Assembly: GCA_008638375.1 (NCBI GenBank)
Contig: CM018032.1
Span: 56,279,882-56,343,881, forward strand
From: Nyssa sinensis
Lineage: Eukaryota; Streptophyta; Magnoliopsida; Cornales; Nyssaceae
Length of the DNA stretch: 64,000 nucleotides
Reading direction: 5' to 3'
Under the pieces are notes generated by a model. The model was not told the DNA's origin. It worked only from the letters and a program-made list of their open reading frames with translations, and did no database searches. Shown one piece after another: positions 1 through 64,000 of this stretch (position 1 is its first letter; each line of letters opens with the position of its first letter). The translations under genes and the position numbers were made by a program.

Positions 1-2511
1 AGGCCAGTTCGTTGTTACCTTGGACATCTATCAGAATTTCGCTCTTGACGATTAAACCTTGTCTCAATATCTTCAAGATGCATAGAGCAGAAGGTGAGAC
101 ATTCAGCATCAATGTAAGCCTCAGCAATTGACCCTTCCGGTCGTGCTCTGTTACGCACATATTGCTTCAATGTGTGCAAATATCTATTTTGATAATTAAT
201 CAGTTATAGATTAAAATAGTTAGGATGGATAGATAACATAATTCACAAAATTAAATGTACCTTTCTATTGGATACATCCAACGGTATTGGATAGGTCCGC
301 CAATTTTTGCCTCATGAGGCAAATGCATCGCTAAGTGGACCATGATATCGAAGAAAGCTGGAGGAAAAATCTGTTCCAACTTGCAGAGGATCACGACAAC
401 ATCCCTTTCGAGCTTGTCAAGTACTTCCACATTCAATGTCTTCGCACATAATTCTCTAAAGAAGCAACCCAACTTAGTTAATGTAGTCGATATGTCATCA
501 GTGAGATACCCACGTAGTGCAACCGGAAGAAGTCGTTGCAAAAGGACATGGCAATCATGGCTCTTCAATCCGGATATTTTTGCCTCTATAACATTTACAC
601 ACCAAGATATATTCTATGCGTATCCATCTGGGAACTTCACCGATTTAAACCACTCACAAATCCTCATTCTCTCTGCGGATGATAACATATACTATGCAGG
701 AGGCACGATATATTTATCACCGCTACGTATTAGGTACAACTCTTTCCTTATTCCCAGCTCCTGCAAGTCCAACCGGGCTTTAACACTATCTTTTGTCTTC
801 CCTTCAATGTTTATTACAGTTCCCAGCACATTATCACATATGTTTTTCTCGATGTGCATCACATCCAAATTGTGCGTCAACTTAAGGGTCTCTCAGTACG
901 GCAAATCAAAAAATATTCTTTTCTTTGTCCAATTTAAGTCCAAATTAATACGCTTCCTCTTCTTACTACCCGGTATCTTCCCAAACCTCACTGGTTGGAT
1001 GACTGTCAATTGCGCCAGCACGTCTTTGCCAGACAACAATGGTGACAATCTGCAGTCAATTTGTCCATCAAATAGATGCTTCTGCCGATTTCACCAGCCA
1101 TGTGATGGCGGTAGAAAACGACGATGGCACATATAACATATCTTCCTCCCATTTGACAAATGTAGGGAACATGCATCCTTATTGCAAACTGGACATGCCA
1201 GATACCCCTTAGTGCTCCACCCAGACAAGTTCCCGTATGCTGGAAAGTCATTTATGGTCCACAGTAACGTGGCATGCAATTGAAATGTCTCATTCTTAGA
1301 GACGTCGTATGCCTCCACTCCCACCTCCCACCTCCCACCTCCCACAATTCCTTCAACTAGTCCACTAAAGGACGCAAGTACACATCAATTTCATTACCAG
1401 GAGACTTCGGCCCTGGAATAAGCAACGACATGTAGATAAATGGTTCTTTCATACATTTTCATGGTGGCAAGTTATACGGCACAAGCAACACCGGCCACAT
1501 GCTGTAGGCATTACTCATGTCACTGAACGGGTTGAAACCGTCGCTAGCCAGCCCAAGTCGTACATTACGCGGCTCATTTGCAAACCATTCGTGATTTGTA
1601 TCAAACTCAGCCCAAGCTTGTGAATCTGCCGGATGCCTACATGCATTTTTCTCAGCAACACGCTTCTCCTTATGCCACCGCATATCTTCTGCCGTCTTCT
1701 GAGACATGTACAACCTTTGTAGCCTCGGTTATAAGGGAAAATATCTCAGCACCTTGTGCAGAATTGTCTTGTTCTTTCCTTCATTCAGCTTGTACCTGGG
1801 TTCGTGGCACACCGTACACTCTTTACATTGTTCAGTCTCCTTCCAAAATAACATGCAATCGTTTTTACAAGCATGTATGAAAATATACCCGAGGCCCAAA
1901 TCTCTTAATATTCTTTTCGCCTCGTAATATGATTTCGGAAGGGTCTCCCCAGTAGGAAGCATTGCTTTAATCAATTCAATGGTCATATTAACTGATTTGT
2001 TACTACAACGGTTGATGGTCTTAAGATGAAGGAGTTTCACGAGAAAGTCTAGTTTCGAAAACTTATCACAATCCGGGTATAACGGCTGCCTTGCTTCCCT
2101 CAACAATGACTCAAACGCGGTCGATGGTCCCGTGTCACTCCTGTGACTACTCGCCCCAGTTGTAGCCCCCTGCAAGTCTGCTAGCATTTGTGGCAAGCCT
2201 TCGTAACCAACCCCAACATTATCACCAAAGTCATTATCGTCGTCTTCTTCTTCATCATCAAATACCACTCGTACGTCACGGCGTTCCCTGTGAAATTCCC
2301 AACACGTATACCTCTTGTCTATCCCGTGTTCGAGTAGGTGCTCTTTGGCCTCATCTATATGCATATAATCCCTATTATTGCACCTCCTACATGGACATCT
2401 TATCCTATTTCTCCCATCTGCAGATGCATGAGCAAACTCAATAAAATCTTTGATCCCCTTCACATACCCTGGCAAATGCCTGCCCCTTAAGTCCATCCAA
2501 CTATTATCCAT
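1..2511 (-). pseudogene. TNP2-like CACTA transposase, broken and truncated by the window edge
   Basis: Would catalyse excision and integration of CACTA elements. The ATG at 2511 opens MDNSWMDLRGRHLPGYVKG, the N-terminal transposase-associated domain, with a CxC-xx-C cluster near residue 40 (RCPCRRCNNRDYMH) that looks zinc-binding. The TNP2/Transposase_21 core follows over about 1000-2100, and a DUF4218-like segment over about 251-600 ending at QYRWMYPIERY, where an intron begins. Positions 1-190 hold the next exon (complement of the HTLKQYVRNKAR region). In-frame stops include TGA at 1459-1461 after YNLPP, TAG near 1350, TGA near 1095, and TAG at 692-694 after IVPPA. The 1459 and 692 stops also occur in the + strand copy. 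Start choice follows the family N-terminus. Confidence 0.88.
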
Positions 2512-2572
2512 TTTCGTCTACCTAATACAAGTCAAAAATGATACTCGTTATAAATATGAAACATGAATCCTA

Positions 2573-2839
2573 TCACCTCCAACTTCTCTCTAAAGGATAA
2601 GGTGGTCCTATCTCATTCGTGAATGCACAATCTACATTGCAATCAGCAGCAATCAAATGCTTGATTCCACTCGGACAAAATTTTGGCAGCATCTCCCCAC
2701 GGTTCTCCAAGTATACGAGATAGACGTTAGCACGCCTAAATATATACCTAGAGAACAATAGGAGATCGAACTGAAATTTTATCATAGTGAAATATTCAAG
2801 CATATGCGCAATTGATTGCAATGCAGATTTATGCATTCC
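2573..2839 (-). other. Conserved leader segment upstream of the CACTA transposase, possible small ORF
   Basis: This stretch is open on the minus strand, encoding MHKSALQSIAHMLEYFT through PLERSWR, and ends with a stop about 60 bp before the transposase start. The + strand copy has the same open stretch at 51858-52120, with only scattered substitutions. Part of a CACTA leader exon or a small ORF are both possible. No recognised domain was seen. The nested LTR insertion begins at 2845, just upstream of it. Confidence 0.3.
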
Positions 2840-2879
2840 CGAACTGTAACACCCCAAATTACTTAACCGACATGTTTTG

Positions 2880-3641
2880 TGTAATACCCCGACCCGAGGT
2901 AACCAATACCCGACCCGGATTGAACCGGGCCATGACATGTGACCCTGGACTGTAAGTCCATTATTACGTAAATAAGTATCAAATTTACATTTAATTATTA
3001 GATTGTCAAAATATTGGAATAACAATTAAGAGCTAAGAATAATTTTAAAATGGGCAAGCGATACTAAATCGTCCGACGAGATTCGTAATTTGAAAATGGC
3101 CAAAATGATTTGACCCCGAAGATGGAACGAAAAAAAAAAAAAAAAAAGTGTGCGAATAAGTGTACATATGTTAAGTGTAAATTATATATGGATATGTACA
3201 AATAATAATTTTATACTCAATAATATATATTAGACATACATATATAAATATATATACATATATATATATATATATACGGTTGGATATATATATAGATATA
3301 TATATATATAGTATAAATTGAAAGGAAAGAAAAGGAAATAAAATATATATTATGTATGTATAAAATATGAGAGAAACCATGTGCGGCTGCCGCACCTGGT
3401 TTGTGTAAAAAAAAAAAAAAAAAGAAAAAGAAACGTGGACAAGGAAATATGTGGTAGAATTGAAAACCAGTAGAAACAAAATAGATGGCAGCATCCAAAT
3501 TAAACAGGGGGAATGCCACAACCGTAAAGCTGATCATGGAAAAGAATTAAAGAAAAGAGAGTCGATGCTCTGTGGTGTAGTTGATATATTAATATATATA
3601 TAAATATAATGTGTACAGGTGTGTAGCCGTGTGAGGTGCAA

Positions 3642-3678
<37 letters not shown>

Positions 3679-6600
3679 GCATGCATTGTGGCGTGGCAAC
3701 AGGAAAGGAAAGGGAGAAATTGAGAGGGGCAGCAGGTCGGTGGAGCAGTGTACAGGAAGCGTGGCAGCCAAAGGGAAGTGGCAGCATGGAAACAACTGTA
3801 TGAAGTGTAGTGTGTGCATGTATCATATAATATATCTACGTGTATATCAGAATTAAACGGAAACTGTGGGCAGAATTGAATCAATAGGCGTGTTGGGGCA
3901 CTAAAAGAAAGTGAGAGAATGAGTGGAAGATGATGTGTCGAGGGCTGGAGGAGTAATGGCTGCATGACAGCCGTGTATATAGCAGTGTGTGTGGTGTTCT
4001 CCATTGATTAAGCAAAATTTAATAATTTAAAACCAACAACTGAGAAGCAGTGGGTGTGGAGAAGAAATTGGCGTTACAGCCGAAGCTGCTAAAGTAAAGA
4101 GAGTAAAAGAGGGATGGAGTGCAACAACAGGTGGAGGTATATATGTGTAGGCGTTGAATACAATCAGTTTTTGCGGCTGAGGAATTTGATGAAATGAGCA
4201 AGCCAATTCGGTGTTTTCCCAGATCAGTAAAACCGCAGGGAGTTGCACCCATGTTTACTGATGCAAAGAAGAAATTGTGTAGTGGTTTCAGGTTGAACGG
4301 CAGTTGACGGAAGGACAAATTACATGACTACATGCGGCAAAACTAGAGAAAATAGGAGCAGCGGTTGCGGACCGATCTTGATGTACAGAGAGTTGGAAAA
4401 ACTGATTTGCTGCTGTGGAAATTGGAGTAGCAGGTGAGATGGCGTTGAGTTGGAAGAATTGTGGTGAGGAGACGATGGGAAATTTGGTTGTAGGAGACTC
4501 GGGCAGCAGCTGCAACAGGTACGGTGGTGGTGCTGTCTGGTGCGGCAGTGGCCAACTGGAGTGCAGCAGGTGGAGATACAGGAGGAAATTGGGGCAGCTG
4601 TAGCCACGACTGCAGCGGTTAGGGGATGTGTCAACAGATTCAGTGCATTTAAGTGTGCTAAAGTTGGGGTTGCGTCTGAGACCTTATGAGGTATAATTTT
4701 TACTTAAGTAATTTTCTTGCACATTTTAGTTTGGGGGTCAATTGGGTTAGATTTTAGGATGCTGATAAATCTGAACCTGAGATGACTTTAGTTCTGGTTA
4801 CTTAGAGGTTCAGGATTATGATATATATAAAAAAAAATAAAAAAATAAAAAAGAAAAGAAAAAGGGGACCAAGGATAGCTTATTCTAAATTTTTTTTTAT
4901 ATGAGCCAGTGTTGGCTATACTGAATTAGAATATGAAGTTGTGAATTGAAATTTCACCCCAAAACTTATGGGAATTTATAATCAGACCCCCAACAGTTAT
5001 GATTAATATTATTAAGGCCCGAACAGTGAAAGAAATAAAATATTGGTTTAAAGAAAATTACGGAAATACCCCGAGTCCTAAAATAAGTCAAACGAAGTTC
5101 AAACGTGATGAATAAATAGTCAATTTTTATTATCTTGAGCCTTCCGAAACCAATAGTGAAGTCAAAATTATGAAAAGAGGTCCTGGAAATAAAAGACATG
5201 TAAAGTACAAAATGACGATTTTACCCTTTTCAATCCAGAAGTCCAATTTAAGATCCGTAAAAGTCTAAACCACTTTTATTCGACGTTCCGGATATAATGA
5301 TGAGGTATAAATTAGTAAATAAAATACCGATAGCAATGACAGGCATGTTTGAATATATAGCATAGATCAGTTACAACTGTAGACTGAGTTACATTTTCAA
5401 ATGACAGGCACGTCGAAAGGAAAAAGGGGAGGAAACAGTTTGGTTTCCAATGAACAGTAAAGTGTAAGTAAATCTGAACTTTTCTATGTGGTTATTTCCA
5501 GTCAGTCACATTCATTTCTACGTGCTGCCAAATTTGTACTCTATCACTACCTGATGTACTTGATTTGAGCCAATCGACTTGTGGTTATCGGTTATGCCTG
5601 ATCTGTGGATTTGACTTGCTTGCTTACATCGTTGTGAGATTGATCATTGATATTTGAGCATTCTTTGCACTATCATATCATGACCTAGTCTTGAGATATA
5701 TCCTTTTGATAGAAATCTTGATATTCCACACTTCGTGTTTTGTTGATTGTGATATCGATTGCTTTGTACAGTTGTACATCCTGTGTGAAATTTTGTTGGT
5801 CATGATATTTGGTATGTACCTGGGGTTGTGCTCAGTCACAATGGCCCATCCATTCACAGATTGCGTGGGGGAAAGACCCTTTGGGGTCTTGTATGTCCTT
5901 TGGGACTTGTAGAGAAAAGAGCTCTAACGCTTTTCAGAAAGCCCGAGGAACTGTGGCGGATCTGAGCATGCGTTTTAGTGGGGTATGCCGGGCCCCGAGT
6001 GATTCACGCATATCTGGGTTTTTAGAACTCGATGACGATATATCTTTGGTATTCATTGAATGATCATATTCTATGTCCTGTGAATGATCATATTATTGCG
6101 ATCATGTTATACTTTACTCGTTGATGATATATCGTTGATACTCGTTGGATGTTCATATTCTATGCAAGCATGTCATACTTTTGATTGGCTATCGTAATTG
6201 TTGTGGCAGCAGATTTTCATGATTGGCTAGATCCCGGTTGTTGGATTCATTATTATTATCTTCTTGTATCTTATTTGGGATAAGCCTTTTGGACCCTTGG
6301 GTCATTGTTGTACATCTTGGTGATTGGCTATGTATTTCTTGTTACTCATTCGGCTGTTGGATATCTGTTATCCCTTTCTTCTATTATTCTTGTGAACTAA
6401 CCCTGACCCATGGCAAAGCTAGGAATTTACTTACTGAGCTTGTTTAAGCTCATTCCATTTATTTAACATTTTTCAGGTGACATCATGTGGGATGAAATGC
6501 AATGAGATAACTAGTGGAACTAGTGATGCACAATGAACGACAATGACGATATAAACTTCAAGTTAAAGATCGAACGTGAACATTGTAAGGTTAACTTTAA

Positions 6601-7028
6601 GGCTATGCATTATAATGTTACATCATTAGTGATGAGGTTAGCCTAGTATGTCAGATCATTATGATTAAGTGGTACTTGGAGACATTATGATTATTGATCA
6701 TTGGAGATGAGTTTAACTAGCTGAACTTTCATGGTGTGACTTCCGCTTTAAGTAATTCATTGATATAGAATGGTTGCATTAGAGCATGTATATTATACTT
6801 TAGAGATATTTGATGACTGATTCTAGACGTGCTCTGATGTGTTTGGATGAGTTACATTCTTAATTCAAAAAGATTTTAATTCCGCTGTTTTGACCCTACA
6901 TTTAGAATGTAATTCATTGTGAAGTTGCCTTGGGTTGGTTACATTGTTGGTGGAGAAAAAAACTGACAAGGTGGCCAACTGGCATCACGTCCTCGAGATC
7001 CGCGTAGGATGGGTTTCGGGTCGTGACA
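2880..7028 (+). mobile_element. Long non-coding LTR-like element nested in the previous one
   Basis: Starts TGTAATACCCCGACCCG, ends GGGTCGTGACA, and is flanked by the 5-bp direct repeat TTTTG (2875-2879 and 7029-7033). It sits 35 bp inside the host element, whose sequence resumes at 7034. Length is 4149 bp with no recognisable retroviral-type protein domains. It shares its ends, a stem-loop at 6436-6451 and a tail block (about 6399-6580) with the element at 21176-25749. It includes AT microsatellites near 3240-3310 and 3643-3676 and homopurine runs near 3130 and 3410. Solo LTR is the most economical interpretation. Confidence 0.75.
3230..3310. repeat. AT-rich microsatellite tract
   Basis: Imperfect TA-dinucleotide runs inside the nested LTR-like element. 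A second perfect TA run lies at about 3643-3676. Open frames read through these tracts are low-complexity artefacts. Confidence 0.8.
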
Positions 7029-10000
7029 TTTTGTATATGGGAAACTATTTTGGGAATGAAATGTCAGGTTTAGCTAATTTAATGTCTATTTTTAATAGTG
7101 ATAAAACTCGAATTAGCTAATTATGGGAAACTCGAGAAAATAAAAACCGACATTGGACCTTGGTCAATGAAAGATATTCTGAGTAGGAAGTGACAGATAG
7201 AAACCGCGCTGAAAAAGGAGTTACAGATTGAAAGTTAAGGCCAAAACAGTGAAACTGGAATTCCGCGACAACCAAACAGGGCCTTAACCAGAAAAATATG
7301 AGAAAATGGTCACTTGGGAGGCCAAGGGGAATTGAACCCTTGACCTACCAAGGTAAGCAATTTTGTCCCAAAAAGTTACCAACTAGGCTGTTGGTTACTT
7401 TGTGCATGTATACAGCAACATATGTATATAACCTATAATCTTGCTCAAGCCACCACCCAAATTGGCCAATGGCCTTGCATGCATTCCCTTCATCATAGCC
7501 CTCCATCACCTCCATCAGTCAACACCCACTAACCCCACTAAGGGCAGAGATATACTCATATATATGTATATGTGTATAGCCCTCTATGTATATAAACCTA
7601 TAATATATAAATGCCATAACTTGCATCAACTCTCTCTTTAGAGAATTCTGAAATTTCAGAGATTGTGTAAACTGTGTGTGTACGTGGGGTTTGGTAAAAG
7701 TGAGAGTGTCGAGTGAGAAGGAAAGGAAGCTTTGCATGCAAGGGCATTGAGGAAGATTGGCCATTCAAGGTGCAAGGAGAGGGGGGCTTGAAGTTGAAGT
7801 GCATGACCTGAGGGAGTCGAGGGACACTGTGAGAGGTCTGGGTCGAGCCATAACCGAGAGAAAGAGAGAGCACTGTGAAGGTAAAGTTCCAAATTATCTT
7901 CAATTCTTGTTTTGTAAATTTTGGAACTGTTTGATAGAATTAGACTGCATGCATGTTTTATTCTTGATCCTAGGAATTATTCTGAGTGTATATGGCTTAG
8001 AGGTGTCGGATAAGTGCAGAAACCATGGAAACCGAGCTGACCTCCATTAAAGGACCTTGGAATACCAGGTCTGATTCGACCATAGCAGTTTAGGATTTTG
8101 AGTAGTGGGACTCACAATAGACCCTGATAGGATCTCAACCATCTACCTACGCGACCCCAGAACACCGTATAGCCCCATGAAATTGGAAATGAACCCACGG
8201 GTTTAAAATCCAATCCGTTAAAACTCGAGACTAAACTGAAAAATGAAGATAAGGTCTTGATCCTTATGGTCTGTAGGTCACATAGCTTCAAACCACACAC
8301 AAAATGGTTGAGAAATGGGGACGTATTGGTCAGTTGCAGGTCTGGATTATTGTTTTTCAAACAGACCGACCCAGAGGATGATTCGAAGCTTCAAATGAAT
8401 GCCAAATGATAGATACTAAGTGCAGAAAGCTATCGGAATCGAAACCAACTGAAAATCGTGTCTAAAACATCACGAAATAAAGAGTAAAAATCTGCAGAAA
8501 AATAGGGCAACAGTAACCAAGGGGGGTTAGGGACGATGACCAGTACCGAGTCGGGTCGAACCGGGTGTCGGGTCGGACCCCGACCCGATTAAAAATGGAT
8601 GGGCTTTAATGAAACTACGCCGTTTCCTCACTGATTTAAATTAAAATTTAGTTAGGGCTGACGTCATCATGACGTCAGCAGTGTAACCAACCGGTCAGAA
8701 CCGGACTGAACCGGACCGATTCAGTTGCAAAGAGACTGAACCCTTTGGTTCAGTTTTGAATTTTTAAATATTTACAAACTGACCCCCACTGTTTAACAGA
8801 ATTACACTAAGGCCCAAATTTTGAAAATCTTTTGCAATTATACCCCTGAAAAATTAAATAAAATAATAAAATAATTATTTTATTAAAAGAGAATAATTAC
8901 CATATTGCCCTTGGACCTTAAACAAGTCAAACGAAGTCCGAATTTAATAACTGAATAGTGTAATCTTACTATTTCGGGCATTCTGGACTCAATGGCTGAG
9001 TCCGATTTGTGAAACCAAGTCCCGAAAAATACAGACATGTAAAGGGTAAATGACCGTACTGCCCCTAATGACACATAGGGCCAGATTACACTGAAGGATA
9101 GTCCATTGTAACTATGTTGGACATTTCGGACTCAATGGTGAGGTCCCTGACTGCAAATAAAATACCAAAAAATACAACATATGAAATTACCAAAATACCC
9201 CTGACACTGTACAAGGCCCAAATGAAATCCAATTTCAACGAAATTAATATCAGTAGTAGACCTGACACCTGTGAGATTGTATACATGACTAAATGACGAA
9301 TCCGAGACAGAAATTATGTGACGACAAAAATGACCAAAATATCCCTGATATACCCGAACCCAGATTTAAAAACGGAGAGAGTCTAAATTGACTTTCTTCG
9401 ACCTTCCGGACTCAATGGTTGGGTCCATATTATGGAAACCAGAACCGATAAATGTGTGAAAGCATGAAGCTACCAGAAGAGTAATGAGATCTGTTCTAAC
9501 GTGTTGAACTGTGTTCTAGGTAAAATATCACTTAAACTACCATGGACAATCAGGGCAAGAAATTCACCATCATGACTAAGGCCCAGAGGTTAGCCGATGA
9601 GAAACAACAAAGGTTTATGCAAGACTTACTGTGGCAGCAAAAATTTATTGAGCGCCATATTAGAATAGCTAAGTCCACTGAAATTGTCTCCGTCCGGCCC
9701 TTCATATATAAGACACCTACTAAGGCAATGATTGCCGAGGCCAAGATGAAAAAAACAGGAAGATACTGAAACCCTAAGCCAAATGCTTAAGAGGTAAGAC
9801 CTATGAACTAGCCACTATAAGTTAGTTCCATGAAACCCATCCTAGGGTAGACTTACTCAGTCTAAGGTCATGAGTTGATAAATCTTTATAAATTGTTTTA
9901 GGCTTAAGGAGAAAAAGAGGAAGGCTCCGTTCATAGCTTCAAACTCAAATATTGAAGGTGAGTAACTTCTGACACTGTTTAGTTACTGTTCCTTGATCTG

Positions 10001-10732
10001 TTAAATTGTTTCGAATATCATATGTTTTAAATGCAATCGTTTTAAATGCATGCTTTTATCACCGATGACATGGTTCTTAGTTTCTCAAATGATTAACTAT
10101 ACATCTGATTGATATGCTAGCACCCTGAACCGTTTATCTGTTTTGATCTATTGAACTTGACTTGGATTTATTGAACTATTAATTCCAAACTGATTTAGTT
10201 AACAATGTGATTTAAGCAAAGATTGAATTCGAAACTCTTGCCTGGATATCTGTGTTACTCACTAGGCTTTTTAAAGCTCATTCCATTATTTTAATAATTT
10301 CAGGGGAACTCTCAGATGGACAGGTTTAGCAGGTTCAGGACTTAGGGGGAAAATGTTGGAGACCCCCAGATAAAATGATAACCCATTTTTGTGAATCTAT
10401 ACCATTTTTGTACTTTTGTGTAACTAAGCAGATTATGACCTTTTGTGGTAAAACTGTTTTGTAATCTTGATAAGATAAGACTGACTATGATGTATCCTGA
10501 ATGCTCTGCCAAGTATGTATGTATGCATTCTCTTGTGAAAATTTCGCTGCTTAAATTATATATGTCGAATGCATTATGCTTGGAATTTTATATCGGAATG
10601 GCCTGTGGTTAGGATTACCGTCGGGGTTTTGCTTTCAAAAAAAAAAAACTAATAAAACCCGATGGGTACCTAACTGGCCTTGTCACGTGCCCCAAATCCG
10701 CACAGGGTGGGTCTGGGGGATGTGACACGAAC

Positions 10733-13289
10733 TGTCCTCTCTGGACAATTCAAGAATCGATTTTCATACACACGAGCCCAATCGCGAATAAATTTCACGA
10801 CAAGATTCAAATGTGATAAAAATGACTCCCGAACGGGGCTAGGCTTACATGAATGCAATTAAAAAATTCATTAGTGTAAGTGCAAACTCTGATTGTCAGA
10901 CAGAGTTTTGCTTTAAAAAATCATTAACAATAGCATTGAAAATGCAAATAGAAAACATATTGATCTTGGTTGCTAACAAGTAAAAGCACCTAACTTTCAA
11001 TTTTTATCTATTAATTAAGGTCATTCATCAAGAATTATTTACTTGGCACCTGACAACAACAACTTAACCAACAAAAGCAAATCAATTGCTACCTAAAACC
11101 ACTAACTGACTTAATAGGTCTGTTGTATCTAGTTGATCTCTCAATCTATAGGACTCAAGAACTCTTATTACTTGGAAGCTAAAACCAAAAAAAAAAAATT
11201 AAAAATTATTGTTTAGAGGAACTCAGGAGCAAGGGATTAGGGTTCAAGTTGCAGTTCAATGAACACATACATGAAACACAAGAGGGAAAAAAACACAGCC
11301 ATGGAAAAACACATGTTGAATGAACACATACATGAAAAAATGTCCAAATGCACTCATGTGTCTAGATTTCAAGGAATTTCCATCTCAACAAGAAATATAT
11401 ATTCCCATCAAAATTTAATTAAGATAGAACAATCCAACTTAAAGTCAATTTTTAAGTAAAAATAGTTACCTTTACATACTTATATTCGAAACCACCTTAT
11501 TTTGATATGAGACGGCAAACAAACTAGACTTCGGGTTACCTAACTTTTCAATTTTTAAACTAAATTTTTTCATTTAGGCTACATAATTAGATTTTTTACT
11601 ATTTATAATAAGTTTTAAATTTGTAATTATTTTGTTTAAGAAATTTTAAATTGGTTTCCGTTTGTTGTTATGTTTTTCTTATTTCATCTAGTTTTTAATT
11701 TTTTTAAAAGCCCTAACATTTATTTATGCTGAATTTTTTAATTTTTGAGATTTCTTAATTTTTTAATTATATTGAGTCTATCATAAAGAAGTAGTAAATT
11801 CTTATATAGATCCGTAGTTTTTTAGTAGTAAATTCTTATTTAGATTTGTAGTCTTTTAGTTTATAAATATAATGTAATTAGTCTTTATTAACTAATTTAT
11901 TAATAATATTTTAATTTTGATTTTTTTTTTTGGATGAGGAGTTTTTTTGTATTTCTTAGTTATTAAGAAATTAGACCTAATTTGATTTTCCTTTCACATT
12001 TTTGTGTTAACTTAGTTTTGAAGTAGTAGTTGAGAGTAGCATACAATGAGGAGTGGAAATGCATCAAATAGTGAAATCAGATGCTTCAATAGAATCTGAA
12101 TCTCTCAAAATTGGAACTCAAAAGTGATTAATAAAACTAAACAAATGATCAAAAGGAGAAAGTATACTCATCAATGTTTGAACAAATGTGCTGGACAATG
12201 AAATTGACTGATGTCAACACTTCAGGAAATGTTTTTTATGCCTATAAATTTTTTTTATATTCATATGAACTCCCTAAATAAAGAATTTTATTATTTTAAT
12301 GATGGCTTAATAGAAAGTTAGAAGAAACTTCTAGTTTGTTTGGATGAAAAAATTTGATAATAAAAGAAAAGATTAAGGTAGATTAATAATAAAATCTTTC
12401 TTATGGATTTTTATATAAGGAGGAAGAAAGAAAAATATAGAAATATTAAGAGAAAAAAAAAGAGTCATTAGTAATAAAAATTATACCAACAACTTTGAAT
12501 AATTATACCAACAACTTTGAATGATTATACCAACAACTTGAATAATTATTTGCAATCACATTGACTCTTGACTTTATTGGTGAAGGAGTAATAATTTTTG
12601 CTAGAGTGGTTGGCATTTGAATAATTATACCAACAACTTGTACCAACAACCTATTCTTACAAAATTTTAGATACATACAACAGGGAGATAATAAAAAATT
12701 GTTAGCATGCAATAGTACCTAGTTTTTTGTCTGAACATTAAAAAGAAAAAAAAAGAAGGTAGATAGTCATTACATTAAAAAGCACAATTTGGCTGCATAA
12801 CATAAGCCAGATTTAGCATCCATTTGTTTGCATAAAAGAGTAGGACTCATGTTACCTCTTGCAAGTGTTCACACTAACCAATATAAAGAGACGATTACAG
12901 GCACCAAGTTCTTACAACAAAAACCCATACAAATTTGTGTGTGTGAAATAAACAGTAAAATAAGGGAGAAAAAAATGGCCTGAAATAAACAGTAAAAAGA
13001 TCAACCAACAAATCTCTCTTTCACTTTGTCTCTGGTGGTATAAAAAACAAATCTAAACTGAACCACAAAAGAATGATGCAGATTTGATAGATTTTTGCAA
13101 AAATAGAAAGAAAGAATATGAAATCTACCGTCATCGTCACCGAATAGGATTGCCGTCACAGAATGGGCCGTCCAATGAGCCGTCCACCGTCGTCCACCGC
13201 CGTCCAATTCGTGCTCGCAACAAGGGAGTGACAGAGACAGAGAGAGAAAAATTAGTGAGACAGCGTGAGAAGAAAAACAAACTAGGTCG
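10733..13289 (-). other. 5' leader of the minus-strand CACTA element, no supported gene
   Basis: AT-rich DNA between the transposase region and the terminal repeats. Its transposase-proximal part (about 10733-11380) and a block at about 12170-12720 are reverse-complement matches to the + strand CACTA copy. The stretch 11500-12010 is instead similar to 26440-26890, so it looks like a separate dispersed repeat. A short tandem motif, ATTATACCAACAACTT, recurs around 12480-12640. No protein-coding potential was recognised. Confidence 0.6.
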
Positions 13290-13606
13290 GCTGGATATAA
13301 AAATGGGGGGCTCATTCGCGACGCTCACTGAGCGTCACTAATAAGACCCTGAGCGTCGCTAATACTCAAATATCACTATTAGCGACGCCTAATCGAGCGT
13401 CGCCATTAATTTTACCTATTAGCGACGCCCCTGTGCGTCGCCAATAGTCATGTGCGCATCGCTAATAGTTTCGCGCCTAATTTTTCGCAACTTTTTTCCT
13501 ATTATTCTTGACACACGACTGGGCGTCGCGAAAAGTGACTTTTAGCGACGCTTTTCGTGCGTCACTAATAATGAGCGTCGTCAAAAATATTTTTTTTTTT
13601 GTAGTG
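13290..13606 (-). repeat. CACTA subterminal repeats and terminal inverted repeat
   Basis: Many copies of TTAGCGACGC/GCGTCGCTAA-type motifs in both orientations, ending in TTTTTTGTAGTG at 13606, the complement of the CACTA terminus. Subterminal arrays of this kind bind the TNPA-type accessory protein in En/Spm elements (family knowledge). The same motif class occurs at both ends of the + strand copy. Confidence 0.88.
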
Positions 13607-14011
13607 GGTTCAAGTGTTTCATCAGCTTGCATTGGCCCTTCAAGGGCCCTTCCACGTATATATATTCAAGGGCCCTTCCACGATGCATAAAGAGAAACTT
13701 TTAGCGGTTTAAAATCGTTGGGGACAATTGGACTGGTAGTTGATTGTCAATTATGGTGAGAATGAATCATCTTGGACTGTACATGGAATTGGAAGGGTCA
13801 TGTATGTGGTTAGCAAATATGCACGTCAGGCTGTAAAACTAAGCTTAGAGAGAGAGAGCTTCATAATTAGAATGCATAGGAAACGTGTATTTATATAAGT
13901 GAGAGCTTGGAAGGGCCTTTGAATATATATACGTGTAAGTAGTTCGCGTGCTTCATTGAAAAAGCTTAAAGTGGGTGCATAGCTAGTAGCTGTATACCCA
14001 CTTAGACTACT
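13607..14011 (+). promoter_or_regulatory. Promoter and 5' leader of MYB copy 1, bounded upstream by a CACTA terminus
   Basis: The 405 bp between the CACTA end and the MYB start codon contain a TATA-like TTTATATAAG at about 13890-13899, some 112 bp before the ATG, so transcription probably starts near 13920-13930 (inference). A near-perfect inverted repeat, 13654-13679 against 13909-13934 (25 of 26 positions pair), brackets the TATA region. The broken MYB copy 2 also has a TATA-like sequence at about 46683-46692. Any element further upstream now lies inside the transposon. Confidence 0.6.
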
Positions 14012-14149
14012 ATGAAGACTACTCCTTTTGGAGTTAGAAAGGGTGCTTGGACTGAAGAAGAAGACATTCTTCTAAGAAAGTGCATTGGAAAGCACGGAGA
14101 AGGAAAATGGCACCAAGTACCTCTAAAAGCTGGTATATGTAATGTAATT

Positions 14150-14214
<65 letters not shown>

Positions 14215-14389
14215 TGATAATCTTCTTTGATTTTTTTTTTCTGGGTATTTGCAGGCTTGAACAGATGCAGGAAGAGCTGTAGACTGAGGTGGTTGAACTA
14301 TCTGACGCCAAATATAAAAAGAGGAGGCTTTGCATCTGATGAAGTTGATCTCATGATGAGGCTTCATAAACTGTTAGGCAATAGGCAAG

Positions 14390-14435
<46 letters not shown>

Positions 14436-15465
14436 TTATCCTAATTAAAAATTAAAGGTGCCCCATAGAAATTTCAGGAAAAAAATTCTATTAGTGTTGC
14501 TCAACTGTTTGATTACATAAAAATTCTATTATTAAAACATTATTTCAATTTTATTCTAATATATATATATATATATATATAAATTTAATATTGAGATGTT
14601 TACCACTTCCACGCATAAAGAAAGTATATTAATCATAATTATTATTATAATTAGGGCAGATAAATAATTAAGAAAGGTATAATTTAATTGTTTAATCTTC
14701 AAACAATATAAAATTATTTTGGAAATCACTTTGTCTGGAGTCACAAGACCTGTCTTGTTGCGTAACTTTAAAAATATAAAAAATTGTAGTTGCAAATTTG
14801 CTATTTCCTTTTTTTCTCCCCGTCTCTGGGAGGCCACATATGACAAGGTAGTGCTCTCTCCCATCAAGACTCACTGATGTATTTCTCTTTGTGCATCCCA
14901 AATGCTTCTGCAACTGTTTATAGCTTTATTTTTACTCATCTGTTACTTGTTTTGTTTAAACAGATGGTCGCTGATTGCCGGTAGACTCCCGGGGAGAACT
15001 GCAAATGATGTGAAGAACTATTGGAACACCCACCTGCAGAAGAAGACAGTTGCTCGCGGGGAAGAGGTGCAAACCGAAGCCCAGAAGACCATTGAAAACA
15101 AAATCATAAAGCCACGACCTCGGACCTTCTCCAAAAATTTTACTTTGTTGAGGGGAAGAAATAATCTGACTGTAGATAACATTCAATCAGGAGATAGTCT
15201 CTGCACCAAGCCAACTCCAACATCTCCTCTAGATGTTGGTGGAATTCCATGGTGGGATGACTTGCTTGTTGACAAGGAAATTGATAATGGAAAAAGCTGG
15301 TCCATAAGTGGTTTGGAAGAGCAACCCACAACAGGCCTTTGGAATTGCGAAGAAACGACACCCCGAGAAATAGCAGGTAACAGTTCTAGTGTTGATGAAG
15401 AACTCCTGAATGGTTGGAGTGACCTCTCCATTGATGTGGACCTCTGGAATCTTTTAAGTAATTAA
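14012..15465 (+). CDS. R2R3-MYB transcription factor, subgroup 6 (anthocyanin-activator type)
   Basis: Three exons: 14012-14132, 14255-14384 and 14964-15465 (121 + 130 + 502 nt), joining to 250 residues plus stop. R2 covers about residues 10-61 with Trp 13, 33 and 53. R3 covers about 63-110 with Phe66, Trp85 and Trp104. The bHLH-interaction signature [DE]Lx2[RK]x3Lx6Lx3R is complete from D72 to R91. ANDV (97-100) and KPRPRTF (133-139) mark subgroup 6, the AtPAP1/VvMYBA type that works with bHLH and WD40 partners in the nucleus to switch on late anthocyanin genes (family knowledge). The acidic C-terminus ends [10 protein letters not shown]. Exon junctions fall inside the G41 and R84 codons, the usual R2R3 positions. 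Intron 1 is GT-AG; intron 2 has the donor AG/GCAAGT, a GC-AG intron. Length is normal for the subgroup and no disabling change was seen. The pigment role is inferred from motifs. Confidence 0.93.
14151..14211. repeat. (TG)n(GA)n compound microsatellite in MYB intron 1
   Basis: About 12 TG units followed by about 19 GA units, inside the 122-bp first intron of MYB copy 1. It is a likely length polymorphism and marker for this gene. Confidence 0.95.
14385..14963 (+). other. Intron 2 of MYB copy 1 (GC-AG type)
   Basis: A 579-bp AT-rich intron with TA runs near 14396-14430 and 14561-14582. The donor reads AG/GCAAGT and the acceptor TTTAAACAG/ATGG. Only this junction joins R3 in frame ([10 protein letters not shown]), so the GC donor is required by the protein. 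A canonical GT donor with the same frame was not seen nearby. Confidence 0.85.
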
Positions 15466-17338
15466 TAAGAAGTACAATGCTTTTACACTTTTAATTATTT
15501 CCTAGGAGTGGGTAATTAATGTTAAGTGAAATGCAGTAACGAGATGAAGTCAAGTGTGCCGACATATTATACTACAGGTACTTTTTCTAAAATTTTAGTT
15601 AATTATATTAATTTTTTTAAAAAAATTTAATTATATTAATCTTTTGTTCAGTTTAATTTTTTTAAAAAATGATAATATTACTTTTTTATGTATTTTTTTT
15701 TTAATTTTGACTAATTTTTTTAACTATTTTTTTATTTTCAAATACATATTAATTAAAATGTTTTTTGGCTAAAAAAAATATAAATTACTTATTTAAAATT
15801 TAATTTTATATAAAAAAATTAAAAAAATTGGTCAAAATTTAAAAAATTTAAAAAAATTTGAGATGAGCAATTTTATTATTTTTAAAAATAAATTAGACTG
15901 GAAGAGAGTTAGTGTAGTTTGTCTAAAAAAAAAAAAAAGTTCATATAATTTTAAAAATTTAAAAAAAAAATCAGTATAATTATCAAAAATATCAAAAAAA
16001 ATTAATATAATTTATCTTATATTTATATATATATATATATGCAATGAATAAGAAAATGTATATGCAATATTAAATCATTTTATACTAACTTATGTTTTAG
16101 ATGAGATAATAATTTAACATGTTATTATAGCAATAAGAAGTAGTAATTTTAAATTTTATCGTTATTTTTGTAATTTGAATTACGGTGTGTCCATATTTGC
16201 GCTCCACCTAATTACATGTGAAAAAAAATATATTAAAATTACATTTAACGTACGCTTATTTTAAATGTTGTCAGTATTTTCTTCTTTTTTAATAATTTAG
16301 TATCTGATTTTTCAGAATTACTAATTTAGGAGATTAATTTTATCGTTTATTAGTGAAAAAGTCAATTAAAATCAGGACAACACATCGTATGAATTGACTT
16401 AAAAAAAATTGACATTCATTGGATTTTGATATGATGATCTCGAAAGTTAAGTTCTTTAGTTGATGTCTACTGCTTACTCGACCAATGTTGACGGTTACAA
16501 TTAATCAGTCTTTGGGAGTAATTATTCGGCAATTCCTTGTACCTAAGGATGAAATCAAGAAAAAAATTTAGAAAAAGCTAAAAAAATTTAGTGAGAAAAT
16601 TTTAGATTGAATCAAAATTTTGGAGTAAAATGAAATAAATAATGGGATTTTAAAAAAATTAGTGAATAAGTTTTTGGGTCTGGCCAAAATTTTAGTGTGA
16701 GAAATAAAAAAAAAAATAATGAGCTTTAATGAATAAGATTAGATTGAACAAAATTTTAGAATGAACTAAGTTTAAAAGAAAAAAAATTAAAATTTTACTT
16801 GTATAATTTTATTTTTATTTTTATTTTTAAAGTCTAGGGTGAGTTATAGTCCGAGCAAGTTTATCATGACTTCCATCTTTACTTGTAGCATGATCGTAAA
16901 AGTTAAATAAATAATCACAAGTGATTTATTATATAATTATTTGAATCTTGTAAGACAGACAATGGTGGTTGCTGTTGAATGGAACGTGCATGTATTTTAT
17001 GAAAAATTATTTAATGGTATTTATACAAGAGTCTTTATAGTTAAATGATAAATGTATTTATTACAAATTTATTTTTTTGTTGACGTGGCTATTTCTCTAT
17101 TTTATAAATGTGATAAAGTAGGATGAAAAAAGTTTGATAATTATTTAAAACAAATTTTGACATGTATTACACTTGTTTTGACTAATTGGATGATAGTCAC
17201 GGCACTCTAAAGTACCACTTATTTAAAAAAAATTTAATCAAATTTTATATTTTAAATAATATAACATTAAATAATTAATAATTTGATTTATTATTTAATG
17301 CTTTATTAATGATATATATTGATACATCACTTGATATG
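15466..17338. other. AT-rich intergenic DNA downstream of MYB copy 1
   Basis: Contains the presumed 3' UTR of the MYB gene and then long A/T-rich runs. The segment 15570-16020 resembles the AT-rich repeats at 30722-31131 and 33340-34240 (shared phrases such as TATAATTTATC), so it may be old MITE debris. No gene, RNA gene or intact element was recognised. Confidence 0.6.
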
Positions 17339-17350
17339 TACATTTTAGTA

Positions 17351-17930
17351 AGGGTGTCAATTTTTAACACGACACGACAATACGATCCGAACACGACACG
17401 AAATTAACGGGTTTAGGTTTATCATAAATAAGTTTGGGTCATAAACGGGTTGACACGTATAACACGATTAATAAACAGGTCGTGTTTGAGTTTTACTAGT
17501 ATCAACCCGTTTAACATGACTTAACACGTTTAATTATAAAATATATTATGAGTTAAGATAATTCGTCTCACATCAAATATTTATCAAGGATTTGAGATTT
17601 TTTTATTTATAAAAGAAGTTTCTACTTTGATTTGGCCTATATCCAAAGTTACTAAACTTAAAAATTATCTATACATATTAAAAAATAGGTAAATTTTTTT
17701 ATTTAAAAAATTAAAATAAACAGATTAAGTGTGTCGACACATGTAGCCTGTTTAATAAATGGGTTGGGTTTGGGTTTTGAAACTTGACACGATTAGTTAA
17801 TAGTGTTGGGTTTGAGTTTTGAAACTTGACACGATTAATTAATAGTGTCGGGTTAGGGTTCACACATATTTTCAAATATGTATGTCTTAACACGACCCGA
17901 ATACAACACGATAACACAAATTGACACCCC
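17351..17930. mobile_element. 580-bp non-autonomous inverted-repeat element with a 12-bp flanking duplication
   Basis: Ends AGGGTGTCAATTT and AAATTGACACCCC are inverted repeats matching at 12 of 13 positions. A perfect 12-bp direct repeat, TACATTTTAGTA, flanks it (17339-17350 and 17931-17942). The interior is rich in ACACGA/TCGTGT-type motifs and GGGTTTGGGTTTTGA repeats and has no transposase. A 12-bp duplication is longer than the 8 bp of hAT and slightly longer than the 9-11 bp usual for Mutator-like elements, so the superfamily is left open. It sits between two related AT-rich blocks (about 17230-17338 and 17943-18020). Confidence 0.8.
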
Positions 17931-18018
17931 TACATTTTAGTACAAAATTTTTAAAATATAACATTAAATAATTGATACTTCTACTTATTATTTAATGTTC
18001 TATTCACGATTACACATA

Positions 18019-18054
18019 AGGTGATATATATATATATATATATATATATCACCT
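18019..18054. repeat. 36-bp perfect palindrome with an AT core
   Basis: AGGTGA, then a TA run, then TCACCT: the two arms are exact reverse complements, so the sequence can form a cruciform or hairpin. No gene is adjacent. Confidence 0.85.
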
Positions 18055-19710
18055 GCTAAAGAAAATTTATTTATTTATATTGGTATCGTAATGTTATCGG
18101 TTAGTAATCTCGATTTGAATAGTATTAATTTAAGTCTAATTTTAAATATGTATTTAATTAAAAAAATTAAAATATAAGTTAATCACACAAGATATAAGAT
18201 ATTGCATGTGAAGCCCTATTAGAAATCATAAAACTCACGCTAACTACAAAAGATTCACTAATAAAAAAAAAACAATAATACAAGTTCATAAAACTATTAA
18301 CCCACAAATAATTAACCTTTCACTTCCAATGATTTATTTGCTACTTTGTTTACAACTTCTCATTGTACACTTTAATAATGATTAGTCTACTATAATCACA
18401 ACACCATCCACCACCCACGATCCTTAGATCCAATAATGTTAGCAGCATGCAAGTTATTATGCAATGAAAATCCATTCTTCGTCTGTTAGTCACCTACCAG
18501 TGTAGTTTTTTTTTGTGTTGATCATCAATCAACCTAAGAGATCTTTTGTGTGATTTAAGTCGATAAGAAATTAAGGAAATGATCTTGTGACTTCTATAAT
18601 AATGATTCTAAAGTGTATGTAATGCAAATTAATACTCGAGTACTCAATAAATGATATGAATATAATTCATAGAATGTAAAAGAACTCTAAAAAAGATAAT
18701 TAGAATGCAAAACACAATGAGAGAAGCATAAACATGATGTATATGGAGGTTGTAAGACAGTTCTTACCCTTCTATTTATGTTCTCCATATATAAGATAAC
18801 CTTAGATAGGTGTATTTATAATTTGGGAAGTTCAACACTGAGTTAGAATAAAGTTTTCTATTCAAAAACCATGCTTTTTGTAAAAACACGCACAAGCACA
18901 AGGCTGTTAGGGCGCACCCCTCTTTCCAGTTCAGATGTGGCTAATTTTTTTAATGCGCATTCCTAACTTCAAACAGTCATATTTCACTCATATGAAGTCG
19001 GGTCAGTGTGTTATACTCATCGTTGGAAAGATTTTGAATTCTAATTTTCTACAAACTTGATCTCACCTCAAAGTTCAAAGTATTTTGAGTTATGATAAAA
19101 AAAAAATAGCGCATGCAACTCAATCTAGAAATTGTTTTCAAAATCCCATTTTATTGACCATGTTTCAAAAGTCATGAGAGTAAGGTTAAATGTTGAAAGA
19201 CACTCAAAATAAACTTCTAAGCCTTAAAAAAATGTTTTCAAATCAAATCTAAGTTAAAAACATGATTTATGCATGAAAAACAAAGTTATGCAAAGTGTAT
19301 GATGTGGATGCATCAATACAAACACATAAACTCATGAGGTGTGTGCCTAATATCCTAAATTAACAATTGGATATCTAGATTCACCCAATTGCATTTGAAT
19401 TGGGTGAAATGGGTGGCTAACACCTTTCCGTTCCATACTTTAACCCATGGACGTAGGATTTGTTTTTTTTTTTTGGTTGTAATCGTTGACCAGTTCCTTG
19501 TAATTTTTACTGTCGAATTGTAACATATTTTTTGGGGCTTAGATTGTATTTAGGACCAAATCCATGTATCTTGCAATTTATTTCAAGTCTTATTTACATG
19601 TACTCAAGTTCAATGGTAATTGGTTTGCTCACTTAACTACCATAAAATGAGGGGACGTACTCCTCCTCCTTGACTATGCACATTAAGGTCCATTATTCAA
19701 GGAGTCCTAA
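18055..19710. other. Intergenic DNA, probable old repeat debris
   Basis: No coding region longer than 60 codons was seen. The block about 18880-19450 is less AT-biased than its surroundings and could be the remains of an LTR retrotransposon, but no terminal repeats or domains could be shown. Confidence 0.4.
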
Positions 19711-21175
19711 TGTCACAACCCAAATTCTAGAACCCGAGTGTGAACCGATCATTGGAACCAATGACTCATTTATTAATGTGATTTTATTTGAAAAATATAC
19801 GTTGTTACCAATATTAGGTAAATAATAAGTTTTAAAGGTATTTTATAAAGAAAATATGTTATTAAAATGGGCCAATAATGAAGGAAAGAATTGGAGAATG
19901 TTTAGGAATATGTGGCTTGACGATCGTCCGATGACATACTGGCAGTCGTCCAAATATAAGTTGGTTGTCCACCCAATGTTTGGTGGTTGTTCGCCTAACT
20001 CTCCAATTTGATTCTAGTAGTTGAGGTCTAGTGACTCTAAGAACCGGACCTCATGGCGGTGGTCCGCTTAACCTATCTTTGGGACTTCATGTTTCAATTT
20101 GATTTCATTCCAATAACTAGGAGCTGGCGATCCTCAAGGGCGGCTCTCATTGAGGATGTCTAGTTAGTCATGTATTTTCATATTCCAAAATCCTATTTCA
20201 TATTATTTCTAGTAGCTTGAGCGAAGTAGCTCTGGAAATGCCCAGAAACAAACCCTTGCCCATTTTTGTGGTATTTTTCTCTTATCAACTTCAAACACAA
20301 CCATCCATAATCTATATATATCAAGATTAAGATCATTTCAACATATGACCAACTAGATATTATCTACTTATATACATTTCTAAGTATTCAAACATTATAT
20401 AATCATCTACAAGGTCCACATTGTATCAAAGAGGATTATTTGTCCATTAGTTTTGAGTTCCACAACTCACTAACCAAACCAAAACATGTTCATTACAAGT
20501 CCGTAACAAGGAGTTTAGTTATAACTAAAAATGAGAGTTTGAATGTCCAAAACATAATAAGATGGATTATAAGGTTCAACTCATCAAAATATCCAAAAAT
20601 AATCTTCAAGCATGATAATCACCCTTGCATGAACTCCTTACCCTTCCCTACATCTGGTAGGGGTTAGTTTAAACTACCATGTAAGATATCTAATCAAAAG
20701 GAGGACAAGGTGTTGCACTATGTATGCATATGAGAGTCTAATGGTGATAGGCATTTTCTACAATGCACAATATAGGCATTAAACACAATTCATCATGTTC
20801 TAAATCTTCAAATAAGAGGTAATACTCATCATTCAAGCAAATAAAATCATCAAGCACAATTCTTCCAAATTATTAAGGACAAAGGGTCAGCTTCACTCAG
20901 ATATCAATCCCTCTACATGACCTTAGACCTAATTGAAGAATTGACCCTACTCCAATAACAATTCTACCAGAATCGGCTTTCTTCCGATACCAAACTCGTT
21001 GGGACCAGCTCTATCTTGATATCAATCCCGAAAATGACCCCTCATTAATTTAGGGTCCTAGATAGATGGGAGACTTTATGCCTACCTCAATCATTTGTAT
21101 GAGGTCATGGTAAAAGTGATTATGTCCTATTCATTGTGTCATTTGTTCATATCAAGGTCTTTACACATCGACATG

Positions 21176-24100
21176 TATAACACCTCGACCCAATTAAAGG
21201 AAGCAATTAACGATAATAACAATTATCATAAGTTCATTTGCTTAATAACCATAGGCAACGCTTGTTATGACTAGTGACTCGTAAATACGAAACAAATGTA
21301 TAAGCAATGAAAATAATAAATTCAAATTAGAGATGACCAATTTGAGAAAGCAATTTAATGTCGAAGGTCATGATTTGATAGAAGTCACGACAAGTGTTGA
21401 TTGAGGATTAACATACAAGTAAATGTGAAAAATTAGTGCACGAAGTGCATTTGGGCAAGATTAGCATAACGCATGAAGGAAGCGTGTTTAATCGGGATTA
21501 TTCTGATTATTATAATGGACTATTAGAATAATTAAAATACATTTAAATACATCAAGACGAGACGATGAAGGCTATGAAAATTGATAAGATCTCGATTTAT
21601 GAAATCGATATATGAAGAGGATAAATAAGTGATAAAAGTGCATGAGGAAGAAATAAAATCTATCGAGAATTTTTTATAAGAATAATATATTTTTTGTCTA
21701 AACCAAACACGATGGGACGTGTTAAAAATAAAATTAATGACATAAAGAGAAAACATGCAAGAATCAAAAATATTGCGAAAATACCAAGAAATTTTATGGC
21801 AATTGAAATGCAATTTCAAAAATTCAAGAAACACACCCAAAATGCCAAACAAGGCATAAGAAGAGAAAAAAAGAGAAAATAAGGCCCAATGTGTTGGCCA
21901 AGAGACTTGAACCCAAGACCAAAATAGGAGGGAGAAACTAATACTAAAAATAATAGCCAACTTGGCTACAACACTTTTAAGGTATATATCTCACAAGATA
22001 TATATATATATATAAAAAAAAAAACTCTATATATAACCCCTATTCAGTCCCAAGTTTGCATGCTCAAAATTGAGGTGTCAACACATTATTGGGCCCTTAT
22101 AGAAACCAATCAAATTTTATGCAAAAGGATGATTGTATATATGTGTGTGTGTGTGTGTGTGAGAGACATATGCATATATGTAGGTTGCGTGGTGTAAGAA
22201 GAAAAGAAAACAGGGCATAATGGTCTGGTTAGAGAAAGAGACTAGAGAGAGAGAAAGTGAATTGTAGAGAGAGGGGGGGGAAGGAGAAGAAAAAGAAAAA
22301 GAAAAAGAAGGCCATGCAACCCCTGCATGTTGCATGCAAGGTTTGGAGCAAGAAGAGGGAAGGCCACTGAAGCTCAGATGAACCATTTAAGCCTAGAGAC
22401 AGAGAAAGAAAGAGGAAATGGCCACTTGAGGTGAGTTTATCTCGCTAAAAATTGCTTACAAAAAGGATGTTTTAGTAGTTTAAATTTACCTATGTATATT
22501 TATAATTGGAAAAGAATGAAAAAGGAGAAGAAATGGGACAAATTGGGCTAAGAAAATCCTTAAAACCCTAAGACTCGAACTATTGGGAAACTAAGTTTTT
22601 GAGCTAACTTTAATAAAACTTAAAACTAACTACAAGGCTCAAAAGAGTATGAAAACAAGGAGTGTTCTGCAACTTGAATCACAAAAAATGGTTAAGAAAC
22701 CATTGAGAAAACAGTGGTAACAGTTGGGAGAAGAAAATTTTGAAACTTGTAATTTGGGCTGTTTTGTTGTGATTTAGGAATGGGAAGATATTCCCTAAGG
22801 TTTCAGAAATCGAATGGAGAAAAAATGGAGTGAAAACACCCACTGTAGCTCAACGAAATAGGAAGACAATAGGTTGTTAGAAAGTCGAGCTCTCGTAGGA
22901 GCTGACTGTAAATTTCAATATTCGACGGGTCAAGGTTAATTAAATCAAACTTTGATTTTAGAAATGAAATCCTCATAAAATTTAGGTTCTAACCACATTG
23001 AACAGTGGTCAGAAATTCAAGCAGAGACGGTCGTCGACGCCGGAAAAGGCCATCGAAACCCTCGCCGGAGTAATAAGGAAGAAGAACAGTACTGGGTCGG
23101 GTCTCAGGTCGGGCCCCAATCAAATTAATAAATGGTTTAAAACACTTAAATCAAAACTACGTCATTTTGGCTTAAAAGGATTAAAAAATAAAAAATAAAA
23201 AGGTAGGGCTAGCTGACGTCATGACGACGTTCGCATGATACATTGAACCGGTTAGTTCAGCACTGTTTGGGATCGATTCACTTAAAATCCAACTAAACCA
23301 ATTGGTTTTATTTAAATAGTTTTCAAAAATTATGTTTTGGTCCCCAGTAATTACTGAAATTATAATTTGACCCCCAGAACCTTCTATTAATTAGGAAATA
23401 ACCCCAACAGGTTTGATTAATTATGAAGTGGCTCAGAAATTAATTAAATATTAATTTTAAATCTCTTTAATTATATGAAAAGTTATCAAAATGCCTTTAG
23501 ACTAAAAATAGGTCAAATGAAGGCCAATTAAAATAAAAGAATAGTGCAACTCAATTTTTTTGGGCATTCCAAACTCAATGGTGGAGTTCGATTTGTATAA
23601 TTAAATTCTGAAAAATACAAACGGGCAAACTGGAATAATTTCAAATGCATCCTAACGATTAGTTAAGTGATCAATTGGACTCCAATGACTGTAAAAATAC
23701 ATATCTTAACATTTTGAGACATTTCAGACCTAGTGACAGGATCTGTTTTGTTAAACGAAGTCTTAGAAAAATAGACACGTGAAATATCTAAATTACCATT
23801 TTACCCTTGGTAATCCAAAGGCTAGTTAAATGTTAGGGGTAACATATTCTGACTTTATTTGACATTCTGGACTCAATGATAAAATCTATTTTAACAAACA
23901 AAGTACCGAAAAATGTGACGTGCGAAAGTGTAAAATAACGAAAATGCCCTTAGGCTTAATGTAAGTCACATATATGAAAATTAAGATCTGAAAAAGCCTA
24001 AATTAATTATATTTGATATTCTTGACTTGATAGTATCGTTCCTTTGAGAAAAATAAGACACGGTAACAAACTAAAAAGTGACGAATATGTTCTTAGGACT

Positions 24101-25749
24101 TAATGAAGTTACTAGAAATATAAAAATAAAATTAATAAGTCCACATAAATGTTATAAGGACTAACTAGACTCAAAATGGAGTCGAATACATAAATTTGTG
24201 TACAGGAAAATATGGGACGTTAAAAGTATAAATTACCAGAATGCCTTTGAAGGACCAAATAAATTATAGGGCATCAAGGAACCCCAAATTAAAAATTTGA
24301 AGACCCTTAATTAAATAAACTAAGTTCAAAAGAACTTAAAATACTGAATGACAATGTTTGAGATTAGAATGAATACTAATTCATTATGTAATGTATTTTT
24401 TATCTATGATTATAGGATCACCCAAATGATGAAAAATGGAAAAAGAGCTATGGGATACTTATTATGGTACTCGAATAGGAATGCGATGCTAAGAACGCAA
24501 AGTAAACTCAAACTCTAATATGTGATATTTCCTTAGCTATGTCATAATTTATATTTTTCTAGATGCTGCCAATTTGTACCCTTGTGGATATGTTGAGATG
24601 TCATTTGTCGATATCTTGATGTGATTGCTTGCACATTTCTATACCTTTGATTTGGATATTGGAAACAGCTATACTTCTCACTGCTGAGAATTTGATATTC
24701 CACGTGTATGTACATTTCTTGTGGAATTTAACTGGTCATGATATTGTTATAAGTGCCAGGAGTTGCGTTCTGTCAAACATCCATCTGATTCCATAGATGC
24801 TGATTTGGACCAACGGGTCGGTGATTAGGAATGATACCCAACACTTAGTCAATCGAGGACATGATATATGATAAGGGCTCTAATGCTATTCAGGAACCCG
24901 AATAAAGGGTGAATCTGAATAAATGCTTTTGAGGGTAGCTAGGCCCTATTTGTTGATGCATCTATTTTGTTAGTATTTCATATCTTTTTTTGAATCATAA
25001 TCTGATAATGCACTCTTTGGTTGTTGATACGTTTTGCAAGCCTATCATTAGATTTGATTTGGCATCTTGTGATATTTGGTAGCTAATTATTGTATGTGTT
25101 AAATCTCTATTGTTGACTTGCTAAACTGTTTACATCTTCTTTTTCAATTTGCTTTGGGATATGCCTTTTAAACCCACGGGTCATCTTTGTTGATCTATTT
25201 TCCTTTGTGACAGGCTATTGTTATATATCCTTTCATTTGCCATTTGGTTGTATTCTGTTACCTAAACTAACCCTATCCCATGGCAGAGAGAGAGAATTTA
25301 CTTACTGAGCTAAGTTAACTCACTTCATATTTACAACAATTTTTCAGGTAACACCATATGGGAGAAAATGCAATTATGGCAACTAGTGGAGTTAGTGATG
25401 TACTTGTGAGCAATAGTGATGATATAGAACTCCAAGTCATAACATGAATAGGTATTCTATAAGATTAATGTAAATATCAGTTATTGTGATATGGTGACAC
25501 TAGAGATGATATTAGACTTAAATGGTGATTTATGATGATCAAAATTGTACTTGAAGATATTCTGATTGATAGTTGTTAGAGTTTGATTTGTTATCAGATG
25601 AGTTGCATATGTGTAGCTTCCGCATTTAGTAAAAGAAGAAAAAAGAATTTATCACTCTTGTACAATTCATTTAATTTTGTACTGCCTGTCCAAGTGGCAG
25701 TGTCGGTCGTTGCCCCTAATTCGAGTAGGGTGGGTTTCGTATCACAACA
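21176..25749 (+). mobile_element. Long non-coding LTR-like element of the same family as 2845-10727 and 2880-7028
   Basis: Starts TATAACACCTCGACCC, i.e. the family start TGTAACACC with G changed to A at position 2, and ends ATCACAACA. It is flanked by the 5-bp direct repeat ACATG (21171-21175 and 25750-25754). Length is 4574 bp. It shares with the relatives the tail block (25267-25440), the stem-loop at 25307-25321, a minus-strand tRNA-like A box and B box (about 21905-21970) and diverged internal modules (about 23559-24040). No proteins of a retrotransposon were recognised. Confidence 0.65.
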
Positions 25750-26926
25750 ACATGTGTCTCAAAGAATACAATAATTATGATAGGGGCATTTTATCAAACA
25801 TGTAACATGCAATTACCATAATATCCATGCCCCATATATAGCTAAAATATACAATAAACAAGCCAAATAAATTTATCTAGATTTCATTTTTGATTCGAAT
25901 GCAAGCTAAAGCATAGAGATAGAGATGCTTAAAGGAATGAATCATACAAATATGTTTACATGCATTTTGGTTGGTACAACAATGTATAATGATGTCAAAA
26001 TACATACATAAATATGAACATCATCATGAAATTTCATGGAATGAACCATAATCATCATATTCTTAACTGAGGATTAGAAACCCAACCTTGACTTGGTGAT
26101 TGATGTAATTTTCTAGCAAAAGCCTCAATTCTCTTTTGAAACCCTAACGTTAATCTCTTGATAAATGTTTCCTAGTGGTTTTCTAGTGCTCCAATATCAA
26201 TTATGGTGTGTCTATATATCTTGAATCTTCAAGAATCAAGAGAAAAGAAAGGGAATTTTGATGTACGTAGAATAAGTTGTAGAGGCTTTTGAAGTACAAT
26301 GGAAACTTTCTAAATCTCATTTCAAGAAAAAGTATTAGTAGATGCAGAGCTGGTCAGTCGTGTTTTTGGGAAATGAGAGTTGGGCACACAGAGTTAGCCA
26401 ATCGTGTTTTTGGGAACAGAGACCCTATATTAACACAAAATAGCGAGACGAACAATACTCATCACTCTGCTATAACCGAAGTTGCCTGGGGGCCAAACAA
26501 CTTCATTTAGGCCTCTAATTTGACTTTTTTGCCATTCATAGAAACTTTTGGTTTTGTAATTACTTTGTTTCGGAAAATCTGAATTAACTTCTACTTACGG
26601 TTATAGTTTCTTAGTTTGGTATGGTTTTTAGTTTTCTAAAAATCCCTAATTTTTATTAATTTTTTTTTTTTCCTATTTTTTGGAATTATTCTAATTTCTT
26701 AATTGTAATAGGACTAATATAAGGAATTAGTATATATATGATATAAATCAGTCTGCATTATTCAGATTATCAATAATATATTTCTGTTTAAAAATTTGAG
26801 GTTTGTTCTCTTTGGGTGAGGTACCCCCTTTGTTGTTGGTTACTAAGAAATTCAACATGTTTTATTCTCCTTTCCACGTTTCTGTTCCTTGTTAAATTTG
26901 GTGCAAAGATAGGGGTTCTCCCCTTA

Positions 26927-26965
26927 ATCGTGAGAGAGAGAAAGAGAGATATTGAGAGAAAATAT

Positions 26966-27000
<35 letters not shown>

Positions 27001-27022
27001 TGTGTGTGTGTGTGTGTGTGTG
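26927..27022. repeat. (GA)n(TG)n microsatellite
   Basis: Interrupted GA run followed by TG units. Peptides predicted across it are low-complexity artefacts. Confidence 0.9.
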
Positions 27023-27413
27023 TTATGTGTGTCGTGTGGGATGTGTGTTGTATATAGATCAAAACCCCTTTTGTGTCAAATGACCACTGCACCCCACTTT
27101 TATGGCTCTAATTCATTCTCCCTTTATGTTTTGATAATTTCATACCCAAGAGACATATTTATACCCCTTCTCATATACTTACATTTATTTACACTTGAGT
27201 GAGTTATCTCCCATTTATTATAATTCCATAGAATATCCTTGTCGATAAATTTCCACTTTGCCCTTATGACCAATTAATGTATCCAATTCAGCTCGAATTA
27301 CTCTAAAATTTATTTTAATCCATTATTATACACTATTTATCAATTATAATGCATTATTCATTTCATTTATTATTTATTTACATTATTCCAAAATTATGGG
27401 ATGCTACACCTTA

Positions 27414-30400
27414 GATGGTTTTTTTATGTTATTGCACAAATTCCCACAAAATGAATTTTTTTCATGTGGCACTCACATAAGGTATAAAATAATGACTTAA
27501 AGGAAAGGGAAATCCCATTAAGTTCCTCACCCATGGAAACCTTCCCATATAACCTATGAAATATAAGATGAAAAATTTATGATGGAGTTAAGGAAGCATA
27601 CCTTTTTGTAGATTCTTGACTATATTTGAGTAAAACCTCGGCTTAGGACTTGTTGATGAACTCTAGCATGTCGCACCAATTGAACATACTTGAATTCCAC
27701 TTGAACAATCTTAAACTCCATAGGGTATGGATAACACTTAAGCAACTCTTCACACAAAGGGTTAATGTGATAAAGAATTATAGGACTTATGAGAGAGATA
27801 TATGGATAATACGTTGGTTGCCAAAAGTTACGAATTATGAAAGATGAGAGCAAAAGTTAATAGTAAGTAGGAGCTTTTAGGAAAAGGGGGGTCAGGATGA
27901 GAGCCTAACAAGAAGAATTTTTTTTTAAAAAAAAAAAAAAAATTTCCGCATAAGAGATAACACAAAACCTATTTGTAGACCTTCATCCAATTCGTCGGGA
28001 TACATGTCTCATATATATTATTCTCTTATAATTATTTGATGGTTTGCTTGGAATATGTGCTTATTGATTCATACTCTTGTTATGTCGAGTATTAATTGTC
28101 GTATTATAATTCTCAACTTATTTCTATTTTGTGTGTTTACGTTTTTCATTTATGATAAAAGGGAGAAATATTATAAATTTTTGATTCAATTTTCTTTATT
28201 TGAGGGGGTATTGTTTTTAATTGATTCACATCATGTATTTAACAATAGATAATATGTCATGCATCTAAAGTACCTTGAAAAAAATTGAAGGAATAACTTT
28301 TTTTTATATTATCACAAAAATCCAATTAAATTATACTTTTTTTTTTGTATTTTTACACTCCTGAATTCATGGTATAGATTCACCACTATAAATACATACC
28401 CTTAAATCATAAAATAAAAAATGCAATGTTTTAATGAATACAATCAATATTTTTTACTTTATAAAAACATTAAGAACTTTTTGAATATGACTTGGATAAT
28501 AATTTATATCTATTTGTAAAAACATAAATTAAAATACTTTAAAAGATGTATATTATAAATTTCTTATTGCATTAGAACAAGGCATGTGTGTATAACATTT
28601 TAGTCCATCAAAAAATTAGTAAGAACAAGTTTAGTTCAACTTAGCTGCACCGACAAACGTCATCAAGTCTCTTCCCTTCCATGGCCACACAAAAAAGACT
28701 GATTTAGTAATTATTCAGCAAGCGGGTCAGGGGGGCAGATTCATAAATGAATTTTGTTAATATATATTGATTTGGCACCAGGATGGACAGAAGCGGCTCC
28801 ACCCCACTCCCGATCGACAAAAAGAGCGTACAGCAGTTTCAACGTACATTCAGGCTTTACAAACACCGTGAACCCGGTGAGGACGGTTGTCCGTACACTT
28901 AAATGAATAATTTCAACATTGTTTATTGAATAAATTAATTTGAAAATGATCGATAATGTTGATTGCATTTTTTAAAGGCTCCCAAACAAAATTGAAATTA
29001 TAGCAGTATCTTTCTTAGATGTTTAAGGCTCTTTGCCGTCTCTGTTTTGGTTGATGGATTGGATGTCCATTAATTGGAATTGAGATTTGCGACCATCAAA
29101 TGCTTTTTCAAATGCTAATTCATTATGATCTCAAATTACTTTCAAACCATAAATTCTTACACATAATTCAAACATTTTCAGGGTGTTTATACAATATATA
29201 ACACATAAGATGACTTTTTTTTTCCTTTTTTTTTTTCTCCAAACTCGCAGCTTTTAATTTTGGCCTATTTAGTGGTCACACACAAATCTCAAAAACGCAT
29301 AATTTTTTCTTCAAAAATAACTTTTTCAATCGAGAAATGCATTATATATTTACCTAAATCAGTATATCAAAATAGTAAGTTATCAAGAACGGGATCAGGA
29401 ATTTACAATAAAGGAATAAAATTTTTATAAAATATGTTATTATAAATTTAAAAATTAGAAGAGTATAAAAGTTTAAAAATGGTTGACAATATAATTGATA
29501 AGTAACTAAATTCCTTAATATAAAGGAGTTTATATATTCTAATCAAAGAAAAAGAAACTTAGAAACATTAGACTACATAAATAAATCTGACAAGACCGAT
29601 AAAAGTTCTATTAAATGATCAAATTCAAATTTAAAAATGATAAAGTGTGAAAAATTTAGACTTGAGAGGAACAAAAATATAGTTGAACAAGTATATTTGA
29701 AAAAATAAATTGAAAAGTTAAAAAAAAATTAAAAGAAAATGGGAGGAGGTAAGGGAAGCATCGGAGCATCCAAGTTCCATCTCAACTAAGTTGACATCAA
29801 ACAAATAACACATCATATGCTAACATAAAACCAAAACAAAAAAAAAAAAAAAAAACCATTAGAAGATTATAATCAATTATACATTCACCAAGTACTACAC
29901 CAAAATCTCCACTACTCCCAAAAATTTCTAACTCAAAATTATAGATTTCACAATCTCAAGTAAAGTACTCACTCCCAACACTACTTTTCACAATACCTGG
30001 TCAATGTACTTGATTAATTATAAATTGCCGTATTGTTTTTGTACCTCCTAAAATTTTAAGATGTATAAATAACAATTCATAATTGACTCCAACTATTGAT
30101 TCATGACGATGAAACAATTTCTTTTTTATTTTATATTTTATTTAACAAAAAAAATTATTATTGTAAAAATAGAATAGAATGAGACACACAAAATATCAAC
30201 AAACATAGTACAATAATTGCTCGTTTAGTCCAACATAGGATCCACCGGAGCCGACATATGTCAGCATCTCTTCCCTTGTGTCCCACCAAAAAAACATAGG
30301 CCAATATTTAGAATGATTCTTGAAAGATAAAAAGTAACGCTGCAATTTCATGACTGATTTAGTAATTACTTGTCGTCAAGTTGGTCGGGGGACCATTTTA

Positions 30401-30606
30401 ATAAATGAATGTTGGCACTATTGATTTGGTTAATTTGGTAAAAATTGGAACAATTCAATTGCACGGCAACATCCAATTGACCTGGGGACCAATCCAAGAT
30501 GTGACATAACGATATGAAACACCCAAGTTGATACTAAATTTCATCAGCCATTTTCATTCGCATGAATGTATGGTAAGGACACTCTCTTCGTGGATCATTT
30601 AGAATC

Positions 30607-30658
<52 letters not shown>

Positions 30659-30721
30659 AAGTTTTGCTTGAAGTCGCATTTTTGTGAAATAATCTTACAT
30701 TGAATTTGAGAATAAGTTTAT
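27414..30721. other. AT-rich intergenic DNA with a diverged duplicated block
   Basis: No gene supported. The stretch about 28600-28770 and the stretch about 30225-30440 share an ordered series of phrases (CATC-TCTTCCCTT, GACTGATTTAGTAATTA, AATAAATGAAT, ATTGATTTGG), so they are diverged copies of one repeat about 1.6 kb apart. Poly-A/T runs occur near 27925 and 29840. Confidence 0.55.
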
Positions 30722-31131
30722 GGATAAATTATACTAGTTTCTTAAATTTTTTTTGATAATTACACCGATCTTTTCAGCTTTATCTGATAATGTATATATA
30801 ATTTCTTTTAGTCAAATTTTTTTTTTAAATGATAAAACTATTCATTTTATTTATTTATTTATTTTCGTATTTTTTAATTTTGACCAATCTTTTTTTAATT
30901 TTTTTAAAATATTTTTTATTATTTTATTTAAAAATAAATTTAAAGTTTTTAACAATATTTATTTGAAAAATGAGATCAAAATTTTAAAAATTGAAAAAAA
31001 AAACATGAAAATTGTAATTTTGTTATTTTGAAGAAAAAATTGACTGAAGACGATATCTGTATATTGTTTAATAAAATAGAAGATGTCAATGAAATGTTAA
31101 AAATCTTATGGAATATCAGTATAATTTATCC
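30722..31131. mobile_element. MITE-like element, 410 bp
   Basis: Perfect 14-bp inverted termini, GGATAAATTATACT at the left and its reverse complement at the right. The interior is very AT-rich and non-coding. The target-site duplication is not clear. A matching left end occurs at 33339 (GGATAAATTATACTCACC), and AT-rich relatives may lie at 15570-16020 and 33760-34240. Confidence 0.5.
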
Positions 31132-31846
31132 TAAATTTATTTTAGTTAAAAGAAAAATCAATAAAAATCCATCTATATAGTGAAGGATAAATTAAATGTG
31201 AATTAAAAATTTAAGAAAGGGCGTACAGAAGTTTTTGGACGTCCAGAATTTAAATATGAGGTCAAATTAAAAATATTAGAGTCTGTTTGGGAAAGGATAG
31301 AACCGACTCTGTAAAATACATATGAACTAATTTTAAATTTTTTGTTATTTAGTAAGTACTTTTTAACAGTATATTGATTTATATGTAGTTTAAAAAATAC
31401 TTAAAACCCGGATAAAGTCAAACCAGAGAAGAATTAATTTTTTAAAAAATTAAATAATTTAATAAAAATGGTTCTAACCTGATTCAATTTGAAGACTTCT
31501 CAAACAGTCCCTTAGGACTCGTAGGTGATTTAAATATGAAATCAGTGTTGATAAAATTGGGAAAATGCCCTTAAGGGCTTACAACATGATACTGTTTATA
31601 TGCATTTTTTTGTAACATTTTGTCAAGATTTGTCTTAAATGCTATTAGAAAAGGGCATTTATTAGAAATGCGGCATTTAATTGAAACACTGGTATTTTCT
31701 AAAATTAAATTAAATGTCAGGAAAAAAACTCCTATTTTCTTTTTTCTTATAATAAATTGAAATCAATTATTAAATACAATTATTTAGTGTATTTAATAAT
31801 TTGTACTCAAGTTGACTGCCCTTTATCACTAATATTATTAACTTCC

Positions 31847-31910
31847 AAGGGTAGCTCAGCTACAAAAAGGCCTCGGGAAGTTGGGCAAATTGTGCCGACT
31901 CGAATCCTTG
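31847..31910 (+). repeat. tRNA-like sequence, possible SINE head
   Basis: GGTAGCTCAGCTAC fits the RNA polymerase III A-box pattern and CCGACTCGAATCC fits the B box about 45 bp downstream. The intervening arms do not fold into a convincing tRNA, so this is a tRNA-derived repeat or SINE fragment, not a tRNA gene. Confidence 0.4.
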
Positions 31911-32587
31911 TTGTTACCACGTGAATCCACAAATTAATCATGCACGTGTTAAGAGGCTGGTTCATACGGACTCACCGAAAAATATCTCTCTTGAAGTCAA
32001 GCTTTTAAAAGAAATTTTTTTAATGTTTGGCCTTTTAATATTATTATATTTTATTCTTTTCAGATTTTGTAATGACAAGAGTTTTGTAACTAAAACTTTT
32101 GTTATAAAATAACACTAAAAATAAATTTTAAAAAATCATGATTATTATAAATACTAGTATTATTCATCTCTTAGATGATTTGCAAAGGCATTGCTTATTT
32201 AGTGTTTCATATTAGAGAACAATTATTTCATCGTTATAGTTTTAAGGATAAGATGAATAGTCACATCAATGACAAAATATTATGCATGTACACATAATTT
32301 ATCATCTAATTATTACAACTATTTTAACGAGATGATTCAATAATTTTTCGACATTAAAAGACAACTGTATTATTCGTGAGATTAATCTGGACAAAATTCT
32401 ATATACTCCCGTTCCCGCCACAAAAGAAAATTCAATAAAAATCCAAAAATGGTAAGTCATAAACTTGTTAAGAATCAGCACGTGAGATGTTTGTCTGGTC
32501 CAACTTTCCACATCACCCATTTGAATGATTGAATAAGAGGATATATATATATATGTATATATACACACACATATACACACACAATAA

Positions 32588-32757
32588 GTTGTGGAGTGGT
32601 GTACATTCAAACCCATTTCCTCGCTTTTTCGTGACACAATAGAGGGGACAAGTGTGTCTTGAAATAGCAAATGACATTGAGTAATGAAGTTTGATTAGCA
32701 TTTTCCAACTTTTTATGGTAGATACACAATACCAAACCTCGGCGATAAAAACGATTG

Positions 32758-32801
<44 letters not shown>

Positions 32802-33090
32802 AGAAGTTAAATATATTACTAAACAAAAGTTCAAGAGTTTTAAAAGAAAACAAAAGCTTCGAGATCAAAAAACAAGCTTATGTTCCAATTCAAAAAGGAA
32901 TTTTTGATTTTCCTCTAATGCGAAGCTGAATCTCGAATACTATATATATATATCCTAGTTTGTGGAGTGGTGTACATGATCCAAACCCATTTCCTGGCAA
33001 CTTCGAGAAGGGTCTTAGACTATTGTGTCTTGAAATGAAAATGACAATGAGAAATGAAGTTTGACTATCGCATTTTCCAAATTTATGATC
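32588..33090. repeat. Two diverged direct copies of an approximately 140-bp block
   Basis: The blocks at about 32588-32730 and 32958-33090 share GTGGAGTGGTGTACAT, AAACCCATTTCCT, TGTGTCTTGAAAT and GAAGTTTGA in the same order. A 40-bp TA run lies between them (about 32759-32799). The origin is unknown. Confidence 0.7.
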
Positions 33091-34332
33091 GATCAGATGA
33101 GAAAGGTTTTATGTCTGCTTGTAACTCACTATCTCCCAAACGAAGAAGGTGTTGAAATATGTGAATTTTCCAAAAAGCAGAGTCCCAAAATCTGAGTATT
33201 TGCATATCAGGTCAAGATTTTTTAAGAAAGAACAGGCCACTGTCCGACGTAAGCTGTTATGGGCCTTATGGCCATGGTTTTCATTTTACATACTTGACTT
33301 CAATCTACTTGTATGAGAATGACAAGGAAAAGTAAATTATTGGATAAATTATACTCACCTTTTATGAAGTTTTTAATAATTATAAAGAATTTTATAAAAT
33401 TTTTAAAATTAAATTATATTTTTCTAATTTTACTGATAAAAAATACATATACATACCTCCCTTCTGATTTATTTTTTTTCAAAATGATAAAATTAAATCT
33501 TTTATTTTAGGAAAAAATACTTAAAAAATTCTTAAAATAAAATTTTAATCCAAAAAATACATAATATATATATATATATATATTTTCAATCAAAAAGATC
33601 AAAAAAAAGAAAATTGTTAATACAAAAAATTTCAATTGTTAACTTCCATATGAACATAATTAAAAATATTAATAATTAGATTAAAATAACCTTCAATATA
33701 TATTTTAAAAAATATTAAATAGTTGATAAGATAAATTATTCAATCTAAAATATATATATATATATATATAACATTTTTTATTTATCTAGATAGCCTAAAA
33801 AATAAATTTTCACTTCATAAAATGTTATGTTTTTTTTTATTGAAAAAGTTATTTTATATATTTTTTAGTATTTTTTTTTTAAATGTATCTCGAATGATAT
33901 TTTAGTCTAATCAATAATATTTTTTAATGGTATTAAGATGAAAGTTAACAATTAAACTTTCTTGTATTAAAAGTTTCTTTGTTGGATCTTTTAGATAGAA
34001 AAAATGTATCATGAATTTTTTGAATTAAAAATTTTATTTTAAGAACATTTTAGTATATTTTCCTTTATTTTGTTTATTATTTCATATTTTCAATTTTGAC
34101 TAATTTTTAAATTTGTTTGATTTTTAAATAAATATTGATTAAAACATTTTTTATCAAAAATAAAAATTATTTGATTAAAATTTATTTTAATATAAAATGA
34201 ATTTTTTAAAATAAAAATTATAGTCAAAATTAATATTAAAACAAAATATGAGGAGTATTTTTCCTTAGGTAGGTCACGTAATAACAAACTTTTATTGGGT
34301 AGGTCAGATACATATAAACTTTTATTGATGTG
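33091..34332. other. AT-rich intergenic DNA left of the Gypsy insertion
   Basis: Very A/T-rich, with TA runs near 33557-33580 and 33749-33770 and a MITE-like terminus at 33339. No gene seen. The last five bases, ATGTG (34328-34332), are the left target-site duplication of the Gypsy element. Confidence 0.6.
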
Positions 34333-34958
34333 TGATATATCATAAAAGAGCAGGTCAATCAGCACTTGACACGTATGACTACGAATCCAACTCACGCTCG
34401 GCTAACTCAGCTCACGCTCAGCCAATGCCTAAGCGCTCGAGCATTCATAGCAGGATAAAAGGTCGGAAGTGGCCGAGCATATGTCTCCAAAGCACATATA
34501 TCTGAATAAGGATCTCAGAATTGATTACAGGATCCAGACCAACACTCCAGACCTCGTCACCGCCTTAGCGGTTGCCGAGCAGGGAATAAGGAAGCAATCT
34601 TCAACACGGAAACAGTCCTCAACACGGAAACAGACTTCAACAAGGAAACTACCATCTATGATTATCTCTATGTAATACTCCACAAGGTAACTGCAATCTC
34701 CGATGATCAAATCCCTACATTCATGGCTCTGAATCCTAATCAACTTAGGAAGGCCACGGTCTATAAATTAAACCTTAAAGGTACGCTTTATTTTCATGCT
34801 CATTCTTTGGCTTTTAATACAGTCTTTCAATTCCATTTACTTACTTAAGCATCGAAGCGGCTACCGCCGAAGCTAATCCGGTGGTCCTCTGATCATCTTT
34901 CTGAGTGTTTACAGGTCACGGAGCCCATACTTATTGCGAGTCGAAAAGTGCAGTATCA
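34333..34958 (+). repeat. 5' LTR of the Gypsy element
   Basis: Starts TGATATATCATAAAAG, ends GTGCAGTATCA; 626 bp; aligns end to end with the LTR at 45929-46551. ORFs inside it (e.g. 34469-34675) recur in the other LTR and are not genes. Confidence 0.95.
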
Positions 34959-34960
34959 GT

Positions 34961-34982
34961 TTGGCGCCGTCTGTGGGAACGA
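34961..34982 (+). other. Primer-binding site
   Basis: TGGCGCCGTCTGTGGGAAC begins 3 bp after the 5' LTR and has the form of a sequence complementary to a tRNA 3' end (TGG complements CCA). The tRNA identity was not determined. Confidence 0.8.
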
Positions 34983-35141
34983 CTAATCTCTAAGTGCTCT
35001 ATTCACAAACTCATCTCTTTCCTCACCGGAAAACTATGGCCCTAAATTTCCGACCGCGACAGAATACTCAGATTCCGCAAAGCGCAAAGCTCTCAACGTC
35101 GGCCGCCTGCTCCACGAGTAAGGGGGCCAACGGTTAATCCC

Positions 35142-36940
35142 ATGCGACAAGAGATCGAATCGATCAAACGACACAATGAACTGGTGCAAGAACAGTTGCT
35201 TGCCATCACTAGAACGTTGGCAACGCTCACACAGAATCAAGGGACGAACCCTCCTAACCCACCGGTCAACATTGCTACGGGAACTCAACCCCCTGTTACC
35301 ACACAGAATGAAGAGCCTCATAAGCAGGCTCCAAATAACCAGCCCGGGCACCCCCAGGGTGTTGCCCGCGTTGGCAGAGATCCACAGCCATCAGCAGCTC
35401 CAGGCTGGGGAACATCAGCCTTCGTCCCTGACGTCCATTACCGGAGCACTACTCCAGCCCCAACTCCAAGGGCTTCGGGAGCACATCCGGCACCATAGGA
35501 GCCTCATCCCCATGCAACACCAATCCCTCCGGTTCTTCCGAGGGACGTACTCAACCCTACTACCCTGAAGCCGAGGCTGTCAAGCAGGGTTCGCAAGATG
35601 TCAGACTCAGAGACCCGCGGAGGGTAGAGGAAATTGCCGAGTCTATGGACCGAACAATTGCCTTGAGAGGACCTTAGAACCCTCTAGAGCAAGACGAGTT
35701 GGCCAGGCTACTCGGAAGACTGGCCACCCCATTCACTTACGCCATCATGTCAGAAGAAAGGCCCAGAAAGTTCATGGTGCCAAAGTTCACCCTGTACGAC
35801 GGGTCTGGAGACCCAGGAGATCATCTCTCGCATTACCAGCATACAATGGCCCTCCACGGGGCCTCTGATGCTTTTATGTGCCGAACTTTCATCACCAGCT
35901 TGAAGGGAACTGCTCTGAAATGGTTCCACAACCTCCCTCCGAACTCAATTACCAGCTTGTATGAGCTCGGTAGACAATTCTTGGACAGGTTTATGACCAG
36001 CAGAAGGCTCAAAAGGGGACCAGAGTTCCTGTTAAATGTCAAGCAGACTAAGGAGGAGTCCCTCAGAGCCTACATTGCGCGCTTCAATGCCGAACTCACG
36101 GAGATCACTAACTGCAGCCCAAAATTCCTTGTAGCTGCCTTAACTGTCGGGCTTACCCACGGTGGCTTCAGAGACTCCTTGACAAAGAGCCCTCCAACCG
36201 ACATGGCGGCACTAATGGATCGGGCTAGGAAATACATCAACTTAGAAGAAGCCAACCGCACATCCCAAAAGGGCAAAAACCAGACCCAGAGGGATAATCC
36301 AAAGAGGGAGGATCACAAGAAAGAGGACCACAGAAGAGACTCCAACAAGAAGAGGGCCAGGAGGCCAGAGAAAAGAACAGCACCTAGAGCTGTGTACAAT
36401 TCCGGACCAAGGGAGTTCACTAACTTCACTCCTTTGAACACTACACCGAACCAGGTACTTCGGCAGATTCGAGATCGGGAGAACCTGAGGTGGCCGGAAC
36501 CAATCAAAGGAGATCCCAGTCTTCGGGACCAAAGTAAGTATTGTAATTTTCATAAAGATCATGGACATACGACTAACTCATACAGAACCCTCCGGTATGA
36601 GATAGAGCAGCTCATAAAGAAGGGGCGTCTTCGGGAGTTCGTCAAGCAAAACGGAAGGCAGAACCCCCAAGAAGACAAGCCTCACCAACGGCCAGACCAG
36701 AGGCCCGAGCAGAGGCAAGAGTAGAGGGAAGGACGAAACGAGCCTCAGAGGCAGAACAACCATGTCATCTACGTCCTCCATGCTGATTCCCCTATAATAG
36801 GAATGTCCAACGGGGCAAGAAAGAGATATACTCGGGAGGCTAGAGCTGCCCCGAACGTATTACAGATCTCCAACGTAGAAAAGAGGCTCAAGTCAGTACT
36901 GGAGATCCAATTCACTGAACAAGATTTAGTAGGGGTACAC
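35142..36940 (+). pseudogene. gag of the Gypsy element (capsid/nucleocapsid polyprotein), broken
   Basis: The N-terminal part (35142-35498) is a Gln/Pro-rich region opening MRQEIESIKRHNELVQEQL. The capsid-like retrotransposon gag domain is in the stretch from 35699: FTLYDGSGDPGDHLSHYQ, then WFHNLPPNSITSLYELGRQF, then a basic Lys/Arg-rich stretch at about 36250-36390. Near 36538 a CNFHKDHGHTT stretch resembles part of a CCHC knuckle. In-frame TAG codons occur at 35496-35498, near 35675 and at 36722-36724, and there is a frame change near 35540. Another frame change near 36940 precedes the protease. Confidence 0.85.
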
Positions 36941-37491
36941 TGCCTCACAGTGATGCCCTCGTCATCACTCTCAAAATCGCCAACTTTGAGATCAGGAGAG
37001 TCCTGGTCGATACTGGCAGCTCCGTCAACGTCAACATACTGTTCCATGAACCACTTAAACAGATGGGAATGGACCACGACAACGTCAAGCCCACTACTGC
37101 CGTGATGGCAGCTTTTGATGGCAATCTCAGCACCCCACTGAGGAGAATCGACCTTCCTACTACTGTAGGAGAGGGTGAAGGGCAGAAGACCACCATCTCG
37201 GAGTACATGGTGTTGAATATGAAATCTCCCTACAACGTCATAATCGGGAGACCTTGGTTGCACCAGATAGGGACGGTCACCTTGACCCTCCATCAATGTC
37301 TGAAGTACGTCCACAACCAGAACGTTCACTCTGTCAGAGGGTGTCAGCCAACCTCCCGGGAGTGCCATGCTATTGCCCTCAAGGAGAAGGCCCCAAATAG
37401 CAATTACAGTACACTCGGGACTGTGCAGATCCAGTTCTCACCCACACTCCCAAGGCGGAAGGTTGCCCATCCAGCATTGAAGAACCCCTGA
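36941..37491 (+). pseudogene. Aspartic protease of the Gypsy polyprotein, frameshifted
   Basis: Encodes DALVITLKIANFEIRRVLVDTGSSVNV, where DTGSS is the catalytic aspartate signature of retroviral-type proteases, and later YNVIIGRPWLHQIGTV, the second conserved protease strand. It would cleave the Gag-Pol polyprotein. It is in a different frame from gag (shift near 36940) and from reverse transcriptase (shift near 37470). Confidence 0.85.
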
Positions 37492-38990
37492 GCCCAAGGG
37501 GACGAAACAGCCAAGCCAAACCTGTTGGCGAGCCCATCAAAGTGTTGGTCAGTTCAGAAGCAGAGGGGCGTTATTTGTATATCGGCCCAGATTTGACGCA
37601 CACCGAGCAGGAGAATATAGTCAGGTTTCTGAAAGACAACCTCTCTATATTTGCTTGGGAGACCAGAGACATGGAGGGTATAGACCCTGGCCTCATAACT
37701 CACAAGTTGATGGTAGATCCAGATCATCTACCAGTCAGACAGAAGAGAAGACCGATTGCTCCTGAACAGCATCGGGTTATAAATGAAGAAGTCCAGAGGC
37801 TGCTTGAAGCCAGGATGATACGAGAAGTGTTCTATCCCGAGTGGCTAGCCAACACCGTGCCGGTCAAGAAGAAAAATGGCAAGTGGAGAGTCTGCGTTAA
37901 TTATACGGACCTCAATAAGGCATGCCCCAAAGACAGCTTTCCACTGCCAAGGATAGACCAACTGGTTGACCCCACTGCGGGGCATGAGCTCATGAGCTTC
38001 ATGGATGCCTACTCTGGGTACAACCAGATCTAGATGTACCCTCCAGACCAAGAGAAGACAGCCTTCATAACCGAACGAGGGCTCTACTGCTACAAAGTAA
38101 TGCCTTTCAGTTTAAAGAACGCTGGAGCCACTTATCAGCGGTTGGTGAACAAGATGTTTAGCCCACTGCTCGGCAGTACCATGGAGGTATACATCGACGA
38201 CATGCTGGTTAAGAGTCTACAGAAAGGTAGTCACCTCCAGCACTTAGCCCAGACCTTCGATATCCTCAGACAGCACAAGATAAAGCTCAACCCCTCGAAA
38301 TGTACCTTCGGGGTTACGAAGGAAAAATTCTTGGGATACATTGTCTCTCAGAGAAGTATCGAAGCAGACCCCATTCAGATCCAAGCTCTGATTGGACTGA
38401 AGTCACCAAGAACCAGAAAAGAGATTCAGGCACTGAATGGCAGAATCGCGGCACTAAGCAGATTCATCTCCAAATCCACTGATCGCTGCCTACCTTTTTT
38501 CAAAGCTCTGAAGGGCAACAAAGCTTTACAGTGGACGGAAGAATGCGAGAAAGCTTTTCAAGAACTAAAGGAGTATCTAGCCTCTCCAGAGCTTCTGTCA
38601 AAACCAGTGCAGGGAGAAAAGCTACTCTTGTACCTTGCAGTTTCTGAAAACGCGGTCAGCTCTGCATTAGTCAGACAGGACAGAGGAGTACAGAGGCCCA
38701 TATTCTACGTCAGTAGAGCACTACTTGACAAGGAAAAAATATATCTAGAAGTAGAAAAGCTTGCCTATGCCTTGGTCATATCAGCTCGAAAGCTTCAACC
38801 TGATTTCCAAGCCCATCCAATTAAAATCCTAACTGCCTATCCTCTGAAGTCAATACTGAGGAAACCTGAGGTATCAGGGAGATTAATGAAGTGGTCTGTA
38901 GAGCTAGAGAAATTCGACATATCATATGTACCCCGAAACTCCATCAAGGGGCAGGCCTTGGCTGATTTTGTTACCGAGTTCACCCCGGCA
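37492..38990 (+). pseudogene. Reverse transcriptase and first RNase H of the Gypsy polyprotein, broken by a TAG
   Basis: Contains the usual RT blocks in order: VKKKNGKWRVCVNYTDLNKA, DSFPLPRIDQLVD, FMDAYSGYNQI, then MPFSLKNAGATYQRLVNKMF and the catalytic YIDD at 38190-38201 (followed by MLVKS, typical of Tat elements). The connection and first RNase H follow at about 38580-38990 (LLLYLAVSENAVSSALVRQD, then SGRLMKWSVELEKFDISYVP). A TAG at 38031-38033 splits NQI from MYPPDQEKTAF; a glutamine or lysine codon is expected there. It would copy element RNA into DNA inside virus-like particles if intact. Confidence 0.92.
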
Positions 38991-39026
38991 CTTCAAGACA
39001 AAGCACAACTCATCAAAACATCGGGA

Positions 39027-39515
39027 ATCTGGCTGCTATACATCGATGGATCATCAACCGATCAAGGCTCGGGAGTAGGCCTGTACTACAGTCCCCTAAT
39101 GGGCTCACGTCAGAAAAAGCAGTCAGCCTAGGATTCAAAGCTTCCAACAATGAAGCAGAATATGAAGCTCTAATCTTAGGCATGAAGCTTGCCTTGGAAT
39201 GTGAGGCTCAGAACCTCAAAGTTTTCTCAGACTCCCAGCTGGTGGTAAGCCAAGTCCTGGGAGAATTCGCCATTAAAGATGATAGGATGCTCCGGTACTC
39301 CGAACTGGTGAACCACTTGAAGCATTCCTTCCAGACATTCACTATCCAGAAAATTGAAAGAAGCTAGAACTGCAGAGCAGATGCTTTGGCTAACATGGCG
39401 TCCCGCCTAAAGTCTGAAACAAACTCCACAGTAAAAATCTCCTATCAGCTAGGACCTAGCATAGAGGAAGCCCAAGTTGCTCAAATTGCCGAACAGCCCC
39501 AGAATTGATGACTCC
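39027..39515 (+). pseudogene. Second (archaeal-type) RNase H domain of the Gypsy element, frameshifted
   Basis: WLLYIDGSS supplies the first catalytic Asp, NNEAEYEALILG the Glu, VFSDSQLVVSQV the second Asp, and NCRADALANMAS the last Asp. This dual RNase H arrangement is diagnostic of the Tat lineage (family knowledge). A small deletion near 39085 shifts frame between GSGVGL and the SPNGLTSEKAVSLGF part. A TAG at 39365-39367 separates ERS from NCRADALA. Confidence 0.88.
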
Positions 39516-39528
39516 AATCCTCTAGTAC

Positions 39529-40738
39529 ATGCAATCCAAGCTCCTCCTCGAAAACAAAAACAAAGCCAGGAGAATCCGAATCAGAGCGGCTCGGTACCTG
39601 ATCCTGAACAACAAGCTATACAGAAGGTCGTATTCTCAACCTCTGTTAAAATGCTTAACTCCAGAAGAATCACAATATGTCTTGGCTGAAATACACGAGG
39701 AAATTTGCAAGAATCATAATGGGGGCAGAACTATAGCTCACCGAGCTCTGTCTCAGGGATATTACTAGCCTAGCATGCTAAGGCAGGCTAAGGAGTATGT
39801 CCAGAAGTGCCATAAATGCCAAAGGTTTGCCCCATATCAACACCAACCTCATCACAAGCTCATCTCGATTCCAAGTCCTTGGCCCTTTTCTCAGTGGGGA
39901 ATGGACATCGTGGGTCCATTACCAAAGGCACCCCGGAACAGGAAGTACCTCCTGGTAGCCATTGACTACTTCTCTAAGTGGGCCGAAGCTGAACCTCTAA
40001 CACACATCACAGAAAAGGAAGTTGAGAGCTTCACTTGGAAGAACATTGTTTGTAGGTTCGGCATACCACGTGTGATTATCTCTGACAATGGGACACAGTT
40101 CACGGGTAAAGGCTTCAAGAAATTCTGTGAAAACCTCAACATTAGGCAACACTTTGCCTCCCCAGGCCATCCACAAGCGAATGGGCAAGCAGAGGTCACC
40201 AACCGAACAATCCTTGACGGGTTAAAGAAAAGGTTGGAAAAGGCCAAAGGAAAGTGGGCAGAAGAACTGCCTGGAGTTCTTTGGTCCTACAGAACAACCA
40301 GAAGAACGCCCACCTCTGAAACTCCCTTCTCACTAGCCTATAGTACAGAAGCAGTAATTCCGGTTGAGATCGGTATGCCAACCCTGAGGACTGAAGCCTT
40401 TGAGCAAGAATCCAATGATCAGCAGCTGATGGAAAACTTGGATTTGCTTGAAGAAAGAAGGGATCAAGCCAGCATCAGGATGGAAGCCTATCAACAGAGA
40501 ATGGTCGACAAATCCAAGGTAGGACTCAAGACGGCCAGCTTTCAAGTCAGAGACCTTGTCTTAAGAAGAGTCTTTCAAAACACCAAGGATCCCACTATGG
40601 GAAAATTGTCACCAAACTGGGAAGGCCCCTACAAAGTAACAAAGGTTGTTAGGCCTACCACCTACTAGCTAGAAGACATAATTGGGAAGCCTATTCCGAG
40701 GCCATGGAATGTGGAACACTTACGAAAGTACTATCAAT
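39529..40738 (+). pseudogene. Integrase of the Gypsy polyprotein, interrupted by TAG codons
   Basis: An HHCC zinc-binding N-terminus (IHEEICKNHNGGRTIAHRAL, then KCHKCQRFAPY) is followed by the DDE core: Asp in WGMDIVGPLPKA, Asp in ISDNGTQFTG and Glu in NGQAEVTNRTILDG. The C-terminal part ends RPWNVEHLRKYYQ and a TAG at 40736-40738. TAG codons at 39766-39768 (where the family has Trp) and 40666-40668 (Gln expected) interrupt it. It would insert element cDNA into the chromosome, producing the 5-bp duplication. Confidence 0.93.
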
Positions 40739-40785
40739 AGAGATGTTTCTTTCTTTTAAAATGACTCCATAGATTGTTCGTATCT

Positions 40786-41780
40786 ATAATGCACAGGCCT
40801 CCAGAGCCTGGTCCATAATGTACAAGTCTCAATACTTGGTCCATTTACAATGCAAAAGCCTCCAGCGCCTGGTCCATAATGTACAAGTCTCAGTATTTGG
40901 TCCATTTATAATGCACAGGCCTCCAGAGCCTGGTCCATAATGTACAAGTCTCAGTACTTGGTCTATTTAAAATGCACAGGCCTCCAGCGCCTGGTCCATA
41001 ATGTACAAGTCTCAGTACTTGGTCCATTTATAATGCACAGGCCTCCAGAGCCTGGTCCATAATGTACAAGTCTCAGTACTTGGTCCATTTATAATGCACG
41101 AGCCCCGAGAGCCTGGTCCATAATGTACAAGTCTCAGTACTTGGTCCATTTATAATGCACAGGCCTCCAGAGCCTGGTCCATAATGTACAAGTCTCAGTA
41201 CTTAGTCCATTTATAATGCATGGGCCCCCAGAGCCTGGTCCATAATGTACAAGTCTCAGTACTTGGTCCATTTATAATGCACAGGCCTCTAGAGCCTGGT
41301 CCATAATGTACAAGTCTCAGTACTTAGTCCATTTATAATGCACGGGCCCCCACCGCCTGGTCCATAATGTACAAGTCTCAATACTTGGTCCATTTATAAT
41401 GCACAGGCCTCCAGAGCCTGGTCCATAATATACAAGTCTCAGTACTTGGTCCATTTACAATGCACAGGCCTCCAGCGCCTGGTCCATAATGTACAAGTCT
41501 CAGTACTTGGTCCATTTATAATGCACGGGCCCCTAGAGCCTGGTCCATAATGTACAAGTCTCAGTACTTGGTCCATTTATAATGCACAGGCCTCTAGCGC
41601 CTGGTCCATAATGTACAAGTCTCAGTACTTGGTCCATTTATAATGCACAGGCTTCTAGCGCCTAGTCCATAATGTACAAGTCGCAGTACTTGGTCCATTT
41701 ATAATGCACAGGCCTCCAGAGCCTGGTCCATAATGTACAGGTCTTAAGTGCCTGGTCCACTCTAATGCACAGGCCTTCCG
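40786..41780. repeat. Tandem array of 61-bp units, about 16 copies
   Basis: The unit contains GTCCATAATGTACAAGTCTC, TACTTGGTCCATTTATAATG and CACAGGCCTCCAGAGCCTGG. The spacing is 61 bp throughout, with a few substitutions such as GAGC/GCGC. It lies between integrase and the antisense gene. GGCCTCCAGAGCCTGG holds a short inverted repeat, so transcripts could form hairpin strings. Confidence 0.95.
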
Positions 41781-42396
41781 AGCCTGGTCCATCTTCAATA
41801 TGCAGACTCTATGATCTAGTCCATCCAAAGGCAGAAGTTCAAAACGTCTTCAACCAAAATTCACACAAGTCTCCCGGATCTGAACACCTCAAAGCTGACA
41901 CTTAGATTATTTGGCTTATCTACCAACAAGCAACAAACAATATAAGTGCCGAACAGATTTAAAGAATATTGTTCCAAGACTTCAAGTTTTGTACAAAGTT
42001 TCTTTGATCTATTCTTGAGACATACAGAAGAGTTATTTATCAGAAGTACACAAGAGGGTGTTCTAACTTAGAAAAGCACATTCAAACGAAAAAAAAACAT
42101 CAGAATTGGGGAAAAAGAGATCAATTTTATTGATGATTCATAAAGGTTTACATCAGTACAAAAAAGACTGGAAATAAAACAGAGGCTACAACAAAGACAT
42201 CATTACATAGGCTACTATAGAAGCTACTACATCACTATGATCTGCAACATCATAGCTTTCTGCCTCGGATGATAAAAGGGCACAGGATCCAAACTCCCAT
42301 TACCGCCGCCGCTGGCTCCATTTGAAAGGAAGGGACCCTGAACCCCAATCTACATCAAGAAGTACCCAGGCCATTTCATCATCACTATTATTGATC
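41781..42396. other. Non-coding spacer inside the Gypsy element
   Basis: Lies between the 61-bp array and the antisense ORFs. No domain or repeat was recognised. Confidence 0.5.
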
Positions 42397-42912
42397 TCAA
42401 GACCAACGGATGATGAGGGCTTTGGGTCTCAAGGGGCCTCCATTCATCTCCCTCAAAGCAGTTGTCACACCCCAGCCGATTTGAGCAAGGGTCTCTGCCA
42501 AGACACGAAGAAGAGGAGGCGTCCCACCTTCATCTTCACCACCAATGCTCCAAGCACCGGTTGAATCAAGGAGGGACCTCCACCAATCGGAAGAATTTCG
42601 ACTGGATACCACGACGGATAAGAGGACTTGTGCCTCCTTTAATCCTTCCTTGGAGACTGAATCAAGGGGAAGGTCAACTCTCGGCCACAGTTCAATCATT
42701 CCTAACTCAGACGAAGAATCGTCTATCATCTCCGGGCGAATGAAAAATTTTTGACAACATCTAGAATCTCTCTTACGAGGGAACAATTTGGGAACAAGAG
42801 GGTTGGGCACAAACGTATGCCCTCGTTTCCATATATATAGACCCTTGAAGTCCAAAAGCCACCCAACTGAACCGTTGCAATGGTTAAAGAGAGATTGGCC
42901 TCGAAATCCCAA
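42397..42912 (-). CDS. Antisense ORF of the Gypsy element, function unknown
   Basis: 171 codons from an ATG at 42912, opening MGFRGQSLFNHCNGSVGWLL and containing DWWRSLLDSTGAWSIGGEDE and LRVLAETLAQIGWGVTTALR. No recognised domain. It lies on the same strand as, and downstream of, the antisense gene at 43589-45609 and could be its last exon or a separate ORF. It is the longest open stretch in the 3' part of the element. Confidence 0.4.
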   Translation of the reverse strand: MGFRGQSLFNHCNGSVGWLLDFKGLYIWKRGHTFVPNPLVPKLFPRKRDSRCCQKFFIRPEMIDDSSSELGMIELWPRVDLPLDSVSKEGLKEAQVLLSVVVSSRNSSDWWRSLLDSTGAWSIGGEDEGGTPPLLRVLAETLAQIGWGVTTALREMNGGPLRPKALIIRWS

Positions 42913-43588
42913 ACAACAATCGAATAAATAAACAGTGCATTAAATCTACCTCTTTGATATACCAAGAGACAGGGTACAGAGCTCTTTAAACAAAAAACCA
43001 CAGTCCAGCATTGAAGCTTCTGAATTAGTGAAAAAGGGGGGGCAAAGTCTAAATGCACAAGCCTCCTATCCGGTATACTGACCCTTCAGTCTTATCTATT
43101 TTATGACAGGCCATTCATACGACAAAGGCCAACAGCTCTGATATATCCTGATCCTAAGGGCTCAAAAACAGCAGTGTCGGTCATCATAATGAGGGGCACA
43201 AGCTGCCTAGTTATTTTCACAAGTCTTTGGCTCAGAGCAATCTACTTCAGAACTCTGCAGAATTTACTCCCTCTCTGTGTGATACAAAATCAATATTGGG
43301 TCCTATTTATCTGATTATGTTTGCTTTCTTATCTTATTATGATGAGACAGTCGAAGATTCACTATTCAATTACAAGTATTAAAGCTCAAAAGGCAACTAT
43401 CAACTAACGGACAGTTGATCTGACATGCAATGGGCTCAGAACAGCTATACTCACAGCAAATTTCACAGAAGGCAATAACACAAGAAGAATTTGAAGAAAA
43501 AGTCAATTTTACTGATCAAAAAGGCATTTCATTACATCAAAAGGACTGGCAAAAACAAAAACAAAAAAAAAAAACAACTGATAAAGCA

Positions 43589-45609
43589 TCAAGCCTTATC
43601 CGAAGGGCCAGGATCCTCCACTAAAGGAAGGCCGGTACCCGCAGCCTTCTTGCACAGATCAGCACCAGATGAGGCAAGTTCAGGAGCAACGATTAACGAC
43701 ACGTCAAAATCTGGGAACTTAGCCAGGAATCTAGTTCGAAAGCTTTCAAAACCAAACCGGATCAGGTCATCACCCATCTGGTCAACTTCCTCTCTCAATT
43801 CCGTCTCAGTCTCAGTCTTGGCATGGTCAACTGCCTCTTGAACCTTTTGATCAAAGGTACTTCGGAGGTCGACCAACTCCGCTTGAAGTCTTGCAACTTG
43901 CCGAGCATAGATGTCCCTTTCAGACTTTGCCACAGCAAGATTGGTGCTAGCTTTCTTCAGACCCTCCTCGGCAGCCTAAACCTTGGATTGAGCTGTCCCA
44001 AGCTCCAACCTCACTTCGTCCAAGTCAGTCTTCAGCTTATCAGCCTCCTCGAGGCTCATGGGAGTCACCATCAGAGCAGCTAATCTGTGCATGCTCTGCA
44101 CAACGCAAGACAGACAAGTTAGATTAAATAAACAAGCAAATAGAAAGGACAAGAAAAGCTTCAGTGGTTACCTTCATTTAGAAATTCATCATCTCATTCA
44201 TCAACTTTGAAGGGTTATCCCCCCCTGTACCGATGAGGGCCCTGGGCCCATATCTGGTCAAAAGCCTTCTTGGCAATTTGGTAGTCTGGCTCATCGACGG
44301 CTCGGACGGTACAGCAGGCGCCTTCCCCTTCCGAGCCCTTCTGCTCGGAACGGAAGGGGCAGGAGGAACGGCCGAGACAGGAATGGCAGGTTCGGCCTTC
44401 TTCTCGGCCTCGGCAGGAGTTGGCTCGGGAGAGCCAGAAATCAACCTCATCATTTTCACTTGCAGAGGAGGCTCAGGTTGAACTTGGGAGGAAGTCTCCC
44501 CCGCCGCTTGGGCCTCCGCCTCCGCCCATTTCGACGTCAGCCTTTTCTTGAGCTCAGCACTACGAGCAGCCATCAAGTTCTTCGAAGTAATAATAACAGT
44601 ATGAGCCCAGTTGGGAGTCGAAAGCAACACACGGTACTGATCTCGTAGCGCATTGGTAAACTCAGACCTCCTCCAAGCTCTCTTGACTGCACATAAACAA
44701 GAAATGGCATATCAAATTATCAGTTCGGAAAGCACGACGAAGCTAAAACAAACCTAAGAAAATAAGCCTCACCCTTATAACCCGTGGTACGAGGGAATAG
44801 TGAGACATCACCATCCTGGAAGTCTTCATGCTCCCATCCTCCTCTAACAAAGAAGTACCACTTCTTCCACATTTTATTAGAAGTGGGAACGGAGGACAGG
44901 GTCGGAACCCCTTCTCAAAGGACATGTAAAAAAGGCCTTCTGCCTTCTTGAGCTTCAGATCCATATTACTACGGATCAGATCCATGGACACATTTACCTC
45001 ATTTTTATGTCCTAACACTACAAACCCTAGAAGTTTCCTCCAACTATTGAGATTAAGGTCGGCAGGGCAGAGCTTATACTAACAGAAGAATTGCCTAACT
45101 AAATCAGGCAACAGAAGTCTCAAACCCATTTCAAACCAGGCAAGATAAACACATATCTCCCCGGCTTCAACATCATGGGGACGATCCATTGGGCGTGGTA
45201 CTCTACAGGTCACGTTTGGGGGAAAATTATACTTCACCTTCCACTCGTTCAGTAGGCTTTGAGTAACAGCACTCTCGCCCTCTTCTCTATGGGAAGACCT
45301 ACCAGAGGTTTCCCCAGCCCTATCTCGAGGCTCTAAGAAGGCTTCAACTATCCTAATCTCAGGACTAGGGGGAGGTTCAACAGGCCTCTCCCCAGCATCT
45401 TTGGGGGCAAGGTCACCTACATTCTCTACAGGAGGCGGCACAGCCATCTCAGAGGGATTTCCTACCCCCTTACTCACGTTTGAGGATTCAAGAGGAGCAG
45501 ACATTACTCCCGAACTTAAAGAGGCAAAAGAAGAGGAAAGATTGGTCGAACCTATTCTAGACCAGAGCCTTAGAAAACCAGTGTTCTTCGAAGTCGCACA
45601 AACCAACAA
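43589..45609 (-). pseudogene. Antisense, probably intron-containing gene of the Gypsy element (Transposase_28-like plus coiled coil)
   Basis: Runs opposite to gag-pol. From about 45609: a Ser/Pro-rich N-terminus, then NEWKVKYNFPPNVTCRVPRP and VRQFFC, TAG, YKLCPADLNLNSWRKLLGFV, which resembles the 'putative gypsy type transposon' domain (Transposase_28 family) of other plant elements. A Pro/Ala/Lys-rich hinge (PSRRARKGKAPAVP) and a predicted coiled coil (about 43590-44095) follow. Candidate introns are 44687-44772 (GTGAGG...TGCAG, phase not clean) and 44096-44171 (GTAACC...TGCAG, joining MK to SMHRLAAL in frame). Stops: TAG at 45079-45081, TAG near 43976, TAA near 44178. Function unknown; antisense ORFs in Tat relatives such as Grande are known. 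Confidence 0.6.
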
Positions 45610-45910
45610 TGGCGGACAAGATCTTCTAGCACAGTGAAAATGATGAGGAAAAGGTCATTTCAAATCTCACCCTGTATTTATAAGCACAGTATCAGAAGGG
45701 ACCCAGCAAGCCCAAACGCCATGATGGTTCGGAACAATGATGACTTCGAGAAACCCAACCATCAGCCCAGTACAATGATGGCCTTAAAAAGACCCAATCT
45801 CCAGCTGCGCAATAAATGACGCCCCAACAGTCTCCTTGAAAGGCGAACAAGCATGATACATGACTCTCTAAAAAAGGCTTAGCCCTAGTTGCTTGTTAGC
45901 ATCAAACTAG

Positions 45911-45925
45911 GACTTGGGGGGGAGT
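45911..45925 (+). other. Polypurine tract
   Basis: GACTTGGGGGGGAG lies just upstream of the 3' LTR start at 45929, where plus-strand DNA synthesis is primed in LTR retrotransposons. Confidence 0.75.
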
Positions 45926-45928
45926 AAC

Positions 45929-46551
45929 TGATATACCATAAAAGAGCAGGCCAATCAACACTTGACACGTATGACTACGAATCCAACTCACGCTCGGCTA
46001 ACTCGGCTTACGCTCAACCAATGCCTAAGCGCTCGAGCATTCAGAGCAGGATAAAAGGTCGAAAGTGGCCGAGCATATGTCTTTAGAGCACATATATCCG
46101 GATAAGGATCTCAGAATTAATTACAGGATCCAGACCAACACTCCAGACCTCGTCACCGCCTTAGCGGTTGCCGAGCAGGGAATAAGGAAGCAATCTTCAA
46201 CACGGAGACAGTCCTCAACACGGAAACAGACTTCAACAAGGAAACTACCATCTACGATTATCTCTATGTAATACTCTACAAGGTAACTGCAATCTCCGAT
46301 GATCAAATCCCTACATTCATGGCTCCGAATCCTAATCAACTTAGGAAGGCCACGGTTTATAAATTAAACCCTAAAGGTACGCTTTATTTTCATGCTCATT
46401 CTTTGGCTTTCAATACAGTCTTTCAATTCTATTTACTTAAGCATCGGAGCGGCTACCGCCGGAGCCAATCCGATGGTCCTCTGATTATCTTTCTGAGTGT
46501 TCTACAGGTCACGGAGCCCATACTTATTGCGAGTCAAAAAGTGCAGCATCA
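45929..46551 (+). repeat. 3' LTR of the Gypsy element
   Basis: Starts TGATATACCATAAAAG, ends GTGCAGCATCA, then the duplication ATGTG. About 29 differences from the 5' LTR by eye, with one clear transversion and one small insertion/deletion region near 46435. It is the promoter-bearing repeat nearest MYB copy 2. Confidence 0.95.
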
Positions 46552-46556
46552 ATGTG

Positions 46557-46816
46557 ATTCCTTAAAAAACATTTAATGATACGAGGCAGAGTGAGATTAT
46601 AGCTGGGACAAAACCTTGTGTAAAATGAGGTCACCCCACCCAGAAACAGTGAAACTGAAACCACATTACTTTCCATGTGCTGCATATATAAATGGGTCTA
46701 TATAGTTGCTTTGAGGCCTCTGAAAAAAGTGCACTCTCACTTGTGTTTACTCTTGGTAATTGCCAGACTGGCCATGGAGAGCTTGTCAAATTAATGTACT
46801 CTTGGTAACTGCCACA
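46557..46816 (+). promoter_or_regulatory. Remaining promoter of MYB copy 2
   Basis: About 260 bp between the Gypsy insertion and the broken MYB start. A TATA-like CATATATAAATG lies at about 46683-46694. A diverged tandem duplication of about 48 bp (46749-46796 and 46797-46844) includes TACTCTTGGTAA and GAGCTTG/AAGCTTG. The first copy has its own ATG (46773), which reads MESLSN then stop. Confidence 0.55.
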
Positions 46817-46888
46817 ATGGGCACGAAAAGCTTGCCAAATGTGAGAAAAGGTGCATGGACTGAAGCAGAAGATGTCCTTTTAAGGAAA
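46817..46888 (+). pseudogene. MYB copy 2, truncated exon 1
   Basis: Encodes [20 protein letters not shown] then LLRK, the start of an R2 repeat closely matching residues 8-23 of MYB copy 1 ([16 protein letters not shown]). Similarity stops abruptly at 46888 where unrelated AT-rich DNA begins, so the rest of R2 is gone. Exon 2 was searched for by eye in 46889-47880 and 60120-62284 and was not found. The third exon lies 15.4 kb downstream past the CACTA insertion. Confidence 0.85.
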
Positions 46889-47877
46889 TTAAACCAACCT
46901 CTTATATTTGATAGTATAATCTTTTTTAATTTTATTTTATATCAATTTTTGTGTTATTTATTTTGTATATTTATATATAAAAACTTATTTTTTATTTTAA
47001 ATTAGATTTTATAATGTCCTTGTTGACTCATGGGTTGAACCAAGCCCAAGTCAGCTGTAATTCATAAAAACGCAACGCACATCACGCGCAATAATTTATG
47101 CACATCTTAGCACACAATGCAGGTTCATCAAAGTCAAATTAATTTTTTATTGATTTAAATAAATCGCCTGATTAACGATTCATATTAAAAGATGATCGAA
47201 TGGGTGCATTGAATAAGTGTATCTAATGAGTATTTCAAAAAAGTTGCGTCTTTTCCAAAAAGACACATTGAATGAAATGATTGTGACTCCTTTTTTAAAG
47301 ACATGTCCTTTAAAAATGGTATGTCTTTTCATAAATAGTGATATAGAACAGGTTGCAGAAGAATTCAATTCTTAGTACAGAATTGCGTGCAATACTAGAA
47401 TGATCAGAATTGCATGAAATTTGGTAGGTGACTTGGAATCGATGTGCTAATCAATACACCTAGCTTTGCTAGGATGTATGCCATTTTTCTGGCAAATCCC
47501 TTTGTTTTGGCATTCAAATGCACGTTTTTACTACTTTTGGTAATAATGTGCTGCTTAATTTTCTAGAGCAACAGTTGCCGTTTGGAGCTGTCCTTTTATC
47601 AGATTGCTGCTTAAGTTTAGAGTTTTTGATTTATGCTTTTAATTAGAATATTTTTATTTTTGAAATTTTTAAGTTTTTTCTTATTTTAGTTATTTCTTTC
47701 CTAAAGTTATAGTTCTAGTCCAATTAGAAATTATAGTCCTAGACGACTTAGGTTTTGCAACCTATATAAAGGCTATTTCTTTTCATTATAAGGTTAACTT
47801 TCATTCAATAAAGAATTTTCTTTCTGAAATTTTATTCTCTGTGCTCATGGATTCAAGTGTATGTTTTTTGTTCGTGG
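46889..47877. other. AT-rich DNA between MYB copy 2 exon 1 and the CACTA element
   Basis: No gene seen. The stretch about 47560-47880 has a CCTATATAAAGGC TATA-like motif and ATTCAATAAAGAATTTTC, a polyadenylation-like motif, and may be a fragment of an LTR of Copia type; the sequence after the CACTA element (60120-60235) would be its continuation. This is inference. Confidence 0.35.
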
Positions 47878-47880
47878 ATT

Positions 47881-48225
47881 CACTACAAAAAATTAGAGTT
47901 TTTGCGGCGCACGATATTTGCGACGCCCACCAAGCGTCGCTAAAAGGGCCCTTTTGCGACACACAAAGCGTGTGTCGCTAAAAAAGGCAACAAAATGGTT
48001 TCCCACGCAAAAAAAATTGGCGGTAACCTATTGGTGACACACATTCACACATTAGCGACGCCTCTGTTCGTCGCTAATAATCAAAACCTTTAGCAACGTT
48101 CATTCGAGCGTCGCGAATAGTAGTGAATAAGGAACGCTGTCGTTTCAATGGAACATTAGCGACGGGCATTGACTTATTAGCGACGCTCATTTGGGCATCG
48201 CTAATAAGTCTTATAAAACTTCGCG
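47881..48225 (+). repeat. CACTA 5' terminal and subterminal repeats
   Basis: Terminal CACTACAAAAAA, then many GCGACGC/GCGTCGC motifs in both orientations. Related to 13290-13606 and 59745-60119. Confidence 0.9.
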
Positions 48226-48235
48226 TCGCCCCCTG

Positions 48236-48237
<2 letters not shown>

Positions 48238-48278
<41 letters not shown>
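48238..48278. repeat. (CT)n microsatellite
   Basis: About 20 CT units just inside the 5' subterminal region. A shorter CT tract follows at about 48306-48320. Confidence 0.95.
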
Positions 48279-48281
<3 letters not shown>

Positions 48282-48911
48282 CTTGCTCTGTGTTTTTGAT
48301 CGACTATCTCTCTCTCTCTCGGTCTCTTTGCTTTTGATCCATTGGAGGCTATCTCTTGCATCAAACACATCGATTGACAAGGGGCAAAACATCAAAATTG
48401 TGCTGTCTCTCAAGTAAGTATGCCTTGTCTTTGGATTTAGATTCCCTTATTTGGTTTGACGATTTCGGATTGTTACCTTCTTCTATTATTTTTTTGTGTA
48501 CCAGTGGATGATTATCTTTGTAACCTTATATCTGAATGCATGCTTGTTTGTTTAATATGTTGAAATCTGAACACTGTTGTTAATCTTCTAGCATGTTACA
48601 ATTCTTTTCTAAACTTTATATAAAGGCGTATTTTCTGCTAAAGTTGAAATTTAGAACTTTAAATTATTAGTTAGTTTGTCTGTGTCTTTGGTTTTATGCT
48701 GGTTTATTTATTCTGTGTCTTTGGCTTCTCTAAAAAAATTTTTTCCAATTTTTGGAGTTAGGAAAGCTTCATAATGAAACTTTTATAATGGAGTAGGGAA
48801 CTCCTTCTCTAATCCCTGTACAGTGAAAAAAAAAATGTTCACTAAACCATTTCTTTTACAAAATAATAAACATAAGAAAGTAGGTGACCATGAAACCTTC
48901 ATATATTTATA

Positions 48912-48952
<41 letters not shown>

Positions 48953-51857
48953 TAAGTAACAGATATAAGTTAGTGAGGGTTACTCTCCGAGTATGAAAAT
49001 AACCAATTTCAAACCTTTGATAAAATTACAACTTATCTATCGACATTTTATCATTGCATGTAAAAAAGTTATCCAAATCTTATTGAGCTAAAAAAAAAAT
49101 TAAGTTAATCAAAGATTTATAGCTGTCTCATCAGGATCACATTTAAATTAATATTTTTAATATTTAATTAATAAAAATGTGAGTTCGTGAATCTAACACT
49201 AATTTATAATATGTACTGATATTTGACGTGCATGACAAGCACTGCAAAAAGGTCCAATCCAACCATTAGATTTATAACATACAATATCTATTTTTTGTAA
49301 GAATAAAAAATATCAACCTTGAAAATATGTGAATATTTTATTTTAATATTAAATTTTGTATAATTGTGTAGAAATTCTTTCCAAAATAAATATCTTATAA
49401 TAACTCTCAAAAAATAAAAATAAAAATTGGGATTGTCCATTGATTCGTCATGGTACTGTCACTGACCACCAAGCAATGGGACAGGAATTTAGTGGTGTAA
49501 TGTTGAAGATGTCAAGTGTGACATGAAGACATTGAGAGCACTAAGGGGGAAATTAATATAACCCTTTTGTTTTTAGCCAAGAGCTCATAACACGATAAAT
49601 TATTATTGTATCAATCAGTCACGCAATGTGACAATTTCTATGATTTTAATATTTTGAAGAAATATACATAAAACCTACTGTAATATTTTGCCAAGGGCTC
49701 GTGAAAAAAACTTTGACTTCTAATGGAATTATAATTTATCATATTCTTTTTACGTAGATTCATTATAACATGTTAACGAGGTGGAATCTCATTTTAAAAA
49801 CATGTGTCTATCTCATTATTATGTTCAATTAGGATTCTATCTTCTTCTCTTTAGTGTAAATTTGATAATTGTATTGAATGGGTGAAAGATTTCTAAGGAA
49901 ATTCTTTTGTTTAGGAGACTTTTTTATTTCATTAATTAAAGCGGAGAAAGATTTCTAAGGGAATTCTTTTGTTAAAGACATTTTTTTATTTTATTAATTA
50001 AATTAAAACATTCTTGTTTTTATAAGGGTATTTTTGTCAACATTAGAAAGTATAAAATAAAAATCATCCATACTTTTATAGATAGTGTTCTAAATGCAGT
50101 TATGGAGGGTTGGAGAGAGGAATTTAGCACGCATTTCATAAGTTGTTGGTATAATTATTCAAAGTTGTTGGTATAAGTTTTATTACTAATGACTCTTTCT
50201 TTGTCTCTTAATATTTCTATATTTTTCTTTCTTCCTCCTTATATAAAAATCTATAAGAAAGATTTTATTATTAATCTACCTTAATCTTTTCTTTTATTAT
50301 CAAATTTTTTCATCCAAACAAACTAGAAGTTTCTTCTAACTTTCTATTAAGCCATCATTAAAATAATAAAATTCTTTATTTTTTTTCAATTATACCAAAT
50401 TTATCCCATTATTTATATGAAATGAATAAAATCTTAAATATTTCTCAAATATTTTGACAAATTTCAAACTATTTCCAAAAATCCTAACCACCACAAATAA
50501 GTTTTTTTTTTTATTTATGAAATTCTTAATTTATTGCAAATAATTATAAAATAAAACCTCTTTCTTTTAACTTATTTAACTACATAAATTTTCTTATTTA
50601 AAAATTTATCTTGAATATTTTTTAGTTATTAATAATAATTTCCCAAACAACTCTCAAATTTTAAATTGTTATTCAATGATGTATAATTTCGAAATGATAA
50701 ATTTGTCACTAGCTCTTCTATGGACTTCCAAGTATTGTTTTCATGAATGCTTTTGATCTTGTGATTCTCTCTTAGGTAATGCCAATTTAGAAGAAAAAAA
50801 TGTACAATGTCATAATAACTATAATCATAAACTTGTCTTCGATATCTCGTTAATGTTTTCCACCTTGGTCTTTTTTTTTTAATTAGTAAAAAAAAATATT
50901 ATTAATATAACCAACAATGTACAAGATATACAAAATAATTACATCAGCAAAGGTTCGGTACACAAGTATCATTGCTTACCAGTCTCGTTTCAATAAATTA
51001 TATAACACCTAAAATTGGTTGAAATTTGAATACCAAATCCACAACTCCTTCACCACTCCACTTGTCTTTGCCCACAAAATTACCTTTACCATAATCCTTT
51101 CAAGGACCTCCTCCCATCTTTGCTGAATTGACTCAAAAATTATCATATTTGTTTTATTTTAAATATGACATATGTTAAATATCTTGCTTTAGTGTTTTGT
51201 AGGATTTTAGTCAAAAAATTCCTTGAAATCTAGACACATGAGTGCATTTGGACCTTTTTTTATGTATGTGTTCATTCAACATGTATTTTTCCATGGCTGT
51301 GTTTTTTTCCCTCTTGTGTTTCATGTGTTCATTGAACTGCAACTTGAACCCTAATCCCTTGCTCCTAAGTTCCTCTAAACACTAATTTTTTTTTTTGTTT
51401 TGACTGCCAAGTAATAAGAGTTCTTGAGTCCTATTGATTGAGAGATCAACTAGATACACCTGAGCTATTAACTCAGTTAGTGGTTTTAGGTAGCAATTGA
51501 TTTACTTTTGTTGGTTAAGTTGTTGTTGTCAGGTGCAAAGTAAATAATTCTTGATGAATGACCTTAATTAATAGATAAAAATTAAAAGCTAGGTGTTTTT
51601 ACTTGTTATCAATCAAGATCAATATGTTTTGTATTGCCATTTTGAATGCTATTGTTAATGTTTTTTAAAGCAAAACTCTGTCTGACAATCGGAGTTTGCC
51701 CTTACACTAATGAATTTTTTAATTGCATTCATATAAGCCTAGCCCCATTCGGGAGTCATTTTCATTACATGTGAATCTTGTCGCGAAATTTATTCGCGAT
51801 TGGGCTCGAGTGTATGAAAATCGATTCTTGAATTGTCCAGAGAGGACAGTTCGGGAA
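48279..51857 (+). other. AT-rich leader of the + strand CACTA element
   Basis: Probable untranslated leader and introns of the transposase transcript; AAGTAAGTATG near 48413 looks like a 5' splice site. Contains an AT/AC microsatellite at about 48910-48952. Blocks 50100-50400 and 51230-51850 match the reverse complement of 12170-12720 and 10733-11380, with dissimilar DNA between. No protein recognised. Confidence 0.5.
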
Positions 51858-52120
51858 TGCATAAATCTGCATTGCAATCAATAGTGCATATGCTTGAATA
51901 TTTCACTATGATAAAATTTCAACACGGTCTCCTATTGTTCTCTGGGTATATATTTAGGCGTGTTAACGTCTATCTCGTATACTTGGAGAACCCTGGGGAG
52001 ATGCTGCCGAAATTTTGTCCCAGTAGAATCAAGCATTTGATTGCTGCTGATTGCAATGTAAATTGTGCATTCACGAATGGGATAGGACCACCTTACCCTT
52101 TAGAGAGAAGTTGGAGGTGA
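51858..52120 (+). other. Conserved leader ORF upstream of the + strand TNP2 pseudogene
   Basis: Open stretch MHKSALQSIVHMLEYFT to PLERSWR, stop, 66 bp before the transposase ATG. It is the counterpart of the minus-strand stretch 2573-2839 in the other CACTA copy. Function unknown. Confidence 0.3.
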
Positions 52121-52185
52121 TAGGATTCATGTTTCATATTTATAACGAGTATCATTTTTGACTTGTATTAGCTAGGTAGGTGAAA

Positions 52186-55100
52186 ATGGATAAGAGTTAG
52201 ATAGACTTGAGGGGCAGGCATTTGCCAGGGTATGTGAAGGGGATCAAAGATTTTATTGAGTTTGCTCGTGCATCTGCAAATGGGAGAAATAGGATAAGAT
52301 GTCCATGTAGGAGGTGCAATAATAGAGATTATATGCATATAGATGAGGTCAAAGAGCACCTACTCGAACACGGGATGGACAAGAGGTATACGTGTTGGGA
52401 ATTTCACGGGGAACGTCGTGACGTACGAGTGGTATTTGATAATGAAGAAGAAGACGACGATGATGACTTTGGTGATAATGTTGGGGTTGGTTACGAAGGC
52501 TTGCCACAAATGCTGGCAGACTTGCAAGGGGCTACAACTAGGGCGAGTAGTCACAGGAGTGACACGGGACCATCAACCATGTTTGAGTCGTTGTTGAGGG
52601 AAGCAAGGCAGCCGTTATACCCGGGTTGTGATAAGTTTTTGAAACTGGACTTTCTCGTGAAACTCCTTCATCTTAAGACCATCAACCATTGGAGTAACAA
52701 ATCAGTTACTATGGCCACTAAATTGATTAAAGCATCACTTCCTACTGGGGAGACCCTTCCGAAATCATATTATGAGGCGAAAAGAATATTAAGAGATTTG
52801 GGCCTCGGGTATATTCCCATACATGCTTGCAAAAATGATTGCATGTTATTTTGGAAGGAGACTGAACAATGTAAGAAGTGTACGGTGTGCCACGAACCTA
52901 AGTACAAGCTGAATGAAGGAAAGAGCAAGACAATTTCGCACAAGGTACTGAAATATTTTTCCTTAAAATCGAGGCTACAAAGGTTGTACATGTCTCAGAA
53001 GACGGCAGAAGATATGCGGTGGCATAAGGAGAAGCGTGTTGCTGAGGAAAATGTATGTAGGCATCCGACAGATTCACAAGCTTGGGCTGAGTTTGATACA
53101 AATCACGAATGGTTTGCAAATAAACCGCGTAATGTACGACTTGGGCTGGCTAGTGACGGTTTCAACCCGTTCAGTGACATAAGTAATGCCTATAGCAAGT
53201 GGTTGGTGTTGCTTGTGCCGTATAACTTGCCACCGTGAAAATGTATGAAAGAATCCTTTATCTACATGTCGTTGCTTATTCCAAGGCCGAAGTCTCCTGG
53301 TAATGAAATTGATGTGTACTTGTAGTGGATGAGTTGAAGAAATTGTGGGAGGTGGGAGTGGAAGCATACGACGTCTCTAAGAACGAGACATTTCAATTGC
53401 ATGCCGCATTACTGTGGACCATTAATGACTTTCCAGCATACGGGAACCTGTCTGGGTGGAGTACTAAGGGGTATCTGGCATGTCCAGTTTGCAATAAGGA
53501 TGCATGTTCCCTACATTTGTCAAATAGGAGGAAGATATGTTACATGTGCCATCGTCGTTTTCTACCGCCATCACATGGTTGGCGAAATCGGTAGAAGCAT
53601 TTGTTTGATGGACAAATTAAGCGCAGATTGTCACCTCCATTGTTGTCTGGCAAAGACGTGTTTGCGCAATTAGCAGTCATCCAACGAGTGAGGTTTGGGA
53701 AGATACCAGGTAGTAAGAAGAGGAAACGTACTGATGTGGACTTAAATTGGACGAAGAAGAGCATATTTTTTGATTTGCCGTACTGGGAGACCCTTAAGTT
53801 AAGGCACAATTTGGATGTGATGCACATCGAGAAAAACATATGTGATAATGTGCTGGAAACTGTAATGAACATTGAAGGGAAGACAAAAGATAGTGTTAAA
53901 TCCCGGTTAGACTTAGAGGAGTTGGGAATAAGGAAAGAGCTGCACCTAATATGTAGCGGTGATAAATATATCGTGCCTCCTGCATAGTATACGTTATCAT
54001 CCGCAGAGAGAATGAGGATTTGCGAGTGGTTTAAATCGGTGAAGTTCCCAGATGGATACGCATCGAATATATCTCGGTGTGTAAATGTTATAAATGGGAA
54101 AATATCCAGATTGAAGAGCCATGACTACCATGTCCTTTTACAAAGACTTCTTCCGGTTACACTACGTGGGTATCTCACCGATGACATATCGACTACATTA
54201 ACTGAGTTGGGTTGCTTCTTTAGAGAATTATATGCGAAGACTTTGAATGTGAAAGTACTTGACAAGCTCGAAAGGGATGTTGTCGTGATCCTTTGCAAGT
54301 TGGAACAGATTTTTCCTCTAGCTTTCTTTGATATCATGGTCCACTTAGAGGTGCATTTGCCTCATGAGGCAAAAATTCGCGGACCTGTCCAATACCGTTG
54401 GATGTATCTAATAGAAAAGTACATTTAATTTTGTGAATTGTGTTATCTATCCATCCTAACTATTTTAATCTATAACTAATTAATTATCAAAACAGATATT
54501 TGCACACATTGAAGCAATATGTGCGTAACAAAGCACGACCGGAAAGGTTAATTGCTGAGGCTTACATTGATGCTGAATGTCTCACCTTCTGCTCTATGCA
54601 TCTTGAAGATATTGAGACAAGGTTTAATCGTTAAGAGCAAAATTCTGATAGATGTCTAGGGCAATAATGAACTGGCCTTGTGATGTTTAATCAGATTGTG
54701 CGGCCAATAGAAGCCCGTATATATGAATGGTGTCATCCTCAAGACTTGGAAAGAGCCCACTACACCATGCTCAACAACTGTGAGGAGACATTGCCATATT
54801 TTAAGTAAGTTTATCGAAATCATTGCAATACTACGTTAGTATATAAATGTATATTTTTATATAACATATCTCATCTTATGCAGTGAGCATACGATCGAGC
54901 TTCAGAGAGAACATGTATTAAGTTCTAATCTGGAGCAAAGACAGAAAAATTTGTTTCCAAAGTGATTCGAAGAACTTGTAAAAATAGGTTTCAATTAATT
55001 GTAATTGTATTAGTTAATGCATTTGTATTCAATTAATTTTTTACTTGTACTGAATTAATAGATGAAACTATTACGCCACCAACAATCTCTTAAGGCGTAC

Positions 55101-55865
55101 GATCAATTATATTCCTTGGCATGTGGTCCTGATCAAAGGATATCCCGCTACACCAGTTTAATTGTTGATGGTGTTCGATTTCACAGGAGGAAACGTGAGG
55201 TCAACCGACGAACACAGAATAGCGAGGTCCTTATTGAAGGAAATGGTGACGAAGGACAAACTGTAGAGCACTAGGGTGTTTTAAAAGACATAATACAATT
55301 ACATTATTGCTACAGTCATTCTGTGTATATTTTTAAATGTGATTGGTGGGATGTAAGTAATAAGAAGACTGGAATGCAGATTGATAAGCACTTCATAAGT
55401 GTTAATACGTCACGTACAGCATTTAAAGATGATCCGTATGTTTTGGCATCGGTTGTAAAACAAATTTTCTATTTGAAGGACACAAAAATAAGAGGTGATT
55501 GGCATGTTGTCCAAAAAATAAAATCTAGAAATGTTTATGATGTCCTAGAAGTTGGCGAGAGAGATGAAGAGTTGGAGAGGATTGAGGAGGCACTACAAGA
55601 AGAGTCTCAAACTGCCAACGATGGTGTTGTCCGGCATGATCAGGAAAATGTTAGTTCGTATCGGTTGAATAGAACTGATGTAGAACCAATTCATGTCGTA
55701 GCTTCCGACGTCACCAATACCACACAATTAGATCCGAGGGATGCAACGTTCATTAATGATGATGATGATGGGGAAAGTGATTTTGATGATGAGACATTGT
55801 TAGAGTATTGTACCGAGAATAAAGAAAATTCAAGTGCAGATGATGATACAAACTCAGATGAATAA
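52186..55865 (+). pseudogene. TNP2-like CACTA transposase, multiply disabled
   Basis: ATG at 52186 gives MDKS then TAG in place of the Trp in the other copy, then IDLRGRHLPGYVKG: the transposase-associated domain with RCPCRRCNNRDYMH. The Transposase_21/TNP2 core runs about 52620-53990 (LPTGETLPKSYYEAKRIL, WTINDFPAYGNLSGWSTKG, LDVMHIEKNICDN). DUF4218-like 54012-54420 (HEAKIRGPVQYRWMY) continues, after an intron with donor near 54419 and acceptor at 54493, into YLHTLKQYVRNKARPE. A DUF4216-like part (FKCDWWDVSNKKTG) lies at 55323-55865, with an acidic tail. Stops or shifts: 53236-53238 TGA, an 8-bp deletion near 53325, TAG near 53593, TAG 53985-53987. The TGA and last TAG are shared with the other copy. 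Confidence 0.9.
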
Positions 55866-55981
55866 TTGTAATAGGTGTTACATGTGGTAAGATCAAGTGT
55901 AATGGATATTCAATTTTATGATGTAATGGATTTTAATTTTTATGATGTAATGGATTTTACTTTTAAACTTTCTTTTTAGAT

Positions 55982-57428
55982 ATGGTTGGACCAAGCTCAC
56001 GCAGACGCACAGCCCCGGTGGACCCATCGACCCCTTCCCCTTCCTCTGCAGGATCGACCGATCCTGCCATTGATGGTATGGATAGTTCCATTTTGTATTA
56101 ATGATTATATAAATATGGTACTAATTGGTTCTATTTTATTGTTTCTAAAGCTTCGGCCACCACCGCTAGACGAGGGCGCAGTAGGTCAAAGAATCGGAGT
56201 TTGTAGGCTCAGATGGAGGCAGCAGGGGGCTCGCAACTTCGGATTAAGCTACCTAAGGGCTTGTTGAAGCCCGTTGGTAGGTGGGCACAGCAGTTCACCA
56301 CAGAGGTCGGCATCATTTGCCGACTACGCGCCCCACTCCATATTAGTGACTGGAGTCTCGTCATTCAGGAGGAGCTACGGGATATTTATGCACATATCCT
56401 GGTATTTCTTTTATTATTGTGTTGAACTAAATTTTAACATTTCTAATGTCGTAATGTTTTGACAATGACATGCTTTACAGGGGAAGTTTGACATCGATCT
56501 CCACCTGCCTCACGTAGCGAAAGCAGTGGACGGTTACCTGAGAGTCCGTTTCAGGAACTATCGACACCGTCTCCACATGCACTACGAAGCAAAGGTGGCC
56601 GGCGGTAGAGAGCCCCGCGACAGACCCTACAGGGGGGTGACGGTGGAGGATTGGATCTTACTGTGCAACTGGTTCGCAAGTGATGCATTCTAGGTAAAAA
56701 TTGTCAAAATTACTTTTGTTGTCTGGTTTAAATCAGTATCATTTATACTAACCTTCTTTGTTTTGGCTAAGTGTAGGAACTAAGCAAGAAGAATAGCGAG
56801 AGTAGAAGCAAGTAGAAGGTGACCCACTGTGGTGGATCACGTTCTTTTGTACGGTATAGGCATGATATGGTAAGTTAATAAATGTATCAAGTTCTTATTG
56901 TATAATCTAATCATGAAATCAATCTTCATAAGCTACTATTTATTTGCTCCAGCGAGACCAGGACACCGGTGCACCATCCAGCCCCATTGATTTGTGGCAC
57001 AGGACGTACTAAAACCCCAATAAGGGTTGGGCTGGGCCTGAAACACAGCGACTTTATGTAAGTTTTTATGTAACTTGCCACAGTATTACTAATTTAATAT
57101 TAATCTAAAGTTATAAAAGTAGTAACATATCTTTATGTTTTTAGAGGAGGAGATGGTCCGGCTGCGTGATCAGCCGACAGCTAAGGGACAGGATCCGCTG
57201 ACCGATGACCAGATACGGGAGACTGTTCTGGGCAAGAGGCGTGGCTATGTGCGTGGCTTAGGGACTCGGATGCCAACGACGACATCGTCCTTTGAGAGTG
57301 ATGCTAGGGCACACGCAGCTACTAAGGCAGTTCAACAAAAGAATGTAGTGCTGCGCCAGAGACTAGATAGCCTAGAGGAGCGATATTCCGAGCTACAGAC
57401 TCTTGTGCAGACGATGCTCAGCCAATAG
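55982..57428 (+). pseudogene. TNPA-like accessory protein of the CACTA element (Transposase_24 / Ptta-En-Spm family), broken
   Basis: Exons inferred from protein similarity: MVGPSSRRRTAPVDPSTPSP (from 55984); EAAGGSQLRIKLPKGLLKPV and W-SLVIQEELRDIYAHIL (56215-56400); GKFDIDLHLPHVAKAVDGYL to WILLCNWFASD (56480-56690); NSESRSK then TAG then KVTHCGGSRSF (56790-56875); and a final exon (57135-57428) with QDPLTDDQIRETVLGKRRGY and a C-terminal coiled coil (LRQRLDSLEERYSELQTLVQ). In En/Spm, TNPA binds subterminal repeats and helps transposition (family knowledge). In-frame stops in several exons make it non-functional as read. Confidence 0.8.
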
Positions 57429-57496
57429 CGTGACTCTTCACAACCTTGGTAAGTTTTAAAAATTATATACTTTGGTGGATTTATTATTTATAGAAA

Positions 57497-59309
57497 ATGC
57501 ACCAAAACCACATCACACACCTCACAAATGATAAAATAGACTTGCACGAAGTTACGGAACTCAGTTCGGATGCCCGGTTTGAAACTTATGCAAGTTTCAG
57601 CTCCAAAAAGGCCCATTTTGGGATTTTGACATACCAAAATGCCAGATATTGGCCTAACTACACCGAAACCACATCACACACCTCACAAATGATAAAATAG
57701 ACTTGCACGAAGTTACGAAACTCGGTTCGGATGCCCGGTTTGAAACTTATGCAAGTTTCAACTCTAAAAATGCCCATTTTAGGGTTTTGACAGACCAAAA
57801 TGCTGAATATCGGCCTAACTACACCAAAACCACATCACACACCTCAAAAATGATAAAATAGACTTGCACGAACTTACGGCACTCAGTTCGGATGCTCGGT
57901 TTGAAATTATGCAAGTTTTAGCTCCAAAAAAGCCCATTTTGGGGTTTTGATAGACCAAAATGCTAGATATCAGCCTAACTACACCGAAACCACATCACAT
58001 ACCTCACAAATGATAAAATAGACTTGCACGAACTTACGGCACTCGGTTCGGATGCCCGGTTTGAAACTTATGCAAGTGTCAGCTCCAAAAATGCCTATTT
58101 TAGGGTTTGAAAGACCAAAATGCCGAATATCAGCCTAACTACACCGAAACCACATCACACACCTCAAAAATGATAAAATAGACTTGCACGAACTTACGGC
58201 ACTGAGTTCGGATGCCCATTTTGAAACTTATGCAAGTTTCAACTCCAAAAATGCCTATTTTGGGGTTTTGACAGCCCAAAATGCCGGATATCAGCCTAAC
58301 TACACTGAAACCACGTCACATACCTCACAAATGATAAAATGGACTTGAACGAACTTACGGCACTCGGTTCGGATGCCCGGTTTGAAACTTATGCAAGTTT
58401 CAGCCCCAAAAAGGCCTGTTTTGGGGTTTTGACAGACCAAAATTTTGGATATCGGCCTAACTACACCGAAACCACATCACACACCTCACAAATGATAAAA
58501 TAGACTTGCACGAATTTACGAAACTCGGTTCGGATGCCCGGTTTGAAACTTATGCAAGTTTCAGCTCCGAAAAGGCCTATTTTGGGGTTTTGACAGACCA
58601 AGATTCTGGATATCGGCCTAACTACACTGAAACCACATCACATACCTCAAAAATGATAAAATAGACTTGCACAAAGTTACGAAACTCGGTTCAGATGCCC
58701 GGTTTGAAACTTATGCAAGTGTCAGCTCCAAAAATGCCCATTTTGAGGTTTTGATAGACCAAAATGCCGAATATCGGCCTAACTACACCAAAACCACATC
58801 ACACACCTCAAAAATGATAAAATAGACTTGCACGAACTTACGGCACTTGGTTCGGATGCCCAGTTTGAAACTTATGCAAGTTTCAGCTCCAAAAATGCCC
58901 ATTTTTGGGTTTTGACAGACCAAAATGCCGGATATCAGCCTAACTATACCGAAACCACATCACACACCTCACAAATGACAAAATAGACTTGCACGAACTT
59001 ACGGCACTCAGTTCGGATGCCCGGTTTGAAACTTATGCAAGTTTCAGCTTCAAAAATGCTCATTTTGGGGGTTTGACAGACCAAAATGCCGAATATCGGC
59101 CTAACTACATCGAAACCACATCACACATCTCACAAATGATAAAATAGACTTGCACGAACTTAAGGCACTCGGTTCGGATGCCCGGTTTGAAACTTATGCA
59201 AGTTTCAGCTCAAAAAATGCCCATTTTGGGGTTTTGACAGACCAAAAGGTCGGATATCTGCTTAACTACACCGAAACCACATGACACACCTCACAAATGA
59301 TAAAATAGA
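57497..59309. repeat. Tandem array of about 161-bp units, 11-12 copies
   Basis: The anchor GATAAAATAGA ends at 57540, 57701, 57862, 58022, 58182, 58343 (variant), 58504, 58665, 58826, 58987 (variant), 59148 and 59309, a spacing of 160-161 bp. Units also share GGTTCGGATGCCCGGTTTG and CAGACCAAAATGCC. It is non-coding and lies between the TNPA-like pseudogene and the 3' terminus. The unit length resembles that of many plant satellite DNAs. Confidence 0.96.
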
Positions 59310-59744
59310 CTTATGCTACTTTATGTCGTTCTTACTATTTATCCATGCAAAAAAAAAAAACTATTCACATTCTATATTCATATATATTTAATAATTGTTC
59401 TAATATATGTCATTTGATCTTTATTTCAGATTGATCGGGAATTATTGCTGCGCCGTCTTTATGTTTTGCATCGGAACTTGTTATTTTTATTTTTTTATTT
59501 CCATGGACATCTGTAGTAACATTTTGGAGACAATTTTTAATTTTTCTATTTATTGATGAATTGTACTTTTATAATTGTACATAATTAGTTTAATATATAT
59601 ATATATATGAATGTATTTTTCTTTTTTAATATATTCATTTCAGAATGCTTGGATTTTATTGTATATCAGGATGGATGATTGATACTGGTTTAAACAGGAA
59701 CAAAACAACAAATAAAATGAAGTAGATATGGTTCAAAAAAAAAA
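59310..59744 (+). other. AT-rich 3' part of the CACTA element
   Basis: No gene seen. Contains a TA run near 59596-59608. Probably 3' UTR and spacer before the subterminal repeats. Confidence 0.5.
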
Positions 59745-60119
59745 ACCACTTTTAGCGACGCACACCAGAGTGTCGCTAAAAGTCAGAATTCAATTTAAAA
59801 ATACTATTAGCAACGCACAGTGGGCGTCGCTAATACTGACTTTTAGCGACGCACACGGGGCGTCGCTAATACTCCCTTTTTGCCCTTGTGTATTATTTGC
59901 GACGCCCGTACCCTATTATTAGCGACTCGTGTTGAGCGTCGCTAATATGAACTTTTAGCGACACCAGGGGTTCCGTGCGTCGCTAATAGTATTAGCGACG
60001 GCACTATTTGTGACGCCTTAGCGACGTACGGTTGTGCGTCGCTAAAGAGCTTTTGCGACGCACAATTGCACTATTAGCGACGAACGCACGCGTCGCTAAT
60101 AGTGCATTTTGTTGTAGTG
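59745..60119 (+). repeat. CACTA 3' subterminal and terminal repeats
   Basis: About a dozen TTAGCGACGC/GCGTCGCTAA motifs in both orientations, ending TGCATTTTGTTGTAGTG. Mirrors 47881-48225. Confidence 0.92.
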
Positions 60120-60484
60120 ATTCGAGCGATTCTCCAATAAGCAGGCAATGTTCTACTTCTTCATAAGCTTCCGCTACGTCAAATAGGTTGTGTCTTTTCA
60201 TAAGAAAACACCCCTGTATTTATAAATGCAGTAGTACGAATTGAAAAAAAATATAATCAAACTTTTTCTCTTAGAATAGAAATTATAATAAAAAGATTTT
60301 ACAAGAAGTCTTTTAATTTTGCTTATTGCAGTTCTTCAAACTGAAGGCTATGTTGTATCCTATGAACGACTTTGCCAGTAACCCATCAGCAAACTCTACC
60401 GAGTAAGGGGCAAATTACGTTCTAAAAAAAGTATCATTAGATATGTCTCAAAGCTTATAGATTTATTCATACGTCCTAACAAAA

Positions 60485-61236
60485 AAAAGTGCGTCCACAA
60501 GTATGGAGAAGGGAATTGCATTAGTTTGTGGGGCATTCATTGGGCAACTCCCAATTCCATCAATGATCTTCTGGAATGGTGGTGCCTACAGATTTAAAAA
60601 GCTAAAAAGACTTATTTGGGAAGCCATTCCATTTTCCATAATGTGGCTTGTATGGAAAATGAGAAACGATTGTGTGTTCAATAATGCTCAGCCACAATGG
60701 CATATCCCAACGGATATGATCAAAGTAAAGCTAGCTTTCTAAGTTAAGACTAAGTCTAAAAATTTAGGTTTTTCAGTAGATTATTTGATCTTCCGTACCC
60801 AAACTGTGATTCTTAGTGGTTGATGGTTGTCCTTCAAAACTCTTTGGTGGCTGTGTTGCCCTTTTTTTCTAATATCAGGTGGCTATGCTTATGTTAGATT
60901 CAATTTTGTTTGGAAGTTTATCTTTGGCAGTGGTCTCCTTATTTGGTTTTTTGGCCTCGGAGTTCTGTAGTTGTGTGGCTCTCCCTTCTTTTCATGTTTT
61001 TGCTTGGATGCATTAGTGTTCAGCTTTTGTCTTTACTTTATTTCTTCCTCTTCCTGTTTTTGCTTGGATTTGTGCTAGTATGTGATTGGTTTCTAGTTCT
61101 TGTGTCAACCTAGTTGGGATGAGGCTTATAAACAATGATACTTTTTTGCAGTCATCCTTTTGATGTAATTTTCTTGTATCTCTTGTACACTTTGGTTGCA
61201 TCAATAAATCATTTTTTTCGCTGATCAAAAAAAAAT
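60485..61236 (+). mobile_element. LINE (L1-type) 3' fragment with poly-A tail
   Basis: The coding stretch 60503-60742 contains RFKKLKRLIWEAIPFSIMWL and VWKMRNDCVFNN, matching the C-terminal region of plant LINE ORF2 proteins (the LVWxxRNxxxFN signature). A TAA ends it and a 3' UTR-like region follows, with CTTGTACACTTTGGTTGCAT and CAATAAATCA before a terminal A-run at about 61228. It is 5'-truncated, as most LINE copies are. It lies in the former intron 2 of MYB copy 2. The target-site duplication was not resolved. Confidence 0.65.
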
Positions 61237-62284
61237 TAATGATTTGAGTGTCTTCAAAAATAATCGATACATTGTGTTAATTACCACATCATTCGTTTTC
61301 AGGCATTGTATATAATTCGCGTTGTATCTCTTGTACACTTTGCTCGCATCATCTACATACTTGTTTGTATCTCTTGTACACTTTGGTTGCATCATTTTTG
61401 TCTTTTAGTCTTTGGAGATGCATTTATTAGTCACCATTTATCAATATACTTTTAGTCTTCTATTTAATGTATATATCAAGACGCATTCATAAATTATCAT
61501 CATTCAATTGATATACATGAATCATTCTGAATGGGGTTAATCTAGTATAAATATGCATAGGCCAAATTAAGTGAATGAAAGCTTACATAAGTTGCATGGC
61601 GATTCCAAACCACACATTTAGTGGGGAAAATAAAATTTAATTGAGTCTCTTATGGAATATTAAAAAATTGGGGAAGGGGGGAGGACTCCTAATATTTAAA
61701 AAAAAAAATCTGTACAAAATAATGTTAAAAAATCAAAATTTCAAAAGTTTGGTCATAAACTCTCCTAATCCCTTTATATCCACCATTGGTGATTCCTAAC
61801 ATATATTTCTCATAAACTTACAAAAAAACTAAAAAATCTAATATTCACTAGATTGTTACCAGATGGATTTCCATTATAAAACAAAAAGAATATAAATAGT
61901 TTTGTGATTATAGATAAAAATAAAAAATAAAACATTCAATAAATCCAAACGCAACTTAATTCATTCGTTTTCAGGCGTTGTATATAATTTGAAAGAAAAT
62001 GTTTTTTTTACTTTGTTAATTACCACATCATCAACTTGTGAACTTAAAAATATAATTTCACAACAGCTACTAACTTAATTACAGAGTATGAATGCAAAAA
62101 TAATAACAAATAGGTTATGCATAAATGTTTAAAAAATAGGGAAATAATAGATATAATCTTTGATATTATTTTGCAAAGATATTGTGTAATCATATATTAA
62201 AATGGGGTTGGGTTGGGTTGGGTTGGGTTGGCTAAGGGTTTTTGCTAACCTTAACATAAATTTGTATTTACTTTATTTATACAG
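61237..62284. other. AT-rich remains of the large second intron of MYB copy 2
   Basis: Contains two further short copies of the LINE-tail phrase CTCTTGTACACTTTG (61329-61390) and a duplicated phrase TTCGTTTTCAGGC-TTGTATATAATT at about 61290 and 61967. A (GGGTT)5 run lies at 62204-62231. No exon 2 of the MYB gene was found here. Confidence 0.5.
62204..62231. repeat. (GGGTT)n short tandem repeat
   Basis: Five units of a G-rich pentamer about 55 bp before the MYB copy 2 exon 3 acceptor. Telomere-like in appearance but not the plant TTTAGGG unit. Confidence 0.85.
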
Positions 62285-62762
62285 ATGATCACTAATTGCT
62301 GGTAGACTTCCTGGAAGAACAGCAAATGATGTTAAGAACTATTGGAGCACTCACCTCCGTAGAAAGATTGTTTCTTACCAGCAACAGCAGCAGCAACAAC
62401 AAAAATAACAACAGCAACAACAACATGTGAAATATAGTCCAAAAGATCATATTGTCTCCAAAAATCTAACTCAATTAGAAACTGTAGGTGGGAATGCTAT
62501 CCAATCAGTGGGAAATCTCAGTGAGCCAACTTCAATGATGCTGCCATCAGATGAAAATATTTTGTGGTGGAAAAGTTTGTTAGTTGACGAAGAAAGTGAG
62601 AAAACAAGCACTAGTTTCATCGGTGAAAAAGTGGAGGCGGCTGAGGAAATTTCTCCAGGAGGAGCAATCGCATTTAATGAGAAAGAATGCCAAAGTGGTT
62701 GGGATGACTTTTACTTTGACATGGACAAACTTTGGGATATTGCAAGTGCAGAACCAAAATAA
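62285..62762 (+). pseudogene. MYB copy 2, exon 3 with two nonsense codons
   Basis: Preceded by TTATTTATACAG, the same acceptor position as in MYB copy 1. Reads [23 protein letters not shown], i.e. the end of R3 with the subgroup 6 ANDV motif, but the R3 Trp codon is TGA (62286-62288). A CAA/CAG glutamine run (62387-62424) contains a TAA. Downstream the frame stays open: WWKSLLVDEESEK and GWDDFYFDMDKLWDIASAEP to a final TAA at 62760-62762, resembling [10 protein letters not shown] and DVDLWNLL of copy 1. It lacks the KPRPRTF motif. It is a dead paralogue of the gene at 14012-15465. Confidence 0.9.
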
Positions 62763-64000
62763 TGAAAGTATGTAGTTCTCCCTAAATGAGGTTTATATGT
62801 AGTATCTTCTAATCAGATTATATACTTATTGCGGATTAAAATTATCCTTCCCAAAAATTCAACCGAAAAGTAATTTCTCAAATGACATGACTTGTATAAG
62901 TGTATACCATTTCATGATTTGTATTCATTGTTTGGGAAATTACTTTCAAAAATAGTTTTTTGGGATGGATAGAATTACTTTATATATAGCTGCATTTTTA
63001 GTTGCTACTTAGTACTATTGTACTGTGTCTTAGGGGTGGAAAAAAAAGAACTTTTTTCTTATTCTCACTTTCTTTTAATGGGATATTAATTACCCAAGAA
63101 ATTGAAATTAGTTCATATTGATTACTGAGTATCAAACAACTCTTCCCAATAACCCCCCAAAAAAAGAAAAAATATTCTTATGTAATTTTACTAGAGATCT
63201 CTAAGAATTGAATAAAGTTGCAACCTTGTAGGGCCATTCCATTTGGTCATCGTTAGATCAGTTACAATGTTTAGTTTTAAGCCAAAGCCATTGTAAAACA
63301 ATATGTTAGTGTTTGTATGGCATAAAAAAGGTGGGTAGGGTGAAGGATTTCATCCTTTTGAACACCACGAGAGAGAGAGAGAGAGAGAGAGCAGTACACA
63401 ACAAGCACGTCTGCACTATTTTGTTTTTACTTAAAATTCCCTAACAAAAAGCACCCAAAAAAAAAAAAAAACTTATTTGTGCTTGATTATTACTTTTCAT
63501 TTGATACTTCATCTCTTCAATATTGAAACAGAAGCTAAATTGTACAGACTGGGAAAAATATATATATATATATATAAATAAATAAATGATAAATAGTAAC
63601 GCAAAAAAAAAAATAAAAAAAAATAAAAAAATAAATAAAAAACGTTAGAAAAGGAGTTGTGTCTAGCGTTAGGGCTAGAGAAAGGCTTAAGGGGTCTTGG
63701 TTTCTAAAAGGATAAAAAGAAAAAGAGAGAAAGAAAGGAGGGGGCGCAACAGGGAAACAAACCAGCGGCAGTGGTGACGCTCAGGCAACCGAGAGAGCGG
63801 CAGAACAGGGGAGAAGGAAAGGGAGAAGAAGAGAGGGAGAGAAAGTCGGTGGAGGAAGGGGCAATATGCAGAAACAGTAGAGAGGAGTATATATGTGCGT
63901 GTGTGTGACGCTGAAGAGGGAAGCTCCGATCGTCGCACAGCCAATCACCAACCAAAACAGAGCTTCGACTTTGTGATTTTCCAGCGATTACCTCTCCTCT
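62763..64000. other. Intergenic DNA with simple repeats, no supported gene
   Basis: AT-rich, with a GA run at about 63369-63391, A-rich runs at 63459-63471 and 63604-63640, and a TA run at 63561-63575. The last 350 bp are purine-rich and GC-richer (GAGAGA-type), which could be a 5' leader of a gene or element beyond the window. The minus-strand open frames here are low-complexity Ser/Leu/Phe reads and were not accepted. Confidence 0.5.

Follow-up and report, generated by a model that had tools for sequence, protein, structure and literature searches.

Insertions near subgroup-6 MYB genes go with changes of colour in other plants. The preliminary description of the present locus assumed as much, and it finds support in radish (PMC7210773) and strawberry (PMC9485867), as far as the available parts of these accounts go. 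In radish, the CACTA element found at position -154 of RsMYB1 carries methylation, white flesh in mutants of a red-fleshed line is associated with a methylated promoter, and the element was carried by 21 of the 21 red-fleshed accessions tested (PMC7210773). In strawberry, a CACTA-like element, FaEnSpm-2, lies in the promoter of the anthocyanin gene FaMYB10-2 and goes with higher expression in red-fleshed lines (PMC9485867). The locus described here, around the gene that we call MYB1 in Chinese tupelo, resembles both. As in radish, a 13-bp CACTACAAGAAAA end lies in the promoter of an anthocyanin MYB gene, at -405 rather than -154. The radish account, in the part available, mentions no flanking deletion (PMC7210773), whereas the short distance at MYB1 is best read as a deletion with filler. 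Radish methylation and expression were moreover measured and 111 accessions genotyped (PMC7210773).

A further parallel is offered by maize p1, a MYB gene outside subgroup 6 that controls phlobaphenes. The duplicated MYB genes p1 and p2 resemble the tupelo genes in that transposons, and end joining that left filler taken from neighbouring sequence, have remodelled their regulatory or coding regions, although a Mu-like element rather than a CACTA one is involved in the enhancer case (PMC3014980, PMC2686159). In rice, excisions of DNA transposons are accompanied by flanking deletions (one of 2,479 bp, one-sided) and by filler beside the sites, much as here, except that the element has gone from the rice site and is still present in tupelo (PMC4423477). 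The soybean element Tgmt*, of 20.5 kb, is a CACTA element in the pigment gene F3'H with 13-bp ends, a 3-bp duplication and subterminal repeats. In these respects it is like the tupelo element, but its site is an intron of a pathway gene and it is proposed to be autonomous, whereas the tupelo element is interrupted (PMC2613891). Judged by titles and the openings of abstracts, none of the literature found was about the MYB locus of Nyssa sinensis, which is too little to establish absence from print.

The data come from a single assembly of Nyssa sinensis (Chinese tupelo), described in the available part of the assembly paper as an ornamental tree whose leaves colour spectacularly in autumn (PMC6877568). 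The window is a stretch of 64,000 nucleotides, and its coordinates are used throughout: values of zero or less lie to its left, and adding 56279881 to a value gives the position on contig C2. The features are collected in Table 1. Searches for MYB genes covered 290,881 bases (5,000 of them N, a run at 140501-145500 in the right flank). One paralogue, MYB-A, straddles the left edge of this region, and its first exons were found in a further 10 kb.

Table 1 Features of the MYB1 locus and of its paralogues, in window coordinates
Feature	Position	Strand	Remarks
CACTA element 1, part inside window	1..13606	-	whole element -7503 to 13606, 21,110 bp, C2:56272378-56293487
DUF4218 ORF in element 1	251-613	-	domain match
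Transpos_assoc ORF in element 1	1729-2517	-	domain match
Nested insertion within element 1	2845..10727	.	7.9 kb, TG...CA ends, 5-bp duplication CGAAC, junction read by eye
Terminal 300 bp of element 1, GCGACGC-type subterminal repeats	13307..13606	-	30 CpG, observed/expected 1.97
Target-site duplication GGT, right copy	13607..13609	+	occurs once in MYB-B
Distal flank remnant, the sole one left	13607..13633	+	25/27 bp match MYB-B -80067..-80041, GGT included
Putative deletion scar	13634..13681	+	43-48 bp filler; TTCAAGGGCCCTTCCACG twice; ends in CCACG
Templated part of filler	13653..13679	+	26/27 bp equal the reverse complement of 13909-13935
Native proximal promoter with 5' leader, retained in MYB1	13677..14011	+	335 bp
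TATA-like box TATATAA	13892..13898	+	285 bp from element 1
MYB1, intact subgroup-6 R2R3-MYB	14012..15465	+	exons 14012-14132, 14255-14384, 14964-15465; 250 aa
MYB2 exon 1, first part	46817..46887	+	broken neighbour of MYB1; pieces matched from 46826 in the search for MYB genes
CACTA element 2	47881..60119	+	family of element 1, opposite orientation, duplication ATT (by eye), inside larger MYB2 exon 1 insert
MYB2 exon 1, second part	60487..60527	+	
MYB2 exon 3	62283..62762	+	in-frame stops in R3 repeat and glutamine run
MYB-A	begins -119076		133 kb upstream of MYB1; open for 257 aa, intact; older paralogue
MYB-B	begins -77207		91 kb upstream of MYB1; frameshift in exon 3, reading ends after 181 aa
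MYB-C	-66504		exons 1 and 2 matched

The reading frame of MYB1 is open across its three exons. Intron 2 (14385-14963) is of the GC-AG type (GCAAGT...CAG), and as MYB-A and MYB-B have the same GC donor, this donor is ancestral to all three. The protein contains two MYB repeats (PF00249 in two stretches, E 1.1e-31), and the best match among solved structures is WER (6kks_A). Read by eye, it also has a bHLH-binding signature, an ANDV box and the sequence KPRPRTF; the signature, the ANDV box and the motif KPRPR[S/T]F are what we take to be the markers of subgroup 6. The 120 relatives listed of 7813 matches include Vaccinium MYBA1 and MYBA2, Actinidia MYB110, Camellia anthocyanin 1 and Petunia An2. 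From its repeats, motifs and named relatives, MYB1 is classed as a subgroup-6 (anthocyanin) R2R3-MYB. None of the 120 listed matches (of 7813) is identical to it, and MYB1 may therefore be absent from the deposited annotation. Over the 246 codons compared since the duplication described below, the MYB1 lineage has acquired 3 synonymous and 4 non-synonymous changes, and MYB-B 1 and 5; these counts do not decide on selection on MYB1.

Upstream of MYB1 lies the end of a CACTA (En/Spm) element, element 1. At 13606, on the minus strand, it reads CACTACAAAAAAA and matches the pattern CACTACAANAAAA without mismatch. A scan of the window for this pattern, allowing up to 2 mismatches, gave 31 matches against 15.6 expected (none of 100 shuffles reached 31), and pattern matches would not by themselves prove an element end. 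The end at 13606 is proven because a partner end, CACTACAACAAAA, is found outside the window at -7503, because GGT lies beside both ends as a 3-bp target-site duplication, and because the site is uninterrupted in a paralogue. Both termini are of the CACTACAA type, CACTACAACAAAA and CACTACAAAAAAA being alike at 12 of 13 bp. It is worth adding that across the genome CACTACAAGAAAA occurs 543 times per strand, and the reversed pattern 43 and 53 times; CACTA-type ends are thus common in Nyssa sinensis.

The transposase-type ORFs of element 1 are on the minus strand, and 13606 is therefore its 5' end, facing MYB1, with its genes running away. Domain scanning of four ORFs, a subset of those in the element, gave one Transpos_assoc match, one DUF4218 match and no Transposase_21 match. 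An in-frame stop at 1729-1731 breaks the transposase frame, which is open in the related element 2, where a 345-aa ORF matches both Transposase_21 and Transpos_assoc. The stretch 1-2847 is 93% identical to element 2, and the nested insertion is a later event, since element 2 keeps uninterrupted sequence there. GCGACGC, counted on either strand, occurs 8 times in the 300 bp of the 5' end and 5 times in the 300 bp of the 3' end, and is absent from the MYB1 promoter. A tandem array of a 160/161-bp unit is found within the family (57445-59352 and -6727 to -2825) and is about twice as long in element 1. More relatives of the family lie near MYB-A and MYB-B, at -110002 to -102450 and -92000 to -86717.

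Five MYB loci were found in the region searched: MYB-A, MYB-B, MYB-C, MYB1 and MYB2. The statement in the preliminary description that MYB1 is the only intact MYB gene here stands for the window and fails for the neighbourhood, where MYB-A is intact. A further copy on the same contig, P0001 (F0562_004154), was not found in the stretches searched around the window; copies outside these stretches are uncounted, and at least this one exists. On the alignments, MYB-B with MYB-C and MYB1 with MYB2 are two copies of one tandemly duplicated two-MYB segment, spanning -85502 to -66171 and -19994 to 60527. Within them, -85502 to -81202 aligns with -19994 to -15732 at 89.9%, -77543 to -75663 with 13677 to 15625 at 91.8%, and -66789 to -66458 with 46552 to 46887 at 96.4%; the flank blocks are 76-91% identical. 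MYB1 and MYB-B differ by 2.8-4.2% substitutions in the promoter, intron 2 and exon 3, against 9.1% in the left flank. This unevenness may reflect gene conversion between the copies, which would possibly blur the history. Two stretches of the upstream flank of the window copy, -15732 to -14743 and -13856 to -7776, are missing from MYB-B; a CACTA-type terminus, TTTTTGTAGTG at -14747, forms the end of the former, and no matching left end was seen there.

The neighbour of MYB1 has fared worse. Exon 1 of MYB2 is split by a 13.6-kb insert (46888-60486) containing element 2, a tblastn search for exon 2 gave no match at E up to 1, and MYB2 is evidently destroyed. Between the two genes lies an LTR retrotransposon (34333-46551) with gag and reverse transcriptase domains and a duplication ATGTG, whose site is uninterrupted in MYB-C. 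Between its LTRs 29 of 622 sites are different, corresponding to about 1.9-3.4 million years at assumed rates, and a 61-bp tandem array lies inside it near 40660-41874.

The comparison with MYB-B carries the main result. The left flank of element 1 aligns to MYB-B exactly up to the boundary (-7504, corresponding to -80065), and MYB-B reads straight on with TCAAGTGTTTCTTCAGCTTGCGTT, which corresponds to the right flank and has a single GGT. By this alignment MYB-B is the site as it was before insertion. The insertion is therefore younger than the duplication, unless MYB-B lost the element without trace; a precise excision from MYB-B would likewise look like an empty site. The uninterrupted site lies 2,857 bp (2.86 kb) from the ATG in MYB-B, against 405 bp in the window copy. 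After its 27 bp of distal flank, the window copy resumes its match to MYB-B at 13677 (-77543), and the approximately 2.5 kb between site and gene are missing from it, replaced by the 43-48 bp filler; a blastn search with MYB-B -80040 to -77537 gave no match in -20000 to 73000 at E up to 1e-3. MYB-A shows which state is the older. It aligns with MYB-B as far as -77748, some 200 bp past the breakpoint (alignment score 180, against 28 for the best of 200 letter shuffles), and with the window copy only from 13677. Because MYB-A shares these roughly 200 bp with MYB-B, it is the window copy that lost the sequence, and its state is derived.

The filler itself is informative. Compared with inverted promoters, its 27-bp block matches at 26 positions in MYB1, 25 in MYB-B and 21 in MYB-A, and at no more than 18 elsewhere in about 300 kb. 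The CCACG at the right join is also present at the breakpoint in MYB-A and MYB-B. The structure fits a templated end-joining scar: a deletion, filler of local origin, and microhomology where the ends meet. As a side effect, 13653-13679 and 13909-13935 form a 27-bp inverted repeat around the MYB1 TATA region, created by the filler, at which RNA initiated within the CACTA end could fold.

This changes the reading of the promoter. The preliminary description was right that a CACTA end lies 405 bp upstream of an intact anthocyanin-type MYB gene (end 13606, ATG 14012), and close in putting about 300 bp between the terminus and the TATA-like box. It further proposed that the element inserted directly at this point, and that the terminus at 13606 defines the upstream boundary of the gene, and here we part from it. 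The distance in the assembly is indeed 405 bp, but the uninterrupted site in MYB-B lies 2.86 kb from the ATG, and a deletion of 2.5 kb and a filler with an inverted promoter copy stand between element and promoter; simple insertion at -405 is rejected on the former ground and is highly improbable. Contiguous native promoter begins at about 13677-13682, not at 13607, and on this evidence the boundary of the MYB1 promoter is the deletion scar and not the transposon end.

The history that we propose would begin with the tandem segmental duplication giving MYB-B and MYB1. A large CACTA element would then have inserted between TTTCTTAGGT and TCAAG, by comparison 2.86 kb upstream of the ATG as measured in the uninterrupted paralogue. 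A double-strand break would have followed in the MYB1 copy, most likely linked to the element since one breakpoint is only 27 bp away. It would have been sealed by error-prone, template-copying joining (the pathway is our reading, and the structure comes from the comparison), with the loss of about 2.5 kb and with a filler left behind that is mostly a backwards copy of the proximal MYB1 promoter. What is now seen upstream of MYB1 is, in order, native promoter and leader, scar, distal flank, and the CpG-rich 5' end of the element, with its genes facing away. We consider an insertion far out, together with a deletion with filler in the window copy, very probable; this judgement does not extend to the order of the two or to any effect on expression.

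Either order of insertion and deletion would fit the sequence. The deletion could have come first and been unrelated, the element happening to land later beside the scar. The target duplication, intact at either end of the element, would suit this order, but a chance landing within 27 bp of the scar is improbable (about 1% for a 5-kb upstream region, on a rough estimate), and we regard this sequence of events as rather unlikely. The distance of 27 bp suggests a role of the element in the deletion without proving it. Both events might even belong to a single transposition attempt in which the element was restored: the gap would be refilled from the sister copy, synthesis would run 27 bp into the right flank and switch to the inverted MYB1 promoter, and the break would be sealed 2.5 kb further on. 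The gap-repair step is here presumed, as a general mechanism applied to the structure of element and scar, and we think this course of events quite improbable. It is scarcely tenable that the window copy is ancestral and that MYB-B gained the 2.5 kb. One segment of it, -79076 to -78519, is a dispersed repeat of which the region examined contains two relatives, as a gain might predict, but MYB-A carries the MYB-B sequence next to the breakpoint and the filler in the window copy is templated; the edge common to MYB-A is the ground for rejecting it. An assembly artefact as the main cause is likewise rejected, given that matching GGT copies stand 21 kb from each other and that the site is uninterrupted elsewhere.

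The 405 bp at 13607-14011 contain 4 ACGT cores and 2 E-box-type (CANNTG) motifs, which are motifs of a regulatory kind. The lost stretch contains 4 ACGT and 2 CANNTG motifs in MYB-B, and 2 and 2 in MYB-A; since the retained sequence has 4 and 2 as well, a loss of function does not follow from motif counts. The last 405 bp before the ATG, which are not homologous throughout, contain 9 CpG in MYB1, 12 in MYB-B and 13 in MYB-A; with homology only partial, observed/expected ratios are 0.57, 0.84 and 1.04. Of the 5 promoter substitutions assigned to the window lineage, 1 is a CpG loss. The CpG traces of methylation of the MYB1 promoter are mixed and weak, and the CpG-rich 300 bp of the CACTA end are a plausible methylation target.

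Our reading, tentative and nearly as apt to be right as wrong, is that expression of MYB1 would be reduced or retuned by the loss of distal sequence and by the spreading of transposon chromatin, and that MYB-A could cover for it. As MYB-A is intact, a loss of MYB1 expression need not show; that the rearrangement may affect colour is our inference. It is possible, if somewhat doubtful, that the 335 bp suffice and that element and deletion are without effect on expression or colour. The MYB1 frame is still intact, the transposase frame of element 1 is interrupted, and the proximal promoter (13689-14011) differs from MYB-B at 9 of 320 aligned sites (2.8%), with 4 ACGT cores and 2 E-box-type motifs kept. 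Against this, some 200 bp common to MYB-A and MYB-B have gone, ACGT and E-box-type motifs included, and the CACTA element at -154 is associated, in white-fleshed radish mutants, with a methylated promoter and reduced expression of RsMYB1, according to the available part of that account (PMC7210773). By analogy, the CACTA end might instead supply or expose promoter activity. Here FaEnSpm-2 at FaMYB10-2 (PMC9485867) and the red flesh of radish, as implied by the authors (PMC7210773), are precedents in the parts available, and the 5' end of element 1 stands head to head with MYB1, but the genes of the element run away from MYB1, and we hold such activation to be unlikely. With methylation in radish and higher expression in strawberry, either direction is therefore possible for MYB1.

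As a class, the event is ordinary, a transposon and a rearrangement at a duplicated pigment-type MYB gene, and it is unusually readable thanks to the two paralogues in one genome. CACTA insertions at anthocyanin-MYB promoters are already known, and the corrected history is useful rather than very surprising. One genome offers an internal control here, a MYB region with and without the insertion, and its history can be partly ordered. How far an ATG lies from a transposon end can reflect a deletion scar and not the point of insertion, which changes what primers and reporters should test. If expression differs, a tree known for its autumn colour would provide a test of transposon chromatin against the loss of distal promoter. 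If insertion and deletion were indeed one event, this event would have brought the transposon back, removed the distal promoter and placed MYB1 beside the CACTA 5' end; and if the allele is still polymorphic, it would act as a natural switch of red leaf colour in Chinese tupelo.
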